Of a stretch of DNA of 64,000 nucleotides, positions 1-64,000 are shown piece by piece. The first letter of the stretch is position 1; each line of letters opens with the position of its first letter. Source of the DNA: Thiomonas delicata (GTDB lineage: Bacteria; Pseudomonadota; Gammaproteobacteria; Burkholderiales; Burkholderiaceae_C); assembly GCF_900088825.1 (NCBI RefSeq), contig NZ_LT592170.1, forward strand, positions 1,364,523 to 1,428,522. The letters are read 5' to 3'. The notes under the pieces are model-generated. The model did no database searches and was not told the DNA's origin. It saw only the letters and a program-made list of their open reading frames with translations. The translations under genes were made by a program, and so were the position numbers.

Positions 1-1004
1 TGGGCGAGGGCCTGCGCACGGCCGGCTGGCAGGTGCACTGGATGGGCGCGCCGAACGGGATGGAGGCGCGGCTGGTTCCCGCGCAGGGCTATCCGATGCT
101 GTGGGTGAACTTCGGCGGCCTGCGCGGCAAGGGCCTGACGACCAGGCTGCTGCTGCCTCTGCGCCTGCTGCGCGCGTTCTGGCAGGCCCTGCGTGCGCTG
201 CGCCGCGTGCGTCCCGGCGTGGTGCTGGGCATGGGCGGCTACATCACCGTGCCAGGCGGACTGATGAGCGACTGGGCCGGTGCGAAGCTGGTGCTGCACG
301 AGCAAAACGCCGTGGCCGGCATGAGCAACCGCCTGCTGGCCAGGTTGGCGGACCGCGTGCTCACCGCTTTTCCCCACACCTTGCCGAACGGGGACTGGGT
401 CGGCAACCCCGTGCGGCAGGGCATCCGCGATCTGGCTCCGCCCGCGCAGCGCTACGGCGCCCGCAGCGGGCCGCTGCGCATTCTCGTGGTGGGGGGCAGC
501 CTGGGCGCGGCAGCGTTGAACGAACGGGTGCCGCAGGCCTTGGCCCTGCTCGACCCGCAGCAGCGCCCGACGGTGCTGCACCAGAGCGGGCGCGGGCATC
601 TGCAGGCCCTGCTGCAGCGCTATGCGGAACTGGGCTTGCAGGCCGACTGCCGCGAGTTCATCGACGACATGGCTGCGGCGTACGCCGAGGCCGATCTCGT
701 GATCTGCCGCGCGGGTGCCTCGACCGTGAGCGAGGTGGCCTGTGCCGGCGTGGCCGCGCTGTTCGTGCCGTTCCCGCACGCGGTGGACGACCACCAGACC
801 GCCAACGCGCGTTTCCTGGCCGAACCGGGCGCGGCCCTGCTCGTGCAGCAAAAGGAGCTGACTCCCGAGCGCCTGGCCGCCGAACTGCGCGATCTCAGCC
901 GGCCCCGCCTGCTGACGATGGCGCAGCAGGCCCATGGCCTGGCCCGCCGCGACGCGGTCGAGCGCATCGTCGCGGCGTGCGAGGCCTTGGAGAATCCACG
1001 ATGA
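1..1004 (+). CDS. murG: MurG (5' end cut by window edge)
   Basis: UDP-N-acetylglucosamine:lipid-linked-muramyl-pentapeptide GlcNAc transferase, which makes lipid II at the inner face of the cytoplasmic membrane. The reading frame is open from base 3, so the N-terminal ~25-30 residues with the first glycine-rich loop lie outside the window. Visible family signatures are [14 protein letters not shown] (about residue 90 of the visible part), VVGGSLGA, and the C-terminal donor site [12 protein letters not shown] followed by [12 protein letters not shown]. The stop overlaps the murC start as ATGA, indicating translational coupling in the division/cell-wall cluster. Confidence 0.97.
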
Positions 1005-2416
1005 AACACGCCATTCAACACATTCATTTCGTCGGCATCGGCGGCGCCGGCATGAGCGGCATCGCCGAGGTCCTGCTCAATCTGGGCTACGCCGTCAGCG
1101 GCACCGATCTCGCCGAAAACGGTGCGGTGCTGCGCCTGCGCTCCCTGGGCGCGCGCATCGCGCTCGGCCACGACGCCGCGCATATCGCCGGGGCCGACGC
1201 GGTGGTCGTGTCCACCGCGGTGGGGCCGGACAACCCCGAGGTGCGCGCCGCCCGAGCCCGCCATATTCCCGTGGTGCCGCGCGCGGTGATGCTGGCCGAG
1301 CTGATGCGCCTCAAGCGCGGCATCGCCATCGCCGGCACGCACGGCAAGACGACGACGACCAGCCTGGTGGCCAGCGTGCTGGCCGAGGGCGGGCTCGATC
1401 CCACCTTCGTCATCGGCGGACGGCTCAACAGCGCCGGCACCCATGCCAAGCTGGGGCAGGGCGAGTACATCGTGGTCGAGGCCGACGAGTCCGATGCGTC
1501 CTTTCTCAACCTGCTGCCCGTCATGGCGGTGGTGACGAACATCGACGCCGATCACATGGACACCTACGGTCACGACATGGCCAGGCTGCGCCAGGCCTTC
1601 GTCGCGTTCATCGCCCGCCTGCCGTTCTACGGCGCGGCCATTCTGTGCGTGGACGATCCCGGGGTCAGGGCGATTCTTCCTTTTGTTTCCAAGCCGGTGA
1701 CGCCTTACGGATTGAGCGAGGAGGCGCAGGTGCGCGCGATCGACGTGCGCGCCGAGAACGGCCGCATGCACTTCACCGCGCTGCGGCACAACGGCGTGAT
1801 GCTGCCGCCGCTCGCGGTCACGCTCAACCTGCCGGGATTGCACAACGTGCGCAATGCGCTGGCCGCCATCGCGGTGGCGGCCGAGCTCGGCGTGGACGAT
1901 GCCGCGGTGGTCAAGGCGCTGACCGAGTTCCACGGCGTGGGCCGGCGTTTCCAGCGCTACGGCGAGATCGACCTGCCCGCGGGCGGACGATTCACGCTGA
2001 TCGACGACTACGGCCACCATCCGGTGGAAATGGCGGCAACGCTGGACGCGGCGCGCGGCGCGTACCCGGGCCGGCGCATCGTGCTGGCGTTCCAGCCGCA
2101 CCGCTACACCCGCACGCGCGATCTGTTCGAGGATTTCGTCGCCGTGCTCGGCCAGGCCGACGCGGTCCTGCTGGCCGAGGTGTACGCGGCGGGCGAGCCG
2201 CCCATCGTCGCCGCCGACGGGCGCAGCCTGGCGCGCGCGCTGCGCGTGGCCGGCAAGGCCGAGCCGGTTTTCGTCGACGACATCGGGGCCATGCCGCGGG
2301 CCGTCCTCGATCTGGCGCGGGATGGCGACGTGGTGCTGTGCATGGGCGCCGGCTCCATCGGCGGTGTGCCGCAACAGGTCGTGGATCTCGCGCTCAGCAT
2401 GGAGGGGCAGGCATGA
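1001..2416 (+). CDS. murC: UDP-N-acetylmuramate--L-alanine ligase MurC
   Basis: Cytoplasmic ATP-dependent ligase adding L-Ala to UDP-MurNAc, the first amino acid of the peptidoglycan stem peptide. The 471-residue protein has the usual Mur-ligase layout: N-terminal UDP-binding Rossmann motif ([16 protein letters not shown], near residue 10), central ATPase P-loop [11 protein letters not shown] (~residues 113-123), EADESDASF with its metal-binding Glu, and the C-terminal domain with DDYGHHPVE and FQPHRYTRT. Length is normal. It overlaps murG and ddl by ATGA on both sides, so the genes are probably translated as one coupled unit. Confidence 0.97.
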
Positions 2417-3402
2417 ACCGGATCGAAAGCACCACGATCGACCCGCGCGCCCTGGGTCGGGTGGCCGTGCTCATGGGCGGCTCGTCGAGCGAGCGCGAAG
2501 TCTCGCTGATGTCCGGCAAGGGCGTTCTCGCCGCGCTGCAGGCGCGGGGGGTTGACGCCATCGCCTTCGATCCGGCCGAGCGCGCCCTCTGCGAACTGTG
2601 CGCACTGGCCGTACAGCGCGTGTTCATCGCCCTGCACGGCCGGCATGGGGAGGACGGCACGGTGCAGGGTGCGCTCGAACTGCTCGGCATCCCCTACACC
2701 GGCCCCGGGGTGATGGCGTCGGCCCTGGCCATCGACAAGCACATGACCAAGCGTCTTTGGCAATGCGAGGGGCTGTCCACCCCAGCCTGGCGGATGGTGG
2801 CGAGCCCGGCGCAGGCGCACGCCGCGGCACACGAACTCGGCTTGCCGTTGATGTTCAAGGCTTCCCACGAGGGGTCGACGCTCGGCCTGGCGCGTGCCGA
2901 TACCGCGCAGCAGGTCGATGCGGCCTATGCCGAGGCGGCGCGTTTCGACGCCGCCGTGCTGGCCGAGCAGTTCATCGCCGGCGACGAGGTGACCTGCGGC
3001 GTGCTGGGCGAGGGCGCCGGCGCGGTGGCGCTGCCGCTCATCCACATCGTGGCGCCCGGCGGCAACTACGACTTCGAGCACAAATACTTCAGCGACGAGA
3101 CCCAGTACATCTGCCCGAGCGGCCTGCCGCCGGCGGAGGAGCAGGCCATCGCCGAACTCGTGCTGGCGAGCTACCGCACGCTCGGATGCCGCGGCTGGGG
3201 GCGGGCCGACATCATGATTCGCGCCACCGACCGCAAGCCCTTCCTGCTGGAACTCAACACCAGCCCGGGGATGACGGGCCACTCCCTGGTGCCGCTGGCC
3301 GCGCGCGTGGCGGGCCTGAACTACGAGGATCTGTGCCTGCGCATCCTGGCCGATGCCCGCCTGGACAGCGGCACGGGCGCCGTTCCCGGAGCACGACCGT
3401 GA
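2413..3402 (+). CDS. ddl: D-alanine--D-alanine ligase
   Basis: ATP-grasp ligase (329 residues) making the D-Ala-D-Ala dipeptide for the peptidoglycan precursor. Visible motifs: [14 protein letters not shown] near residue 20, [14 protein letters not shown], the ATP-grasp segment [10 protein letters not shown], and the C-terminal Mg/ATP and dipeptide site [15 protein letters not shown]. The start follows from the ATGA overlap with murC. Its position between murC and ftsQ is the typical ddlB arrangement of the proteobacterial dcw cluster. The stop overlaps the GTG start of ftsQ. Confidence 0.96.
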
Positions 3403-4211
3403 CGCGCGAACTGCCCCTGGACATCCGGTTGATGAACGTCACCAGCCGCGCGCTGCTGTGGCTGTTCATGCTCGGCGCCTTGGCGGTGGCCGGCAACTGG
3501 CTTGTCCAGCGTCCCTGGTGGGCCATTCGAAGCGTGCGTGTCGAAGGCAATTTGCAGCACGTCAGCGCCACGGCGCTGCGCGGCGAGGCGCTGCCGCGAC
3601 TGCAGGGGAATTTCTTCACGGTCAGCCTGGCCGCCGCGCAGCAGGCGTTCGACCAGGTGCCCTGGGTGCGCAAGGCTGTGGTGCAGCGCGTGTGGCCGCT
3701 CTCGCTCCTGGTCACGCTCGAGGCGCAGCAGCCGCTGGCTTTCTGGAGCGACGGCAGCTCGGTGGTGGGTCTGGTCAATACCCACGGACAACTGTTCGAG
3801 GCCAATCTGGGCGAGGTGCAGGACATGGCGCTACCCAGCTTCTCCGGTCCGGCCGGCAGCGAGGGACGGGTGGCGCAGATGTATGCCGAGCTTTCCCGGG
3901 ATTTCGCGCCGCTGAAATGGAAGATCGTCAAGCTGGAGATGGGCGCCGAGGGCAACTGGCGGGTGCAGGTCGAGGACGGGCCCAGGTTGGATCTGGGCAG
4001 CGATCACGACGCGCAGGCCTTCCAGCAGCGCCTGCAGCGTTTCCTCGTGCTGGCGCCGCGCGTGCAGGCGCGCTACGGACGTGCGCTGACGAGCGCCGAT
4101 CTGCGCTACAGCAACGGCTTTGCCGTGCGCCTGGCGGGAGTGGATTTGCCGGGCGGAAAACCCGATTCGAAAACGACGCAAAGACAAGGCAAGGCGAGGG
4201 AGCACAGGTGA
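3399..4211 (+). CDS. ftsQ: Cell division protein FtsQ
   Basis: Bitopic inner-membrane divisome protein of 270 residues that recruits and holds FtsB/FtsL. It has a short cytoplasmic N-terminus, one membrane segment (about residues 14-32), then a POTRA domain beginning [11 protein letters not shown] and a beta domain reaching into the periplasm. The GTG at 3399 overlaps the ddl stop (GTGA) and is preferred; ATG at 3432 is a shorter alternative that would start just before the membrane segment. The C-terminal tail is polar and basic. The TGA overlaps the ftsA ATG by one base. Confidence 0.93.
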
Positions 4212-5455
4212 TGGCGAAGGATTACAAGGATCTGGTGGTGGGGCTGGACATCGGCACGTCCAAGGTGCTGGCGATGGTGGCCGAAATCCTGCCGCAGCAG
4301 GACAGCCCGGCGGCCAAGCTCAAGATCGTGGGCATGGGGCAGGCCGCCACGGCCGGCATGCGCCGCGGCGTGGTGGTGGACATCGAGGCCACGGTGCAGT
4401 CCATCCAGGCCGCGCTGAAGGAGGCCGAGCTGATGGCCGACTGCCGCATCACGCGCGTGATCACCGGCATCACCGGCAGCCATATCCGCGGCCAGAACTC
4501 GGAAGGCATGGTGGCGATCAAGGACCGCGAGGTGACGCAGAACGACGTGTCGCGCGTGATCGAAACCGCCAAGGCGGTCAACATCCCCACCGACCAGCGC
4601 CTGCTGCTGGTGGAGCCGCAGGAATTCATCATCGACGGCCAGGAGGTCAAGGAGCCGGTGGGCATGAGCGGCATCCGCTTGGAGACCAAGGTGCACATCG
4701 TCACCGGCGCGCAGACCGCGGCCGAGAACGTCATCAAGTGCGTGCGCCGCTGCGGCCTCGAAGTCGACGCCGTGGTGCTGCACCCGCTGGCCTCCAGCCA
4801 TGCCGTGCTCACGGAAGACGAAAAGGAACTGGGCGTGGTGCTGGTGGACGTGGGCGCCGGCGTGACCGACGTGGCCATCTACACCGGCGGCTCGATCCGG
4901 CATACCGCCATCATCCCCATCGCCGGCGAGCTCATCACCAGCGACATCGCCATGGCGCTGCGCACGCCGACCAAGGACGCCGAAGACATCAAGATCGAGC
5001 ATGGCGTCGCCAAGCAGCTGCTCGCCGGCGTGGACGAGCGGCTGGAGGTTCCGGGCCTCGGCGACCGCGGGCCGCGCATGCTCTCGCGCCAGGCGCTGGC
5101 CGGAGTCATCGAGCCGCGCGTGGAGGAAATCTTTTCCCTGGTGCAACAGGTGGTGCGCGACTCGGGTTTCGAGGAGCTGTTGTCCTCAGGCGTGGTGCTC
5201 ACCGGCGGCGCGGCGCAGATGCCGGGCATGGTCGAGTTGGGCGAGGACATTTTTCTCAAGCCCGTGCGGCTTGGTTTGCCGCAATACACCGGGCCGCTTT
5301 CCGACATGGTGCGCAGTCCGCGCAACGCGACGGCGATGGGGCTCCTGGTGGAGGCGCAGACGCAGCGCCAGCGCGGTGCGCGCATCGCGCAGAAAGCCGG
5401 CAGCGCCGGCACGCTGGTGACGAGGATACGCGACTGGTTCGCGGGAAATTTCTAA
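4211..5455 (+). CDS. ftsA: Cell division protein FtsA
   Basis: Actin-fold ATPase (414 residues) that tethers FtsZ to the inner membrane and recruits late divisome proteins. Motifs: phosphate-1 loop GLDIGTSKVLAMV near the N-terminus, the 1C subdomain, phosphate-2 region VDVGAGVTDVAIY, and the adenosine motif VVLTGGAAQMPG. The last ~15 residues (VTRIRDWFAGNF) form the expected amphipathic membrane-targeting helix. Start chosen by the TGATG junction with ftsQ; a GTG one codon earlier is possible. Confidence 0.97.
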   Translation: MAKDYKDLVVGLDIGTSKVLAMVAEILPQQDSPAAKLKIVGMGQAATAGMRRGVVVDIEATVQSIQAALKEAELMADCRITRVITGITGSHIRGQNSEGMVAIKDREVTQNDVSRVIETAKAVNIPTDQRLLLVEPQEFIIDGQEVKEPVGMSGIRLETKVHIVTGAQTAAENVIKCVRRCGLEVDAVVLHPLASSHAVLTEDEKELGVVLVDVGAGVTDVAIYTGGSIRHTAIIPIAGELITSDIAMALRTPTKDAEDIKIEHGVAKQLLAGVDERLEVPGLGDRGPRMLSRQALAGVIEPRVEEIFSLVQQVVRDSGFEELLSSGVVLTGGAAQMPGMVELGEDIFLKPVRLGLPQYTGPLSDMVRSPRNATAMGLLVEAQTQRQRGARIAQKAGSAGTLVTRIRDWFAGNF

Positions 5456-5541
5456 AGATTCAACGGGGCTTGCCACTGCGAGGTGGCTGGCATGGAGTGG
5501 GCAGGAGAGGGTCTTTTTCTTTTTATCGACGGAGGTGCATC

Positions 5542-6738
5542 ATGGCTTTTGAAATGATCGAGGACGCAAGCGACAGCGCGTTCAACAGCGGAACCAACAT
5601 CAAGGTGATCGGCATGGGCGGCGGCGGCGGCAACGCCGTCGAGCACATGATCCAGTGCGGCGTGAAAGGCGTCGAGTTCATTTGCGCCAACACCGATGCG
5701 CAGGCGCTGAAGGTGTCGAGCTCGCACCGCTTCATCCAGCTCGGCAAGACCGGTCTGGGCGCCGGCGGCAAGCCGCAAGTGGGGCGTGACGCGGCCGAGC
5801 AGGCGCAGTCCGAAATCCGCGACGCGCTGGCCGGCGCGCACATGCTGTTCATCACGGCCGGCATGGGCGGCGGCACGGGCACCGGCGCCGCACCGGTGGT
5901 GGCACGCATCGCGCGCGAAATGGGCATCCTCACCGTCGCGGTGGTGACCAAACCCTTCGAGTTCGAGGGTACCAAGCGCCTGTCGAACGCCGAAAGCGGC
6001 CTGGAGGAACTGGAAAAGCATGTCGACTCCCTGATCATCGTGCTCAACGAGAAACTGCTCGAGGTCTATGGCGACGACATCTCGCAGAAGGAGGCCTTCG
6101 CCAAGGCCAACGACGTGCTGAAGAACGCCACCGGCGGCATCGCCGAGATCATCAATGTTCCGGGCATGATCAACGCCGACTTCGAGGACGTGAAGACGGT
6201 GATGGGCGAACCGGGCAAGGCCATGATGGGCACCGCCGTGGCCAGCGGCGCCGACCGTGCCCGTCTGGCAGCCGAGCAGGCCGTGGTCTGCCCGCTGCTC
6301 GACGGCGTGGATCTTTCGGGAGCCAAGGGCGTGCTGGTCAACATCACCGCGGACGACTCGCTCAAGCTGTCCGAGACGCGCGAGGCGATGAACGCCATCC
6401 GCGCTTATGCCGCGCCCGACGCCCACATCATCTTCGGCACCGTGAACGATCCGACCATGGGCGATTCGCTGCGCGTGACCGTGCTGGCGACCGGCCTGTC
6501 GCGCGCCAAGGCCGCCATGAAGGTGGCTCCCGCGCTGACGGTGCTGCGCACGGGTACGGATTCCATGCCCATGGCCATGGGGGGCATGCAGTCCGGCAAA
6601 CCGGTCGACGAGCATCAGATTCCGGCCATCTGGCGCAACCCGCGCGGCAACGCGCCGTCGGCCCATGTCAATGCGCTGATGCAAAGCGGCATGGACGAGT
6701 TGGAGATCCCGGCCTTCCTGCGCAAGCAGGCGGATTGA
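5542..6738 (+). CDS. ftsZ: Cell division protein FtsZ
   Basis: Tubulin-like GTPase (398 residues) forming the cytokinetic ring. The GTP-binding signature GGGTGTGAAPVVA lies at about residues 107-119 and the T7-loop region containing NADFEDVKTV at ~208-217. The C-terminal conserved peptide EIPAFLRKQ, which binds FtsA and ZipA/ZapD, is intact at the extreme C-terminus. A strong Shine-Dalgarno (GGAGGT, 5531-5536) sits 5 bases before the ATG. The 86-bp gap from ftsA may hold an extra promoter. Confidence 0.98.
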   Translation: MAFEMIEDASDSAFNSGTNIKVIGMGGGGGNAVEHMIQCGVKGVEFICANTDAQALKVSSSHRFIQLGKTGLGAGGKPQVGRDAAEQAQSEIRDALAGAHMLFITAGMGGGTGTGAAPVVARIAREMGILTVAVVTKPFEFEGTKRLSNAESGLEELEKHVDSLIIVLNEKLLEVYGDDISQKEAFAKANDVLKNATGGIAEIINVPGMINADFEDVKTVMGEPGKAMMGTAVASGADRARLAAEQAVVCPLLDGVDLSGAKGVLVNITADDSLKLSETREAMNAIRAYAAPDAHIIFGTVNDPTMGDSLRVTVLATGLSRAKAAMKVAPALTVLRTGTDSMPMAMGGMQSGKPVDEHQIPAIWRNPRGNAPSAHVNALMQSGMDELEIPAFLRKQAD

Positions 6739-6898
6739 GGGGATTGTTCGACGAGAGATCGACGTCGATAGGGTTCCCGCCTCCTGCGACGCCTCCGGTC
6801 GCATGCGGCGGCAGATCCGATGAAGGCCGGCGGATGGCCCCGTTCCGCCCGGCATGGATCGGATCTCATCTCGCCTCTTAGGGCCTGGCGCCTAGGGT

Positions 6899-6938
6899 GG
6901 CCGGTCGGTGTGCGCTGCCTCCCGCACGCCGACCGGCC
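6899..6938. other. Long GC-rich hairpin upstream of lpxC
   Basis: Two 16-base arms (6899-6914 and 6923-6938) pair with a single G-T mismatch around an 8-base loop. There is no T-run after either arm, so it is not a classical intrinsic terminator. It lies 160 bp after ftsZ and 76 bp before the lpxC start, so it could attenuate or insulate transcription between the two genes. A second, looser inverted repeat (9-base arms, 6813-6821 and 6858-6866) precedes it. Confidence 0.6.
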
Positions 6939-7014
6939 CGTAGGGTGATTCACGCGTCATTAAAATAGGCACTGGTTATCAATGATTGTGAATCGATTGC
7001 AAAAACGACCAGCC

Positions 7015-7941
7015 ATGTTGTCTCAACGCACCATCCGTTCGGCCAACCGCGCCGTGGGTGTCGGCCTGCACAGCAGCGAGCGCGTCGAACTCACGCTGCA
7101 CCCGGCCCCGCCCGACACCGGCATCGTGTTCCGGCGCACCGACCTGCCGCAGCCCGTGACCATCGCCCTGCACCCCCAAGCCGTGGTGGACACGCGCATG
7201 GCCACCACGCTGGGCGCGGGCGACGCGAAAATCCACACCGTCGAGCATCTGCTCTCCGCCTGCGCCGGGTTGGGCATCGACAATCTGCTGGTGGACGTCG
7301 ACGCCGAGGAAATTCCCATCCTCGACGGATCGGCGTCAAGCTTCGTCTACCTGCTGCAGTCGGCCGGCCTGCAGCAGCAAGCGGCGCCCAAGCGTTTCAT
7401 CCGCATGCGCCATGCCGTCGAGGTTCGCAGCAGCGACCGCGACGGCGAGAAATGGGCGCGCCTGGAACCGCACGACGGCTTCCGCCTGCGTTTCGCCATC
7501 GAGTTCGATCATCCCGCCATCGACCAGACCGTGCAGGACTACAGCTTCGATTTCGACATGCAGGCCTATGTGCGCGACATCGCGCGCGCGCGCACCTTCG
7601 GTTTCATGCGCGACGTCGACGCGCTGCGCGAGCTGGGCCTGGCCCAGGGTGGGAGCATGGAAAACGCGATCGTGATGGACGAGTCGCGCATCCTCAACCA
7701 GGAAGGGCTGCGTTTCGACGCCGAATTCGTCAAGCACAAGATGCTCGACGCCATCGGCGATCTGTACGTCATCGGTCATCCCATCATCGGCGCCTACAGC
7801 GCCTACCGCAGCGGACATGCGGTCAACAACGCCTTGCTGCGCGCCGTGCTGGCCGACCCGGATTCCTACGACATCGTCAGTTTCGCCGACGCCGCCGACG
7901 CGCCTGCCGGGTATCGCGACACGCTCAAGGCTGCGGCCTGA
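7015..7941 (+). CDS. lpxC: UDP-3-O-acyl-N-acetylglucosamine deacetylase LpxC
   Basis: Zn-dependent cytoplasmic deacetylase, the committed step of lipid A synthesis. The protein is 308 residues from ATG 7015, which aligns its start ([10 protein letters not shown]) with the family; ATG 6982 would add 11 residues. The catalytic signature HTVEH is at residues 74-78. The second Zn motif [10 protein letters not shown] (~239-248), the GHAVNN segment with the catalytic His (~263-268) and EIPILDGSA are all present. It follows ftsZ as in most proteobacteria. Confidence 0.96.
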
Positions 7942-7976
7942 GCGGGCACGCCCGCCGCGGCGCACGCGCGCTCATC

Positions 7977-8450
7977 TCAATCTTCGTGATCCCGCGCATG
8001 GCGCGCGCGCAGCTCGCGCAGGCGCGCACGCACCGCGGCTGGCGCCTGCGAGGTCGTCACGGTCGGGTCAAGCGCCCGGCTCGGCGCCTGCGGCGAGCCG
8101 GGCTCGTTCACCCGCACCGCGATGCGCTGCACGGGCCACTGCGCCTGCTGCAAGTGGCGCAGCAGCAAGGGTCTATACAGTTTGAGCTTGGCCGCCACCG
8201 CCGACGAGGATGCCGTCAGGTGCCATGTTCCTTCCGCCCATTTGCCCGGGCGCACGGCCTCGACCAGTTCCGAGGGCAGCGCCGTGCGCAGCGCGGCCCA
8301 CATTTTTTGCGATGTGAGCGCTTGCTCCTTGAGGGCCATCAAGGTTTGCGTACGCTGCATCCACTGCGGCAGCATGGCCATGGTGACCGCTGGCGGGGAG
8401 CGGAACTCGGATCGGCGCGTCTTGCGCGGCCGTGGGGCGTTGGGGGTCAT
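7977..8450 (-). CDS. dciA: DciA-type DUF721 protein (putative helicase loader)
   Basis: A 157-residue DUF721/DciA family protein, read opposite to its neighbours between lpxC and secA. This is the location of dciA in many proteobacteria lacking DnaC. DciA proteins interact with the replicative helicase DnaB. The N-terminal half carries the KH-like fold region (QKMWAALRTALP, then GTWHLTASSSAVAAKLKLY). The C-terminal half is a Pro/Ala/Arg-rich tail ending in a basic RARLRELRARHARDH stretch. Start placed at ATG 8450; a longer start near 8510 is possible. Function is inferred from family and synteny. Confidence 0.8.
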   Translation of the reverse strand: MTPNAPRPRKTRRSEFRSPPAVTMAMLPQWMQRTQTLMALKEQALTSQKMWAALRTALPSELVEAVRPGKWAEGTWHLTASSSAVAAKLKLYRPLLLRHLQQAQWPVQRIAVRVNEPGSPQAPSRALDPTVTTSQAPAAVRARLRELRARHARDHED

Positions 8451-8624
8451 GAGGACCGCAAAGGTGGCATGGGCGTCATTGTCATGCAGGACGGAGCAGA
8501 CTCGCGCCATGGGGGCGCTGAGTAGAATGAATATTTCTTCGCGATGGCACGCGGGGCGCATCGCATACCCCAGCCAGGGCCGTGGTTGGTTCCAGCCCGA
8601 CGCGTGCCACACCCAGACCGACCC

Positions 8625-11420
8625 ATGCCCGCATCCTTCCTGACACGACTTTTCGGCAGCCGCAACGAGCGGCTGCTGCGCCAATACAGGCGCGTGGCGC
8701 AGCGCATCAACGCGCTGGAAGCCCAGTTCGAAAAACTCACCGACGAGGAACTGCGGGGCAAGACCGCCGAGTTCAAGCAACAGGTGGCCAATGGGCGCAG
8801 CCTCGACGACCTGCTCCCCGAAGCCTTCGCCGTCGTGCGCGAGGGCGGCAAGCGCGCGCTGCGCATGCGGCATTTCGACGTGCAGCTCATCGGCGGCATG
8901 GCGCTGCACGACGGCAAGATCGCCGAAATGCGCACCGGCGAAGGCAAGACCCTGGTGGGCACCTTGCCGGTCTATCTCAACGCCCTCACCGGCAAGGGCG
9001 TGCATGTCGTCACCGTGAACGATTACCTCGCCCAGCGCGATGCGCAGTGGATGAGCAAGCTCTACAACTTCCTGGGCTTGAGCGTGGGCATCAACCTGCC
9101 CAACCTGGCGCGCGAGGACAAGCAGGCGGCCTACGCCGCCGACATCACCTACGGCACGAACAACGAATACGGCTTCGACTACCTGCGCGACAACATGGTG
9201 TTCGAACCCGGCGAGCGCGTGCAGCGGGGCTTGCACTACGCGTTGATCGACGAGGTCGATTCCATCCTGATCGACGAGGCACGCACACCGCTCATCATCT
9301 CCGGCCAGGCGGACGACAACACCGACCTCTACCTCAAGCTCAACAAGGTGGTTCCCCTGCTGGAGCGGCAGATCGGGGAGGAGGACCCGCTCACCGGCAA
9401 GGGCGTGGAAAAGCCCGGCGATTTCACGGTGGACGAGAAGAGCCACCAGGTCTACCTGACCGAAGCCGGCCACGAGAAGGCCGAGCGCATTCTCGGCGAG
9501 ATGGGGCTGATCCCCGAGGGCAGCACCCTCTACGACCCGGCCAATATCGCGCTGATGCACCATCTGTACGCGGCGCTGCGGGCCCATCATCTGTACCACC
9601 GCGATCAGCACTATGTGGTGCAGAACGGCGAGATCATCATCGTCGACGAATTCACCGGCCGCATCATGGCCGGACGACGCTGGTCCGACGGCCTGCACCA
9701 GGCTGTCGAAGCCAAGGAAGGCGTGCAGATCCAGAGCGAGAACCAGACGCTGGCGTCGATCACCTTCCAAAACTACTTCCGCATGTACGGCAAGCTCGCC
9801 GGCATGACCGGCACGGCCGATACCGAAGCCTACGAATTCCAGGAAATCTACAAGCTGGAAACCGTGGTGATTCCGACCAACCGGCCCAGCCAGCGCAAGG
9901 ACTATCAGGACAAGGTCTACAAGTCCGCCAAGGAGCGCGACGAGGCGGTGGTGGCCGACATCAAGGATTGCTACGAGCGCGGCCAGCCGGTGCTGGTGGG
10001 CACGGCGTCCATCGAGGCCAGCGAGCACCTGTCCCAGCTGCTGAGTCGCGAAAAACTTCCGCACCAGGTGCTCAACGCCAAGCAGCACGCGCGCGAAGCG
10101 GAAATCGTCGCTCAGGCCGGGCGGCCGAAGATGATCACCATCGCCACCAATATGGCGGGCCGCGGTACCGACATCGTGCTGGGCGGCAACGTCGAGAAGC
10201 AGTGCGAGTTCATCGAAGCCGATGCGGCCTTGTCGGACGAGGAGAAGCGCCAGCGCATCGAAACCATCCGCAGCGAATGGCAGTCGCTGCACGATCACGT
10301 CATTGCCCAGGGCGGCCTGCACATCGTCGGCACCGAGCGCAGCGAGTCGCGCCGGGTCGACAACCAGCTGCGTGGCCGCTCCGGCCGCCAGGGTGATCCG
10401 GGTTCCTCCCGCTTCTACCTGTCGCTCGACGATTCGCTGATGCGCATTTTCGCGGGTGACCGCGTCCGCGCCATCATGGATCGCCTGAAGATGCCCGAAG
10501 GCGAGGCCATCGAGGCAGGCATGGTGACGCGCTCGATCGAATCCGCGCAGCGCAAGGTGGAGGCGCGCAATTTCGATGTCCGCAAGCAACTGCTCGAATA
10601 CGACGACGTGGCCAACGAGCAGCGCAAGATCCTTTACGAGCAGCGCAACGCCATCCTCGACAATCAGGACGTGAGTGCCCAGATCGCCGACCTGCGCGAG
10701 GGCAGCGTGACCGATCTGGTGCACAACTTCGTGCCGGCGCAAAGCATGGAAGAGCAGTGGGACATTCCCGGGCTCGAGCGCGCCCTGCGCGACGACTGGC
10801 AAGTGGATGTGCCGCTGCAGGCCTGGATCGAGGATGACCAGACGATCACCGACGAAGATGTGCTCGAGCGCGTGCTCGATGCCGTGAATGCCCAGTACAA
10901 GGCCAAGGTCGAGACCGTCGGCGCCGCCAATTTCGCCAGCTTCGAGCGCATGGTCCTGCTGCAGTCTCTCGATCTGCACTGGCGCGAACACCTGTCCGCG
11001 CTCGACTACCTGCGCCAGGGCATTCACCTGCGCGGCTACGCGCAGAAGCAGCCCAAGCAGGAATACAAGCGCGAAGCCTTCGAACTCTTCGGCCAGATGC
11101 TCGACGCCGTGAAGAACGACGTCACCCGCACCCTGATGACGGTGCAGGTGCAGACCCAGGAGCAGGCCGAGGCGGCGGCGGAGCAGATCGAGCAGCGAGC
11201 CCAGAGCCTGCACAACCTCGTGTTCCAGCATCCAGAGGCGGGCGGGGCGGCGACCCAAGATGGCGAGATCGAAGGCGCAGAACTCGCCCTGGCCGGCGCC
11301 GCGACGGCGGGGCTGGTCATGCAGCCCAGCATCCATGCCGCGCCGAAGGTCGGGCGCAACGATCCTTGCCCATGCGGCAGCGGCAAGAAATACAAGCATT
11401 GCCACGGCAAGCTGACTTGA
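8625..11420 (+). CDS. secA: Protein translocase ATPase SecA
   Basis: Motor of the Sec pathway (931 residues), pushing preproteins through SecYEG. Walker [10 protein letters not shown] is near residue 105, the DEAD-like site [15 protein letters not shown] near 210, and the second nucleotide-binding domain carries [10 protein letters not shown] and [11 protein letters not shown]. The C-terminal SecB/zinc-binding tail [14 protein letters not shown] is complete. ATG 8625 gives the normal N-terminus ([16 protein letters not shown]); an upstream in-frame ATG at 8544 would add an unlikely 27-residue extension. Confidence 0.98.
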
Positions 11421-11549
11421 GATCGCACGCGGCCGTCCCGTCTTGCCTTGCGGCGGCGGGGGTGGTCCGCGCGCTTGCATCGGCGGCGGTCCGGAACCCA
11501 TGGCCCCTTCCGGACGCCGACCCAACTCGACCCTGATGGAGAACGAGCC

Positions 11550-12785
11550 TTGGCTGTGAACCTGAACCCCCCCGATCCCGCTGCGCTGCATGCCGTGCCC
11601 GGTGTGCGTATCGGCGTGGCCCAGGCCGGCATCCGCAAGGCGGGCCGCAACGATCTGACGCTGTTCCTGTTCGATCCCGGCACCCTGGTGGCCGGCGTGT
11701 TCACGCGCAACCGTTTCTGCGCGGCGCCGGTGCAGGTGTGCCGCGAGCATCTGGGTGAGTCCCACTGTGCCCCGGTGCGCGCGCTGGTGGTGAATACCGG
11801 CTGTGCCAACGCCGGCACCGGCGAGCCTGGTTTGCGCGCGGCAAGGCGCAGTTGCGAGGCCGTGGCCGCGCTGGCCGGCGTGGCGCCGCGCGAGGTCCTG
11901 CCGTTCTCGACCGGGGTGATTCTCGAACCCCTGCCGCTGGAGCGGCTGGAGGCCGGGCTGCCGGCGGCCCTGGCCGACGCTCGGGCGAACGCCTGGGGCG
12001 ACGCCGCGGCCGCGATCATGACCACCGACACCGTGCCCAAGGCCGCCAGCGCGCAGGTGGTGATCGACGGCGTGAACGTCACGATCAGCGGCATCGCCAA
12101 GGGCGCCGGCATGATCCGCCCCAACATGGCCACCATGCTGGGCTTCATCGCCACCGACGCGCCGGTTGCCGCCGGCGTGCTCGCGGAACTCGTGCGCGAC
12201 GTGGCCGACGCCTCGTTCAACTGCATCACCGTCGATGGCGACACCTCGACCAACGACGCGCTGGTGATCGCGGCCACCGGACACGCTGCCCTGCCCGCCA
12301 TCGACGATGTCGCAAGCCCCCCGGCGCGGGCCTTGCGCGAGGCCCTCGCCCGCGTCGCGCTGCAACTGGCGCAGGCCATCGTGCGCGATGGCGAAGGCGC
12401 GACCAAGTTCATCAGCATCCGGGTCGAAGGGGCCAAGTCCCGCGCGGAGGCGCGCCAGGTTGGATATGCGGTGGCCCATTCGCCGCTGGTGAAAACCGCG
12501 TTTTTCGCCAGCGACCCCAACCTCGGGCGGATTCTTGCCGCGGTCGGCTATGCCGGCGTCGACGACCTCGACGTGCGCGGCGTCGACCTCTATCTCGACG
12601 AGGTGCATGTGGCGACGCACGGCGGACGCCACCCGGATTACAAGGAAGTCGACGGCCAGCGGGTGATGGCCAAGCCGGAGATCGCCGTGCGCATCGCCCT
12701 CGGGCGCGGCCCGGCTGCGGCCACGCTATGGACCTGCGACCTGTCCCACGATTACGTCTCGATCAACGCCGACTACCGGAGCTGA
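11550..12785 (+). CDS. argJ: Bifunctional glutamate N-acetyltransferase / N-acetylglutamate synthase ArgJ
   Basis: Arginine-biosynthesis enzyme (411 residues) that moves acetyl from N-acetylornithine to glutamate and may also make N-acetylglutamate from acetyl-CoA. The autocatalytic cleavage site lies in the segment [16 protein letters not shown], where the Thr of ATML becomes the N-terminal nucleophile of the beta chain. TTDT and VDGDTSTND motifs are also present. Start is TTG 11550 with GGAG 8 bases upstream; a GTG at 11556 is an alternative. It stands alone in the arg pathway here. Confidence 0.95.
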
Positions 12786-12791
12786 GAGCCG

Positions 12792-13676
12792 ATGGCCACA
12801 TTCGATACGGCGGATCGCCTCGCCGCGCTGCTCGACCATGCCGAGCGCGTGCTCAACCGCTTGGAACTCGTCCTCGCCCCAACCCCGCCCGAGCCGGACT
12901 GGCGTGCCGCCGTGGCCTTCCGCTGGCGCAAGCGCGGCAACCATGCGGTGCTGCAGCCGGTGCGCACGCTTTCGCCCATTCGCTTGACCGATTTGCAGGG
13001 CATCGACGAGCAGAAGCGCCGCATCGAGCGCAACACGCGCCAGTTCGTCGCCGGCAAGCCCGCCAATAACGTCTTGCTCACCGGCGCGCGGGGAACGGGC
13101 AAGTCCTCCCTGGTCAAGGCCTGCTTGAACAAGTACGCGGCCAAGGGCCTGAGGCTGGTCGAGGTGGACAAGGCCGATCTCGTGGATCTGCCGGATCTGA
13201 TGGATCTGCTGGCTTCACGCCCCGAACGTTTCGTGGTGTTCTCGGACGACCTCTCCTTCGACGAAGGAGAAGCCGGCTACAAGGCGCTCAAATCGGTGCT
13301 CGACGGGTCGATTTCGGCGCATGCCGACAACGTCCTCATTTACGCGACATCGAATCGCAGGCATCTGCTGCCGGAGTACATGCACGAGAACCTGACCTAC
13401 CAGCACACCGAAAGCGGCGAGGTCCACCCTGGCGAGGTGGTCGAGGAAAAAATCTCCTTGTCCGAGCGCTTCGGTTTGTGGGTGAGCTTCTACCCCTTCG
13501 ACCAGGAACACTACCTGCGCATCGTCGAGCACTGGCTGCAGGCGTTTGGCGTGGCGCCGGAACAGGCGCAGGCGGCGCAGGCCGAGGCGCTGGTCTGGGC
13601 CCTGGAGCGGGGTTCGCGTTCAGGTCGCGTGGCCCAGCAGTTCGCGCGCGATTTCGCCGGGCGCAAGGTGCGCTGA
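12792..13676 (+). CDS. DUF815 AAA-type ATPase
   Basis: Cytoplasmic ATPase of the DUF815 family, 294 residues. Walker A GARGTGKSSLVK lies at about residues 98-109, a Walker-B-like segment FVVFSDDLSFD near 152-162, and the sensor region IYATSNRRHL near 186-195. The N-terminal ~70 residues are helical and family-specific. It starts 6 bp after argJ and ends 4 bp before the Nudix gene, so the three probably share a transcript. The cellular role of DUF815 ATPases is not established. Confidence 0.88.
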   Translation: MATFDTADRLAALLDHAERVLNRLELVLAPTPPEPDWRAAVAFRWRKRGNHAVLQPVRTLSPIRLTDLQGIDEQKRRIERNTRQFVAGKPANNVLLTGARGTGKSSLVKACLNKYAAKGLRLVEVDKADLVDLPDLMDLLASRPERFVVFSDDLSFDEGEAGYKALKSVLDGSISAHADNVLIYATSNRRHLLPEYMHENLTYQHTESGEVHPGEVVEEKISLSERFGLWVSFYPFDQEHYLRIVEHWLQAFGVAPEQAQAAQAEALVWALERGSRSGRVAQQFARDFAGRKVR

Positions 13677-13680
13677 CACC

Positions 13681-14154
13681 ATGGCCGCCAATGCCGCGCC
13701 GGGAACCGGAGCCGTGCCCGGCGCGACGCCCGCGGCGCGCCCGCTGGTGCCGGTGGCTGTCGGGGTTCTGCTGCGCCCGGACGGCAGCTTTCTCCTCGCC
13801 AGCCGCCCGGCCGGCAAGCCCTATGCGGGCTATTGGGAGTTCCCAGGCGGCAAGATCGAGCCGGGCGAAAACCTGTCGCAGGCGCTGGAACGCGAACTGC
13901 GTGAGGAACTCGACATCCGGGATCTGCGCGCCACGTTCTGGCGGTCCTGCGTCATGGACTACCCGCATGCCCGCGTGGAGCTGCAGTTCTGCAAGGTGAC
14001 GCAATGGTCGGGCGAGGTTCGTCCCTGCGAAGGCCAAGCCATTGCCTGGCAGCAGTTGCCGGTGGATGTCGCGCCGGTCCTGCCCGGCACGCTGCCCGTG
14101 CTGCAATGGTTGGCTCGGGAGCGCGCCCACGAGGGACCCACTCACATCACCTGA
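13681..14154 (+). CDS. mutT: MutT-like Nudix hydrolase
   Basis: Nudix NTP pyrophosphohydrolase of 157 residues, likely cleaning oxidised dGTP (8-oxo-dGTP) from the nucleotide pool. The Nudix box occupies residues 57-79 (GKIEPGE then RELREELDI) and matches the consensus, except that the usual Gly near the end is Asp78. FPGGKIE and the N-terminal VPVAVGVLL strand are typical of MutT. The first ~20 residues are Ala/Pro/Gly-rich and atypical. It is adjacent to the DUF815 ATPase and convergent with yacG; mutT next to yacG/zapD/coaE is common synteny. Confidence 0.88.
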   Translation: MAANAAPGTGAVPGATPAARPLVPVAVGVLLRPDGSFLLASRPAGKPYAGYWEFPGGKIEPGENLSQALERELREELDIRDLRATFWRSCVMDYPHARVELQFCKVTQWSGEVRPCEGQAIAWQQLPVDVAPVLPGTLPVLQWLARERAHEGPTHIT

Positions 14155-14177
14155 AGCGAGGGCGATTGGCGCGATCT

Positions 14178-14435
14178 TCAGTGCGTGGAAAATGACGAAC
14201 CCGGACGCGCAGCCGGGCGCGGCGCCGGCTCCGTTTCCTCATCCTCAAGCGGGGGCGCGGCGGCGACGCGGTAGTTTTCGCTGGCCCAGGCCCCTAAATC
14301 CATGTTCTTGCAGCGCTCGCTGCAAAACGGTCGCCAGGGGTTGTCGGCCGCATAGCGGCTAGGGCCCTCGCATGTCGGGCAACGCACGATGCGGGCGGTG
14401 TCGGTTTGGGTCGGTGTATTCATGGACAAATTCAT
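14178..14435 (-). CDS. yacG: DNA gyrase inhibitor / zinc-binding protein YacG
   Basis: Small zinc protein of 85 residues. Four Cys ligands are visible as CPTC then FCSERC, the YacG signature (C-x2-C ... C-x3-C), followed by KNMDLGAWASE. Family members bind GyrB and inhibit gyrase in vitro. The acidic/proline tail (EDEETEPAPRP) is variable in the family. The start at 14435 overlaps the zapD stop by ATGA; an internal Met gives an 81-residue alternative. Confidence 0.92.
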   Translation of the reverse strand: MNLSMNTPTQTDTARIVRCPTCEGPSRYAADNPWRPFCSERCKNMDLGAWASENYRVAAAPPLEDEETEPAPRPAARPGSSFSTH

Positions 14436-15184
14436 GGACAGAGCGCGATTTCGAAGGCCACGTCCGTGGTCACGGGCTTGAGCTTCCAGTCGGCGTCGGG
14501 GCGCATGTAGCGCACGGAGACCATGAGCCGGTGACCGGTGGTTTCGGGCACGACTCCCAGGGCGCCATCGACCCGCAGGCGCATGAGCTGATAGTGGCGT
14601 CCGCCCAGGTTCTGCTGGTAGGTGCCGCCGCTTGCCAGGGTTTTGTGCGGGACCCCCGAGTCGCGCAGCAGGCGCAGCAGCAGTTCCACGGCCATGGACA
14701 GCGGGCTGAAGACTTCGAGCCAACGCGCCATGTCCAGCCGGCGCTGGTCTTCCGGCAAGTGCTGCCAGGCGTAATAGGCCGGCAGGTCGAATTCGCAGGT
14801 GCCGCCCGGAATGCTGGCGCGGCTGCGGATGGCCATCAGCCATTCGTTGTCCTGGAGCGACTGGCCGGGCTTGCCGAGTTGCTGACTCAGTTCCTGGAAG
14901 GCCGAATCGATCTCCGCCAGCACCTCGTCGAGAGCCAGTTCGGACACGGAGGGGTTGCCGCGAAAGCTGAGGAATTGCTGGCGCTGCCGCTCCAGATCCT
15001 TGAGCAGTTCGGACTTCAAATCTTGCCGCGTGGCCACGTCCATGATCTCGAACAGCGAGAGCAGGGCGTAGTGGTGGTCGTAGGGGTGGGCGCGCTGCAG
15101 CAGGAAATCGACTCTGCGGAACAGGTGCTCGAGTCGTAGCAGGGTGCGAACGCGCTCGCTCAGTGGGTATTCGTAGAGGATCAC
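14432..15184 (-). CDS. zapD: Cell division protein ZapD
   Basis: FtsZ-associated cytoplasmic protein (250 residues) that bundles FtsZ filaments by binding the FtsZ C-terminal peptide. Recognisable family segments include ILYEYPLSERVRTLLRLEHLF at the N-terminus, the helical bundle around DLKSELLKDLERQRQQL, and the beta-domain QNLGGRHYQLMRLRV. It sits between coaE and yacG in the same order as E. coli coaE-zapD-yacG. About 100 bp separates it from coaE. Confidence 0.95.
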   Translation of the reverse strand: MILYEYPLSERVRTLLRLEHLFRRVDFLLQRAHPYDHHYALLSLFEIMDVATRQDLKSELLKDLERQRQQFLSFRGNPSVSELALDEVLAEIDSAFQELSQQLGKPGQSLQDNEWLMAIRSRASIPGGTCEFDLPAYYAWQHLPEDQRRLDMARWLEVFSPLSMAVELLLRLLRDSGVPHKTLASGGTYQQNLGGRHYQLMRLRVDGALGVVPETTGHRLMVSVRYMRPDADWKLKPVTTDVAFEIALCP

Positions 15185-15285
15185 GGGCCGGAGCTTTGTG
15201 TGGGCGCGCAGCAGCCGGCGGGAGGCCAGCAGGGACTGCGCCCTTATTGGGGCGCATTGTCACGCATGTGATGCGGGAATTCAAA

Positions 15286-15915
15286 TCAGCCCGCCATGCG
15301 CAGGTAGCCGGCATGCAGATCGCGGGTTCGTTTTTGCAATGCGGCGAGGTCCGCGCTGTTGTCGATCAGATCATCGGCCGCGCGCCTGCGCGCCTCGCGC
15401 GTGGCCTGGGTGGCCATGATGGCGCGGACCTGCGCGGCGTCCAGGCCCGACCTGCGCATCACGCGAGCGATCTGCTGGCTTTCAGGGCAGTCCACCACCG
15501 CGATGCGATCCACGGCGCTGCGCCAGCGGGGCAGGTTCTCGACCAGTAGCGGAATGACCAGAACGAGATAGGGCCCCGCGGTTCGGGCGGCACGTTCGCG
15601 CATGGCCTGGCCGATGCGGGGATGCAGGATGGATTCGAGCGCGCAGCGTTTGGCGGGGTCGGCAAAGACGGCGGCGCGCATGCGGTCGCGGTCGAGCGCA
15701 CCTGCGGGGGTGATCATCTCGGCGCCGAAGGCTTGCTGGATGGCGGCAATGGCGGCTCCGCCCGGCGCGGTGAGTTCGTGGGCGATGGCGTCGGCATCCA
15801 GCACGCCGGCGCCCAACGCCGCCAGCAGCGCCGCCACGGCCGATTTGCCTGAGCCGATCCCGCCGGTGAGCCCGATGGTCAGCCGATGCTCAGCGGAGGA
15901 TGCCGGCGTCGTCAT
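15286..15915 (-). CDS. coaE: Dephospho-CoA kinase
   Basis: Last step of coenzyme A synthesis, phosphorylating dephospho-CoA. 209 residues with the P-loop GLTGGIGSGKSAVA at ~residues 15-28, the DADAIAHEL substrate segment, HPRIGQAM and the lid region RRSGLDAAQVRAIM. Located just downstream of pilD (13 bp), within a minus-strand block that combines type IV pilus assembly genes with coaE, zapD and yacG. Confidence 0.95.
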   Translation of the reverse strand: MTTPASSAEHRLTIGLTGGIGSGKSAVAALLAALGAGVLDADAIAHELTAPGGAAIAAIQQAFGAEMITPAGALDRDRMRAAVFADPAKRCALESILHPRIGQAMRERAARTAGPYLVLVIPLLVENLPRWRSAVDRIAVVDCPESQQIARVMRRSGLDAAQVRAIMATQATREARRRAADDLIDNSADLAALQKRTRDLHAGYLRMAG

Positions 15916-15928
15916 GCTTGCCGGGACC

Positions 15929-16798
15929 TCAGGCCCCGCCGGGCAGAACCCAGGCGATGAGGCGTTGCGGTCCCAGCAGCAGCATGATCAAGCCGGCCGT
16001 TGCCAGGAACGGGCCGAAGGGTATCGGCTTGCCCCGCTCGGCAAGGCCACTGAACTGCAGAGCGATGCCGATGGCTGCTCCGGCAACCGCCGACAGCAGG
16101 ATGATGGGCAACAGGGCCAGGGCGCCAAACCAGGCGCCGAGTGCCGCGAACAGCTTGAAGTCGCCGTAGCCCATGCCCTCCTTGCCCGTCAGCAGCTTGA
16201 ACGCCTGGTAGATGCTCCATAGGCTTGCGTAGCCGATCGCGGCGCCCCATATGGCCTGAGGCAGAAACGCGGGGTCGAGGCTGGCGTGCAGCAGCAAGCC
16301 CAGCCATAAAAGCGGCAGGGTGATGCCATCGGGCAGCAGGGTCGTGTCGTAGTCGATGAAGGCCAGCGCGATCAGCCCCCAAAGCAGGACGACCAGGCCC
16401 AGCGCCCAGGGCGTCGCCCCATGCAGCCAGATGGTGGCGGCCGTGAGTCCGGCCGTGAGCAATTCCACCAAGGGATAGCGCGCCGAGATGCGCGTGCCGC
16501 ACGAGGAGCATTCCCCGCGAAGCATGAGCCAGCTCAGGACGGGAATGTTCTCCCACCAGGGGAGGGTATGGCCGCAGCAGCCGCAGCGCGAGCGCGGATG
16601 GAGCAGATTGAAGGTCTCCGCGGCTTGCGGCGCGTTCTCGGGGTGAAGGGTGGTGTGGGCTTCATGGTGCCATGCCCGCTCCAGCATCACCGGCAGGCGC
16701 AGGATGAGCACGTTCAGAAAACTGCCCACCAACAGGCCGACGACCGCCGCGGCCAGCACCCAGGACCCAGCAGGCAGCCCTGCCCATGCGTCGGGCAT
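15929..16798 (-). CDS. pilD: Prepilin peptidase / N-methyltransferase PilD
   Basis: Polytopic inner-membrane aspartyl protease (289 residues) that cleaves and N-methylates type IV prepilins and type II secretion pseudopilins. A first membrane segment (VLAAAVVGLLVGSFLNVLI) precedes a cytoplasmic zinc motif with two CxxC pairs (CGCC and CSSC). The two catalytic Asp motifs are visible as FIDYDTTLLPD and GYGDFKL. Seven to eight hydrophobic segments are evident. The start is 3 bp after the pilC stop. Confidence 0.95.
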   Translation of the reverse strand: MPDAWAGLPAGSWVLAAAVVGLLVGSFLNVLILRLPVMLERAWHHEAHTTLHPENAPQAAETFNLLHPRSRCGCCGHTLPWWENIPVLSWLMLRGECSSCGTRISARYPLVELLTAGLTAATIWLHGATPWALGLVVLLWGLIALAFIDYDTTLLPDGITLPLLWLGLLLHASLDPAFLPQAIWGAAIGYASLWSIYQAFKLLTGKEGMGYGDFKLFAALGAWFGALALLPIILLSAVAGAAIGIALQFSGLAERGKPIPFGPFLATAGLIMLLLGPQRLIAWVLPGGA

Positions 16799-16800
16799 GC

Positions 16801-18021
16801 TCAGCCCACCACTTTGCCGAGATTGAAGATGGGGAGGTACATGGCGATGACCAGGCCGCCGATGAGCACGCCGAGCACCACGATGATGATGGGCTCCAGC
16901 AGGCTCGACAGCGCCTTGACCAACTCGTCGACCTCGGCTTCGTAGATATCGGCGGCCTTGGCCAGCATCTGGTCGAGCGAGCCCGACTCCTCGCCGATGG
17001 ACGCCATTTGCAGCACGAGGGGCGGGAACACCCCGGTGGACTGCATGGACAGGGTCAGGCTGGTCCCGGTCGACACGTCCTGCTGGATTTTCGCGGTGGC
17101 TTGCTGATAGACGATGTTGCCCGACGCGCCGCCCACGGAATCCAGCGCCTCGACCAGCGGCACGCCGGCGCCGAACATGGTGGACAGCGTGCGGGTCCAG
17201 CGCGCAAGCGTTCCCTTGAGAACCAGATCGCCGAACACGGGCAGGCGCAGCATCATGCGGTCGACGAACTCCTTGACCTTGTCGGAGCGCTTCCAGGACT
17301 GGAAGATGAAATAGCCGCCGATGAAGATGGAGCCGAACAGGATGTACCAATAATGGACGAAGAAATTCGAGATCGCGATCACCACCAACGTGGGGGCCGG
17401 CAGGTCGGCGCCAAATTGCTTGAACACGTCCTGAAAGGTGGGCACGACGAACATCATGATGATGGTGACCACGATCATCGCCACGATCATCACCGCGATC
17501 GGGTAGGTCAGGGCCGATTTGATCTTGCTGCGAATCGCCAGGGTTTTTTCCTGATAGGTCGCGAGGCGGTCGAGGATGAGCTCAAGCATGCCGGCCTCCT
17601 CGCCGGCTTCGACCAGATTGCAGTAGAGGTGATCGAAATACCGCGGGTACTTCCGGAACGCGGCCGACAGGCTGGTGCCGGTTTCGACGTCGTTGCGAAT
17701 TTCCGTGATCAGCCGGGCCATCGACGGATTGGGGTGGCTGCGACCGACGATGTCGAACGACTGCAGCAGCGGCACCCCGGCGCGAAGCATGGTGGCCATC
17801 TGCCGCGTGAAGGTGGTCAGGTCCTTGGCCTTGATGGACCTGCCGGCGCCCATCTTGCGCTTCTTGACCTTGGTCACCAGGATGCCCTGGCGGCGCAGCG
17901 AGGCGTTGACGATGTTCTCGCTGCCGGCGCGCATTTCCCCGCGTTGCAGCTTGCCCTGGCGATCCTTGCCCTCCCAGACGAACAGAAAATCCTTGGTCGT
18001 GCGCATTGCGGCTGTTGCCAT
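16801..18021 (-). CDS. pilC: Type IV pilus inner-membrane platform protein PilC
   Basis: Platform protein of 406 residues joining the cytoplasmic motor ATPases to the growing pilus. Two GspF domains are visible (about residues 70-195 and 275-400), each with the tMLRAGVPLLQSFDIV / MFGAGVPLVEALDSV signature. Hydrophobic segments lie near 170-200, 220-245 and 375-400. It lies 25 bp downstream of pilB in the classical pilB-pilC-pilD order. Confidence 0.95.
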   Translation of the reverse strand: MATAAMRTTKDFLFVWEGKDRQGKLQRGEMRAGSENIVNASLRRQGILVTKVKKRKMGAGRSIKAKDLTTFTRQMATMLRAGVPLLQSFDIVGRSHPNPSMARLITEIRNDVETGTSLSAAFRKYPRYFDHLYCNLVEAGEEAGMLELILDRLATYQEKTLAIRSKIKSALTYPIAVMIVAMIVVTIIMMFVVPTFQDVFKQFGADLPAPTLVVIAISNFFVHYWYILFGSIFIGGYFIFQSWKRSDKVKEFVDRMMLRLPVFGDLVLKGTLARWTRTLSTMFGAGVPLVEALDSVGGASGNIVYQQATAKIQQDVSTGTSLTLSMQSTGVFPPLVLQMASIGEESGSLDQMLAKAADIYEAEVDELVKALSSLLEPIIIVVLGVLIGGLVIAMYLPIFNLGKVVG

Positions 18022-18046
18022 ATGTCCTCCGGTTGCAGCCTGTCGG

Positions 18047-18793
18047 TTATTCGTTGGTCACGGCCAGCACCTCTTCAAGCGAGGTGAGCCCTTGCTTAAC
18101 CTTGATCAGGCCCGATTCCCGCAGGGTGCGGACGCCCTCGCGCTTGGCCTGATCGGCAATGTCCAGCGCCGTGCCATGGTTGAGAATGATGCGCTGGATT
18201 TCATCGCTGATCGGCATGGCCTGATAGATGCCCAGGCGCCCTTTGTAGCCGCTGCCATTGCATGAACTGCACTTGCCCGGCTTGTACGGCTTCCACGAGC
18301 CGTCAAGGTCGCTGTCCTTGAACCCGGCCTCCAGCAGCGCCGCCGAAGGGATGTCCATCGGCGTCTTGCATTGTGGACAAAGCTTGCGCGCCAAGCGCTG
18401 CGCCGTGATGAGAATGACGCTGGAGGCGATGTTGAATGCCGGCACACCCATGTTCATCAGGCGTGTCAGCGTGGTTGGGGCGTCGTTGGTATGGACGGTC
18501 GAGAACACCATGTGGCCGGTCTGCGCGGCCTTGATGGCGATGTCGGCCGTTTCCAGATCGCGAATCTCGCCCACCATGATGATGTCCGGATCCTGGCGCA
18601 GGAAGGCGCGCAGCGCGGTGGCGAAGTTGAGGCCGGCTTTTTCGTTGACGTTGACCTGGTTCACCCCGGGCAAGTTGATTTCCGCTGGGTCCTCGGCGGT
18701 GGAGATGTTGACGCCGGGCTGGTTGAGCAGGTTCAGATAGGAGTAGAGCGACACCGTTTTGCCGCTGCCGGTGGGGCCCGTCACCAGCACCAT
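18047..18793 (-). CDS. pilB: PilB assembly ATPase, 3' part after a frameshift
   Basis: C-terminal 248 residues of the type IV pilus extension motor, starting exactly at the Walker A strand ([13 protein letters not shown]). It has the Asp box, Walker B ([14 protein letters not shown]), the His box (STVHTNDA) and the tetracysteine zinc site (CPQC and CSSC). It is out of frame with the N-terminal half at 18796-19791. Without repair the motor core would be separated from its N-terminal domains and non-functional in assembly. The Met here is an internal residue in normal PilB, and no ribosome-binding site is evident, so independent translation is doubtful. Confidence 0.85.
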
Positions 18794-18795
18794 GC

Positions 18796-19791
18796 CTAGG
18801 GGCGCTTGATCGCGCGCAGCACCCGTTCTTTTTCCTCAGGCTCGTAGCCGAGGGTCTCGATGCCCATCTTGGCCAAGGATGAATCGAGAATCCGGATGAC
18901 GATCTTCTCGCCATGGATGGTGGGCAGGGTGCTGACACGAAAATCGATCGCCCGTTCCGGGCCAAATCGCAATTTCATCCGGCCATCTTGCGGCACCCGC
19001 CGTTCGGCGATGTCCAGGCGCGAAATGACCTTGATGCGCGAGGCCAGTTTTTCCTTGATCGCGACCGGAGGCTGGGCGATTTCGCGCAACTCCCCGTCGA
19101 CGCGGAAACGAATGCGGTAGAAGTTCTCGAAAGGTTCGAAGTGGAGGTCGGACGCGCGCATATTGATCGCGTCCACCAGCATTTTCTGCAGGAAGCGTAC
19201 GACCGGCGCATCGTCGACGTCGGCCCCGAGGTCCTTCTCGCCGCTGGCTTCGTTGCTGCCGTCGTCGAGGTCGTCGAGATCGAAATCATCGCCGATCAGC
19301 GCGCTGATCTGCGTGGACGCCGACTGCGTGCTCTGGTCGATCCAGCGCACTAGCTTGTCATACTCGACCACCACCAGATCAACCGCCGACTGCGCCTGGA
19401 ACTTGATCTTGTCTTCGGCTTCGTGATCGGCCGGATCGGCCGTCGCCACCACCAGTTTGTTGCCGCGCTTGATCAGCGGGAGGACTTTGTAGGCCTTGAT
19501 GATCTTGGGGTCGAGCACGCCGCTGGGCACGCGCGCTGGGTCCAGCGCATCGAGATCCAGCATGGGCAAGGCGAATGTCCTGCTGATCCAATGGGCCAGG
19601 TCCGCCGCGCTCATCGAGCCGCTGGACAGCAGCGTGGCGATGAAGCTGGTGCGGGACTCGGCGGCGCGCTTCTGGATTTGCTCGGCAATCGTGCGTTGCA
19701 ACTGATCCGACTGGACCAGCGCATGCGCCAATCCCGAAAGTTGGGCTGGCGATTTGTTGAGGGGCGGTGAGGCCGAGATGACGGTGGACAT
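18796..19791 (-). CDS. pilB: PilB assembly ATPase, 5' part, frameshifted
   Basis: N-terminal 331 residues of PilB: an MshEN/T2SSE-N domain (~residues 40-150), an acidic linker, and the N2 domain with RASDLHFEP and the Arg-rich RVPQDGRM segment. It ends at a TAG directly after [10 protein letters not shown]. Normal PilB continues from this point with a short PxGM linker into the Walker A strand. On the coding strand the sequence is CGCCCC followed by TAGG. One additional C in that run restores frame and joins both parts into a normal ~580-residue protein. Either a real mutation or a homopolymer sequencing error at 18799-18802. Confidence 0.85.
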
Positions 19792-20427
19792 GGCTCGCGG
19801 AGAATGGCTCTTGAATGATGCTGTCTGCGGGCTCCTTTGTAAATCAGGCTTCGCGCCATGGTGGGTGGGGAACCGGAAATATGTCGCAAATTCGCAAGAA
19901 TTCCGGTATTTTGCAGCAAGGATTGTTTATTCACGCGGATCACAGCAGAACGCTTGCGACCTGACGTGCCGGGAATCGGCATGGGCATCCTTGCCAAGGC
20001 ACAGCCGCTGGACGTACCGATCGTTTCCCGACTCTGTATGTGCGTAAGCGCACAGTGCGGAGAAGCTTTTTGACCTAAATTGCACCAAGTGCATCTTGGC
20101 TTTGCGCGCTGGGTTGTGTGCGCGACTTCCACCGCCGCCACGCGACGACAAACGACGCGACGCCGCGCAATGTTCATGTTCTATTCACGCCCTGCAAAGC
20201 CGAAAGCAGTCAAGTGTCGTCTCAGGGCGTGATTGCGCGGGACAACATCTCGGTCAAGCGCGCCTACCAGAGAGGTTGACCTGAAGAATGTTGACTGTGG
20301 ATGCGCGATGAACCGAGGTCTGCGCCCTAAATCACGACTGCACGAAGATCGAACGGTCAGGCCCGATCACCGCCCTGAGCGCCGCCCAACACCTCGTTGT
20401 CACCTCCTCGCGCATGCCTAGCATCCA
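19792..20427. other. Intergenic region between divergent pilB and ndvB
   Basis: 636 bp with no convincing gene. It must carry promoters for pilB (minus) and ndvB (plus). The only clear element is the perfect palindrome at 20039-20054, listed separately. No sigma-54 -24/-12 pair was recognised upstream of pilB. Confidence 0.6.
20039..20054 (+). promoter_or_regulatory. Palindromic motif, copy A (upstream of ndvB)
   Basis: Perfect 6+4+6 inverted repeat TGTGCG-TAAG-CGCACA, followed by GTGCGG. It shares both half-sites with the other copies listed at 36950, 39438, 48605 and 50421, but lacks the trailing GAC. It lies 373 bp before the ndvB start, further than the other copies are from their genes. 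Confidence 0.5.
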
Positions 20428-23400
20428 TTGAAAATTCGTTCTCCCGTCTCTTGGCTCAACCTGACCCAACTGCGACGCCGTATTGCTCGCGAGTCGGTTC
20501 TGCGCCGCAGTCTCGAACACGAACCGGCCCTGCGTTCGGAGTTGTTCAGCACCGACCAAATGGACCTGTATGGGGCCGTGCTTGCCCGTCGGCATCGATC
20601 GACCGATGTCGCGCGGGACAACTCCTTGCTGGCGCGCTTGTCGGACAACGAAGCCGTTCTTGGACATGCCAGCGAGAAGCTCGCGCTGGCCTTGCGGACT
20701 GGCCGCCGCATCACGCCGGCGGCGGAGTGGCTACTCGACAACTACTACCTCATCGAAGAACAGATCCGCACCGCGAAAAGACATTTACCCAGGGGCTACA
20801 GCCGCGAGTTACCGCGCCTGCTCAATGGGCAATCTGCAAAGTTGCCCAGGGTCTACGACATTGCGCTGGAAACGATTTCCCATGGCGATGGCCGGGTGGA
20901 CAGCGAGAGCCTGAGCTGCTTCGTGGCTTCGTACCAGAGGGAGACCGCCCTGACCCTCGGCGAGCTTTGGGCCATTCCGATCATGCTCCGGCTGGCGTTG
21001 ATCGAGAACCTGCGCCGCGTTGCGGTACGCGTCATGACCGACTGGGCCGGTCGCAATCTGGCCGGACAGTGGGCGGACCGGATGACCAAGATCGCTGAAA
21101 GCGATCCCAAGAGCGTGGTGCTTGTGGTTGCCGACATGGCGCGTTCAAACCCGCCGATGGCGAGTTCGTTTGTCGCCGAATTGACGCGACGGCTGCAGGG
21201 TCAGGGACCGGCCTTGGCGCTGGCCCTGACCTGGATCGAACAACGGCTTTCCGAATCGGGGCATGGCGTCGAACATCTGGTGCAGATGGAGGCGCAACAG
21301 CAGGCGGCCGATCAAGTCTCGATCGGCAACAGCATTGGAAGCCTTCGCACGCTTTCGGCGATGGACTGGCGTGAATTCGTGGAATCCATGAGCAGCGTCG
21401 AGCACGTCCTGAGCGAGGATCCCGCCGGCGTCTATGCCGCGATGGATTTCGCCACGCGCGATCATTACCGCCATGTGGTGGAGCGTCTGGCGAGGCACAG
21501 TTCCTTATCCGAAACCGGGGTGGCGCGCGCTGCCATCGAAAGCGCCCAAGAAAGCAGGCTTGCGGGGACCCGGCCTCGCGCTGAAGCACATGTCGGTTTT
21601 TACCTGGTGGACAAGGGCCTCCCGGCGCTGGAGCGGCACGTCGTCAAGCCGCGCACGCCTGCAAAAGCCTTGCAGTCGTTGATCGACCGGACGCCGTTGC
21701 AGATTTATCTGGGTCTGGTCGTGCTGCTCACGGCGTTGCTCGCGCGCCCCTTGCTGCTGGCCGCACCACGCGGTCCGATACAAGATTGGGCATGGTTGCT
21801 GGTCGCCATTCCCGTCGTGCTGGTCACCAGCCAGCTGGCGATCAGTCTGGTGAACTGGCTTGCCACCATTGTGGTGGCGCCGAACATGCTGCCGCGCATG
21901 GACTATTCCGGCGGCCTGCCCGAAGAGGTTCGTACCCTCGTGGTGATTCCTTCGATGTTTTCCGGACCCCAGGACATCGAAGATCTGGTGGATGCCTTGG
22001 AGGTGCGCTTTCTGGCCAATCGCGACCCGTACTTGCACTTCGCACTCTTGACCGATTTTCCAGATGCGCAAACCGAGACACTGGAGCAGGATGCGTCGCT
22101 GTTGCTGCTTGCTCGACGGCGCATCGATGCGCTCAACGCGGCCTATCCCGACGCCGATCCGCACACGGACCGTTTCTTTCTCTTTCACCGCCCACGGCGA
22201 TGGAATCCGGTCGACAAGCTGTGGATGGGGCACGAGCGCAAGCGGGGCAAGCTTGCGCAACTCAATGCGTTGCTACGCGGTCGATGCCGCGAGCAATTTT
22301 CCCTGATCGTTGGCCGCACTGAGGTTTTGGCCGGGGTGAAGTACGTCATCACCCTGGATGCCGATACCCAGTTGCCGCGAGCCTCCGCGCGCCAGTTCAT
22401 CGGCACCATGGCGCACCCCCTAAACCGTGCCGTTTACGACCCTGCTAAACGGCGCGTCGTCGCGGGCTACGCCATCTTGCAACCGCGCGTGGGCATCAGC
22501 CTGCCCAGCGCTGCGCGCTCGACATATGCCAGGTTCTTCGGGAGCGATGCGGGAATCGATCCCTACACGCGCGCCGTCTCGGACGTTTATCAGGATCTGT
22601 TCCGGGAAGGTTCATTCATCGGCAAGGGCATCTACGACGTCGATGCCTTCGAGCAGGCCATTGATGGCCGCTTTCCCGAGAACAGCATCCTCAGTCACGA
22701 CCTGGTGGAGGGCTGCTACGCCCGATCCGGGCTGATCAGCGATGTGCAGCTCTACGAGGAATATCCGTCTCACTACCTCGCCGACGTGAATCGGCGCCAT
22801 CGCTGGATTCGTGGTGACTGGCAACTTCTACCATGGCTCATGCCATGGACGCTAACGCAGAACAAGGGCTGGGAACGGAATCCGCTCACGGTGCTTTCAC
22901 GCTGGAAGATTTTCGACAACCTGCGCCGCAGCCTCGTTCCGTCCGCTTTGTTGGCCTTGCTCCTGTTCGGCTGGATCGCGATCTTGCCCGTGGTGGCGTG
23001 GACCGTTGCGGTACTGGCCGTCGTGCTGGTCCCCGCGTTGTTGGCGTCCTGGCTGGATCTTTTTCGAAAGCCGTGCGACGTTCGACTCGATCAACACTTG
23101 CGCGCCGCCTTGCACGCAGCTGGCCAGCATTTCGTGCGGATACTGCTTTTTCTCGCTTGGCTTCCACACGAGGCGCTCTACACCCTGGATGCCGTGGCGC
23201 GCACGCTGTGGCGATTGGGCATCAGTCGGCGACAACTGCTGCAGTGGAATCCATCGCGAGATGCCGAGCGCGCCAGCCGCAACGATCTGATCGGCCTGTA
23301 CAGGTCCATGTGGATCGAGCCATTTCTTGCGTTCCTTGTCGCGCTGGGTTTGCTGCTGCTGCGGCCGGATGCGCTGGCCGTGGCCACGCCTTTCCTGCTG

Positions 23401-26400
23401 CTGTGGCTGCTGGCGCCGGCAATCGCCTGGCGAATCAGTAAACCGCCGGTGCTGGCTGCGTTTGCCCCGACCCCGGAAATTCTGCGGTTTCTGCGCAGGC
23501 TCTCGCGCAAGACCTGGGCCTTTTTCGAGATTCATGTCCACTCGCAGGAAAACTGGTTGCCGCCGGACAATGTTCAGGAATACCCGGCCGCGGTGATCGC
23601 CCACCGCACCTCGCCCACCAATATGGGGCTGGCGCTGCTGGCCAATCTCGCGGCCTACGATCTGGGCTATCTGACGGCGGGCCGTTTGTTGGAACGTACG
23701 GGTCACACCCTACGAACGATGCAAAGCATGCAGCGGCATCGCGGCCATTTTTACAACTGGTACGACACGCTGACTCTGCAGCCGCTGCCGCCGCGATACG
23801 TCTCGACCGTCGACAGCGGCAACCTCGCGGGTCATTTGTTGACCTTGCGACCCGGCTTGCTCGCGCTGGCGGATGAACCCTTGTTCGACGGGCGGATGCT
23901 CGAGGGTGTGCATGACACCTTTGCTCTTTTGTGCGAAGCGGTCCTTGCCGGTTCTCCGCAAGCCGGTCCTCTGGCTGGTTTTCGCGACGAACTCGCTTCC
24001 GCCCTTGCCGCCACGCCGCGGACGATGACGGCGGCCACGGACTGCATGCAGCGGCTCCTCGGCCATGCCGAGGCCCTCATCGCCCCCGCACACGCCGCCG
24101 AAGCTGCGAGCGAGGCGGAATTCTGGCAGCAGGCGCTGGTCGGTCAATGCCGTGACGCGCATGCGTATCTCGCCCAATTCAACTTCGCATCCGTCGATCT
24201 TGCCGAAGAGGGGATGGATGAAATTCCCACATTGCGCCAGCTGGCGGAACTTGACGCTCGCCCAGGGACTTGCACCGCCCACGCCACCGCCGCCGCGGAA
24301 ATGCAACGCAAGGCCACAGTTCTCATCGCGACCATCGGCCAGTTTGTGAAACAGGCCGGGGACCTCGCGGTCATGGATTACGGTTTTCTCTACGGCGCCC
24401 CGAGCGACTTGCTCTCGATCGGCTACAACGTCGAGGAGCGCCGGCTCGACGCAAGTTCCTACGATTTGCTGGCCTCGGAGGCCAGGCTGACCAGCTTCGT
24501 GGCGATCGCGCAGGAACGGCTGCCGCAGGAAAGCTGGTTCGCCCTCGGCCGGCTGTTGACCACCACGGGCGGCGAACCCGTGCTGCTGTCGTGGTCCGGC
24601 TCGATGTTCGAGTACCTGATGCCCTTGCTGGTGATGCCGAGTTATCAGGGGACACTGCTCGATCAGACTTGCCGCGCAGCAGTGGCCCGGCAGATTGAAT
24701 ACGGCAACCAGCTGGGCTTGCCTTGGGGCATCTCCGAGTCCGGCTACAACACGCAGGACGTTCACCTGAATTATCAATACAGGGCCTTCGGGGTTCCCGG
24801 ACTGGGCTTGAAGCGCGGACTGGGTGATGAGATCGTGATCGCGCCCTACGCGTCGGCGCTCGCGCTGATGGTGGCGCCGGAGGCCGCCTGCGCGAATCTC
24901 CAGCGGCTCTCCAACCAGGGTCTGGATGGGCGCTTCGGACTGTACGAGGCGGTTGACTACACCCCCGCGCGCCTATCGCGAGGACAGGGCTCGGCGGTGA
25001 TCCGCTCGTTCATGGCGCACCACCAGGGCATGAGTCTGCTGGCGCTGGATTACGTGCTCAGACAGCGTCCGATGCAAAGGCGCTTCGAATCCGATGCGAG
25101 CTTGCGGGCAACGCTCCTGCTCTTGCAGGAGCGGGTGCCGAAAACCGCTGTGGAGTATCGGCACGCCTCGGGGCTCCAGGCGCCGAACGCGATGTTGCGC
25201 GCAGCCGAATCCAGCCTGCGCGTCACGACCGATCCGGACAGGTCGCGGCCTGCCGTGCAATTGCTCTCGAATGGCCGCTACCACGTCATGGTGAGCAGTG
25301 CGGGCGGCGGTTACAGCCGCTTCCGCGAAATGGCCGTCACCCGTTGGCGCGAGGACATCAGCGGCGACAACTGGGGGGTGTTCTGCTATTTGCGCGATGT
25401 GGCCAGCGGAGAGTTCTGGTCGAGCGCGCACCAGCCGACGTTGAAGAAGCCAGAGCTTTACGAAGCGATTTTCTCCGATGCGCGAGTCGAGTTTCGCGTA
25501 CGCGAGCGCGATTTCGACACGCATACCGAAATCGTGGTGTCGCCCGAGGACGATATCGAGCTGCGCCGCGTTCGCATCACCAACCGCGCGCGCGTGGCGC
25601 GGACCATCGAAATCACCAGCTATGCCGAGGTTGTGCTGGCGCCGGCGATGGCCGATGCGCTGCATCCTGCGTTCAGCAAACTGTTTGTCCAGAGCGAGCT
25701 CGTGCGGCCGCTGCAGGCGATCATCTGCACGCGGCGCCCGCGCTCGGGCAGCGAGCGGATACCGTCGTTGTGCCACTTGCTGGCCGTGCACGACGCCGAC
25801 GTTGACGAGATTTCCTACGAGACCGACCGCGCCCGCTTCATCGGCCGGGGCGGCAGCGTGGCGAGTCCCGCCGCGATGGGCAGCGCCTCGAAGATGCATC
25901 GCCGCCTGACCGACAGCGAAGGGTCGGTGCTCGACCCGATCGTGGCGATTCGCTGCCGCATCAAGCTCCAGCCGGAGCAGTCCGCGCTGGTGGATATGGT
26001 CACCGGCATCGGCGACAGCCGCGAGGCCTGCCTGCATCTGATCGGCAAATATCGCGACCGGCATCTGGCCGACCGCGTGTTCGATCTGGCCTGGACCCAC
26101 AGCCAGGTACTGCTGCGCCAGCTCAACGCCAGCCTGGCCGATGCGCAGATCTATGAGGAGATGGCCGCATCGATCATCTACGCCAGCGCCGCGCTGCGTG
26201 CCGAATCCAGCATCCTGCGGGCCAACCGCCGTGGTCAGTCCGGGTTGTGGGGCCAGGCGATCTCTGGCGATCTGCCGATCGTTCTGCTGCACATCGCCGA
26301 TTCAGCCAATATCGAACTCGTGCGCCAGTTGGTGCAGGCGCACGCCTACTGGCGGCTCAAAGGCCTGGCGGTGGATCTTGTGATCTGGAACGAGGACCGC

Positions 26401-29166
26401 GCCGGCTACCGGCAGCAGTTGCAGGACTTGATCATGGGGTTGATCGCCTCAGGGGTCGAGGCCAGCCTGATCGATCGCCCCGGCGGCATTTTCGTGCGCC
26501 CCGCGCAGCAGATTTCGGACGAGGATCGCATCCTGATGCAATCCGCCGCGCGCATCGTTCTCACGGACGGGGGCGGTCCCCTGTCCGAGCAGATCGGGCG
26601 TCGCCGGATGCAGACCCAGCCGCCGCAGTTCGTCGCGACCAGGAGCCGCCTCGCCGAATCGGTCTCCGCAAACCCGGCACCCGAGCCGGCTGCCCCCTCT
26701 TTGCTGCTGAGCAACCCGTACGGAGGCTTCAGCGCGGACGGCACCGAATACGTCATCACCCTCGCGCAGGACCAGATGACACCCGCGCCGTGGGCCAACG
26801 TGCTGGCCAATGCACATTTCGGCACGGTTGTTTCCGAGAGCGGGAGCGCCTACACCTGGGGCGAGAACGCCCATGAATTCAGGCTGACGCCCTGGCATAA
26901 CGATCCGGTCACCGACGCCAGCGGAGAAGCGATCTACCTGCGTGACGAGGAGACCGGCCACTCCTGGTCGCCCACGCCGCTGCCCAGGCGCGGCCAAGGC
27001 AGCTACCTGACCCGACACGGTTTCGGCTACAGCGTGTTCGAGCACAGCGAGGACGGAATCCAGACACAGCTGTGGATCTATGTGGCGCTGGACTCGGCGG
27101 TCAAGTTCTCGGTACTCAAGGTGCGCAACGTATCGCGCCGTATGCGCCGGTTGTCCGCGACCGGCTACGTCGAATGGGTCCTCGGCGATCTGCGTGAGAA
27201 ATCCGCCATGCACGTGGTGACCATGTCCGATCCGATAACCGGTGCGTTGTTTGCGCGCAATGCCTACAACATGGAGTTTCCGGGCAGGGTCGCATTTTTC
27301 GATGTCGACAATCCGGCGCGCAGCGTCAGTGGCGATCGCAGCGAATTTCTAGGCCGCAACGGCAGCCTGCGCGCGCCGGCGGCGATGGCGAACGCCCGGT
27401 TGTCGGGTCAGGTCGGCGCGGGCCTGGACCCGTGCGCGGCCATCCAGATTGGCTTCGACCTGGATGCCGGCAGCGAGCACGAAATCATCTTCCGTCTGGG
27501 CCTGGCCGGCGACGTCAAGAAGGCAAGCGAGCTTGTGCAGCGCTGCCGCGGGCTCGGGACCGCGGCAGCTACGCTCAAGGCGGTGCGTCAGCACTGGCAC
27601 GACATCCTCGGCAAGATCCAGGTGCAGACGCCGGATGCGGCCATCAACGTCCTCGTCAACGGCTGGCTGATGTACCAGACCATCGCCTGCCGCTTCACGG
27701 CACGCAGCGGCTATTACCAGTCCGGCGGCGCCATCGGTTTCCGCGACCAATTGCAGGACGCGATGGCCATGATCCATGCCTCGCCGCATGCCGTACGCCA
27801 GCATCTGCTGTTGTGCGCCGGGCACCAGTTCCTCGAAGGCGACGTGCAGCATTGGTGGCATCCGCCGAAGGATCGCGGCGTGCGCACCCGATGCTCCGAC
27901 GATTATCTGTGGCTGCCGCTGGCCACCAGCCGCTATGTCCTGATGACCGGCGATGCCAGTGTGCTCGACGAGAGCGTCGGCTACCTCGAAGGCCGACGCG
28001 TCGGCCTCGATGAGGAGGCCTACTACGATTTGCCAACGCGCTCGGAGCTGCGTGAGACGCTCTATCAGCACTGCGTGCGGGCGATCGAGCACAGCATGCC
28101 GCGTGGGGCGCACGGGTTGCCGCTGATCGGCAGCGGCGACTGGAACGACGGCATGAACCGGGTTGGCGATCAGGGACGCGGCGAGAGCATCTGGCTGGGC
28201 TTCTTTCTCTACGACGTGCTGCTGCGTTTTGCCCCGATTGCACGCTTGCGCGACGACGCGGCGCTTGCCGCGCATTGCGAGGCGGAGGCGGCCACACTGC
28301 GCGCCAGTATCGAGCGGCACGGCTGGGACGGCGCCTGGTACCGACGCGCGTATTTCGACGACGGCACTCCGCTGGGTTCCGCCGGCAACGACGAATGCCA
28401 GATCGATGCCATTGCGCAAAGCTGGTCGGTACTGTCCGGAGCGGCCGACCCGGGGCGTCAACATCAGGCCATGAACGCGCTCGACAAACGCCTGGTGCGC
28501 CGCGCCAAGGGGCTGGTGCAGTTGCTGGATCCTCCATTCGACCATTCCGCGCTCGACCCCGGCTACATCAAAGGCTATGTGCCTGGCGTGCGCGAGAACG
28601 GTGGGCAGTACACGCATGCGGCAGTCTGGGCATCCATGGCGTTTGCCGAACTGGGTGACGGTGCGCGCGCATGGGAACTGCTGCGCATGATCAATCCGGT
28701 CAGCCACGGGCAAGGCGGCGCAGACATCGACATCTACAAGGTCGAGCCCTATGTGGTGGCCGCCGATGTCTACGCCGTCGCTCCGCACGTGGGCCGCGGC
28801 GGCTGGAGTTGGTACACCGGGTCGGCCGGCTGGATGTACCGATTGATCGTGGAGTCGCTGCTGGGTCTGCGACGGGAGGGTGCGTGTCTGCGCATCGCCC
28901 CGGTGCTGCCGACCGACTGGCCTTCATTCAAGCTCGACTATCGCTATCGCGACACGCACTACCACATCACCGTGCTGCAGGCGAACGACGCCGACGAGGA
29001 CAACAGCTGCATCATGGACGGCAAACCTCTGCCGCGGCCCAGCATCGAGCTGGTCGACGACGGCCTGGAGCATCAGGTCGAGATCCGCCATCGGCCGGGT
29101 GCGTCGATACCGGCAAATTCCAGCGACCGCACCTTGCCGCCGCGATGCATGAATGCCCCGCCATGA
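20428..29166 (+). CDS. ndvB: Cyclic beta-1,2-glucan synthase, NdvB/ChvB type
   Basis: Giant inner-membrane enzyme (2912 residues) that initiates, elongates, cyclises and trims periplasmic beta-1,2-glucans used in osmoadaptation and host interaction. In order: N-terminal region; membrane segments ~424-480; GT84 glycosyltransferase core ~500-795 with DAD at 644-646 and RHRW near 790-793; further membrane segments ~834-880 and ~967-1005; glycoamylase-like domain ~1290-1510 ([11 protein letters not shown]); two GT36/GH94 N-terminal modules from ~1600 and ~2096; and a GH94 phosphorylase domain with [10 protein letters not shown] around 2570-2577. Start is TTG 20428, preceded in frame by a stop, with no obvious Shine-Dalgarno. 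The stop overlaps zwf by ATGA. Length matches the family. Confidence 0.93.
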
Positions 29167-30554
29167 GCATGCCCTGTTCGGACATCTTTGTATTCTTCGG
29201 TGCGACAGGCGATCTGGCGTACAAGAAAATTTTTCCGGCGCTGCAGGCATTGATCCGCGCCGGCGATCTGGACATCCCGATCATCGCCGTGGTGCGTGCC
29301 AGCGGGACCCTGGAGCAGTTGCGCCGGCGGGCGCGGGAGAGTCTGGAGATGAACGGCGGCCTTGATGCCGACGCTTTCGCCAGGCTCTGCGCGCAGATGC
29401 GCTGCGTCAGCGGCGACTACGACGACCCGCAAACCTATTGCCGCCTGAGACAGTGCATGGGCGACGCGGCAAGTCCGCTGCACTACATGGCCATTCCGCC
29501 GAGTTTGTTCGAGATGGTGGTGCAGGGCCTGGCAAAGGCCGGTTGCGCCAAGGATGCCCGGATCATTGTCGAAAAGCCGTTCGGGCACGATCTGGCCTCG
29601 GCTCAGGCGTTGAATCGCATGTTGCACGAGGTCTTCCCCGAGTCAGCGATCTTTCGCATCGATCATTACTTGGGTAAGGAGGCCGTGCAGAATCTTCTGT
29701 ATTTCCGCTTTGCCAACGCTTTCCTCGATCCGATCTGGAATCGCCACTACGTCGACAACGTCCAGATCACCATGGCCGAGAATTTCGGTGTGCAGGGTCG
29801 CGGCAGTTTCTACGAGGAAGCTGGCGCGATTCGCGATGTGGTGCAGAACCACTTGCTGCAGGTGATTGCGTTGCTGGCCATGGACGCACCGGTCGGCCAG
29901 GACGCCGAATCCATGCGCGCCGAGAAGCTGCGGCTGTTCCACGCCATGCGTCCGCTCGACCCGAAGCAGGTGGTGCGCGGCCAGTTCCGCGGTTATCGCG
30001 GCGAACAGGGCGTGGCGCCAGCATCCCAGGTCGAAACGTTCGCCGCGCTATGCCTGCACATCGATACCTGGCGTTGGGCCGGCGTGCCGTTCTACATACG
30101 CGCTGGGAAAAATATGCCGATCACCGCCACTGAAGTCCGCGTCACCTTGAAGTGCCCGCCGCTGGCGATCTTCGATGAAATCAGCGCAGCCACGTCCAAC
30201 TACTTCCGCTTTCGCCTCAGCCCGGAGGTCTTGATCTCGACGGGTGCTCGCGTCAAAAAACCTGGCGATGCAATGCGCGGCGAGGCGGTGGAACTGGTGG
30301 TGCGGCATCAGGCCCAGCGGAATGAGCTGCCCTACGAACGATTGCTCGGGGACGCCATCTGCGGCGATTCCGCGCTGTTCACGAGCGACGCATGCGTCGA
30401 GGCGGCGTGGGCCGTTGTCGAACCGGTGCTCGTCGATGCTGAAACGGTCATCTTCTATGAGCCCGGAAGCTGGGGGCCGCCCGCGGCTGCGCAGCTCGTG
30501 CTTGGTGGCGAGGGCTGGCACGATCCGAAGCGCGAGGCGCAGCCTCTATGTTGA
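29163..30554 (+). CDS. zwf: Glucose-6-phosphate 1-dehydrogenase
   Basis: First enzyme of the oxidative pentose phosphate / Entner-Doudoroff route, oxidising glucose-6-phosphate to 6-phosphogluconolactone (463 residues). The Rossmann motif [17 protein letters not shown] is at the N-terminus, [10 protein letters not shown] near residue 138, and the active-site motif [13 protein letters not shown] follows; YIRAGKNM is present too. Its ATG overlaps the ndvB stop, so translation is coupled to the glucan synthase, an unusual pairing. pgl and gnd lie 6.5 kb away on the other strand. Confidence 0.95.
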
Positions 30555-30592
30555 CGCGGTTCGTTCCCGCTCCATTCGGCTTCCCGCCCCCA

Positions 30593-31420
30593 TCAATTCA
30601 ACGCCTCGGCCGGCACTCGGCTTGCGAGCCATGAATACAGGGCCACAAAGATCATGACATCGAACACCACACCGAAGCACAGATACAGCAGAGGCATAAA
30701 CAGCACGGACAGGTATTGCAGCACGATGGCGTGCAGAACCGCCATGTGCGGCACCATCAGCGCCAGGTAGCCAAGTACCCAAGCGGTGTGAAGGAATCGA
30801 TCTCGAGCGCGAATGGGAAGTATGCCGTAGCCGAGTGCAAGCAGTACGGGCACCGCGAGCATGACCCCGTATCCGGCATTCAGAATGGCCTGTAAATGCC
30901 CCGGGATGCTGTAGGAGAACAGGGAGGGTTCGAATGTGAAAAACAGGATGGCCGTGGCCTGAACAACACACAAAGTGCGGATCAGGTACTTCAGCGGCGT
31001 CATGGCATCGCTCAACCAGAACGTCGCTCCATAAAGGGCGATCACTGCTGCGGTGGTGGCGAGGATGATGTCCGATGTCGGCATCACGGATGTCCCGGCG
31101 GCTTGGATCCAGAGCAGGAGCCCGGATTCACCGTTTCCGGCACGCAGAGGAATGTCTAGATGCAAACCCCAGAACAAAATCACATCTCGCCACCAGTGCA
31201 TCAGCGGTTCTTTGCCCCAGAGCAAAAGGGCGGTGAACAGTACGGCCCAGGTCAGCGACTGGAGCAAGGCGCCCAAACGCAGCTTGGCGCTGCGCATGGC
31301 GCGGTGTGCGCCCTGGCCCGGAAAGTTCGACCGGACCTCGTTCAAGGCGAATTTCGCGGCTTCCAGTGCATCGGCTCTTGCCAAGCTGCGTTCGTGTGAC
31401 TCGAGTGATGCCGTTTTCAT
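30593..31420 (-). CDS. Polytopic membrane protein of the exopolysaccharide operon
   Basis: 275 residues, family not recognised. The N-terminal ~50 residues are soluble and charged. About six hydrophobic segments follow, roughly at 52-70, 105-128, 145-165, 175-200, 205-225 and 238-265. The ATG at 31420 overlaps the barrel gene's stop by one base (TGATG); upstream in-frame codons inside that gene are ignored. As last gene of the GT2/WecB operon it may be an acyltransferase, modifier or export subunit, but no catalytic motif supports a choice. It converges with zwf. Confidence 0.75.
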   Translation of the reverse strand: MKTASLESHERSLARADALEAAKFALNEVRSNFPGQGAHRAMRSAKLRLGALLQSLTWAVLFTALLLWGKEPLMHWWRDVILFWGLHLDIPLRAGNGESGLLLWIQAAGTSVMPTSDIILATTAAVIALYGATFWLSDAMTPLKYLIRTLCVVQATAILFFTFEPSLFSYSIPGHLQAILNAGYGVMLAVPVLLALGYGILPIRARDRFLHTAWVLGYLALMVPHMAVLHAIVLQYLSVLFMPLLYLCFGVVFDVMIFVALYSWLASRVPAEALN

Positions 31421-32265
31421 CACAGTTGCCAAAACAGACCGAGCGTGACGCCCTGGCGGACGTAGTAGGGGTTTCGGTAGCGTTCCAGCATGGCTGAAAC
31501 TCCCCAATTCGAGCCAAGCCAATGGCGCACGGCGAGGCTGGCGTCGGTGCTGTAGAAATCAACCAACTGAACTCCAGCGCCGATGGTCTGGTATCCCTCC
31601 ATGCCCCAGGCATAGCGTCCGATGATCTGCGTTTGTTTGTCGTACCCCCATGTCGCCGCAACGAATTGCTGGCGCGTATTCACACCCCCCGGATTGCTGT
31701 TGTTGAATCGCACCTCTCCTTGAAGAACCAGCGGTAGGGTCGAGTAGTAGTAAATGGCGCCGAGACCAACGCTGCTGTCGGTGTGGCCGTCGGGTGCGAC
31801 GTAGTAGGACAGGCCAAGCGTGGCAACCAGGTTTTTTTGCGCGAGCAGCTTGCGGTTGATAAAGGCATCGACGCGGTAGCGCGGCAGGTAGAACGCGCCA
31901 TCACCCGCACCCACACTCAGACTTGCGTACCAATCAGGATTGATCGTCAGCGTATCGCCGAATCCCGCGTACTTGCCTGGTTCGCCGAACCGACGCATGG
32001 CCGACAACTGGCCTTGGAGCACATTGGCGCCCGTTTCATACGTGCCGAACACTCCCGTTTCGCTCCACTGACCATACCCGGCTGAGAGACTCTGATAGCT
32101 GGCGTAGGTACTGATGCTGACCGGAGTCGAGCTCGGGGTCGGGGTCGGGGCAGCAGCCGGGGTTGCGGCCGGGGCTGCGGCTGGCAGGTCGGTTTGCGCC
32201 ATGCACGGGGCGGCTAGGCATGCCAACAAGCAGCCCAAGAGGGAAGTGACGCTTTTTCTTTGCAT
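31420..32265 (-). CDS. Putative outer-membrane beta-barrel (YaiO-like) of the exopolysaccharide operon
   Basis: 281 residues. A signal peptide (residues 1-23, ending PCMAQ) and a low-complexity Ala/Pro/Thr linker (~24-50) precede alternating aromatic/polar strands with Tyr-rich turns (ISTYASYQSL, GDGAFYLPRYRVD, GLSYYVAPDG, AAIYYYST-like segments). The final residue pattern GLFWQL suits BAM-dependent insertion. It resembles the YaiO/NfrA C-terminal barrel class by eye. Likely role: outer-membrane passage for the polymer made by the GT2 synthase. It starts 10 bp after the WecB-like gene. Confidence 0.75.
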   Translation of the reverse strand: MQRKSVTSLLGCLLACLAAPCMAQTDLPAAAPAATPAAAPTPTPSSTPVSISTYASYQSLSAGYGQWSETGVFGTYETGANVLQGQLSAMRRFGEPGKYAGFGDTLTINPDWYASLSVGAGDGAFYLPRYRVDAFINRKLLAQKNLVATLGLSYYVAPDGHTDSSVGLGAIYYYSTLPLVLQGEVRFNNSNPGGVNTRQQFVAATWGYDKQTQIIGRYAWGMEGYQTIGAGVQLVDFYSTDASLAVRHWLGSNWGVSAMLERYRNPYYVRQGVTLGLFWQL

Positions 32266-32275
32266 AGGGCTTTGC

Positions 32276-33418
32276 CTAGGTTGTGATCAGAACTTTGGAA
32301 ATGCGCTCCGCAGCTTGTCCGTCGCCAAACGGGCTCGCCGGAAGTTGCATGCGCCGGTAAGTGGCTTCGTCGTCGAGCAGTTTCGCGGCTTCGTCCACGA
32401 TGCGTTGCGTGTCGGTACCGACCAAACAGGCCCCACCGGCCTGCACCAACTCTTGGCGCTCGGTGCTGTGACGAGCAATCAGAACCGGTCTTGCCAAGGC
32501 CGACGCCTCTTCCTGGATGCCTCCTGAATCCGTCAAGCTGAAATAGCAGCGTGCCAGGAGCGCGATCATGGCCGGGTAGTCGAGCGGCTGCGTCAGGCAC
32601 AGTCGCGACCGTGCTTGCGCGGCCAGCCCGGCAAAGCCTGTGGAGACGTCGTCCTGCACGGATGGGTTGGGATGAACGGGCCAGACGACCACCAGTTCCG
32701 GGTACGCGTTCAGAAGCTTCACCACGGCTGCCGCGATATCGCGAATCGGCTGTCCCCAGTTTTCACGGCGGTGCGCGGTGACAAGCATCAACCTGTTTTG
32801 GCTGTATTGCGCCAGGAAGCTGCGTAACTGCCGTGGCATGGCCAGTCGCGGATCAAACAATCCTTGGCTGATACGTTCGCGCACCCAAAGGGCGGCATCG
32901 ATCACCGTGTTTCCAACCATGAAAATGCGATCCGGCTCGATGCCTTCCCGGATCAGATTGGCTTGGGCCTGGGCCGTGGGAGCGAAGTGCCAGTGGGCCA
33001 AACGACCGATCAGCTCTCGGTTCTTTTCTTCAGGAAACGGTTCATGCTCGCCCGTGCGCAAACCGGCTTCGATATGCGCCACCGATATGTTGTGGTAGTA
33101 GCCGGCCAAGGCCCCGGTAAAAGCTGATGTGGTGTCTCCCTGCACCAGCACCACGTCCGGGTCGGCTTCTTCAACGACTTTGTCGATGCGCTCCAGGAGC
33201 GTCGCTGTCAAGTTTCCCAGCAACGGCGAGCGACGAGGCAACTCGATTTGATAGTCGGGTGGCATTCCGAAAAACCGATACAGCACCTGTGCCACCTCCT
33301 CGTGCTGCCCCGTGTGCAACAGCTGCACATGATGCCCCTGTTCGCGCAGCAGACGGTACAGCACCGCGATCTTGATGATTTCCGGCCGGGTCCCTACGCA
33401 GGCGAGATAAGTTCTCAT
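32276..33418 (-). CDS. wecB: UDP-N-acetylglucosamine 2-epimerase, WecB type
   Basis: Non-hydrolysing epimerase (380 residues) interconverting UDP-GlcNAc and UDP-ManNAc. Family motifs are all visible: GTRPEIIK at the N-terminus, VQGDTTSA, HIEAGLRTGEH, FPEEKNRELI, VTAHRREN, HPNPSV and DSGGIQEEA. The start overlaps the preceding gene's stop (ATGA). Lying inside a polysaccharide operon, it probably supplies UDP-ManNAc directly to the GT2 synthase. Known parallel: in E. coli WecB is required for the N4 phage receptor glycan made by NfrB. Confidence 0.92.
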   Translation of the reverse strand: MRTYLACVGTRPEIIKIAVLYRLLREQGHHVQLLHTGQHEEVAQVLYRFFGMPPDYQIELPRRSPLLGNLTATLLERIDKVVEEADPDVVLVQGDTTSAFTGALAGYYHNISVAHIEAGLRTGEHEPFPEEKNRELIGRLAHWHFAPTAQAQANLIREGIEPDRIFMVGNTVIDAALWVRERISQGLFDPRLAMPRQLRSFLAQYSQNRLMLVTAHRRENWGQPIRDIAAAVVKLLNAYPELVVVWPVHPNPSVQDDVSTGFAGLAAQARSRLCLTQPLDYPAMIALLARCYFSLTDSGGIQEEASALARPVLIARHSTERQELVQAGGACLVGTDTQRIVDEAAKLLDDEATYRRMQLPASPFGDGQAAERISKVLITT

Positions 33419-34389
33419 GTGCAGTTTTCTTTCTTGTTCGCTGGCGCCACGTGGTGCGCGTTGAGGATCTGCACCACGACTTCATCGGTCACGGTCCAGT
33501 GCGCGGTATGACGAAATGGCAAGGTTGTGCGCAACCAGCACCGCGCCGATCCCACGTCTCCCTGCTTCCAAGCAACCAGCGCCACAAGCCCCCATGCAAA
33601 ATCCGTGTGGACCTGGCGCAGCCAAAGTCCGCGATATTGTTTGATCCACTGCGCATACCAGGCATGGGCTCCACCTGGAATGAGCGGGTAGTTTTCCAAC
33701 AGCGGGTAGATCTGAGCGACGGCGTCGGGATAGAACGCGGGTTTGACTCGCTCCTGCCCGGGTTGTGTGGAAACCAAAAACCGTTTTGTCTTGCTGTCCC
33801 AGAACGTTTTGTCGATCGATTCCGCCAGGCTTGGGTGCGCTGCATTCTCAGCGGCCGCGCGGTTGGGTTTTCCTGACCAGACTTCAAGGTTGTCCATGAA
33901 AAGCCCGTGCTGGTAGACCGGCGAGACGAGATAGATCCCGCGTGAGGGATCGACCAGTCTGGACAGAGCTAGCTGGGAAACTTTCTCGCTATGACGCCAG
34001 GCTGGGTTGCGTTTCAGTTCGGCGGGCATGGTTCTCAGAAACTTGAGCCACAGTGCAAGCAGCGAATCGTCCGCGTCAGCCGTCTTGCACGGCGCCCACA
34101 CCGGACCGTTACGGCAGAATCGATCGAATGTGGCATCAGGTTTTTGCCGGGCGAGCAGCCAATCAGCCCATTTCGTGCTGTAGGCGGCAATGCTCAAGCC
34201 GTTCTGTTGCGCTAAAAGAAGGGCTTGCAAGGCGAAATAAGGGTCGACGGTATCGCCGTGAAACTGAATTGAAATGGCGCCTGAATCGCCGGCGTAGCCG
34301 GACAGGTCAAGCGGTACGGCCTCGGCCGTCGCGAGAAACGCCAAGAGCGGAATTCCAGCCAAACATCGAAGCCATGATCGTGAAGTCAT
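33415..34389 (-). CDS. Secreted glycosidase-like protein of the exopolysaccharide operon
   Basis: 324 residues with a clear signal peptide (cleavage likely after ATAEA, residue ~24). The rest is helical, with repeated Trp/Tyr-rich segments typical of an (alpha/alpha) barrel glycosidase or lyase (KWADWLLARQKPDATF, ADDSLLALWLKFLRT, YQHGLFMDNLEVWS, PDAVAQIYPLLENYPL). A DNLEVW segment could hold an acidic catalytic residue; the exact GH family is not recognised. Periplasmic trimming or processing of the polymer is the likely role, as with GH8 enzymes in cellulose operons. It overlaps both neighbours by ATGA. Confidence 0.72.
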   Translation of the reverse strand: MTSRSWLRCLAGIPLLAFLATAEAVPLDLSGYAGDSGAISIQFHGDTVDPYFALQALLLAQQNGLSIAAYSTKWADWLLARQKPDATFDRFCRNGPVWAPCKTADADDSLLALWLKFLRTMPAELKRNPAWRHSEKVSQLALSRLVDPSRGIYLVSPVYQHGLFMDNLEVWSGKPNRAAAENAAHPSLAESIDKTFWDSKTKRFLVSTQPGQERVKPAFYPDAVAQIYPLLENYPLIPGGAHAWYAQWIKQYRGLWLRQVHTDFAWGLVALVAWKQGDVGSARCWLRTTLPFRHTAHWTVTDEVVVQILNAHHVAPANKKENCT

Positions 34390-35441
34390 GCCAGCCCCCA
34401 AACGACGCCAGCTTCCCGGGCCCATACCGTGCCATGTGCCACGGCGCCGCTTTCGGCAATGATGGTTGGTGCGCTGATTGACGTTGGCCCGTGTTCGTGG
34501 CCAACCTGAACACCGTGGTCAAGCAGAACATTGGTTTCGGATGTCACGGGGCCATTCGCCGAGGATCCCGCCAAGAAGTGGATCGTGTCTTCGCAGATCA
34601 CGGACCCGAGAACCTCGGCATGAAAGCCAAGTCGGATTCCTTGACGTGCCTTGACATCACCCTCGATGCGTGTGAACGCGCCGATTGTGAGTATTCCCGT
34701 CACAATCAGCGAGCCGACGTAATGCCGATTCTCTGGAACCGTGCAATTGCCGTTCACCCGATACAAGTGCCCTCCGCGATGCTCCATCCCAGGCAATTCG
34801 GAAAATTCGCTCGGCGAGCCCGCGGGCGGAACTGGGCGCTCCGATCGGGCGGGGGTTCTGCCGAACTGCACGGCGGGCGCATGCATCCGTTCGAAGCAGC
34901 AACCCTTGGCCAGTTCGATCGTGCCATCCGATGAAAGGCGGCGCAGGCCGATGCTGAATCCACCCAGGCGGAGCCCCTTGTCCCCATGCGCCCACTCCGT
35001 CACTCGGCTCAGAGGGCCGAGCTTGATCCATCCGCTCGACATGATGGAGGAGAAGGTGGAACCGCCGACCGCACGGAAATCCACAGCGGCGTGCACCGGG
35101 CGCAGACATTCCACCGGGGTGGCGAGCACGACGGTTTTGGTTGCAACCACAGGTGCGTCGATATGGTTCCAGGCCTGCACGTCGTGAACGTCGAACATGT
35201 GCTGAAGCTGGAGTTCGTTCGAGGTGTCAACGGAGGGGGTATTCAGGCCGTCTCCACCGCGCTGCTTTCGCCATGAGTTGGCGAAATGGCTCACTTGGTT
35301 GCTGTCGTGTGCCGGCACCGGTAGGGCGGCTTCGTCACTCGGATGGCGCCATTCCTGCCATGCCGGCAGGAATGGGAGCGTGAGAAAGGTCATGGTTCCC
35401 AGCACGAAAACCACCATGAGCGTCAACTCGATCGGACTCAT
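34386..35441 (-). CDS. Membrane-anchored beta-helix (bactofilin-like) protein of the exopolysaccharide operon
   Basis: 351 residues. One N-terminal membrane segment (residues ~5-26) is followed by a Trp-poor linker and a middle domain. A C-terminal region (~235-345) shows short repeated strands rich in Gly/Val/Ile (LIVTGILTIGAFTRIEGDVKA, IRLGFHAEVLGSVIC), the look of a left- or right-handed beta-helix as in bactofilins or acetyltransferase helices. No catalytic His is evident. It may scaffold the synthase or bind polymer. Coupled by ATGA to the GT2 gene upstream and the glycosidase-like gene downstream. Confidence 0.7.
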   Translation of the reverse strand: MSPIELTLMVVFVLGTMTFLTLPFLPAWQEWRHPSDEAALPVPAHDSNQVSHFANSWRKQRGGDGLNTPSVDTSNELQLQHMFDVHDVQAWNHIDAPVVATKTVVLATPVECLRPVHAAVDFRAVGGSTFSSIMSSGWIKLGPLSRVTEWAHGDKGLRLGGFSIGLRRLSSDGTIELAKGCCFERMHAPAVQFGRTPARSERPVPPAGSPSEFSELPGMEHRGGHLYRVNGNCTVPENRHYVGSLIVTGILTIGAFTRIEGDVKARQGIRLGFHAEVLGSVICEDTIHFLAGSSANGPVTSETNVLLDHGVQVGHEHGPTSISAPTIIAESGAVAHGTVWAREAGVVWGLA

Positions 35442-36862
35442 GTCGGACTCGCGCTCCTGTAACGCAGGGTTTTGTGCCAGACCAGTTCGCGCTGCAGAAG
35501 TCGATCCGTCACGAGCTCAACGGATGCCCAAGTGATCGCGAACAGGCTCACGAAAAAGCACAGCAAATTGATGGGCAGCAGGCGGACACGCCGCCGATTT
35601 CCGTCCAGAAGAACCGCCATCACGATCTCGTAAAAGGTGGCGAAATTTCCCAACGTTCCATAGGCCATCACGGCAAATACGGGCAGGACGAGCGCGACCA
35701 GGGAACTGGCGTTCAGGTAGTACAGCGTCAAGGCCAGGCCCCAGCCCAGCAACAGCAGTGGAGGAACAGCGAAAATCGTCAGCAGCATGAAGCCATCGAC
35801 TTTCTCCCGCGCCGACAAAAACCGACTACCCCAGAGGCCGCGCCACTGGCGAGCCAGAACCTGGTTGTGCCCCTTGGCCCAGCGCCGGACCTGACGAATG
35901 CGCACCGACCATTCCTCCGGCACCTCTTCGAAACACTCGGAGCGGTTGCTGTACACGGTTTTCCAGCCATGGATCAGCAAACGAAATGTGATGTCCGTAT
36001 CTTCGGCAAGGGCGTCGTCGTTCCATCCCCCCACCGCGTCCACTGCCGAGCGGCGAATTCCACCGACGGTTCCTCCATATTGCGGCACCAAGCGAAGATT
36101 CATGCGTGCTTGCTGGTCCACCTGATATCCGGCCGATCGCTCCAGGTCGAGCAGCCGCGTGAGGAGATTGCTCCCGCCGTTGACAGGCACCACGCGCCCC
36201 ATGACGGCACCGACTTCCGGATCAAAGAAGGGAGCAGCCAACTGCCGGAGCAGGCCTTTTCCGGGGATGTAGTCAGCGTCAAAGATGAGCGCGATGTCGC
36301 CTTCTGCCAGTGGCAACGCGTCTTTGAGCGCGGCAGCCTTTCCCGGTTTGCCGGTTAGCCGATGGAAGGGATGGATGCGATCAGGAAATCGCTGCGCGAA
36401 CCCGTCAATGATGCTCTGCGTCCGGTCCTGAGAACGGTCGTTGACGGGAACAATCTTGAGCCTATTTTCCGGATAGTCCGAATTCAGCAGGGCGGTCAAG
36501 CATCCGGCAATCACCTTCTCTTCGTTGTGCGCCGCGATGAAGACCGTCAGCATTGGCCAGTCGGCCGTGTCGATGTCGAGATAGGGGTGACGCTGCTTGC
36601 CAAAGAGACGGTTCAAGGTGAACGCGATGTGTCGTGCGGCATAGGCCATCATGACCAAGACGATCAGACCGAGCAGAAATGCCAGATCGGTGACCACGGG
36701 GCGATCGTGCAGCGATGTTTCCAGCTTCGAGAAAACCGGCGCGAGGACTGGAAAAGCCAGCGTCGTGGCGTGGGCCACGTTGTCCGCCAGCAGCGCTGCG
36801 AACGCAAAGGTCGCGGCTAAGGTCAGCCGAATACGGTGCACAGGGTTGCGGTGAACGAGCAA
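35438..36862 (-). CDS. GT2-family membrane polysaccharide synthase
   Basis: Processive-type inner-membrane glycosyltransferase (474 residues from the TTG at 36862). Two N-terminal membrane segments precede the catalytic domain, which has FIAAHNEE, the DxD equivalent FDADYIP, the acceptor motif AEDTDITFRL and QVRRWAKG (QxxRW). Four C-terminal hydrophobic segments follow. This resembles NfrB, PgaC and cellulose synthases, but there is no MshEN or PilZ c-di-GMP domain. TTG 36862 has GGAG 6 bases upstream. Longer starts (ATG 37039, TTG 37063) would add 60-67 atypical residues and swallow the palindrome at 36950, so the short form is preferred. Confidence 0.85.
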   Translation of the reverse strand: MLVHRNPVHRIRLTLAATFAFAALLADNVAHATTLAFPVLAPVFSKLETSLHDRPVVTDLAFLLGLIVLVMMAYAARHIAFTLNRLFGKQRHPYLDIDTADWPMLTVFIAAHNEEKVIAGCLTALLNSDYPENRLKIVPVNDRSQDRTQSIIDGFAQRFPDRIHPFHRLTGKPGKAAALKDALPLAEGDIALIFDADYIPGKGLLRQLAAPFFDPEVGAVMGRVVPVNGGSNLLTRLLDLERSAGYQVDQQARMNLRLVPQYGGTVGGIRRSAVDAVGGWNDDALAEDTDITFRLLIHGWKTVYSNRSECFEEVPEEWSVRIRQVRRWAKGHNQVLARQWRGLWGSRFLSAREKVDGFMLLTIFAVPPLLLLGWGLALTLYYLNASSLVALVLPVFAVMAYGTLGNFATFYEIVMAVLLDGNRRRVRLLPINLLCFFVSLFAITWASVELVTDRLLQRELVWHKTLRYRSASPT

Positions 36863-36949
36863 TGGACTCTCCAGTGTTGGCGTCTCCTCCGGGCTTGGGT
36901 CACATCCCGAATGGAAGTGCTCATGTTGACTTACGCGATGCGCGCGGTC

Positions 36950-36965
36950 TGTGCGCTGGCGAACA
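36950..36965 (-). promoter_or_regulatory. Palindromic motif, copy D (upstream of the exopolysaccharide operon)
   Basis: On the minus strand: TGTTCG-CCAG-CGCACA followed by GAC. One half-site differs by one base from the perfect copies. It is 87 bp upstream of the preferred GT2 start. Its extended match to copy B (TGTKCGCCARCGCACAGAC) is striking. Confidence 0.55.
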
Positions 36966-37093
36966 TCTTGCGCAGATCGGTCGTCAATCACGCTGGAAGA
37001 GCGGGAGGCGCGGAACGGCCGTGCTCGCTTGCCGAGCATGGTGAAGGGGGCCACGGATTGCAAGCCGCTCCCGAAAAACGAAGCGCTATGCCC

Positions 37094-37804
37094 CTAGACA
37101 CACAACAAAGATGCTTGGATCACCACATCGACTCCGGACTCCGGGCGAATAGAGCGGGCGGGGATGTCGTTGCCCAAGCGCCATTGCCTGACGGCATGGC
37201 GCTTGGATGCGCCTGCGACGAGGAACAGCACCGCGCGCGTGCGGCTCAGGCGCCTTGCGCTCATGCTGACGCGCTGCGACGGGGGCTTGGGCGCGTCCAA
37301 GACCGGCAGCACATCGGGTGCCTCCGCCGCAACGCCCAAGTCCCGGCCTGGGAACAGGCCGGCAGTGTGGCCGTCTTCGCCGAGCCCAAGCAGAACCAGG
37401 TCGAATTCGCCAACGTCGCGCAGTGTCCTCGCATAGGCACTTGCCGCGATCGCTGCGCCCTGTTCGGCAGGCGGGACCAACACTTGGTCATGCGGGATCG
37501 GAACATGGTCGAGCCATGCCTGGGCGGCCATCCGGCTGTTGCGTCCGGCATCGTCGTCGGGAAGGCAGCGCTCATCACCGAAGTACACCTGCCAGCGCGA
37601 CCAGTCGGTATCGACGCTGCGCAGCATCGCGTAGACCTCGCGGGGTGTGTCCCCGCCAGCGAGCACGATCAGGAAACGGCCCCTCTGCCGGATGGCGTCG
37701 GAAGCCGCGTTCCGAATGCGGCGGCAGGCCTCGCCAGGCAGGGCCGCTGCGTTCTGGACGCGGTGCCAGCGGACGCCGGCATCGCCGGTTTGCGGCGTCC
37801 TCAC
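37094..37804 (-). CDS. pgl: 6-phosphogluconolactonase
   Basis: DevB/SOL-type lactonase (236 residues) hydrolysing 6-phosphogluconolactone in the oxidative pentose phosphate pathway. Signatures: FLIVLAGGDTPREVYAML near residue 50, VYFGDERCLPDDD, and the C-terminal LLGLGEDGHTAGLFPG. GTG 37804 is chosen because it overlaps the gnd stop (GTGA) and places the WHRV segment at the expected N-terminus; a longer frame exists but only as antisense to gnd. Confidence 0.93.
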   Translation of the reverse strand: MRTPQTGDAGVRWHRVQNAAALPGEACRRIRNAASDAIRQRGRFLIVLAGGDTPREVYAMLRSVDTDWSRWQVYFGDERCLPDDDAGRNSRMAAQAWLDHVPIPHDQVLVPPAEQGAAIAASAYARTLRDVGEFDLVLLGLGEDGHTAGLFPGRDLGVAAEAPDVLPVLDAPKPPSQRVSMSARRLSRTRAVLFLVAGASKRHAVRQWRLGNDIPARSIRPESGVDVVIQASLLCV

Positions 37805-38706
37805 GCCTTTTTCACGGCATGGCCACCGAACTCGTTGCGCATCGCGGACAGCAGCTTGTCGGAAAAGGACTCGCTGTCGCGCGAGCGCAGTCGCTGGATC
37901 AGCGACAGCGTGATGACCGGTATGGGAACGTCGAGGTCGATGGCCTCGGCCACCGCCCAGCGGCCCTCGCCTGAATCGGCGACATAAGGAGCAATGCCAG
38001 TCATGTCCGGATTGCCGTCCAGCGCGTGGGCGGTCAGGTCCAACAGCCACGAACGCACCACGCTACCGTGGCGCCAGATCTCGGCGACCTGGTGCAAGTC
38101 CAGACCGAATTCGCTTTTGTGTTGCAGGATGGAAAAGCCTTCGGCATAGGCTTGCATCAGCCCGTATTCGATGCCGTTGTGGACCATCTTGGTGAAGTGT
38201 CCGGCGCCGACCGGGCCGACGCGCCCCCAGCCGCGATTTTTGGCTGGCGCCAAAGCCTCGAAAACCGGCCGCAGCTTTTCCACCGTGGCCTCGCTGCCGC
38301 CGATCATCATGCTGTAGCCCTCGGCCATGCCCCATACGCCTCCGCTGGTGCCGCAGTCGACGTAGCCCACACCACAGTCGTCAAAAATCCTTGCGCGCCG
38401 CAGCGTGTCCTTGTAATTGGAGTTGCCGCCATCGACGATGGTGTCGCCCGCGGCCAGAAGCGGTTGCAGTTCCTGGAGCGCGCCATCGACGGGCTCCCCG
38501 GAAGGAATCATCAGCCACAGCGTGCGTGGCGCGGGCAGCGAGCTGACCAGCATGGCCAGCGAATCCGTGGATTCAACGCCCTTGCCTTTGAGATCACGGC
38601 GCGTCTCGGGTTTCGGGTCGAACCCCACCACCTGGTGGCCGCCATGGATCAGGCGCTGCGCCATATGGGCGCCCATGCGCCCCAGACCGATCATGCCAAG
38701 TTTCAT
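37801..38706 (-). CDS. gnd: 6-phosphogluconate dehydrogenase, short NAD-type
   Basis: Decarboxylating dehydrogenase producing ribulose-5-phosphate. 301 residues, the short class (the E. coli type is ~470). Rossmann motif GMIGLGRMGAHMAQRL starts at residue 4. Asp30 ends the second strand (VVGFDP), an acidic residue that normally favours NAD over NADP; this cofactor call is inference. DGGNSNYKDT, GTSGGVWG and the catalytic KMVHNGIEYGLMQ are intact. It is the first gene of a gnd-pgl pair, coupled by GTGA. Confidence 0.93.
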   Translation of the reverse strand: MKLGMIGLGRMGAHMAQRLIHGGHQVVGFDPKPETRRDLKGKGVESTDSLAMLVSSLPAPRTLWLMIPSGEPVDGALQELQPLLAAGDTIVDGGNSNYKDTLRRARIFDDCGVGYVDCGTSGGVWGMAEGYSMMIGGSEATVEKLRPVFEALAPAKNRGWGRVGPVGAGHFTKMVHNGIEYGLMQAYAEGFSILQHKSEFGLDLHQVAEIWRHGSVVRSWLLDLTAHALDGNPDMTGIAPYVADSGEGRWAVAEAIDLDVPIPVITLSLIQRLRSRDSESFSDKLLSAMRNEFGGHAVKKA

Positions 38707-38872
38707 CAGAGTGTCCCGGACTGCAGTGGCCAACGTATCGCGGCTTGCAAAAATCTCGTTGTGAGAGCAATGCGTCTGCCTGTGCCGGCGCTGTGCGCAT
38801 GGAATCCCTCAAGAACCAGGCCACGATGTGCTCCCCATGCGGAGTCGAGGCGCCTTCTTGGATGAACAGGCC

Positions 38873-39028
38873 CTAATGCATATAGATGCCCCCGGCGCCC
38901 AAGATGCCAATGAGCCCGATGATGATCAGATAAATGGCGACAATGTAATTCAATAATCGAGGAACCACGAGAATGAGTATGCCGGCGATCAGGGATACGA
39001 GGGGGGCGATGCTTAAGTGCAGATTCAT
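38873..39028 (-). CDS. Small membrane protein, DUF3096 type
   Basis: 51 residues, almost entirely hydrophobic: two membrane segments (about 5-24 and 28-48) around a central VPRLLNYIVAIYLI turn. This pattern fits the DUF3096 family of tiny membrane proteins. GGAAGGA lies 8 bases before the ATG. Function unknown in the family. It stands alone, about 170 bp upstream of gnd on the same strand, and belongs to the cluster of small envelope/stress genes that fills 38.8-50.3 kb. Confidence 0.8.
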   Translation of the reverse strand: MNLHLSIAPLVSLIAGILILVVPRLLNYIVAIYLIIIGLIGILGAGGIYMH

Positions 39029-39559
39029 CATTCATCCTTCCATTGATTGATTCAATCTTCCCGTTTTTCTTGATTCGACGGGCACGGCTTGCGATTCAAG
39101 ATGATCGGAAGCGAGGCTCCGTGGCCTCATCGCTCTGCTTGGCCGCGCTGGCCATTGGATACGCATGGGTCGATCGCGGCAATCGCGCCATCGAAGCCAG
39201 CGCGCGGCGCTGGCATCAAGATGCCCAAAGCCTGCGCGATGCGACATGACGGCGCAGCTTAATCTGGACAGCGATGCCGTACCGTACGGTAACGCACACA
39301 ACGAGCCCATACATCCAGTCAGTTCACCCCAGATCGAGGAGCTGCGGGCAGCATCTCTGCATCTTTTCCAAGCCGCAGCGGGTCCGAATGCCAAGTTCGG
39401 GCTTGCTGTGCGAGCTACGTCCCCCGGTGTGGCCTGATGTGCGCCAACGCACAGACTGCGAGTTCGCATGGGAATATTTTGCCAGTTTTCCCGTTTTCAA
39501 TGCGGGCCTGCCGGCAGCAAATCCACGACCCCCCAATGCGCCCTTCATCTGATCTAGCC
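39029..39559. other. Intergenic region with two palindromic motif copies
   Basis: About 530 bp without a convincing gene. A 68-codon frame (39043-39249, TTG start) contains a possible membrane stretch but no ribosome-binding site, and is not called. It holds the perfect motif at 39438-39453 and a weaker relative at 39283-39298 (CGTACG-GTAA-CGCACA) overlapping a TACCGTACGGTA palindrome. Confidence 0.5.
39438..39453 (+). promoter_or_regulatory. Palindromic motif, copy B
   Basis: Perfect TGTGCG-CCAA-CGCACA followed by GAC, pointing rightward. It lies 106 bp before the ATG of the 39-aa membrane peptide at 39560. Confidence 0.55.
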
Positions 39560-39679
39560 ATGAAGCAGAAAATGTCGAGGGAATTATTCATAAGGAGGCG
39601 GCGTAGAAGCTCCGCGATGGCCTGGTTTGGCGCCATTCTCGCCTTTGCCATGCTGGGTCTCTATTTCTACCTGCGCTAA
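39560..39679 (+). CDS. Small basic membrane peptide
   Basis: 39 residues: a Lys/Arg-rich N-terminus (IRRRRRSS) followed by one membrane helix (WFGAILAFAMLGLYFYL). It starts at ATG 39560, 106 bp after a perfect copy of the directional palindrome, which is the main support. No family recognised. Could be a spurious frame. Confidence 0.4.
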   Translation: MKQKMSRELFIRRRRRSSAMAWFGAILAFAMLGLYFYLR

Positions 39680-40013
39680 ATGTCGGAGCGACGAATGAAG
39701 GTCGGCCGAGGATGGGGCGCCGCGCAACTGATTGGGTGGAAAAGAAGCAGCACGCAGAAATTCCGCCGGAAATCAACGATCCTTCATGACTCGGAGAATT
39801 GGAAACGCTTCCCTTGTGGACCAACGCGAATAGGCCGCTGCCGAATGGATTCCCCCTGCCGGGCGGCAGGCATGCGCTTTCCTGTTGAGGTGCAGATGAA
39901 AAGACCCGGATGTTCATCACGAACCCAGGTTCCACCCGCTCCTGGCCGGGGCCATCGAACGGCGGAACATTGCAATCCCGGCATATGGGCGGCGCCCTCT
40001 GGGCAGGACATCG
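39680..40013. other. Intergenic region before the aquaporin gene
   Basis: 334 bp in which no credible gene is seen. Overlapping frames here are Arg/Cys-rich and look non-coding. A short inverted repeat (CCTGCC-GGGC-GGCAGG, 39855-39870) is present. Confidence 0.45.
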
Positions 40014-40823
40014 ATGCGTAAACCCAAGATCGCGGCGGCACGCGCGCGGCACGGGACGTCGAGACCGTCCTCTGTCGATTTCCTCGATCCTTCCATCGAG
40101 TGGCGACGTTTGTTTGCCGAATGTTGGGGCACGTTTCTTCTGGTCCTCGTGGCTGCCGGCGCCGGGGTTGTCGCGGCCCGCAGCCATGGCGCGGTGACCC
40201 TGGGCATGCAGGTGGTGGCTCCTGGCCTCATGGTCATGGCGATCATCTACTTCATGGGGACGGTCAGTGGCGCGCACCTGAACCCCGCCGTGACCCTGGC
40301 ATTTGCCATTCGGCGCAATTTCCCCTGGCAGCGGGTGCCAGGTTACGTACTGGCTCAATTGGCTGGGGGCGTTGCCGCAGCACTGTTTTTGCGTGCCATG
40401 TTCGGAACGGTCGGAGCGCTGGGTGCAACCTACCCCGGAAGCGGGATCAGCAGTACACAGGCGCTCGCCATGGAGGTGGTGTTGACCGCCGGGCTCGTGA
40501 ACACCATTCTGGGCACGGCCTCGGGAGCCCGCAATATCGGCACGAACGGAGCCATCGCTGTTGGCGGCTACATCGCCTTGGCGGGGCTTTGGGCGGCGCC
40601 GATCAGTGGCGCATCGATGAACCCTGTGCGATCGCTGGCTCCGGATCTGGTGCGCGGCGATTTTGCGACGACCTGGATCTATATCGTCGGCCCCATCCTG
40701 GGGGCCTTGATCGGGGTTGCGTTCGAAGCCATTCTCAGGGGAAAGCCCAGCTCCGCCGGAACGATGGCCGCTGAAGGCGACCTCGGCCTCGATGATGCGA
40801 AGTCCGAAACACATACGCCGTAG
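40014..40823 (+). CDS. MIP-family aquaporin / glycerol channel
   Basis: Inner-membrane channel (269 residues) with six membrane helices plus two half-helices. First pore motif is a normal NPA (SGAHLNPAVTLAF). The second is NPV (GASMNPVRSLAP), with the following Arg of the selectivity filter kept. Water versus small-neutral-solute selectivity cannot be decided by eye. The N-terminal 25 residues are basic and the C-terminal 25 polar. A GGACA sequence precedes the ATG. Confidence 0.9.
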   Translation: MRKPKIAAARARHGTSRPSSVDFLDPSIEWRRLFAECWGTFLLVLVAAGAGVVAARSHGAVTLGMQVVAPGLMVMAIIYFMGTVSGAHLNPAVTLAFAIRRNFPWQRVPGYVLAQLAGGVAAALFLRAMFGTVGALGATYPGSGISSTQALAMEVVLTAGLVNTILGTASGARNIGTNGAIAVGGYIALAGLWAAPISGASMNPVRSLAPDLVRGDFATTWIYIVGPILGALIGVAFEAILRGKPSSAGTMAAEGDLGLDDAKSETHTP

Positions 40824-40985
40824 CCGGGCCAGGTATCCGCGTGAACCGAGCCATGCCGCATGCCTGCCCCGTTCAGTCGCTGCCCGGATTGATGTGCGCG
40901 ATCCCCTTGCATTCGCCTTGACGTGAACCGTTCGCCCCCGAGGCTTCGCATCACGCACCCTGCAACCCAACCCTGGCCTTTCGTC

Positions 40986-41663
40986 ATGCCCATCTACCGC
41001 CATCACCTTATCGAGGTTGAATTAAAAGCGCTGAGACCAACACAGATGACCGTGGGCATGGGAGAAGTTCGCCAGAAGTCGGAACACTGGTCCACGCTCG
41101 ATCCGCTGCAGCGCAGTCATTACCTTTCGCGGCATTGGTTCCCGGCAGTACGGGGCCCGAAAGCGCGTTATTACATCATCGATCATCATCACCTGGGACT
41201 GGCCTTGATCCTAGAAAAGGTGCAGAGCACCCAACTCGTTCTCATGCAAGACTTCGCGGCATTGAGTCCGCGTGAGTTCTGGGTTGTCATGGACCAACAC
41301 CAATGGGTGCATCCATATGATCGGCACGGTCATCGACGTGATTTCAACGAACTGCCCAAAAAACTGACGGACTTGATCGACGACCCGTATCGCAGTCTTG
41401 CCGGCGTCATCAAGAGCTCCGGCGGTTTTCCGAAGGATGGCGAGCCGTTTGCCGAGTTCCTCTGGGCAGATTTCTTTCGCCGACGAATTTCCGCACAAAT
41501 GCTCAAGACCGACCCCGAAGGGGCCGTCGGCCGTGCCCAAGAACTCGCCCACGGCAAGGAGTCGTCGCATCTACCCGGATGGAGCGGTATCAATTTCGAT
41601 GGCGAAGACGACTTGGACGCGGACTCAAAAACGTCGCCCGTGCGGCGCTCGCGAAAGTCGTGA
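40986..41663 (+). CDS. ParB/Srx-fold protein (ParBc_2-like)
   Basis: 225 residues. The N-terminal part (VELKALRPTQMTVGMGEVRQK) resembles the ParBc_2 family of ParB-like nuclease-fold proteins. A RYYIIDHHHLGLAL segment gives a conserved His cluster, and the middle contains FWVVMDQHQWVHPYD. The C-terminal ~35 residues are acidic then basic. Start uncertain: ATG 40986 or GTG 40923, neither with a clear ribosome-binding site. No partner parA is nearby, so a role in partitioning is unlikely; function unknown. Confidence 0.7.
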   Translation: MPIYRHHLIEVELKALRPTQMTVGMGEVRQKSEHWSTLDPLQRSHYLSRHWFPAVRGPKARYYIIDHHHLGLALILEKVQSTQLVLMQDFAALSPREFWVVMDQHQWVHPYDRHGHRRDFNELPKKLTDLIDDPYRSLAGVIKSSGGFPKDGEPFAEFLWADFFRRRISAQMLKTDPEGAVGRAQELAHGKESSHLPGWSGINFDGEDDLDADSKTSPVRRSRKS

Positions 41664-41946
41664 ACGGGCGCGCAGTGGCTTGGCCGCGATTCGACCTTCC
41701 TGCCATGGCGCATGAACGACCGGCTCCATCAGGCCATCCGGAGTGCCCGGCACATCGTGCGCCGCCGTACAGACCGTGCCGTGCTGAAACGCTAGCTTTA
41801 AGGAATCGACACAACAACGCGATCCGGGACAGCCGCAAGGCCGCGTCCGACAGTTCGGCGGGCATGTCCGGTCTCGCGCGTCTGGGTCTTGTCATGCCGG
41901 TGGCCTCGGACCGGTATGTTTTCCTTCATGAACAAGGTGATCCATC

Positions 41947-42393
41947 ATGATGAATTCACAAGCATTGACAGCGGCTCCCGCGCAGCGCGCCCAATCGCTG
42001 CCGGTTCGCGCGCTTGAAGCGATGTCTCCTCAGCAACTCGCATTCTTCAGAAACCTGCTGGAAACCAAGAGAGCTTCGTTGCTGCGAGCCGCACATGAGA
42101 CCATGAATCATCTTCAGGAATTCGAGCCGACATCCGATGTATCGGATCGGGCTTCGTTGGAAGAAGACCATTTTCTCGAGTTCAGGGTGCGCGACCGTGA
42201 ACGCAAGCACTTGCACGCCATCGATGAGGCGCTGGCGCGCATCCAAGACGGGAGTTACGGCATCTGTGAACAGACGGGCGAGATGATCGGGATCGCACGG
42301 CTCCTCGTACGTCCCACGGCAACGCTCTCGATCGAAGCGCAAGAGCAACAAGAATTGACCCGGAAGATGCAACCGCTGAAGCATCGGTTTTGA
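41947..42393 (+). CDS. DksA/TraR-like protein lacking the zinc site
   Basis: 148 residues with the DksA coiled-coil (about 35-100: LLETKRASLLRAAHE ... EFRVRDRERKHLHAIDEALARI) and the globular segment YGICEQTGEMIGIARLLVRPTA. Of the four zinc Cys of classical DksA only the first is kept (others T, none and none), as in the zinc-independent DksA forms. The coiled-coil tip region is DVSDRASLEEDH, with Asp residues kept. Likely modulates RNA polymerase at stress promoters. ATG 41947 with a second ATG one codon later. Confidence 0.85.
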   Translation: MMNSQALTAAPAQRAQSLPVRALEAMSPQQLAFFRNLLETKRASLLRAAHETMNHLQEFEPTSDVSDRASLEEDHFLEFRVRDRERKHLHAIDEALARIQDGSYGICEQTGEMIGIARLLVRPTATLSIEAQEQQELTRKMQPLKHRF

Positions 42394-42455
42394 CGGCGCG
42401 AGTCCGCGCGAATGCGTGACGGCCGGCATTGAACCCGGTTTTCAAGGAATGTCCA

Positions 42456-42863
42456 ATGATCAAGAACGCGGTTTCACATCTGCGCATCACCCTTGCCGCC
42501 CTTGCCGGCGCGGCTGCTCTTTGGGTTTATTCAGATGCGGTTCATGCGACATCCAAAACGGACCCGAACATCACCCACATGTGCGGGGGGGTCGGCGCCG
42601 AGCATTTGAAAGCGTTGCAGGCCCAAGCCCATGCCTTCAACCTCGGTTTCTGGATGGTCGAGGGTCCGCGCGGCACCTATCTCGCCGATGTTCCGATCCA
42701 GGTCAAGGTCGCAGGCAAGACCATCGCCACGTTTACTGCGGAAGGACCGCTGTGTTACCTCAAGGTGCCAGCCGGCGAGTACACCATTGTCGGGAGCCAC
42801 AAGGGCCAAACGCGCGCCATCACGGCGCATTCAGGAAGCATGAATCACTATTTGCGCTGGTGA
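42456..42863 (+). CDS. Secreted protein with carboxypeptidase-regulatory-like domain
   Basis: 135 residues from ATG 42456 (AAGGAA upstream); a TTG 27 bases earlier is a weaker start. A signal peptide (MIKNAV..., cleavage near DAVHA) precedes a small beta-sandwich with DVPIQVKVAGKTIATFTAEG and VPAGEYTIVGSHKGQT, the pattern of CarboxypepD_reg-like domains. Two Cys (CGG and LCY) could form a disulfide. Periplasmic; function unknown. 54 bp precede the universal stress gene. Confidence 0.7.
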   Translation: MIKNAVSHLRITLAALAGAAALWVYSDAVHATSKTDPNITHMCGGVGAEHLKALQAQAHAFNLGFWMVEGPRGTYLADVPIQVKVAGKTIATFTAEGPLCYLKVPAGEYTIVGSHKGQTRAITAHSGSMNHYLRW

Positions 42864-42917
42864 GTTTGCCCCGGCGCATCCGTAACCCTGCCCCAAGCTC
42901 AAGGACACCCCCAGACC

Positions 42918-43367
42918 ATGTACACAAAAATCCTCGTTCCCCTGGACGCCAGCAGCACAGCCCAGATCGCGGCGGAACACGCGGTCGTCTTGGCACGCGA
43001 CCATCATGCCGCGGTGCGTTTCTTGACCGTGATTGATTTCAACAGTTTCATCGGCGCCTTTCCCAACATGATCGAGGTGATGAGCGACGATGCCCGCCAA
43101 ATATTGGACGGGTGGATGGAAAAGGCATCGCAATGCGGGCTCGTCGCCAGTACCGCCATCGGGGAAACCAATCTCGACAATGCCAGTGTGGCCGACGTCA
43201 TCGCTGCCGATGCCAACGCCTGGGGGGCCGATCTCATCGTCTTTGGCAGCGATGGCCACGAAAGTGTGGCGCGCCGAATTCTGGGCAGCGTCGCCGACGG
43301 CGTGGCGCGGCTGAGCGCAATACGTGTGTTGACTGTTCCTCTGAGTCACACCGCGACCGCTTCTTGA
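42918..43367 (+). CDS. Universal stress protein (UspA family)
   Basis: 149-residue cytoplasmic Usp domain. The N-terminus KILVPLDASSTAQ is typical, and the ATP-binding loop near the C-terminus reads GSDGHESVARRILGSVADGV, matching G-x2-G-x9-G-S. ATP-binding Usp proteins respond to starvation, oxygen and membrane stress. Convergent with the Crp/Fnr gene. Confidence 0.92.
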   Translation: MYTKILVPLDASSTAQIAAEHAVVLARDHHAAVRFLTVIDFNSFIGAFPNMIEVMSDDARQILDGWMEKASQCGLVASTAIGETNLDNASVADVIAADANAWGADLIVFGSDGHESVARRILGSVADGVARLSAIRVLTVPLSHTATAS

Positions 43368-43578
43368 GATTTCCGGAATGGGCGGCAGGCACCGCGGCGT
43401 CTGATCTTCACGGGGGAAGCCTTTCCATCAGGTTCGGCTTTGGGCCGAGGCGACAACGCATCGGCCAAGTCTGCGCCGACCTCAACTTCGCGTCTGTTTG
43501 CCAACAGCCACAGCCAATGACACCGTTCGCTGGAGACGCCGGTTCCATGCCTCGACGCCGTGCGTCATCGCGGGTTGC

Positions 43579-44337
43579 TCAAACGATCTGTCGCAGCAGC
43601 AGCCTGTCGTATTCCTTTTTGACCACCGCGTAGCATTCGCAGGAACGTTGCTCGAGGCCCTGCCGATTCAGCACGGTGATGTGTCCCCGGGCATAGCGGA
43701 TCAAGCCCGCCTTCTGCAACTTCACCGCGGCCTCGGTCACGCCTTCCCGGCGTACGCCAAGCATGTTGGCGATCAATTCCTGCGTCATGATGAGTTCGCT
43801 GCCCTGCAGGCGGTCCAGGCTCAGCAGCAACCAGCGGCAGAGCTGCTGGTCCAGCGAATGGTGGCGGTTGCACACGGCGGTCTGCGTCATCTGCGTGATC
43901 AGCGCCTGGGTGTAGCGCAGCAGCAGATGCATCACCGGCCCTGAAGCGTTGAATTCCTGCATCAGAGCCTGCGCCCTCAGGCGAAAGCCATACCCTGCGC
44001 TTTGCACGACGCCGCGGCTGGGCGTGGATCCGCCGCCCATGAACAGCGGAATCCCGACGATGCCGTCGTTCCCCACCACGGCGATTTCAGCCGAAGAACC
44101 ATCTTCCGTCACGTACAACAGCGAGACGATGGCCGTGGTCGGGAAATAGGCGTGGCTCAATGTCGTGCCTGATTCGTACAGGGACTGGCCAAGCGGCAAT
44201 TCCATGCATTCCAAATGCGGCATCCAGCGCTGGAGTTCGGCGTCCGGCAATGCGGCGAGGAGCTGATTCCCTTTGGGTTCTCGGGCATTGGCCCCCAGGA
44301 GCTTCCACGGCTGATTCGGGTGTGGTGTGCTCATCAA
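43579..44337 (-). CDS. Crp/Fnr-family transcription regulator
   Basis: 252 residues. An N-terminal cyclic-nucleotide-binding-like beta-roll (~30-130, with YFPTTAIVSLLYVTEDGSSAEIAVVG) joins a long dimer helix and a C-terminal winged helix (QELIANMLGVRREGVTEAAVKLQKAGLI, ~195-222). There is no Cys cluster for an Fe-S centre, and the cAMP-contacting Arg/Glu pattern of Crp is not seen, so the ligand is unknown. Its start overlaps the GGDEF/kinase gene stop (ATGA), making it the last gene of the KaiC-like operon. Candidate reader of the TGTGCG palindrome; that link is inference. Confidence 0.88.
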   Translation of the reverse strand: MMSTPHPNQPWKLLGANAREPKGNQLLAALPDAELQRWMPHLECMELPLGQSLYESGTTLSHAYFPTTAIVSLLYVTEDGSSAEIAVVGNDGIVGIPLFMGGGSTPSRGVVQSAGYGFRLRAQALMQEFNASGPVMHLLLRYTQALITQMTQTAVCNRHHSLDQQLCRWLLLSLDRLQGSELIMTQELIANMLGVRREGVTEAAVKLQKAGLIRYARGHITVLNRQGLEQRSCECYAVVKKEYDRLLLRQIV

Positions 44338-46010
44338 TGCATGGACTCCGGGTCGCTCAGGCCATCTCTGCCTTGGTCATGCCCTGAGCGCCCGGCCAGT
44401 GGCAGTTTGACGACGAATTGGCTGCCCAATCCGCTCCCGGCGCTGGTCGCCGTGATGTTTCCGCCATGGGCATCGACCAATGCACGCACCACGGTAAGCC
44501 CGATACCCAGGCCAACGCCGTTGAGTCCGATGGTCTGCGTGTCTTGCATAAAGGGTTCGAAAATCCTGGGCAATGCCGGCGCGGTGATGCCCACGCCGTT
44601 GTCGGATACCGTCAGCACGATTTCGTCGCCCGCTGTCGTGACGGTCAGATCGATCTTTCCCCCGTTGGGTGTGTACTTGGAAGCGTTGTCCAGGAGGTTG
44701 CCGAGAATCTGGATGAGGCGATTCGGGTCGCCATGCATGACCAGGGCGCGCGACGGCGTGCGGACTTTGAATCCCTGCATGCGCGCATCCATGACAGGTC
44801 GGCTGATCTTCACCGCTTCGTCGATGATGCTCGTCATGTCGACCCTTTGGCGCGTGAGCGTCAGCTTGTCCATTTGGATTTTGGATATGTCGTCCAAACT
44901 GTCCACCAAATGCTTCATCTGGGCCAGTTGGCGCTCGATCATCGATTGCGCCCGCGGCAGGAGGGGCTCGTCGGTGCGAACCCGGCCCAACATGGCGGTC
45001 GCCAGGCGGATGGGCGTCAGCGGGTCGCGCAGCTCATTCGCGACCACGGCCAGGAACTCGGTTTGGCGTCGCTGTCCCTGTTCCGCGGCCTCCCGCAGTT
45101 CTTGCGCACCGAGGACGGCGAGCACCAGTTGTTCGTTCGCTTCGCGGAGTTGCAAATACCTTTCCTCCTGCTCCTCGTGCGTCAGGACAACAGGCGCGGC
45201 GGGGTGCTGTAGCGCGGCAAGGCGTGGCCGCTGCAGATGGTCGTCGTCGGTCAATGGTTCCCCGCCATAGAAAGCAAAGCTGCCGAGCTGCTGCGATTTT
45301 GCGCGATACATGGCGGTGTCTGCTCGATCGATCAAGGTATCGGCGGCATCCCCGTCATCGGGATAGATGCTGAGTCCGATACTCGCCGTCAAGCGCAGCA
45401 CATAGTCGCCCACGCGGCTTGGCATATCGAGAGTCGAGATGATCTTTTGCGCGATCAAGGCAGCATCGGAAGGCTGGGAGATGTCGGTGAGCAGAATCAG
45501 GAATTCATCGCCGCCGTAACGGCTCACGAAGTCCGTTTCGCGAATCGAGGTCACGAGACGGTGGGTGATCAACTTGAGCACCTGATCCCCAGCCGCATGT
45601 CCCAACGTATCGTTGACCTGCTTGAAGTTGTCCAAGTCCAGGTACAAAACGGCCAGGCGAGTGCCATGCTGTTTCGCTTGGACGATGGCCTGCGCAAGCT
45701 GGTCGAGCATCCAGCCACGCCCGGGTATCTGGGTCAGGGCGTCGAGCCCCGCCGCAAGCGAGGCATGCCCCAACTGTTGCGTCGCCTCATCGGCTTGAGC
45801 CTGGGCGCGGAGCGTGGCCAGCACCAACTGTTCGTTGGCCTCGACGATCTGAGATGGGCGGGGGACATCCACACGGCTTTCGGCCACAACCACCTCCTGC
45901 AGCAATCGGTTCAACACCACGCGCGCGGCATTGACCTGCTCTTGCAACTGAGCAAGCTCGCGCGCGGATCGTTCCGCTTCGCTCACCTTGGGGTTCGGTG
46001 GCTGATTCAC
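44334..46010 (-). CDS. GGDEF / histidine-kinase-like fusion with phospho-acceptor His replaced
   Basis: 558 residues. A coiled-coil N-terminus with an ANEQLVLATLRAQ module, a GGDEF diguanylate cyclase domain (~90-250) with intact YGGDEF near residue 165, a second ANEQLVLAVLGAQ module, a HisKA-like helix and an HATPase_c domain (NLLDNASKYTP; DNGVGI; GVGLGIGLTVV). The H-box reads ANELRDPLTPI, so the normal phospho-His is Asn325 (codon AAT at 45036-45038). Predicted: active cyclase, kinase-like part unable to autophosphorylate at that site. It lies 13 bp after the KaiC-like gene. Confidence 0.88.
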   Translation of the reverse strand: MNQPPNPKVSEAERSARELAQLQEQVNAARVVLNRLLQEVVVAESRVDVPRPSQIVEANEQLVLATLRAQAQADEATQQLGHASLAAGLDALTQIPGRGWMLDQLAQAIVQAKQHGTRLAVLYLDLDNFKQVNDTLGHAAGDQVLKLITHRLVTSIRETDFVSRYGGDEFLILLTDISQPSDAALIAQKIISTLDMPSRVGDYVLRLTASIGLSIYPDDGDAADTLIDRADTAMYRAKSQQLGSFAFYGGEPLTDDDHLQRPRLAALQHPAAPVVLTHEEQEERYLQLREANEQLVLAVLGAQELREAAEQGQRRQTEFLAVVANELRDPLTPIRLATAMLGRVRTDEPLLPRAQSMIERQLAQMKHLVDSLDDISKIQMDKLTLTRQRVDMTSIIDEAVKISRPVMDARMQGFKVRTPSRALVMHGDPNRLIQILGNLLDNASKYTPNGGKIDLTVTTAGDEIVLTVSDNGVGITAPALPRIFEPFMQDTQTIGLNGVGLGIGLTVVRALVDAHGGNITATSAGSGLGSQFVVKLPLAGRSGHDQGRDGLSDPESMH

Positions 46011-46023
46011 AGCGCGCAGGCAA

Positions 46024-47535
46024 TCAATTGGACGGTTCCGCCTTGCCGATCGCGAGTGAATCGGGTGTGCTCGCGGGTTTGTGCGTTGGCCGCCCGCCTA
46101 GCAACCCTTCCTGGCCGGCCAGCATTTCACCGACACGGATGCCCTCGCCATCGATGGTGAACTCGCGTAAGGCGTTGGAATGCGCGCTGGCCCGTACCTT
46201 GACGACCGCCATCACGCGCAACAGCCGGCTGTCGATCTCGATGTATCGCTGCACGACGATGGCGTCGGTCATGAAGGCCGCCCCATAGGGACTGAAGCGC
46301 AGGTCGGTATAGCGGTCTTCCAATTCGGAGGTCATCAGGACGGTGACGCCGGCGCCGGTTAATGTGGTGACCAGGCGCAGGAGGGATTCACGAAAATCGT
46401 CCTGAAACGTTGGAGCCAGCGCCAGCTCGAAACCCGAAAGTGAATCGATCACGACACGGCTTGCCTTCAGCCGCTGGATTTCGCGCATGAGCAGCAAGAT
46501 GATTTCATCGATCGAGAGATCGGCCGTGCGGTTGTCCACCAGGCCCACGCGATCGCTCTCGATGAGAGCCATGAGCGCACGGTCGCGGGATCGGTTCGGG
46601 TGTTGCTCGAAAGCTGCGATGACGCCGGTTTCTCCGGACCGAACGCCTTCGGCCAAGAATGCCGACGCGAGCGTGCTCTTGCCCGACCCCGAGGGGCCGG
46701 CGACGAGCAGCGAATAGCCACGCGGCAGGCCGCCGCCCAGCATCTCATCCAGTCCCGGAACTCCGAGATTGAGGCGTGCGGTCGACAGCGGCGAGACCGC
46801 CTCGGCCGCGACGCCTGCATCAAGCGCCAGGCCGGAGGATGCGAAGACGTTGATGCCGGAGCTGCTGATCCGGAACGTGTGCAGGCCGGGGCGCGTCGGT
46901 TGGCCGCGCATTTTCATGACCTCCATCTTGCGAACCATGGAGTTGCGTTGCACGCTCTGGCGTAGCCAGATCAGTCCATCGGCGACGGTGAACACCGGGT
47001 TGGCGTCGATTTCTGTGAAGTATTCACCGATCAGGAAGGTCGTGGCCTGCCAGCTTGTCATCAGCATGCCGAGTTGCTGAACGAATTGCTGCAGGCTATT
47101 GTGCGGGCTCTGCGCGGCTTCGTTGGCGAGCACGACGGAGCGGAATGAATCCACGAAGACGAACGCCGGGCCATGCGCTTCGACCTCGGCAACGATGCGC
47201 TGCAAGACCCGGTCGAGATCGCCCGCCATGGCGTCGTCCGACAGGTTGAAGAAATACACCCCACGATTGATCAAGGTGTTGTCGAAGAACGTATACAACT
47301 GCTGATAGCGCAGCATTTTCAGCGGAGGCTCGCCGAGCACCGTGAAGTACAGCGCCGGGCGTTCGGGCGTGGCCAACGCAAACATCATCTGGTGGGCCAG
47401 CGTGGTCTTGCCACAGCCGGGAGCGCCGGCGATGAGGTTGAACGAGAACTCCGGCAATCCTCCGCCCAGCACGTCGTCCAAGCCGGGGACGCCGGTGGAC
47501 AAACGGTTGATGGTCACTTTGTCTTTGTTCGTCAT
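46024..47535 (-). CDS. KaiC-like double RecA-fold ATPase
   Basis: 503 residues made of two tandem KaiC domains. Walker A sites are GAPGCGKTT (37-45) and GPSGSGKST (~276-284); the entry motifs GVPGLDDVLGGG and GVPGLDEMLGGG are repeated. In cyanobacterial KaiC the CII phosphosites Ser431/Thr432 precede an ITDT segment; here the matching stretch is GAAFMTDA, so both sites appear lost. No kaiB or kaiA is present. Proteobacterial KaiC-like proteins are linked to stress and signalling. Its start overlaps the upstream 143-aa gene (ATGA). Confidence 0.9.
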   Translation of the reverse strand: MTNKDKVTINRLSTGVPGLDDVLGGGLPEFSFNLIAGAPGCGKTTLAHQMMFALATPERPALYFTVLGEPPLKMLRYQQLYTFFDNTLINRGVYFFNLSDDAMAGDLDRVLQRIVAEVEAHGPAFVFVDSFRSVVLANEAAQSPHNSLQQFVQQLGMLMTSWQATTFLIGEYFTEIDANPVFTVADGLIWLRQSVQRNSMVRKMEVMKMRGQPTRPGLHTFRISSSGINVFASSGLALDAGVAAEAVSPLSTARLNLGVPGLDEMLGGGLPRGYSLLVAGPSGSGKSTLASAFLAEGVRSGETGVIAAFEQHPNRSRDRALMALIESDRVGLVDNRTADLSIDEIILLLMREIQRLKASRVVIDSLSGFELALAPTFQDDFRESLLRLVTTLTGAGVTVLMTSELEDRYTDLRFSPYGAAFMTDAIVVQRYIEIDSRLLRVMAVVKVRASAHSNALREFTIDGEGIRVGEMLAGQEGLLGGRPTHKPASTPDSLAIGKAEPSN

Positions 47536-47963
47536 GGCAGGGTGTTCCGCTCGGGCGATTCGCTCAAGAAGTTGATCCGTATGGGGTACAACACACGTTC
47601 GGTCAGCGAGGCGCCGATCAGGCTGGACAGCAGCGCATAGAACGCGTGCAGCAGGGCCGCGCCGCCCGCGGCGGCGTTGGCGCTGCTTTGCTCTGCGAGC
47701 TTGGATTTCAACGCCTCGAGACCCATGGCTGCGAGGTGGGTGCGGTCATGAACCGTCATCAGCCAGGGATGCGTGCGACCGGCGAGGTAGAGGCTGCGCT
47801 GGTACAGCGCGTCAACCCCGCCCTTGCCGATGATGGGGCTCAGGCAGGTGGCGATCTCCTGCCAGATCGAAACCACCGCGCTGGCGATTTGCGCGGAATC
47901 GCCATCTATGCCCCCTCGGCGCATCAGAGCGGCTTCGAACTGCCGCTGCTCAAGCATTTCCAT
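47532..47963 (-). CDS. Conserved helical protein heading the KaiC-like operon
   Basis: 143 residues, all-helical by appearance, no family recognised. Segments of note: ASAVVSIWQEIATCLSPIIG, GVDALYQRSLYLAGRTHPWL and AAGGAALLHAFYALLSSLIG. The last is amphipathic/hydrophobic. Overlap with the KaiC-like gene (ATGA) implies a joint function, perhaps a regulator or input protein. It is not KaiB, which is a ~100-residue thioredoxin fold. Confidence 0.75.
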   Translation of the reverse strand: MEMLEQRQFEAALMRRGGIDGDSAQIASAVVSIWQEIATCLSPIIGKGGVDALYQRSLYLAGRTHPWLMTVHDRTHLAAMGLEALKSKLAEQSSANAAAGGAALLHAFYALLSSLIGASLTERVLYPIRINFLSESPERNTLP

Positions 47964-48295
47964 AGGTCGTCCTATGCGCAGAAATTGCTGTGATGGCTGT
48001 CCCCCCGCAGCGAAACTTTGGGCAGCCCCCTGAACGTCGTCGAGGGAAACTACATCGATATTTTTTGGGCATCTAGCTCACATGACCGACAGATGCCGGG
48101 GATCGTGGGGCCACCGTTTCTGGCCGTATGCGCAGCATAGGCCGATATGGGGCAATTTTTTGTGAGCGAGCGCATCTTTTTTGGCTCAGACAAACCAACT
48201 CCAAGTGTCACGTGGCTGCAATGCACCCATCCCTTCGCGAGGATGGATGCAACGTTTTCACCGCAGGAGCGCGCCGCTCCCGCGCTTCGCTCCGC
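47964..48295. other. Intergenic region upstream of the KaiC-like operon
   Basis: 332 bp without a gene. It should hold the promoter of the minus-strand KaiC-like operon. Several A/T-rich tracts are visible (around 48059-48066 and 48157-48181), but no confident promoter or terminator is called. Confidence 0.45.
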
Positions 48296-48535
48296 TCATT
48301 GCGCCGGAGGCACAACAATGACAGTCCTACCCCCTGTGCCTGCATCCCCTTGACTGCCGGTTTTGCCTTGCATACCCGTGCTGCCAGTATCTCCGGGATT
48401 CCCCTGGTTGCCGGGGGCGCCCTGAGCGCCCGTGTAGCCCGTGTTGCCCGTATTGCCTTGGGGTCCCATCGGGCCTGTGCACGCACCAAGCGCGAACGAT
48501 GCCAACAGAAGTACGGCAGGTATTGAGTAGTTCAT
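48296..48535 (-). CDS. Collagen-like lipoprotein
   Basis: 79 residues. A lipoprotein signal peptide with lipobox LGAC places the lipidated Cys at residue 19. The mature part consists of 16 uninterrupted Gly-X-Y triplets (starting GPMGPQGNTGNTG) and a short hydrophobic tail (VIVVPPAQ). Gly-X-Y runs of this type can form triple helices. It is probably anchored in the outer membrane. Role unknown. A diverged palindromic motif sits 69 bp upstream. Confidence 0.85.
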   Translation of the reverse strand: MNYSIPAVLLLASFALGACTGPMGPQGNTGNTGYTGAQGAPGNQGNPGDTGSTGMQGKTGSQGDAGTGGRTVIVVPPAQ

Positions 48536-48911
48536 GATGATCCCTTGTCAAATCACAGCCAAAATGGCTACGTGATCATGTTGGCAGAACGTGTTCGCGG
48601 CGTCTGTACGCTATCGAACGTTCGTCAGAAAAGCCCTGCCGACACGACGGATCCTTGCGGTTCGGCCGAGGATTTCTAGGGCGTCATGACCCCATCGATG
48701 GCGACAACAGTCGGGACCGCGCGGGGATGTTCACAGCCGTCGTCTGGAGCCGGCCTTGCATGCGCTCTCCTCGCGCACAGCCAGCACGCCGGCCCATCGC
48801 CTGGAATGCGTCACGGACGTGATGCATCGTCTTGCCAGCGCGAACCGTGGGTCGCCAGTTCTGGCGCCACCAACCCCTCGGCCGATAGGGGCGGGGCGCT
48901 ACGACGCATGC
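48536..48911. other. Intergenic region between two small lipoprotein genes
   Basis: 376 bp. Contains the diverged motif copy E (48605-48620) and an overlapping perfect palindrome CGAACGTTCG (48615-48624). No convincing gene. Confidence 0.45.
48605..48620 (-). promoter_or_regulatory. Palindromic motif, copy E (diverged)
   Basis: On the minus strand: CGTTCG-ATAG-CGTACA followed by GAC, 69 bp before the collagen-like lipoprotein start. Two mismatches in the left half and one in the right, but the trailing GAC is kept. Confidence 0.4.
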
Positions 48912-49133
48912 TCACGGCCGCTGCTCGCCCTTCGCCGCGTTTTGCACGCTATGGCCCGCTTTTTCGATTTGCTGGCCGGCTTTAGCCGCACCTTGATCGA
49001 TTCCCTTGCCGACCTTCTGGGCCGGGCCTTCCTGTTTTTGGCAACCATAAAGCGTGGCAATCAAGGCGCTCGCGGCGAAGGCAAGGCCGATGATCGCCAC
49101 GAATCTGGTCATCTGAATCTGGCTATATCGCAT
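48912..49133 (-). CDS. Small lipoprotein-like protein
   Basis: 73 residues. A hydrophobic N-terminal segment ends in ATLYGCQKQEGPA, a probable lipobox with Cys near residue 31. The mature part is a hydrophilic helix with Ala/Lys/Gln repeats (GKGIDQGAAKAGQQIEKAG), similar in style to entericidin-like or LEA-like stress peptides. ATG 49133 has an AGGG sequence upstream; an internal Met at 49112 is possible. Confidence 0.65.
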   Translation of the reverse strand: MRYSQIQMTRFVAIIGLAFAASALIATLYGCQKQEGPAQKVGKGIDQGAAKAGQQIEKAGHSVQNAAKGEQRP

Positions 49134-49244
49134 GCTTGCACCCTAACGTTGCCCATCCCGACGGCGCACGCCGCTGATGGGCGAAATGCGCTGAGGCCTC
49201 CAAACATCGCATCCGCGTGGAGCCGATGTTTGCCGGATCCTTCA

Positions 49245-49460
49245 TCAATTGCCCACTTGGTGGCCAATGATCCCGCCCACGGCCGCGCCACCGACCGTGC
49301 CGACACCGCTCCCGCCTGACAAGACCGCGCCGCCGACCGCGCCGACGCCGGCTCCGATGGCGGTGTTCTGATCCCGTGTCGACATGCCGGCACAGCCTCC
49401 CAACGTCAGCAGCATGATTGCCGCAACGATGACGGGATTGAATCTTTGCTTGGTTTTCAT
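49245..49460 (-). CDS. Glycine-zipper lipoprotein (OsmB/SlyB-like)
   Basis: 71 residues from ATG 49460. Lipobox LGGC with lipidated Cys near residue 22, followed by AIGAGVGAVGGAVLSGGSGVGTV and GGAAVGGIIGHQVGN, a glycine-zipper pair as in OsmB-type outer-membrane stress lipoproteins. Longer in-frame starts upstream lack support. Confidence 0.8.
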   Translation of the reverse strand: MKTKQRFNPVIVAAIMLLTLGGCAGMSTRDQNTAIGAGVGAVGGAVLSGGSGVGTVGGAAVGGIIGHQVGN

Positions 49461-49745
49461 AAAGCGACCTTTTGATTCACGTTGTTGAAGTGCCGGATTA
49501 TCTGCACGGCGCGAAAAATTGAACGACTCAGCGCATGAGATCATGCCCGAACCGGGCGTCACAAGTTCGGCGCTGTGCTTGATCTGCCGCGGAACCGCTG
49601 TGGCTTGCCCTGGATAATCTGAGAATCAGCCTGGCCCAGCGATTCAACGTGCAGAAAATTGCCTAAACATCACCCAGCCGGAAGCCGCTGGAAAATCGTT
49701 ATGACTGGCCCGCATCTTGGTTTTGTTTTTTATTTGGCGGCCGTT

Positions 49746-50057
49746 TCATTTCAGACGCATATCGTCTTTCACCGATTTGACCCCGCCCACACGCCGCGCG
49801 ATTTCAATCGCCTTGAGCTCGTCAGCGCGTGAGCGCACGAAGCCGCTGAGCTGGACGTCGCCCTTGAAGGTTTCGACATTGATTTCTGCGACTTTGAGGT
49901 CCGGATCGGCAAAGATCGCCGCCTTGACTTTGGCCGTGATGGCCGTGTCGTCGAGGTATTGACCCGTGCTTTCCTGTTTCGATGTCGACGCACATCCCAC
50001 GATGGTGAGCGCGGAAGCAGCCAGCACAATGGCGTAGAGGGGTTTAAGTAAGCGCAT
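49746..50057 (-). CDS. BON-domain lipoprotein (OsmY-like)
   Basis: 103 residues. Lipobox IVGC gives Cys at about residue 22; the mature part is one BON domain (DDTAITAKVKAAIFADPDL ... VNVETFKGDVQLSGFV-type strand order, then VGGVKSVKDDMRL). BON proteins bind phospholipid or strengthen the envelope under osmotic stress. Monocistronic by appearance. Confidence 0.88.
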   Translation of the reverse strand: MRLLKPLYAIVLAASALTIVGCASTSKQESTGQYLDDTAITAKVKAAIFADPDLKVAEINVETFKGDVQLSGFVRSRADELKAIEIARRVGGVKSVKDDMRLK

Positions 50058-50149
50058 ATGAATCCTTGGTCAATGACTCGATCCGCCATGGCCAAGCTTG
50101 TTGCAAGGTCACAGAAGCGAAAATATTTTTCGACAGCCTGGAGTTGTGA

Positions 50150-50308
50150 TTACATCCGGCCTGTAAGAAAAAGAATGATCACGATGATGAGTACAAATCC
50201 GAGAATGCCACTCGGAAAATAGCCCCAATTCCTGCTGTGGGGCCAACTCGGTAAAACGCCGATCAGCATTAAAACAAGAATAATCAGCAGCAGCGTGCCT
50301 AAAGACAT
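50150..50308 (-). CDS. Small membrane protein, DUF3309 type
   Basis: 52 residues: membrane helix, a WPHSRNWGYFPSG loop, and a second membrane helix. This loop is the hallmark of DUF3309 proteins, which are small and of unknown function. ATG 50308 is internal to a longer frame whose extra N-terminus is implausible. A perfect palindromic motif is 112 bp upstream. Confidence 0.85.
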   Translation of the reverse strand: MSLGTLLLIILVLMLIGVLPSWPHSRNWGYFPSGILGFVLIIVIILFLTGRM

Positions 50309-50420
50309 GGTCAGCCTCCAAGTGGGCGCCAAATAAATGGCGATTTTTAAGATCGAAGCGCAATACCATGGGGTTCTGCCTTCTATTGGAAACACAATAT
50401 CGCGCTACATACGGCCTGTC

Positions 50421-50436
50421 TGTGCGGTATCGCACA
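50421..50436 (-). promoter_or_regulatory. Palindromic motif, copy C (upstream of DUF3309 gene)
   Basis: Minus strand: TGTGCG-ATAC-CGCACA followed by GAC; perfect half-sites, 112 bp from the DUF3309 start codon. Confidence 0.55.
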
Positions 50437-50691
50437 TCAATCCAGGCATCGAAGTCCTTCCAGGCGGGCCATGAGCCGATGGGGTGTACGCGCGCAGGGT
50501 GAAGGCTTGCGGTGTGTGAGGGTCTGGGTGAGGGTCGCGGTCCGGACCGTGACTTTGAACCTGAACCGCGAAGTTGCTCCGTCTGTTGTGGAGCAAGGTC
50601 GAGGGAAAGGTTTTATCCATCCCTGCGTGGAAGTGGCACGAAGGGCAAGCGATTGCCACCAAATTGCCACCAACCACGCCAGGAAAGCAAA

Positions 50692-50712
50692 AAGCCCCTG
50701 CACCAGGGGCTT
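50692..50712 (-). terminator. Rho-independent terminator of the displaced tRNA-Pro end
   Basis: Nine-base perfect stem (AAGCCCCTG / CAGGGGCTT) with a 3-base loop; on the minus strand it is followed by T residues (A run at 50688-50691 on the plus strand). It lies 28 bp past the CCA end of the tRNA fragment and is presumably the original tRNA terminator. Confidence 0.8.
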
Positions 50713-50740
50713 CTCGGTCCTTGATATACAAGGATGTTTC

Positions 50741-50787
50741 TGGTCGGGGTGAGAGGATTCGAACCTCCGGCCTCTACGTCCCGAACG
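50741..50787 (-). other. 3' fragment of tRNA-Pro(CGG): attachment site / island junction
   Basis: Read on the minus strand, this is the 3' half of a proline tRNA: anticodon loop TTCGGGA with anticodon CGG, the variable region, the T arm with GGTTCGAATCC, acceptor 3' strand and encoded CCA. Similarity stops at about 50787; the 5' half (D arm and 5' acceptor strand) is absent. Integrases that use tRNA genes leave such displaced 3' ends at the far end of the inserted element. Host DNA is therefore to the left and the element to the right. Confidence 0.85.
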
Positions 50788-51014
50788 CGAACTATTCTCA
50801 AATGAGGCCTGGTTGCAAAAACAGGTGTCTAAACAAAATCAATATCTTACGAGCTTGCAAACGGAATATGCAAGCACTTGCGAGAACTTGCATTGCACTG
50901 AAATTGGCACAGATTTGCCACAGAATTTCTAAAGAGGGATTTTGAGCACGTAGTTGAATCGGTGAATAAACAGCCTTGCTAGACGCTGAGTGTTCATCCT
51001 CTTCTGCTCCTGCC

Positions 51015-51440
51015 ATGACTGCTCCAAAGGCTTCGTCCATCTCTCCATTTGTCGCCGTAACAAAAGAAGCTGCTGCAGCCGCACTGAGCTGCTCCCTACG
51101 CTGGATTGACAAGCTCATCGAGGCAGGTGAGTTGCCTGTACCGACAAAAATCGGTCGCCGGGCATACTGGCACCCCGATGAGTTTTATGGGGCGCTCAGC
51201 GCCAAGCTGTTGCGAGAAACAAATGCTCCTCGATTCTCGGTCAACGAGGTCGACCATGCTGATACGCCGAGCCAACCGATTGAGCCGACAGTCGATGGTC
51301 GGCGAGCGAGAGCGGCCACCGCAACGAAGCTATCCGTTTCTGATGCGAAAGGCCCGCCGCATCGACGACGCTCGGCTTCCCCAGTGGACGCGATGCGTGC
51401 AAAGACGGCCGCCGTTCTTCGAGTCGTTGCGACGCCTTGA
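51015..51440 (+). CDS. AlpA/excisionase-like DNA-binding protein
   Basis: 141 residues from ATG 51015 (a longer frame starts at 50976). The N-terminal half has a MerR/AlpA-type winged helix: VTKEAAAAALSCSLRWIDKLIEAG, then VPTKIGRRAYWHPDEFYGAL. Such proteins regulate excision or early genes of integrated elements. The C-terminal half (from ~85) is Arg/Ala-rich and disordered. It is the first gene after the attachment site, as expected for an element-border regulator. Confidence 0.65.
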   Translation: MTAPKASSISPFVAVTKEAAAAALSCSLRWIDKLIEAGELPVPTKIGRRAYWHPDEFYGALSAKLLRETNAPRFSVNEVDHADTPSQPIEPTVDGRRARAATATKLSVSDAKGPPHRRRSASPVDAMRAKTAAVLRVVATP

Positions 51441-51468
51441 GGGCGATGTAAAAAGAGAACATGAAAAA

Positions 51469-51489
51469 GCGGCCCCAAGTCGGGGCCGC
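51469..51489 (-). terminator. Intrinsic terminator for the minus-strand gene at 51557
   Basis: Perfect 8-bp stem GCGGCCCC/GGGGCCGC, 5-base loop; on the minus strand it is followed by TTTTT (A5 at 51464-51468). Confidence 0.8.
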
Positions 51490-51556
51490 CCAAGAATTAC
51501 ATCAGTCCCAACGCTGGGGCCCCATCACCCTCAGCGGTCGATTCCACCGCCGGCTC

Positions 51557-52207
51557 TCAGTGCAACACAGCACCCGCTGGCACCTGCAGCCGCCCAGCTT
51601 GTCTGACGTCAACATCACTGTCGTGCGTCTTGGGCGGAGGCATGCACGCGACCGCCCACCGCTCCCCGACCTCGAAGCCCGGGACGAGGCTCTCCGGCGA
51701 GTCTTCAAGGCGCTTGAACAATGCGACCATCTCCAGCGTGCGCGTCACGAACTCACCCCCAAGCGGCGCTTCATCGACCCGCTTACGAATGGCTCCCCAC
51801 TGCGCGCTTTCCGGGTCTCCGACGGGCGGCCCGGACGTCACGACGATGACTTGGGGCTTGTCGGCAATCGCGACGGCGATGTTCATTGAGCGCCGTGTTT
51901 CAACCGCTTCGAACAACCAGGCCTTTGCGACCGTGTTCAGCATCGGCACGAGGCACACGACTTGCGTCGATGCGGCTTGCAGCGTGACGATTGCACACAG
52001 AAGACCATCACCATTGCCCGCAATGGCAAGGCCCTGACCCGTCGGCACGAGGCTGCTCTCAAACAGCCGCGCCACGCGGTCCGGTAGCTCGATAAACAGG
52101 GCGTGGCCGTCGTAATGGGGCCTTTGCTTCAGCGTCGTCAGTTCGGCGGCGAACTGCGACGGGTCGAGCAGCAGCCCTAAGCCGATGGAATTTCTCTTCG
52201 TAGGCAT
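51557..52207 (-). CDS. Island hypothetical protein
   Basis: 216 residues from ATG 52207, with a good AGGAGA ribosome-binding site. No family recognised. It looks like a compact alpha/beta cytoplasmic protein: repeated hydrophobic strands (GQGLAIAGNGDGLLCAIVTL, TQVVCLVPML, NIAVAIADKPQVIVVTSG). A terminator lies 68 bp beyond its stop. Arranged tandemly with the XRE-like gene at 52303, possibly co-regulated. Confidence 0.7.
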   Translation of the reverse strand: MPTKRNSIGLGLLLDPSQFAAELTTLKQRPHYDGHALFIELPDRVARLFESSLVPTGQGLAIAGNGDGLLCAIVTLQAASTQVVCLVPMLNTVAKAWLFEAVETRRSMNIAVAIADKPQVIVVTSGPPVGDPESAQWGAIRKRVDEAPLGGEFVTRTLEMVALFKRLEDSPESLVPGFEVGERWAVACMPPPKTHDSDVDVRQAGRLQVPAGAVLH

Positions 52208-52266
52208 TTTTTCTCCTGGGTTGGATGGCCTGCTCTCGTGTAGCGACCGGCGCCCAGACAAAAAAA

Positions 52267-52284
52267 GCGGGCCCGCAGGCCCGC
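52267..52284 (-). terminator. Intrinsic terminator for the minus-strand gene at 52303
   Basis: 7-bp stem GCGGGCC/GGCCCGC with a 4-base loop; the minus strand continues into a T7 run (A7 at 52260-52266). Confidence 0.8.
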
Positions 52285-52302
52285 GAACAAAAGAAGGAAA
52301 AA

Positions 52303-52920
52303 TCAAGACGCCATCAAGCTCCGGTCTTTCCCGGCTGCATGCGCTGCCATGGCTTCATGTTCGTCATGCTGGATGGCCGCACGCTGCAACCAGCGCAGGA
52401 TGTCCGGCAGGAGCGGCAACTCGGCCAGTTCCATCGCCCGATTCTTGCCATAGACCATCACCAGGTAATGCCTGTACTCGTCGGTCAGGTCCGCGACGGA
52501 GTCCGGCACGAGCGCGCGCAGTTTCGGGTCCGTCAGCATCCGCGCAAATTCCCGTTCAATCGTGTCGGTCGGTGACTCGATGCGCGTGGCAAAGTCGCCG
52601 ACCCGGATGTCGCCGGCGAGTAGCCGTGCGGTAATCGGAGGAATGGCCAGGTAGCGCGCGGCCTTCGTCATGAAGGCGCGGTCCCTGACCAGCCTGGAGG
52701 CATGACCGCGTTCGCAGCGTTCAAGCTCCTCCAGGCTGATGCCGAGGACGTGGGCCAAATGGTTGGCGTCATGCCGGCGCCGAGCCGCATCGTCGAGCAC
52801 CCAGCCGATGAGCGGGCCGCCTGGGTGCTGGTAAAGCCGCAACACGCGTTCGGCCGGGGTCTCCGGGGCGACGTATGCGGACGCGTCGAGCGGTGGATGG
52901 AGTGCTGCCTTGTGTTCCAT
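52303..52920 (-). CDS. XRE-like helix-turn-helix protein
   Basis: 205 residues. A helix-turn-helix-like segment (HLAHVLGISLEELERCERGH, ~52-72) is followed by AFMTKAARYLAIPPITARLLAGDI, a layout shared with the divergently transcribed 53148 gene, so the two are probably paralogues. The C-terminal half is helical (EFARMLTDPKLRALVPDSVADL). Likely a regulator in the island. A terminator follows the stop. Confidence 0.65.
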   Translation of the reverse strand: MEHKAALHPPLDASAYVAPETPAERVLRLYQHPGGPLIGWVLDDAARRRHDANHLAHVLGISLEELERCERGHASRLVRDRAFMTKAARYLAIPPITARLLAGDIRVGDFATRIESPTDTIEREFARMLTDPKLRALVPDSVADLTDEYRHYLVMVYGKNRAMELAELPLLPDILRWLQRAAIQHDEHEAMAAHAAGKDRSLMAS

Positions 52921-53147
52921 GGTGATGTCCTGTGTGCACGCAAATCCGTGCGCTTCCTATAGCGACCGTGGTTTCGCGGCATCACAGAGCGTATGGATGC
53001 GGAACCATCCACGCGCAACGTCAAGAGACTGGGCCAGCAGTAATCCGCGAGCTGGAGGCACCGACGCTTGGATGCTGGTGACTACACCTGAAAGGCCAGT
53101 CCTCTGGCGGTCGAAATCGACCCTCCAGAACCCCTCAGGAGTCACAT

Positions 53148-53789
53148 GTGAAAGTCAAGCAAGCCAGGAAAACCAAGGACCTCACCACCTGCACAGAAGT
53201 CAATCCCGCCGAGCCCCAAGTAGCAGAACCCGCACCTCATAAGCCTCACGCTCCCTGGAGCGGTGAGGTCAGCGAGACATTCGCCGTCCGGCCCGGTGGC
53301 CTGCTGATTGCTGCTCTCGTGCAGTGCGCCGCAGAGCGAGGCCAGTCCTTTCCGGAGATGTGTCGTGAACTGGGCTACAGCTACCCGTACCTGAACCTGC
53401 TGATGAGCGGGGTCCGACAGGTCAATCAGATTTCTGACGACTTCGCTCGGGCGTGCGCAGCCTATCTGCGCGTGCCTCGCATGAGTATTTTGATGATGGC
53501 TGGACGCATCACGCAAGCCGACCTGATGGAACCGGGGCTGTATGGCCCGCAGACCATTGAACCGGCGTTTCAAGTCCTGTCAAAGGACGCAGCCTGGGGA
53601 CCGCTCGTGACCGGGGAACTCCGCGACGTTTCGATGGTGTCAAAGTACGCGCTGGTCAAGATGTACGAGAAGGCTGAAGGCAAGAAGCTGCTACCCGAAA
53701 TGGACATCGCGGCGCTACAAACCGAAGTGGTCGCGATGCAGGCTCACATCAGCACGATAAGGGCAGAGCTCGCGGCGAAGAAAGAATAG
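53148..53789 (+). CDS. XRE-like helix-turn-helix protein (paralogue)
   Basis: 213 residues, GTG start. A helix-turn-helix-like region (FPEMCRELGYSYPYLNLLMSGVRQ, ~68-92) is followed by ARACAAYLRVPRMSILMMAGRI, aligning with the 52303 protein. The C-terminus ends in a coiled coil (IAALQTEVVAMQAHISTIRAEL). Divergent from 52303 across a 227-bp shared promoter region, a common regulator-switch arrangement. Followed by a strong terminator. Confidence 0.65.
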   Translation: MKVKQARKTKDLTTCTEVNPAEPQVAEPAPHKPHAPWSGEVSETFAVRPGGLLIAALVQCAAERGQSFPEMCRELGYSYPYLNLLMSGVRQVNQISDDFARACAAYLRVPRMSILMMAGRITQADLMEPGLYGPQTIEPAFQVLSKDAAWGPLVTGELRDVSMVSKYALVKMYEKAEGKKLLPEMDIAALQTEVVAMQAHISTIRAELAAKKE

Positions 53790-53820
53790 AAACTGTCGCG
53801 CGGTCATTGAGCCCATTCAC

Positions 53821-53844
53821 GCCCCCGTACTGCGGGGGCTTTTT
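53821..53844 (+). terminator. Intrinsic terminator after the XRE-like gene
   Basis: 7-bp stem GCCCCCG/CGGGGGC, 5-base loop, then TTTTT; 31 bp after the stop codon at 53789. Confidence 0.9.
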
Positions 53845-53918
53845 GCATCCAATCCAGCGGCGGTGGTGCAGGTCGGCGGGGTGTACCGAGAAGCGCAGCG
53901 ATGCGTGGCGGCCTTGCG

Positions 53919-54041
53919 TTACGGCCGGATGTGCGGCACGCTGCGCAGAGACCACGCATGGCGCAGCCAGGTTTTGCGGAGGTCGCGTGCCAGCACGCAG
54001 AGGGTCAGCGCGAGGGCCAGGATGGCAAGCCAATTCAACAT
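53919..54041 (-). CDS. Small membrane peptide
   Basis: 40 residues: a membrane helix (WLAILALALTLCVLA) followed by an Arg/Trp-rich amphipathic tail (RKTWLRHAWSLR). AGGA lies 8 bases before the ATG. No family recognised; it may be a chance frame, but the composition (helix plus positive tail) is that of real small membrane proteins. Confidence 0.35.
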   Translation of the reverse strand: MLNWLAILALALTLCVLARDLRKTWLRHAWSLRSVPHIRP

Positions 54042-54144
54042 GTAGCAATGTCCTGGTGATGGTTGTCGGAACGGGTGGGGCTCTCGATTTGTCAGGGCAT
54101 TATCAAATCAAACGTCCAGCGTGAACAGCCGCTGCCCCCATGGT

Positions 54145-54810
54145 CTAGCGTCCACGGCGCTTGACAAAGCCCTTTGCCTGTAGCGCGCGCAGCAGACTTG
54201 CTTCCCCTTCGCCCTGCGTAGCTTCCCAGAAATCGGCCCATAGCCGGTAGGTCTTTGTCGAGCGCACCTGTTCGTCCGGTGCCTTGCCATAGCGACCTGC
54301 GGCAACGGCTCGGGCGGCTTCTTGAACGGCCGCCAATGCCGACCGCAAGGGGTCATCGGTCCCTTTGGCATTGGTTGGCATCTGTATTGCCGTGCTGTCG
54401 GTCTTCACGCCAGAGAGCGCATCCTGCAAAGCCCCTAACCTGGTCGCAGACACTGGCATTCCGGCACTGCGCGCAGCGGCTTCACGCACCAGCCGCTGCG
54501 CTTCCTCCAGCCGCCACCCAGGGTCGCGCTCCCTCACCTCATCCTCCAGCCGTTGCCGTTCCGCAGCTTCCCGCGCGGGCCCGCAAATCTTGGCATCAAT
54601 GAAGGCGAGCTCGTCGTCTGACATCTGCTCGCGTAGTGCGGCGGGGATGGATTCGGTGGTCACCGGCAGGCTGCCTACATAGACCTGCCGCGAGTAGCCG
54701 TGCGTGTTGCCGGCAGAGCCCTTGGGCACCCAGACGGAGCGGTAGAGAAGGGCGCGGGCTCGGCGGTGTTTGATGTGCATGGCGACGGCTCTGGTGACAA
54801 GTGATGCCAT
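54145..54810 (-). CDS. Island hypothetical protein
   Basis: 221 residues (an internal Met at 54780 gives 211). The N-terminal block LLYRSVWVPKGSAGNTHGYSRQVYVGSLP is well ordered and looks conserved; the rest is strongly helical and charged (AREAAERQRLEDEVRERD). No catalytic motif recognised. Possible DNA-associated protein of the element. Confidence 0.6.
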   Translation of the reverse strand: MASLVTRAVAMHIKHRRARALLYRSVWVPKGSAGNTHGYSRQVYVGSLPVTTESIPAALREQMSDDELAFIDAKICGPAREAAERQRLEDEVRERDPGWRLEEAQRLVREAAARSAGMPVSATRLGALQDALSGVKTDSTAIQMPTNAKGTDDPLRSALAAVQEAARAVAAGRYGKAPDEQVRSTKTYRLWADFWEATQGEGEASLLRALQAKGFVKRRGR

Positions 54811-54991
54811 GTGTAGCCATCACCGTTCCACACGCCACCGTCGCAGGGTGACCCGGCGTATGGACCCAGCGGCACGAAGCCTGCCAACACGTCGGCACCG
54901 GGCCAATACCTCGTGGCATCGGCGTGGGTGCACCACGGAGATAAACGCGGTGCCTACATGAAGTCCCAACTTCTCTGGACAGGACTTCACC

Positions 54992-55441
54992 ATGCCCGAG
55001 CTTCACACCGCCGCAGTCCCCAGCCGTCTCGTCACCCGTAACGAATTTGGGGCCCTTTGCCCCGAACGGACCCTATCCGCAGAGGAACGAACCTCCGTCG
55101 CCTCCTTGCTGGGCCGCGCCATCCAGGCCGACCTACTCCCCGAGTCGTACTGCACGCGCTCAAAAAAGGAAATCCAAAGCCGTAACCATCACATCTATGA
55201 CGTCCTGCTCGACGATGGACGGGTGACCGCTGTGGTTATCCTCACCCTTGATTTTTGGAAGCACCTGACCAAACTGCGCACCCGGATAGGCAAGGAGTAC
55301 AACCTGCTAAAAGTCGGCGCGGATGGAGCGGTCGAGGTCATCGACATTGATGTGCGTACGTGCGCCAAGCGCGCGAAAAATGCCACGGCATGGGGCGCTT
55401 TACTCAAGGGGCAAGACAAAGACACGTGGCCCCTAAAATAA
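54992..55441 (+). CDS. Island hypothetical protein
   Basis: 149 residues, ATG start. Mixed alpha/beta (NHHIYDVLLDDGRVTAVVILTLDFWKHL, YNLLKVGADGAVEVIDIDV). No family recognised. It ends 60 bp before the HATPase gene. Confidence 0.6.
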   Translation: MPELHTAAVPSRLVTRNEFGALCPERTLSAEERTSVASLLGRAIQADLLPESYCTRSKKEIQSRNHHIYDVLLDDGRVTAVVILTLDFWKHLTKLRTRIGKEYNLLKVGADGAVEVIDIDVRTCAKRAKNATAWGALLKGQDKDTWPLK

Positions 55442-55500
55442 GACCTGTTGCCATATCACGCTAGTGACGCGTGTGCAAAAAGAGAAGGCTGACGCGACGC

Positions 55501-56424
55501 ATGATTTGGAAGATTCTTTTTCCCGTGGAGAGGGCCGTCCTCCTACCTCTTATCTTCAACGCAGAGACGATGCTTCCGTTTTTGGCCGAGGTCGTCGACG
55601 AGCAGCGTGACGCAAAGTGTTCAAAGGTCATTTTCGACTTCAGCAGGTTGACCTTCGTCGAACCGGTTGGTGTCGTTGTCTTATCAAATGTTATTGAGTA
55701 TTTCAAAACGCTGGGTTGCAAGGTCAGCTTCAAGAACCATGCGACGGAGACTGCAGGAACGAAGTTCCTCGATGACTCCCTTTTCTTCGAGCGGTATCTT
55801 GGCAAGAGGATATTTGGTGGCTCCGTTCGCTCTACCACCATGCCGCTCAGGCTCATACATAGCGAACAGGCTCAGGCGTATTTGCTGAGCGACGTTATGC
55901 CGTGGGTTGGTCAGCGTGTGGGAATGAGGCCAGAGTCGCTCGATGGCGTTCGCGTTTCGCTCGAGGAGGTTCTTCACAACGTGCAAGACCACTCTGGGGT
56001 ACGCATCGGGTGCACTTTCGCGCAGTACTTTCCGAAAAAAAATCAAATCCAGATAGCCATTTCCGACTTCGGTGCCGGAATTCCGCGCGTAGTACGAACG
56101 AGAGAGCCGAGCGCTAGTGACTCTGCGGCACTTCGCCTGGCATGCCAAGAGGGCTTCACAACGAAGAGCAATGTGCAGAACCGAGGGGCGGGTTTGCCCA
56201 CTCTCATCAAGTACGTCACTCAGAACAATGGAGGCAATGTGCTCATTGTTTCCGCCCGTGGGAGCCTGTCCGCGGTTCCGAACCCTGCCGGCCCTCCCCC
56301 ATATAAAATTACGGCACGAGCCACAGGGGGGGGCTACCCGGGAACGTTGGTTCGAGTGACGCTTAGAACAGATACGCTAGAGCGGGTCGCATCGGACGCA
56401 GAAGTGGAGCCGTTCTCATGGTAG
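55501..56424 (+). CDS. Fused STAS-like / HATPase protein
   Basis: 307 residues from ATG 55501 (GTG 55471 is an alternative). The N-terminal part (CSKVIFDFSRLTFVEPVGVVVLSNVIEYF) resembles a STAS domain. The C-terminal GHKL ATPase has an N-box (VSLEEVLHNVQDHSG), G1 (SDFGAGIP) and G2 (GAGLPTLIKYV). There is no His-containing dimerisation domain, so it is anti-sigma- or sensor-like, not a classical kinase. It overlaps the next STAS-like gene by 7 bp. Confidence 0.8.
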   Translation: MIWKILFPVERAVLLPLIFNAETMLPFLAEVVDEQRDAKCSKVIFDFSRLTFVEPVGVVVLSNVIEYFKTLGCKVSFKNHATETAGTKFLDDSLFFERYLGKRIFGGSVRSTTMPLRLIHSEQAQAYLLSDVMPWVGQRVGMRPESLDGVRVSLEEVLHNVQDHSGVRIGCTFAQYFPKKNQIQIAISDFGAGIPRVVRTREPSASDSAALRLACQEGFTTKSNVQNRGAGLPTLIKYVTQNNGGNVLIVSARGSLSAVPNPAGPPPYKITARATGGGYPGTLVRVTLRTDTLERVASDAEVEPFSW

Positions 56425-56720
56425 TGAAGGTTATGGACCATGTGAGGACCGCATCCTCCTACGAGGATGGAGATGTCATCTTTCGTCTCATCCTTCCACC
56501 GGTAATGGAAGGACAGCGCGTTGAAGTCGATTTCACGGGCATTACGTCAGTGCCATCTGCGTTTGTAAATGCTGCATTTGTCCGCTTGCTGGAACAGGTT
56601 TCTCTGGAGCGGGCCCGGGAAGTGCTGACTTTCGTCCAGTCAACCCGGCAAATAAATGAGCTTATTCGAAGTCGCTTCGAATTTGTGGAGCAAGAAAAGA
56701 AGCGGTTGGCCGGGGTATGA
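56418..56720 (+). CDS. STAS-like DUF4325 protein
   Basis: 100 residues fitting the DUF4325 STAS-like family: DGDVIFRLILPPVMEGQRVEVDFTGITSVPSAFVNAAFVRLLEQ, the pattern of an anti-sigma-antagonist fold. The Ser after the SVP turn sits where STAS proteins are phosphorylated. DUF4325 proteins are regularly encoded beside GHKL ATPases, supporting partner switching between the two. Confidence 0.8.
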   Translation: MVVKVMDHVRTASSYEDGDVIFRLILPPVMEGQRVEVDFTGITSVPSAFVNAAFVRLLEQVSLERAREVLTFVQSTRQINELIRSRFEFVEQEKKRLAGV

Positions 56721-57016
56721 GTACCCCAGGCATGTCCACGGGCAAGAAGGTCGACTACCTGGTTGCTCTTCGTGTTGGGTGCGGATTCTCTAGCTGCGGT
56801 GGCACACCCATTGTAAGTACGGCGAGCCTGAAAGATTCATCGACGGCGCATGGTCAGCGAAGGTCCGCGCGCAACCTATTGGGTGAGGGCAGGCGCCGCC
56901 GCGCTAGGACGCTGTGTGGCCGGCTCCAATGGGCCGACGTCAATGGCGCGTTGAACCGCAGCAATCCACAGCGCATCGCTTGCCTCTTGGCCAAGTTGTT
57001 GCGAGTGGAATGTTGA
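56717..57016 (+). CDS. Short Cys-containing protein coupled to the STAS gene
   Basis: 99 residues. Its ATG overlaps the STAS-like gene's stop (ATGA), suggesting a third partner. The start region VDYLVALRVGCGFSSCGGTPIV has a CxxxxC pair like the N-terminus of some HNH endonucleases. The second half (from ~50) is Arg-rich and looks like translated non-coding DNA, so the gene is probably truncated or frameshifted. Function call not supportable. Confidence 0.4.
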   Translation: MSTPGMSTGKKVDYLVALRVGCGFSSCGGTPIVSTASLKDSSTAHGQRRSARNLLGEGRRRRARTLCGRLQWADVNGALNRSNPQRIACLLAKLLRVEC

Positions 57017-57037
57017 CAGCTATGGAACAGGACCGGC

Positions 57038-58192
57038 TCAAATGAAGCTAGCTCCCTGCGCGTCGAGTAAGGCGCTGTAATTTCCAAGATGATGCTGCCA
57101 CAAGGAATCCGCGTTTTCTTCATCTGGTGCAGGCACTGCCTCAAGTGAGTACAGTTTTCCGCACTGCACATAGTTCAGGTACGGGGTAGCATTGTTCACG
57201 CTTGGGCCTTGAGCCAGGTAGCTGGTGTCGATGTTCTGACCGAGGTAACCTGCTGCAGCCTCTGCCCCATGCTTTACGACATCGGCGAGGCCGTCTCGCA
57301 GAGTGGCTACTGAGGACTCCACGCACGCGGCTACCGTTTTCAGTATGGCGTTCTTCCGTGCGAGCCAACTGTCAATCGGGTTGTTGATGACCTCATCGGG
57401 AAGGTCCAGTGCCAATGGAGTTTGCGGGACCCAGTCCCGCGAATTGTTGACGCAAATGGCCAAGCCGATGTTCCCGGCAGCTTGCGCAAAGTCGTGCCCA
57501 TACTGCCAATTGCCTGGTTTTGGTTGCGCAAACACATAGGACTTGTAGTTGAACTCTTTAGTCTCCAGTGCGTGTGCTAGCGCGTCAGTTCCTCCGCTGC
57601 TATGCAGCAACAGCGAGTGCAACAGCGTCGCAATGGCCGCTCCTTGGCTATGACCGCAGATTAGTATGTTGCAACCCCGAGGGAGTTGCTGAAGCTTCTT
57701 CAGAATGCCAATGTCTTTGTGATACAGCAGAACCAGCGCACTCCATAAAAACCCCAAATGGACGCCCGATTTTTCGGAATTGCTTGGTTTCACCGTCGCG
57801 TACGACAGGTTGCCCAACGGCGGACCGGCCGCAGTTAGGGGAAAGGATGCATTGCACTGCACGGTCGTTGCCAAGGCATCGTCCAGCATGCTGGAAACAG
57901 TCCCAACCGTGCCCCGGATGACGATTGCGTAGGAACCGGATGCGCCGGTGCTCGCACTATTGCGCCAACCGGCCCATGCATTGTTGAAGGGGCCAACACC
58001 ATCTTGCGTTCCACCGAATCGCGATGGTTCGGGCGATGCAGGGTTCTGCGTCAGGCTCGCGAAATCGAGCGTCCACGACGTAGGAGGGGGCGGGAGAGGG
58101 GCGGGAGCAGGCAGTCCGTTCCCGTTGAGCTGCATGCACAGATTCAATGCATCGCGCGCTTCTTGAAACTGATAGCCGGAAGAAAATGCCAT
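57038..58192 (-). CDS. Class 3 lipase-like hydrolase
   Basis: 384 residues from ATG 58192. The nucleophile elbow reads CGHSQGAAIATLLH (GxSxG), with plausible Asp (NSRDWVPQ) and His (LWQHHLG) of a class-3 lipase triad. No signal peptide. A proline-rich segment (APAPLPPPP) lies near residue 30. Substrate unknown. In a mobile element it could be a secreted phospholipase effector or an abortive-infection enzyme; neither is demonstrated. Confidence 0.8.
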   Translation of the reverse strand: MAFSSGYQFQEARDALNLCMQLNGNGLPAPAPLPPPPTSWTLDFASLTQNPASPEPSRFGGTQDGVGPFNNAWAGWRNSASTGASGSYAIVIRGTVGTVSSMLDDALATTVQCNASFPLTAAGPPLGNLSYATVKPSNSEKSGVHLGFLWSALVLLYHKDIGILKKLQQLPRGCNILICGHSQGAAIATLLHSLLLHSSGGTDALAHALETKEFNYKSYVFAQPKPGNWQYGHDFAQAAGNIGLAICVNNSRDWVPQTPLALDLPDEVINNPIDSWLARKNAILKTVAACVESSVATLRDGLADVVKHGAEAAAGYLGQNIDTSYLAQGPSVNNATPYLNYVQCGKLYSLEAVPAPDEENADSLWQHHLGNYSALLDAQGASFI

Positions 58193-58839
58193 AGCGTGAC
58201 CCCTTGTCCAGTGCGCATCGGCGCCCGCATTAACCGAACAATGTCGCGGAAATGGCTGCAACATGGTCCTTGACTAGTGGGCTTTTACAGCCACAAGTTA
58301 TAGGAAAAGAGTACATCTCTCGGCAAGGATTAACAAACCTAAGAGTGTTTCGGATTGTGTGGGGAGATGTGAACCGATGGAGCGCGCATCCAGCGGAATC
58401 CAAATCTCGGTGAGGATGGTGTCCAGAGCATAAATTTTTGGTCAACCTATGCTTTTCTGCTATCCGCTGGGCCAGGAATTGCTTCACAAATCGGGGGACA
58501 AAAATCAGCTAACGGCACATACTGCGCCGAGGAGTCTTCGTATTGCGCGACAGATTGCAGTTGCTGAAGCGCAGATGAATCGTGTCTGTCGACGGTAGTC
58601 AATGCCAATTGTTTGGCTTGGTCTGAAGTCTGAAGTCTGAAGTCATAGCGCGTGCCTTACCGGCCACAACGACCAACGAGGGGGTAAGTGCGACGAGCGG
58701 AAATGAACGGCAAATTTTCATGGGCTCCCAATAGAATTCCCGGCATGAACTGACCACCCACCGCGGGCGCCACGCCCGCCGACCTCAACTTGAAGCGCAC
58801 GACACAGGGTTCGTGCGTCCGCAAAAAGTTGAGGTCAAC
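58193..58839. other. Gene-free stretch with a 7-bp tandem repeat
   Basis: About 650 bp, AT-richer than its surroundings. TCTGAAG is repeated three times in tandem at 58622-58642. No gene recognised. Confidence 0.5.
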
Positions 58840-59052
58840 ATGCAAAACCAGTACGAAGCCGCGCGCGAACTCCTCGCCGCCGGCGCCTTCATCGAGCAGG
58901 TCTCGGACGCTCCGCTCGCCTACCGCATCCGACTCGGTAGTGATTCGGCCCCGTTGCCGGCCGGGCTCTTCCAGCAGCTGCTTGCCCACAAGCAGATACG
59001 CCAGAGCTGCAGGGTGAGTGGGAGGATGCGGTACGTAATCGTCGAGGTGTGA
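58840..59052 (+). CDS. Small hypothetical protein
   Basis: 70 residues from ATG 58840, with GAGG upstream. Helix-turn-strand composition (YEAARELLAAGAFIEQVSDAPLAYRIRLG), compact and soluble. No family recognised. Confidence 0.55.
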   Translation: MQNQYEAARELLAAGAFIEQVSDAPLAYRIRLGSDSAPLPAGLFQQLLAHKQIRQSCRVSGRMRYVIVEV

Positions 59053-59077
59053 GGGGAGGCGCTGAGGCCGAGAACGC

Positions 59078-59454
59078 TCACTCCATTGGCCGGTACACCT
59101 CAACCAGCGCTAGGTGGCGCTCCAGGTGCTCGCCCATGTACCGGCCAAATTTCCCCTCATCCTCAAGCCGTAGCTGACTGGCATTGAGGACGCGCCCACT
59201 CTTCTTTGTAGTTCAAGCTGCGTCACCTCTTGGCGAACACGCGGATGGATTGGGCGGAAGCCCTCGCGTGACGGGTCAAAGCTCAGCTGGTAGCCGTCGA
59301 AAAGCTTGTCGACGTGGGCAACGAGAAGCAATCCGTTCATTGGGTCGATAGCAATTGGCACTTGTAGCAGAAACGGCTGCGGCGCAATGGCTAAAGTGGG
59401 ACCTGCGCGCAGAAAAGGCGCCGTCTGACTGGCAACTTGAGTACGAGTCCGCTT
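59078..59454 (-). pseudogene. Frameshifted, truncated HNH-nuclease gene
   Basis: On the minus strand, one frame carries PIAIDPMNGLLLVAHVDKLFDGYQLSFD, the C-terminal half of an HNH_2-type nuclease (NGLLL ... DKLFD), through to VRQEVTQLELQRR. Near 59190-59215 the coding moves to another frame that continues LNASQLRLEDEGKFGRYMGE and HLERHLALVEVYRPME then stop at 59078, also family-like. The N-terminal Cys/HI metal-binding part is missing, and the frame runs back into the end of the helicase gene. So it is 5'-truncated and frameshifted. Confidence 0.7.
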
Positions 59455-61654
59455 AGCCCGGCGAAAGACCCCTTGCCCAAGTCAGCGCCTCATCGATGTC
59501 AAGCCGGAGGCTTGCATACGTGTTGCGTAGCAGACTATCCGGAAGCGACCAATCCCACTTTTCACGCTGGAGATTCTTTGCGTCAGCCAGCAGATACTCA
59601 AGGGAAGGAGTGGCGCTCGCGCCAATTTCTAACAGGACGGCGGCAATCTCGTGCGCTGATTCGTGGTGTTTGGGGACCTCGATACCTGGACCGCCTGCTG
59701 TCGAGGCGACTCCCCGAGACTGCAGGAGGCAAGCTAGGGCTTCGTTTGCCGCGTCTCCGAGCCAAGTTAAAAGGACCAGTTCGGAGCCCTGGTCCACCAA
59801 GTAGGACTCAGCGAGGCCGCGTCTGGCATAGGTAGCTCTGGACTCGTCCAGGAAGCGCGCAGCTGCTGCGTCAAGATAGGCTGGAACCTCAGTCGATTCG
59901 AGCAATTGCCGCATTCGCTGGCGTACCCGAGTGTGCGTACGGCCGACCCCACCGGAAAAGAGCGGAGGTGTGCCGCCTCCTGCGCGTGTGACGAAAATGG
60001 ATTTCTGTTCTTCGTCAATTTCCTCAACGCGCCAGGTTCTTCCAGCGAACAAGATGCGCTGCCCAATTGTCAGAGCTTGGGATACAGGCAAGGTGCCGAG
60101 CGTCTTGCTGCCGGCGATGATGCGAAATTCCTCATCCGTCGCAAATGCAGCATAGAACGAGTAGTGGTTGACCATCTTCTCGCCAATACGCCCATGCAGT
60201 AGGAGGCCAGACGGGTCCTGCATGAGCAGCTCCTTCTTCCCGAGGTGCCTAACCAGCTCCACTAATTCACCCTTCGAGACACCGATGAAGGGCGATGCCG
60301 GGCCACACAAAAGGTGGTAAAGCTCTCCGATGGTCGCGCCTCCGTTCTGCGCAATGAAGGAGAGTATTTGCTGGACCAGTGTCGAAAGATGTGCGCCATT
60401 AGCTACCGGCGGCTCGAACCAACCTTCCCGCAGAAGCGAAATCATCGCTGTCATCTGAACGGTGTCGAGACGGAGTTCATCAGCGAGGGAAAGTCTGCCG
60501 CCCTGAGCGTTCTCTACGCAGTATCCCCTGAGTACAGCTGGCTCGCCTTTGCGTCGCCCGGAGCGGCCTAACCGTTGCCTGAGGCTCGCAACGGACGGAG
60601 GAGGTCCAATCTGGGCCACACTCTTCACCGCGCCTATGTCGATGCCTAACTCCAATGTGTTGGTGCAGATGGCCGTCGCCGGGCGCTCTCTTTGTTTGAG
60701 CGCTGCCTCTGTTTCCGAGCGAATTTCCTTCGAGAGACTTCCGTGGTGCGGCCAGAACTCGTTCGGTACCTGCTGTTCCTGGCATAGCCCATTCAGCAAG
60801 TGCGTGTAGCGCTCAACCTCGCGACGTGAGTTGGGAAAAATGAGGTTATTCGACCCACGAAGGCTCTTGAAGAGATGCGCTGCAATCTGGGCAGGCGTCA
60901 CTGGCTCAGGCGCTTCATCGTCGTCCCGCTGACGCACAACCAGCGGTTCTTCGTAGCCCTTCACCAGAACCTTCAGCTCTGCGGAGAATTCTTTGGACTC
61001 GACCAATGCAACCCCTGAGCCCGCCCCTGGGCGCAGGAATTCTGCAGCTAAGCTCATGTCCCCGAGCGTTGCCGACAGGCCAATTCGAGGAACCGACCGG
61101 CCAATAGCACGCTCCACGCGATGCATCAGCGACTGAAGTTGCTTACCACGCTCTGAGCCAATGAATGCGTGGAGCTCGTCGACCACAAAAAAAGTGAGAC
61201 TTCCGAAGACCGCGGCGATGGAAGTCCCGCGGTTGCACAGCAAAGCCTCCAACGATTCCGGCGTGATGAGCAAGACACCATGCCGCTTGGCCAGGAACCG
61301 CGTCTTGGTGGCTGCGGAGACATCACCGTGCCAGGGCCACACGGGGATTTCCAGCTGTTCACACAATTGGCTGAGGCGCCCAAACTGGTCGTTGATGAGC
61401 GCCTTGAGCGGGCTGATATAGGCGATGAGCCCGGGAGGTGAAGATTGAAGCAAGTGCGTCAGTGCTGGCAGGAAGGCTGCCTCCGTCTTGCCACTTGCGG
61501 TGGCCGCCGCCACGATGACGTCCCGGTCTGCGCGAACGATGAGCGGGATTGCCTTCTCCTGGGCGTATCGCAGTGACTCCCAGCCCTCTGCCCAGATGAA
61601 GCGTTGGATGCGCTCATCCAACAAGTAAAACGCGCTGGACTCTTGCTGAGTCAT
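59453..61654 (-). CDS. sngC: Lhr-like DEAD/DEAH helicase, Shango SngC
   Basis: Superfamily 2 helicase of 733 residues. Motif I ATASGKTEAAF (~residue 50), motif II VVDELHAF (DELH), motif III GLSATLG, and motif VI QRLGRSGRRKG; an Lhr-like C-terminal region follows. Read with the two upstream genes (BrxD-like ATPase, TerB-C protein) it forms the trio described as the Shango anti-phage system. The assignment rests on gene content and motifs, from memory of that description. A 109-bp gap separates it from sngB. Confidence 0.88.
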   Translation of the reverse strand: MTQQESSAFYLLDERIQRFIWAEGWESLRYAQEKAIPLIVRADRDVIVAAATASGKTEAAFLPALTHLLQSSPPGLIAYISPLKALINDQFGRLSQLCEQLEIPVWPWHGDVSAATKTRFLAKRHGVLLITPESLEALLCNRGTSIAAVFGSLTFFVVDELHAFIGSERGKQLQSLMHRVERAIGRSVPRIGLSATLGDMSLAAEFLRPGAGSGVALVESKEFSAELKVLVKGYEEPLVVRQRDDDEAPEPVTPAQIAAHLFKSLRGSNNLIFPNSRREVERYTHLLNGLCQEQQVPNEFWPHHGSLSKEIRSETEAALKQRERPATAICTNTLELGIDIGAVKSVAQIGPPPSVASLRQRLGRSGRRKGEPAVLRGYCVENAQGGRLSLADELRLDTVQMTAMISLLREGWFEPPVANGAHLSTLVQQILSFIAQNGGATIGELYHLLCGPASPFIGVSKGELVELVRHLGKKELLMQDPSGLLLHGRIGEKMVNHYSFYAAFATDEEFRIIAGSKTLGTLPVSQALTIGQRILFAGRTWRVEEIDEEQKSIFVTRAGGGTPPLFSGGVGRTHTRVRQRMRQLLESTEVPAYLDAAAARFLDESRATYARRGLAESYLVDQGSELVLLTWLGDAANEALACLLQSRGVASTAGGPGIEVPKHHESAHEIAAVLLEIGASATPSLEYLLADAKNLQREKWDWSLPDSLLRNTYASLRLDIDEALTWARGLSPG

Positions 61655-61763
61655 GGTTGTCTGCGCACGTGCGGCAAGGCCAAACTGACGGAGGGTGGCA
61701 GGAGCCTGTGGAGAGACTCCGCGACTTGTCTTCCGGGTCTCATGGATAGCAAGAGGCTGGGCG

Positions 61764-63068
61764 TCACATTTTGAACGATGCGAACTCGTCGTCGTTGACT
61801 TCGACCGTTAGGTCTGCAGCTCCGCCTTTGTCCTCCACCACGTCGAGGCCACCGAGCAGTTCCTGCCAAGAGGTTCCCGGGTTCTGCTCAAGCACGGCCA
61901 AGAAGTCGATGAAGGCCTTGATGGTGGTTCGCGGCGTTCGAAAGTAGGCGTTGCCTATGCGCTTCGAACAGTGCTCCATGAAGCTGGAGATGCCCTGGTC
62001 CGGGATAAGGTGCTTCTCCACGTCGCCGAAAGCGTAGACGCTGCGAATTTTCTGGAGAAGCACGTAGAACTCTTCGGGGGCGATACTGGACAACCGGATG
62101 ACCGGGCCGCTGAGGTCCACCAGGCCGTTGGTGGCAAAGCTGTTCTGGGCCAATCGACTCTGCAAAGCGGGGTAGCTGAACAGCCCGCGACGTGTGTCGA
62201 GCATGAACTCGGGTGTTCCGCCCAGCACGAAGCCGAGGCCCACAGCTGTGCCTTGTAGCGAGTCGTTCAAGATGCGCAGCACCTGCTCGTAATTCGCGTT
62301 GCGAGCTTGCACGTTCGCCAGTTTGTACAGATTGACCATCTCGTCGAGCCCGACCAGCAAGCCGGAAAAGCCTGCGAGCCGAACAAACCGGGCCATGAGC
62401 TTGAGCTGGTCGTATACAGAAGCGTCGTCAACGTAGCTACGTACTCCAAGGGCTTCGCGGGCATCGGTCTTAGTGCTGAACTCGCCACGCAACCAGCGCA
62501 CCGCATCCGATTTGAGCTGCTCATTGCCCTCGTCATGGCCTCTGCAGTAGGCTGCGATGACGTCCGCGAAGTCGTAGCCGTTGACCAGCTCAGTCAGTTG
62601 GTCAAGCTTCTGGCGCAGTACAGGTTCCGTGGGCTGCCCGGACGTTTTGGCCTCGGCCTTCGCGGTGGAGATGAATTTCTCCACGATGCTACTAAGTGCT
62701 CCGCCGTCGGGCTTGGTGCGCGTAGACAAGTTGCGCATCAACTCGGCATATAGCGACCGAACTTGACCACCGCCCGCATGCAACCTGCGGTCCGGGTTCA
62801 GGTCGGCCGTTGCAACGACGAGTTTTTTCTCCATGGCAACCGAGCGAACCAGGTTCAAGAAAAACGTCTTTCCTGCGCCGTATTCGCCGATGACAAGGCG
62901 GAATGCGGAGCCCCCATCGGCCACGCGCTCAATGTCCGCAACGAGGGTTTCAATCTCTCGCGCACGACCTACCTGAATAAGACGCTGCCCCACGCTGGGC
63001 ACCACTCCGGCACGCAGCGATTGGAGGACGGCGTCTCGGTCCTTGGGGCGAATGATGGCGGTATTCAT
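61764..63068 (-). CDS. sngB: BrxD-like P-loop ATPase, Shango SngB
   Basis: 434 residues of the DUF2791 / BREX ATP-binding family. Walker A GEYGAGKTFFLNL lies at ~residues 61-73, and the Walker-B-like GLLVGLDEMVNL near 234-245. The arginine-rich segment RTPRTTIKAFIDFL near the C-terminus is typical. BrxD also accompanies BrxHI helicases in type 2 BREX, but no pglZ, brxC or methylase is seen here. Its start overlaps the TerB gene's stop (ATGA). Confidence 0.87.
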   Translation of the reverse strand: MNTAIIRPKDRDAVLQSLRAGVVPSVGQRLIQVGRAREIETLVADIERVADGGSAFRLVIGEYGAGKTFFLNLVRSVAMEKKLVVATADLNPDRRLHAGGGQVRSLYAELMRNLSTRTKPDGGALSSIVEKFISTAKAEAKTSGQPTEPVLRQKLDQLTELVNGYDFADVIAAYCRGHDEGNEQLKSDAVRWLRGEFSTKTDAREALGVRSYVDDASVYDQLKLMARFVRLAGFSGLLVGLDEMVNLYKLANVQARNANYEQVLRILNDSLQGTAVGLGFVLGGTPEFMLDTRRGLFSYPALQSRLAQNSFATNGLVDLSGPVIRLSSIAPEEFYVLLQKIRSVYAFGDVEKHLIPDQGISSFMEHCSKRIGNAYFRTPRTTIKAFIDFLAVLEQNPGTSWQELLGGLDVVEDKGGAADLTVEVNDDEFASFKM

Positions 63069-64000
63069 GCTCGTATTTTTTCGAGGATTTCCGGGTTCAC
63101 GATGACCGGGTCATCCCCTTCGGAGAACGGGATATCGTGAGCGTCAAATGCTGCGTCGTTGATGTGCTCAAGCGCGCCATCAAGCATGAGGTCGAGGTCG
63201 CCAGCGATGTCCAGAAGGTCTTCGCGACTCCACTCGCGTTGACTCACCAGCATGCGTGCGAAGGAGGAGTGCGCCTCATCCAGTCCAAGTAGCGTCGTGG
63301 ATGTCGGCGCAGCGTCCGTGTCTTCCGGCTGCTCCCCCACCGGAGTCGTTGAGGCAGCGGCGGGTCCCTGTGCTTGCTCACTCTCCACAAAGATGTCTGC
63401 CAAGAGCGCCGACACACGCTCCGTGTCCCTCTGGAGGGCGGCGATGCGCTCCGGGTCAAGCCGGAGTCCCGCATCATCTTTGGCAGGAGCAGGCGTGATT
63501 GTGAGGCGCTTGCCCGCTGCGGCTCCATGCACATCGGAGAACACCTTTTGGGGGTCGACACCCAGGGTCTTGTAAACCTTTTCCAAGGTCTTCAACTCCG
63601 CCGGGGAGACTTCGCCATCCGGCCGTACCAGAGTCGCCATGAACGCCGCAATGGCCTCCTTGGCTGGAAGTTCAACGGCTTCGAACTTTTTCTTAAGTGC
63701 CGTCAGCGATGTAGGTGCTTGATGCAGCAGTCGTAGCAGAGCCAGCAATCGCGATGCCTGCCCAGGTGTTAGGTGTTGCCAGGAGCGGACTGCCTCGCGC
63801 AAGAATCCCGCCTTGGCGTTGCTTGTCTCGTTGTCCGAGCCCACCACGGTCGAGGCCAGTTGGAGGGTGAGAACTGCCACATGGAAGGAGCTGCCTCCGC
63901 GTATCGCTCCCGACTCAGCAGGCAGTTTGAATACAACCACAGGGTCTTCTGGCTTTGGGAGTTTGGCTTCCCCCAATACGTCAGGCTCAAAGCCGATACC
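63065..64000 (-). CDS. sngA: TerB-C domain protein, Shango SngA (5' end off the window)
   Basis: C-terminal ~311 residues of a TerB-family protein; the frame is open to the window edge. The TerB-like helical segment (AIAAFMATLVRPDGEVSPAELKTLEKVYKTLGV, ~150-180 of the visible part) is followed by a TerB-C region (FARMLVSQREWSREDLLDIAGDLDLMLDGALEHINDAAFD) near the end. TerB proteins are implicated in stress and phage response at membranes. Position first in the operon matches SngA. Confidence 0.82.
   Translation of the reverse strand, partial: GIGFEPDVLGEAKLPKPEDPVVVFKLPAESGAIRGGSSFHVAVLTLQLASTVVGSDNETSNAKAGFLREAVRSWQHLTPGQASRLLALLRLLHQAPTSLTALKKKFEAVELPAKEAIAAFMATLVRPDGEVSPAELKTLEKVYKTLGVDPQKVFSDVHGAAAGKRLTITPAPAKDDAGLRLDPERIAALQRDTERVSALLADIFVESEQAQGPAAASTTPVGEQPEDTDAAPTSTTLLGLDEAHSSFARMLVSQREWSREDLLDIAGDLDLMLDGALEHINDAAFDAHDIPFSEGDDPVIVNPEILEKIRA

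Follow-up and report, generated by a model that had tools for sequence, protein, structure and literature searches.

A 47-bp copy of the 3' half of tRNA-Pro(CGG), found in a 64-kb window of the Thiomonas delicata genome, is almost certainly one attachment copy of a 38.4-kb integrative island (hereafter island B), which entered a site probably used before by an older, decayed element. In Thiomonas, tRNA-Pro(CGG) is a recurrent landing site with stacked elements. The window, i.e., the whole stretch of DNA analyzed, corresponds to C4:1364523-1428522 of the 3.84-Mb genome; the features around the remnant are as follows.

50683-50716, minus strand: hairpin terminator 3' of the remnant, assigned to the older element's right end (fold; tRNA-flank comparison across congeners)
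50741-50787, minus strand: displaced tRNA-Pro(CGG) 3' end serving as the left attachment copy of island B (exact 47-bp direct repeat, one copy in the window)
50788-64000: island B, left 13.2 kb of 38.4 kb, continuing beyond the window to C4:1453705 (repeats at both ends; no syntenic match in congener loci)
50904-50925: 11-bp direct repeat pair (TTGGCACAGAT / TTGCCACAGAA) situated ~117 bp from the core; candidate arm sites of island B (motif scan, repeat measurement and class statistics)

The tRNA remnant and island B

The remnant comprises the CCA end, T arm, variable loop, 3' side of the anticodon stem and the loop TTCGGGA (anticodon CGG), and is truncated, since the tRNA match stops at 50787. 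It occurs once within the window, dinucleotide shuffles of which gave no match at up to 3 mismatches, and no intact tRNA was detected in the 64 kb using ARAGORN. A whole-genome search returned only one other long match, the intact tRNA-Pro(CGG) at C4:1453706-1453782, as the remaining two tRNA-Pro genes (GGG and TGG) match the remnant over just 32 bp. The partner repeat lies inside this intact gene at C4:1453706-1453752 (genome-search match C4:1453702-1453752), and the two copies are identical over 47 bp and 38.4 kb apart. The original prediction, made from the window alone, had described a 47-bp tRNA-Pro(CGG) 3' half ending at 50787, with a mobile element to its right and, at the far end of that element, an intact tRNA-Pro(CGG) bearing the same repeat next to an integrase. 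Each of these was borne out, with the 38.4-kb island lying between the two copies, and no synteny of the 50.8-64 kb segment with core DNA was observed in congener loci.

A tyrosine integrase gene (PF00589; L007:5406-6986), oriented like the tRNA, is located immediately within the right border, and a polyprenyl synthetase gene (ispB) followed by a proB-like gene lies to the right of island B. When the flanks are joined at the core, a complete tRNA-Pro(CGG) results, whereas the element-end junction gives no complete tRNA. Homologues of the integrase (41-46% identity) were identified in one congener (G004) and 7 further genomes from other genera in the family, and an intact tRNA-Pro(CGG) adjoins the homologue in 8/8 of these other genomes (ARAGORN). 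The GC content of island B is 0.608, compared to 0.667 and 0.642 in flanking core stretches. A repeat pair is also present on the tRNA side, where it is less regular than the left pair, its score being matched by 8% of random 200-bp local windows. Comparison at the genus level within Thiomonas (including one congener identified as Thiomonas sp. FB-6 by contig sequence identity) further revealed empty sites of the form expected for relatives lacking the island, as pilB is followed after 0.2 to 0.55 kb by tRNA-Pro(CGG) and then ispB in three congeners (G027, G003 and G020). Island B therefore has the hallmarks of a tRNA-integrated island, i.e., a tRNA 3' direct repeat at its borders, a tRNA-matched integrase at one end and empty sites in relatives.

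In the integration event we propose, the tyrosine integrase at the far right would have recombined a 45-47 bp core that the tRNA-Pro(CGG) 3' half has in common with a circular form of the element. With the copy brought in by the element, a full tRNA would have been re-formed on the right side, immediately followed downstream by the integrase gene, and the former 3' end of the tRNA would have been displaced to the left border. A circular intermediate and use of the 11-bp repeats as arm sites are presumed in this scheme, under which island B may still be mobile today.

Island B carries the following genes within the window.

51015-51440, plus strand: small HTH protein that may be an excisionase or a regulator (HTH_17 match, weak and below cut-off; weak PHROG excisionase match)
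57038-58264, minus strand: class 3 lipase-domain protein (PF01764, E 9.2e-13)
59453-61654, minus strand: SngC, DEAD-box helicase of Shango (PADLOC SngC, E 7.7e-272)
61764-63068, minus strand: SngB, BrxC/BrxD-like ATPase of Shango (PADLOC SngB, E 1.5e-178; PF10923)
63065-64000, minus strand: SngA, TerB-domain protein of Shango, running past the window to C4:1430112 (PADLOC SngA, E 1.1e-100; TerB_N, TerB_C)

SngA, SngB and SngC together identify a Shango system (PADLOC, E 1e-100 to 1e-272). Beyond it, the scanned ORFs encode an SSB-like protein, DUF5906, NTP_transf_8 and a bacterial PH domain, followed further along by a dehydrogenase-like ORF (opposite strand), HsdM, HsdS, an Mrr-type endonuclease and HsdR, and lastly by a WYL protein, DUF2779 and the integrase. 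Judged by these genes, island B is a predicted defence island with Shango and type I restriction-modification genes. No relaxase or conjugation genes, as would mark an ICE, were recognized by Pfam among the island B ORFs above very small size. Likewise, no phage structural or packaging genes, as would mark a prophage, were recognized in island B, where phage-type matches consist of the integrase plus weak excisionase and terminase-small-subunit matches on one HTH protein.

Block A and the probable older element left of the remnant

Besides the terminator, the DNA to the left of the remnant includes the following features.

18047-19791, minus strand: pilB (frameshifted), ancestral left neighbor of tRNA-Pro(CGG) (tblastn with congener PilB, two frames; empty-site synteny)
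20383-50333: block A, ~30 kb of accessory DNA that separates pilB from the scar, with GH94/glycosyltransferase, G6PD, KaiC and GGDEF-kinase genes (colinearity with G002; Pfam)
50334-50740: ~0.4-kb scar in which the integrase region is decayed, probable right end of an older tRNA-Pro element (G002 colinearity ends at 50333; integrase fragment at the matching place in G026)
50653-50674: 11-bp direct repeat pair (TTGCCACCAAA, twice), candidate integrase arm sites of the older element (motif scan; 9/9 match at spacing 11)

In its full form, the original prediction took the remnant and terminator for the original end of the host tRNA, with core DNA directly to the left and a single island to the right. 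The orientation of the remnant fits this reading and all of its right-hand predictions held, but the left side makes it very improbable. The empty-site neighbor pilB sits 31 kb further left than such a reading would place it, and its position at 18047-19791 implies that ~69.4 kb has come between pilB and the tRNA. The DNA in between (20.4-50.3 kb) is accessory rather than host core: block A is absent from the tRNA-Pro site of G027, G003 and G020, and in the congener G002 a 29.9-kb stretch (C2) colinear with 20383-50333 at ~75-88% identity occupies a different locus. Block A was thus rejected as the ancestral flank, a place held by pilB in the empty-site genomes.

The terminator itself had been foreseen in part correctly. 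A strong hairpin is indeed present on the side away from the island (-20.1 kcal/mol, z -4.45, with a T-rich tail, on the tRNA-coding strand); it was missed by a simple consensus terminator scan, so its role as a terminator rests on the fold and tail. However, its assignment as the tRNA's original terminator was rejected, as the adjacent 0.4 kb has the marks of an element end and pilB flanks the empty sites. It most likely belongs to the older element, because this segment contains its own 11-bp repeat pair and the near relative G026 has an integrase fragment at the corresponding position. From these features of the DNA, the 0.4-kb scar with its terminator and repeats probably represents the right end of an earlier element inserted at this tRNA. 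Under the favored explanation, island B would have entered a site already used by this element, which has since decayed and whose right end borders the left side of the remnant; the geometry and the decay suggest that the older element was inserted before island B.

Block A may have been cargo of the older element or may have arrived by rearrangement. A second tRNA remnant, which would represent the left attachment copy of the older element, was not found where block A begins on the left (19.9-20.5 kb), short words included, and no tRNA or related integrase was present in the flanks read beside the G002 copy. Within block A, a single 2912-aa ORF (20428-29166) encodes glycosyl hydrolase 94 domains together with a putative glucoamylase domain and is colinear in G002 and G004 at 88% identity. 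In G026 (contig C326, L047), window positions 48145-50518 are present at 99%. The same contig has a fused piece of island B, with 58744-58992 joined to 88528-89101 (extended coordinates); after it comes a further tRNA-Pro remnant, this one with a +50-class integrase (see below).

The reading frame of pilB is split in two at 18757-18802 by a one-base difference to the congener gene, which may reflect a broken gene or a sequencing error. On contigs with both genes, pilB lies inverted and ~27-40 kb away on the ispB side in eight congeners (G001, G002, G009, G014, G017, G022, G023 and G024), indicating that the pilB-tRNA-Pro junction has also been a rearrangement breakpoint in part of the genus.

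The tRNA-Pro(CGG) site in Burkholderiales and Thiomonas

GTDB genomes were scanned for the tRNA 3' half in its displaced rather than its intact form, which yielded 92 stretches (L053-L144). An 11-bp-spaced direct repeat pair (8 or more of 9 letters matching, no more than 200 bp away on the element side) was present at 66 of the 90 distinct displaced ends with sufficient flank, compared to 4.9% of random same-locus windows; because an intact tRNA whose anticodon stem is unusual can also fit the scan pattern, the 90 may include a few that are not displaced. The distance of the pair from the core is bimodal, with 18 pairs near +50 and 37 between +104 and +122. When the ends were divided into these two position bins, which were chosen after inspection of the data, an integrase gene was found just inside 16/16 testable near-class ends versus 1/29 far-class ends. 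Island B belongs to the far class, with its repeats at ~+117 and the integrase at the opposite end. One 45-bp target serves two architectures in Burkholderiales that differ in integrase position and in repeat-pair distance (~50 or 117 bp). A search of viral contigs for the displaced-remnant pattern gave no match. Together, the integrase position and a repeat pair at ~+50 or +117 provide a simple rule for finding the borders of islands at tRNA-Pro(CGG).

Partial tRNA copies can arise without integrases, yet the possibility that the remnant is such a chance duplication, or an assembly artefact, with no integration involved is hardly credible, given that it ends where ~90 other displaced Burkholderiales copies end, that the integrase at the far end has relatives at the same tRNA and that both 47-bp copies are deep inside a 2.0-Mb contig.

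Tandem units bordered by 45-bp remnants, with a terminator at the end, occupy the tRNA-Pro site in five congeners (G012, G013, G014, G015 and G016), the named ones among which are metagenome-assembled genomes, with the G012 and G013 assemblies having one sample prefix (ZJ4).

L033:7339-9345; L034:6340-8050; L035 (reverse complement) 7107-9602; L036:1829-6619; L044:7038-8447: integrase-less tandem toxin-antitoxin cassettes between tRNA-Pro(CGG) remnants

The units are typically 0.8-1 kb in size, or up to 1.6-3.1 kb in cases of apparent fusion of two or three modules, and are without an integrase gene; the remnant has been lost at some inner borders. Pfam searches identified RelE with an HTH antitoxin, TumE with an HVO_A0114-type protein, DUF4160 with DUF2442, CcdB, HicB (its HicA-like partner without a match) and a polymerase-beta nucleotidyltransferase (its HEPN-like partner without a match). 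In G005, AbiEi/AbiEii follow the tRNA-Pro remnant. Several units have a repeat pair at ~+50 like the near class, but with a spacing of 12 rather than 11 and often 7 of 9 letters; no pair was found in unit 2 of G015 or in either G016 unit. The RelE cassette is 94-97% identical between species compared to 83-84% for ispB, which points to transfer between species. A search with one cassette-type border pattern gave 2 matches, both in Thiomonas, among 401 genomes of the family that include few Thiomonas.

We regard it as an evenly balanced possibility that, in part of Thiomonas, tRNA-Pro(CGG) works like an integron platform, in which ~1-kb integrase-less units, typically with one toxin-antitoxin pair and a terminator, enter sequentially at the intact tRNA using a borrowed integrase. 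The proposed lender is a near-class integrase, and several units have a similar repeat pair at +50. These arrays suggest that minimal toxin-antitoxin units could move with little beyond the tRNA core, a repeat pair and a terminator.

Comparison with known systems

The tandem toxin-antitoxin cassettes are the newest part of this work, and island B itself belongs to a known type. It resembles other tRNA-integrated islands with tyrosine integrases in its tRNA 3' core repeat, in the integrase next to the intact tRNA and in the displaced 3' end at the far border. The empty sites in relatives and the traces of earlier use of this tRNA by another element are likewise shared with tRNA islands that grow by accretion, and the difference is one of detail, i.e., the two-class layout of repeat pair and integrase at tRNA-Pro(CGG). 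As for its cargo, island B has SngA/B/C and HsdM/S/R, and nothing unusual was noticed in the genes alone relative to Shango and type I restriction-modification systems.

Integron cassette arrays and the dif modules of Acinetobacter consist of small units, many with toxin-antitoxin pairs, that are bounded by recombination sites and have no integrase of their own. The congener cassettes are alike in these respects. They differ in having 45-bp tRNA-Pro 3' ends with a repeat pair and terminator as borders and, likely, in a recombinase that is a tRNA-targeting integrase. No published account of toxin-antitoxin cassettes at tRNA genes was recognized among the listed titles and opening parts of abstracts, which is not proof of absence.

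Within the genus, the portions of two reports on the ThGEI islands of Thiomonas drawn on here describe integrases, direct repeats and a composite structure (PMC2829063, PMC4589449), features shared with the present case. The neighbors named in those portions are a ferredoxin gene and tRNA-Thr (PMC2829063, PMC4589449), compared to tRNA-Pro(CGG) for island B. Overall, what began as a guess from raw sequence has become a mapped landing site, with a 45-bp tRNA core that is used by at least two classes of integrase in Burkholderiales.
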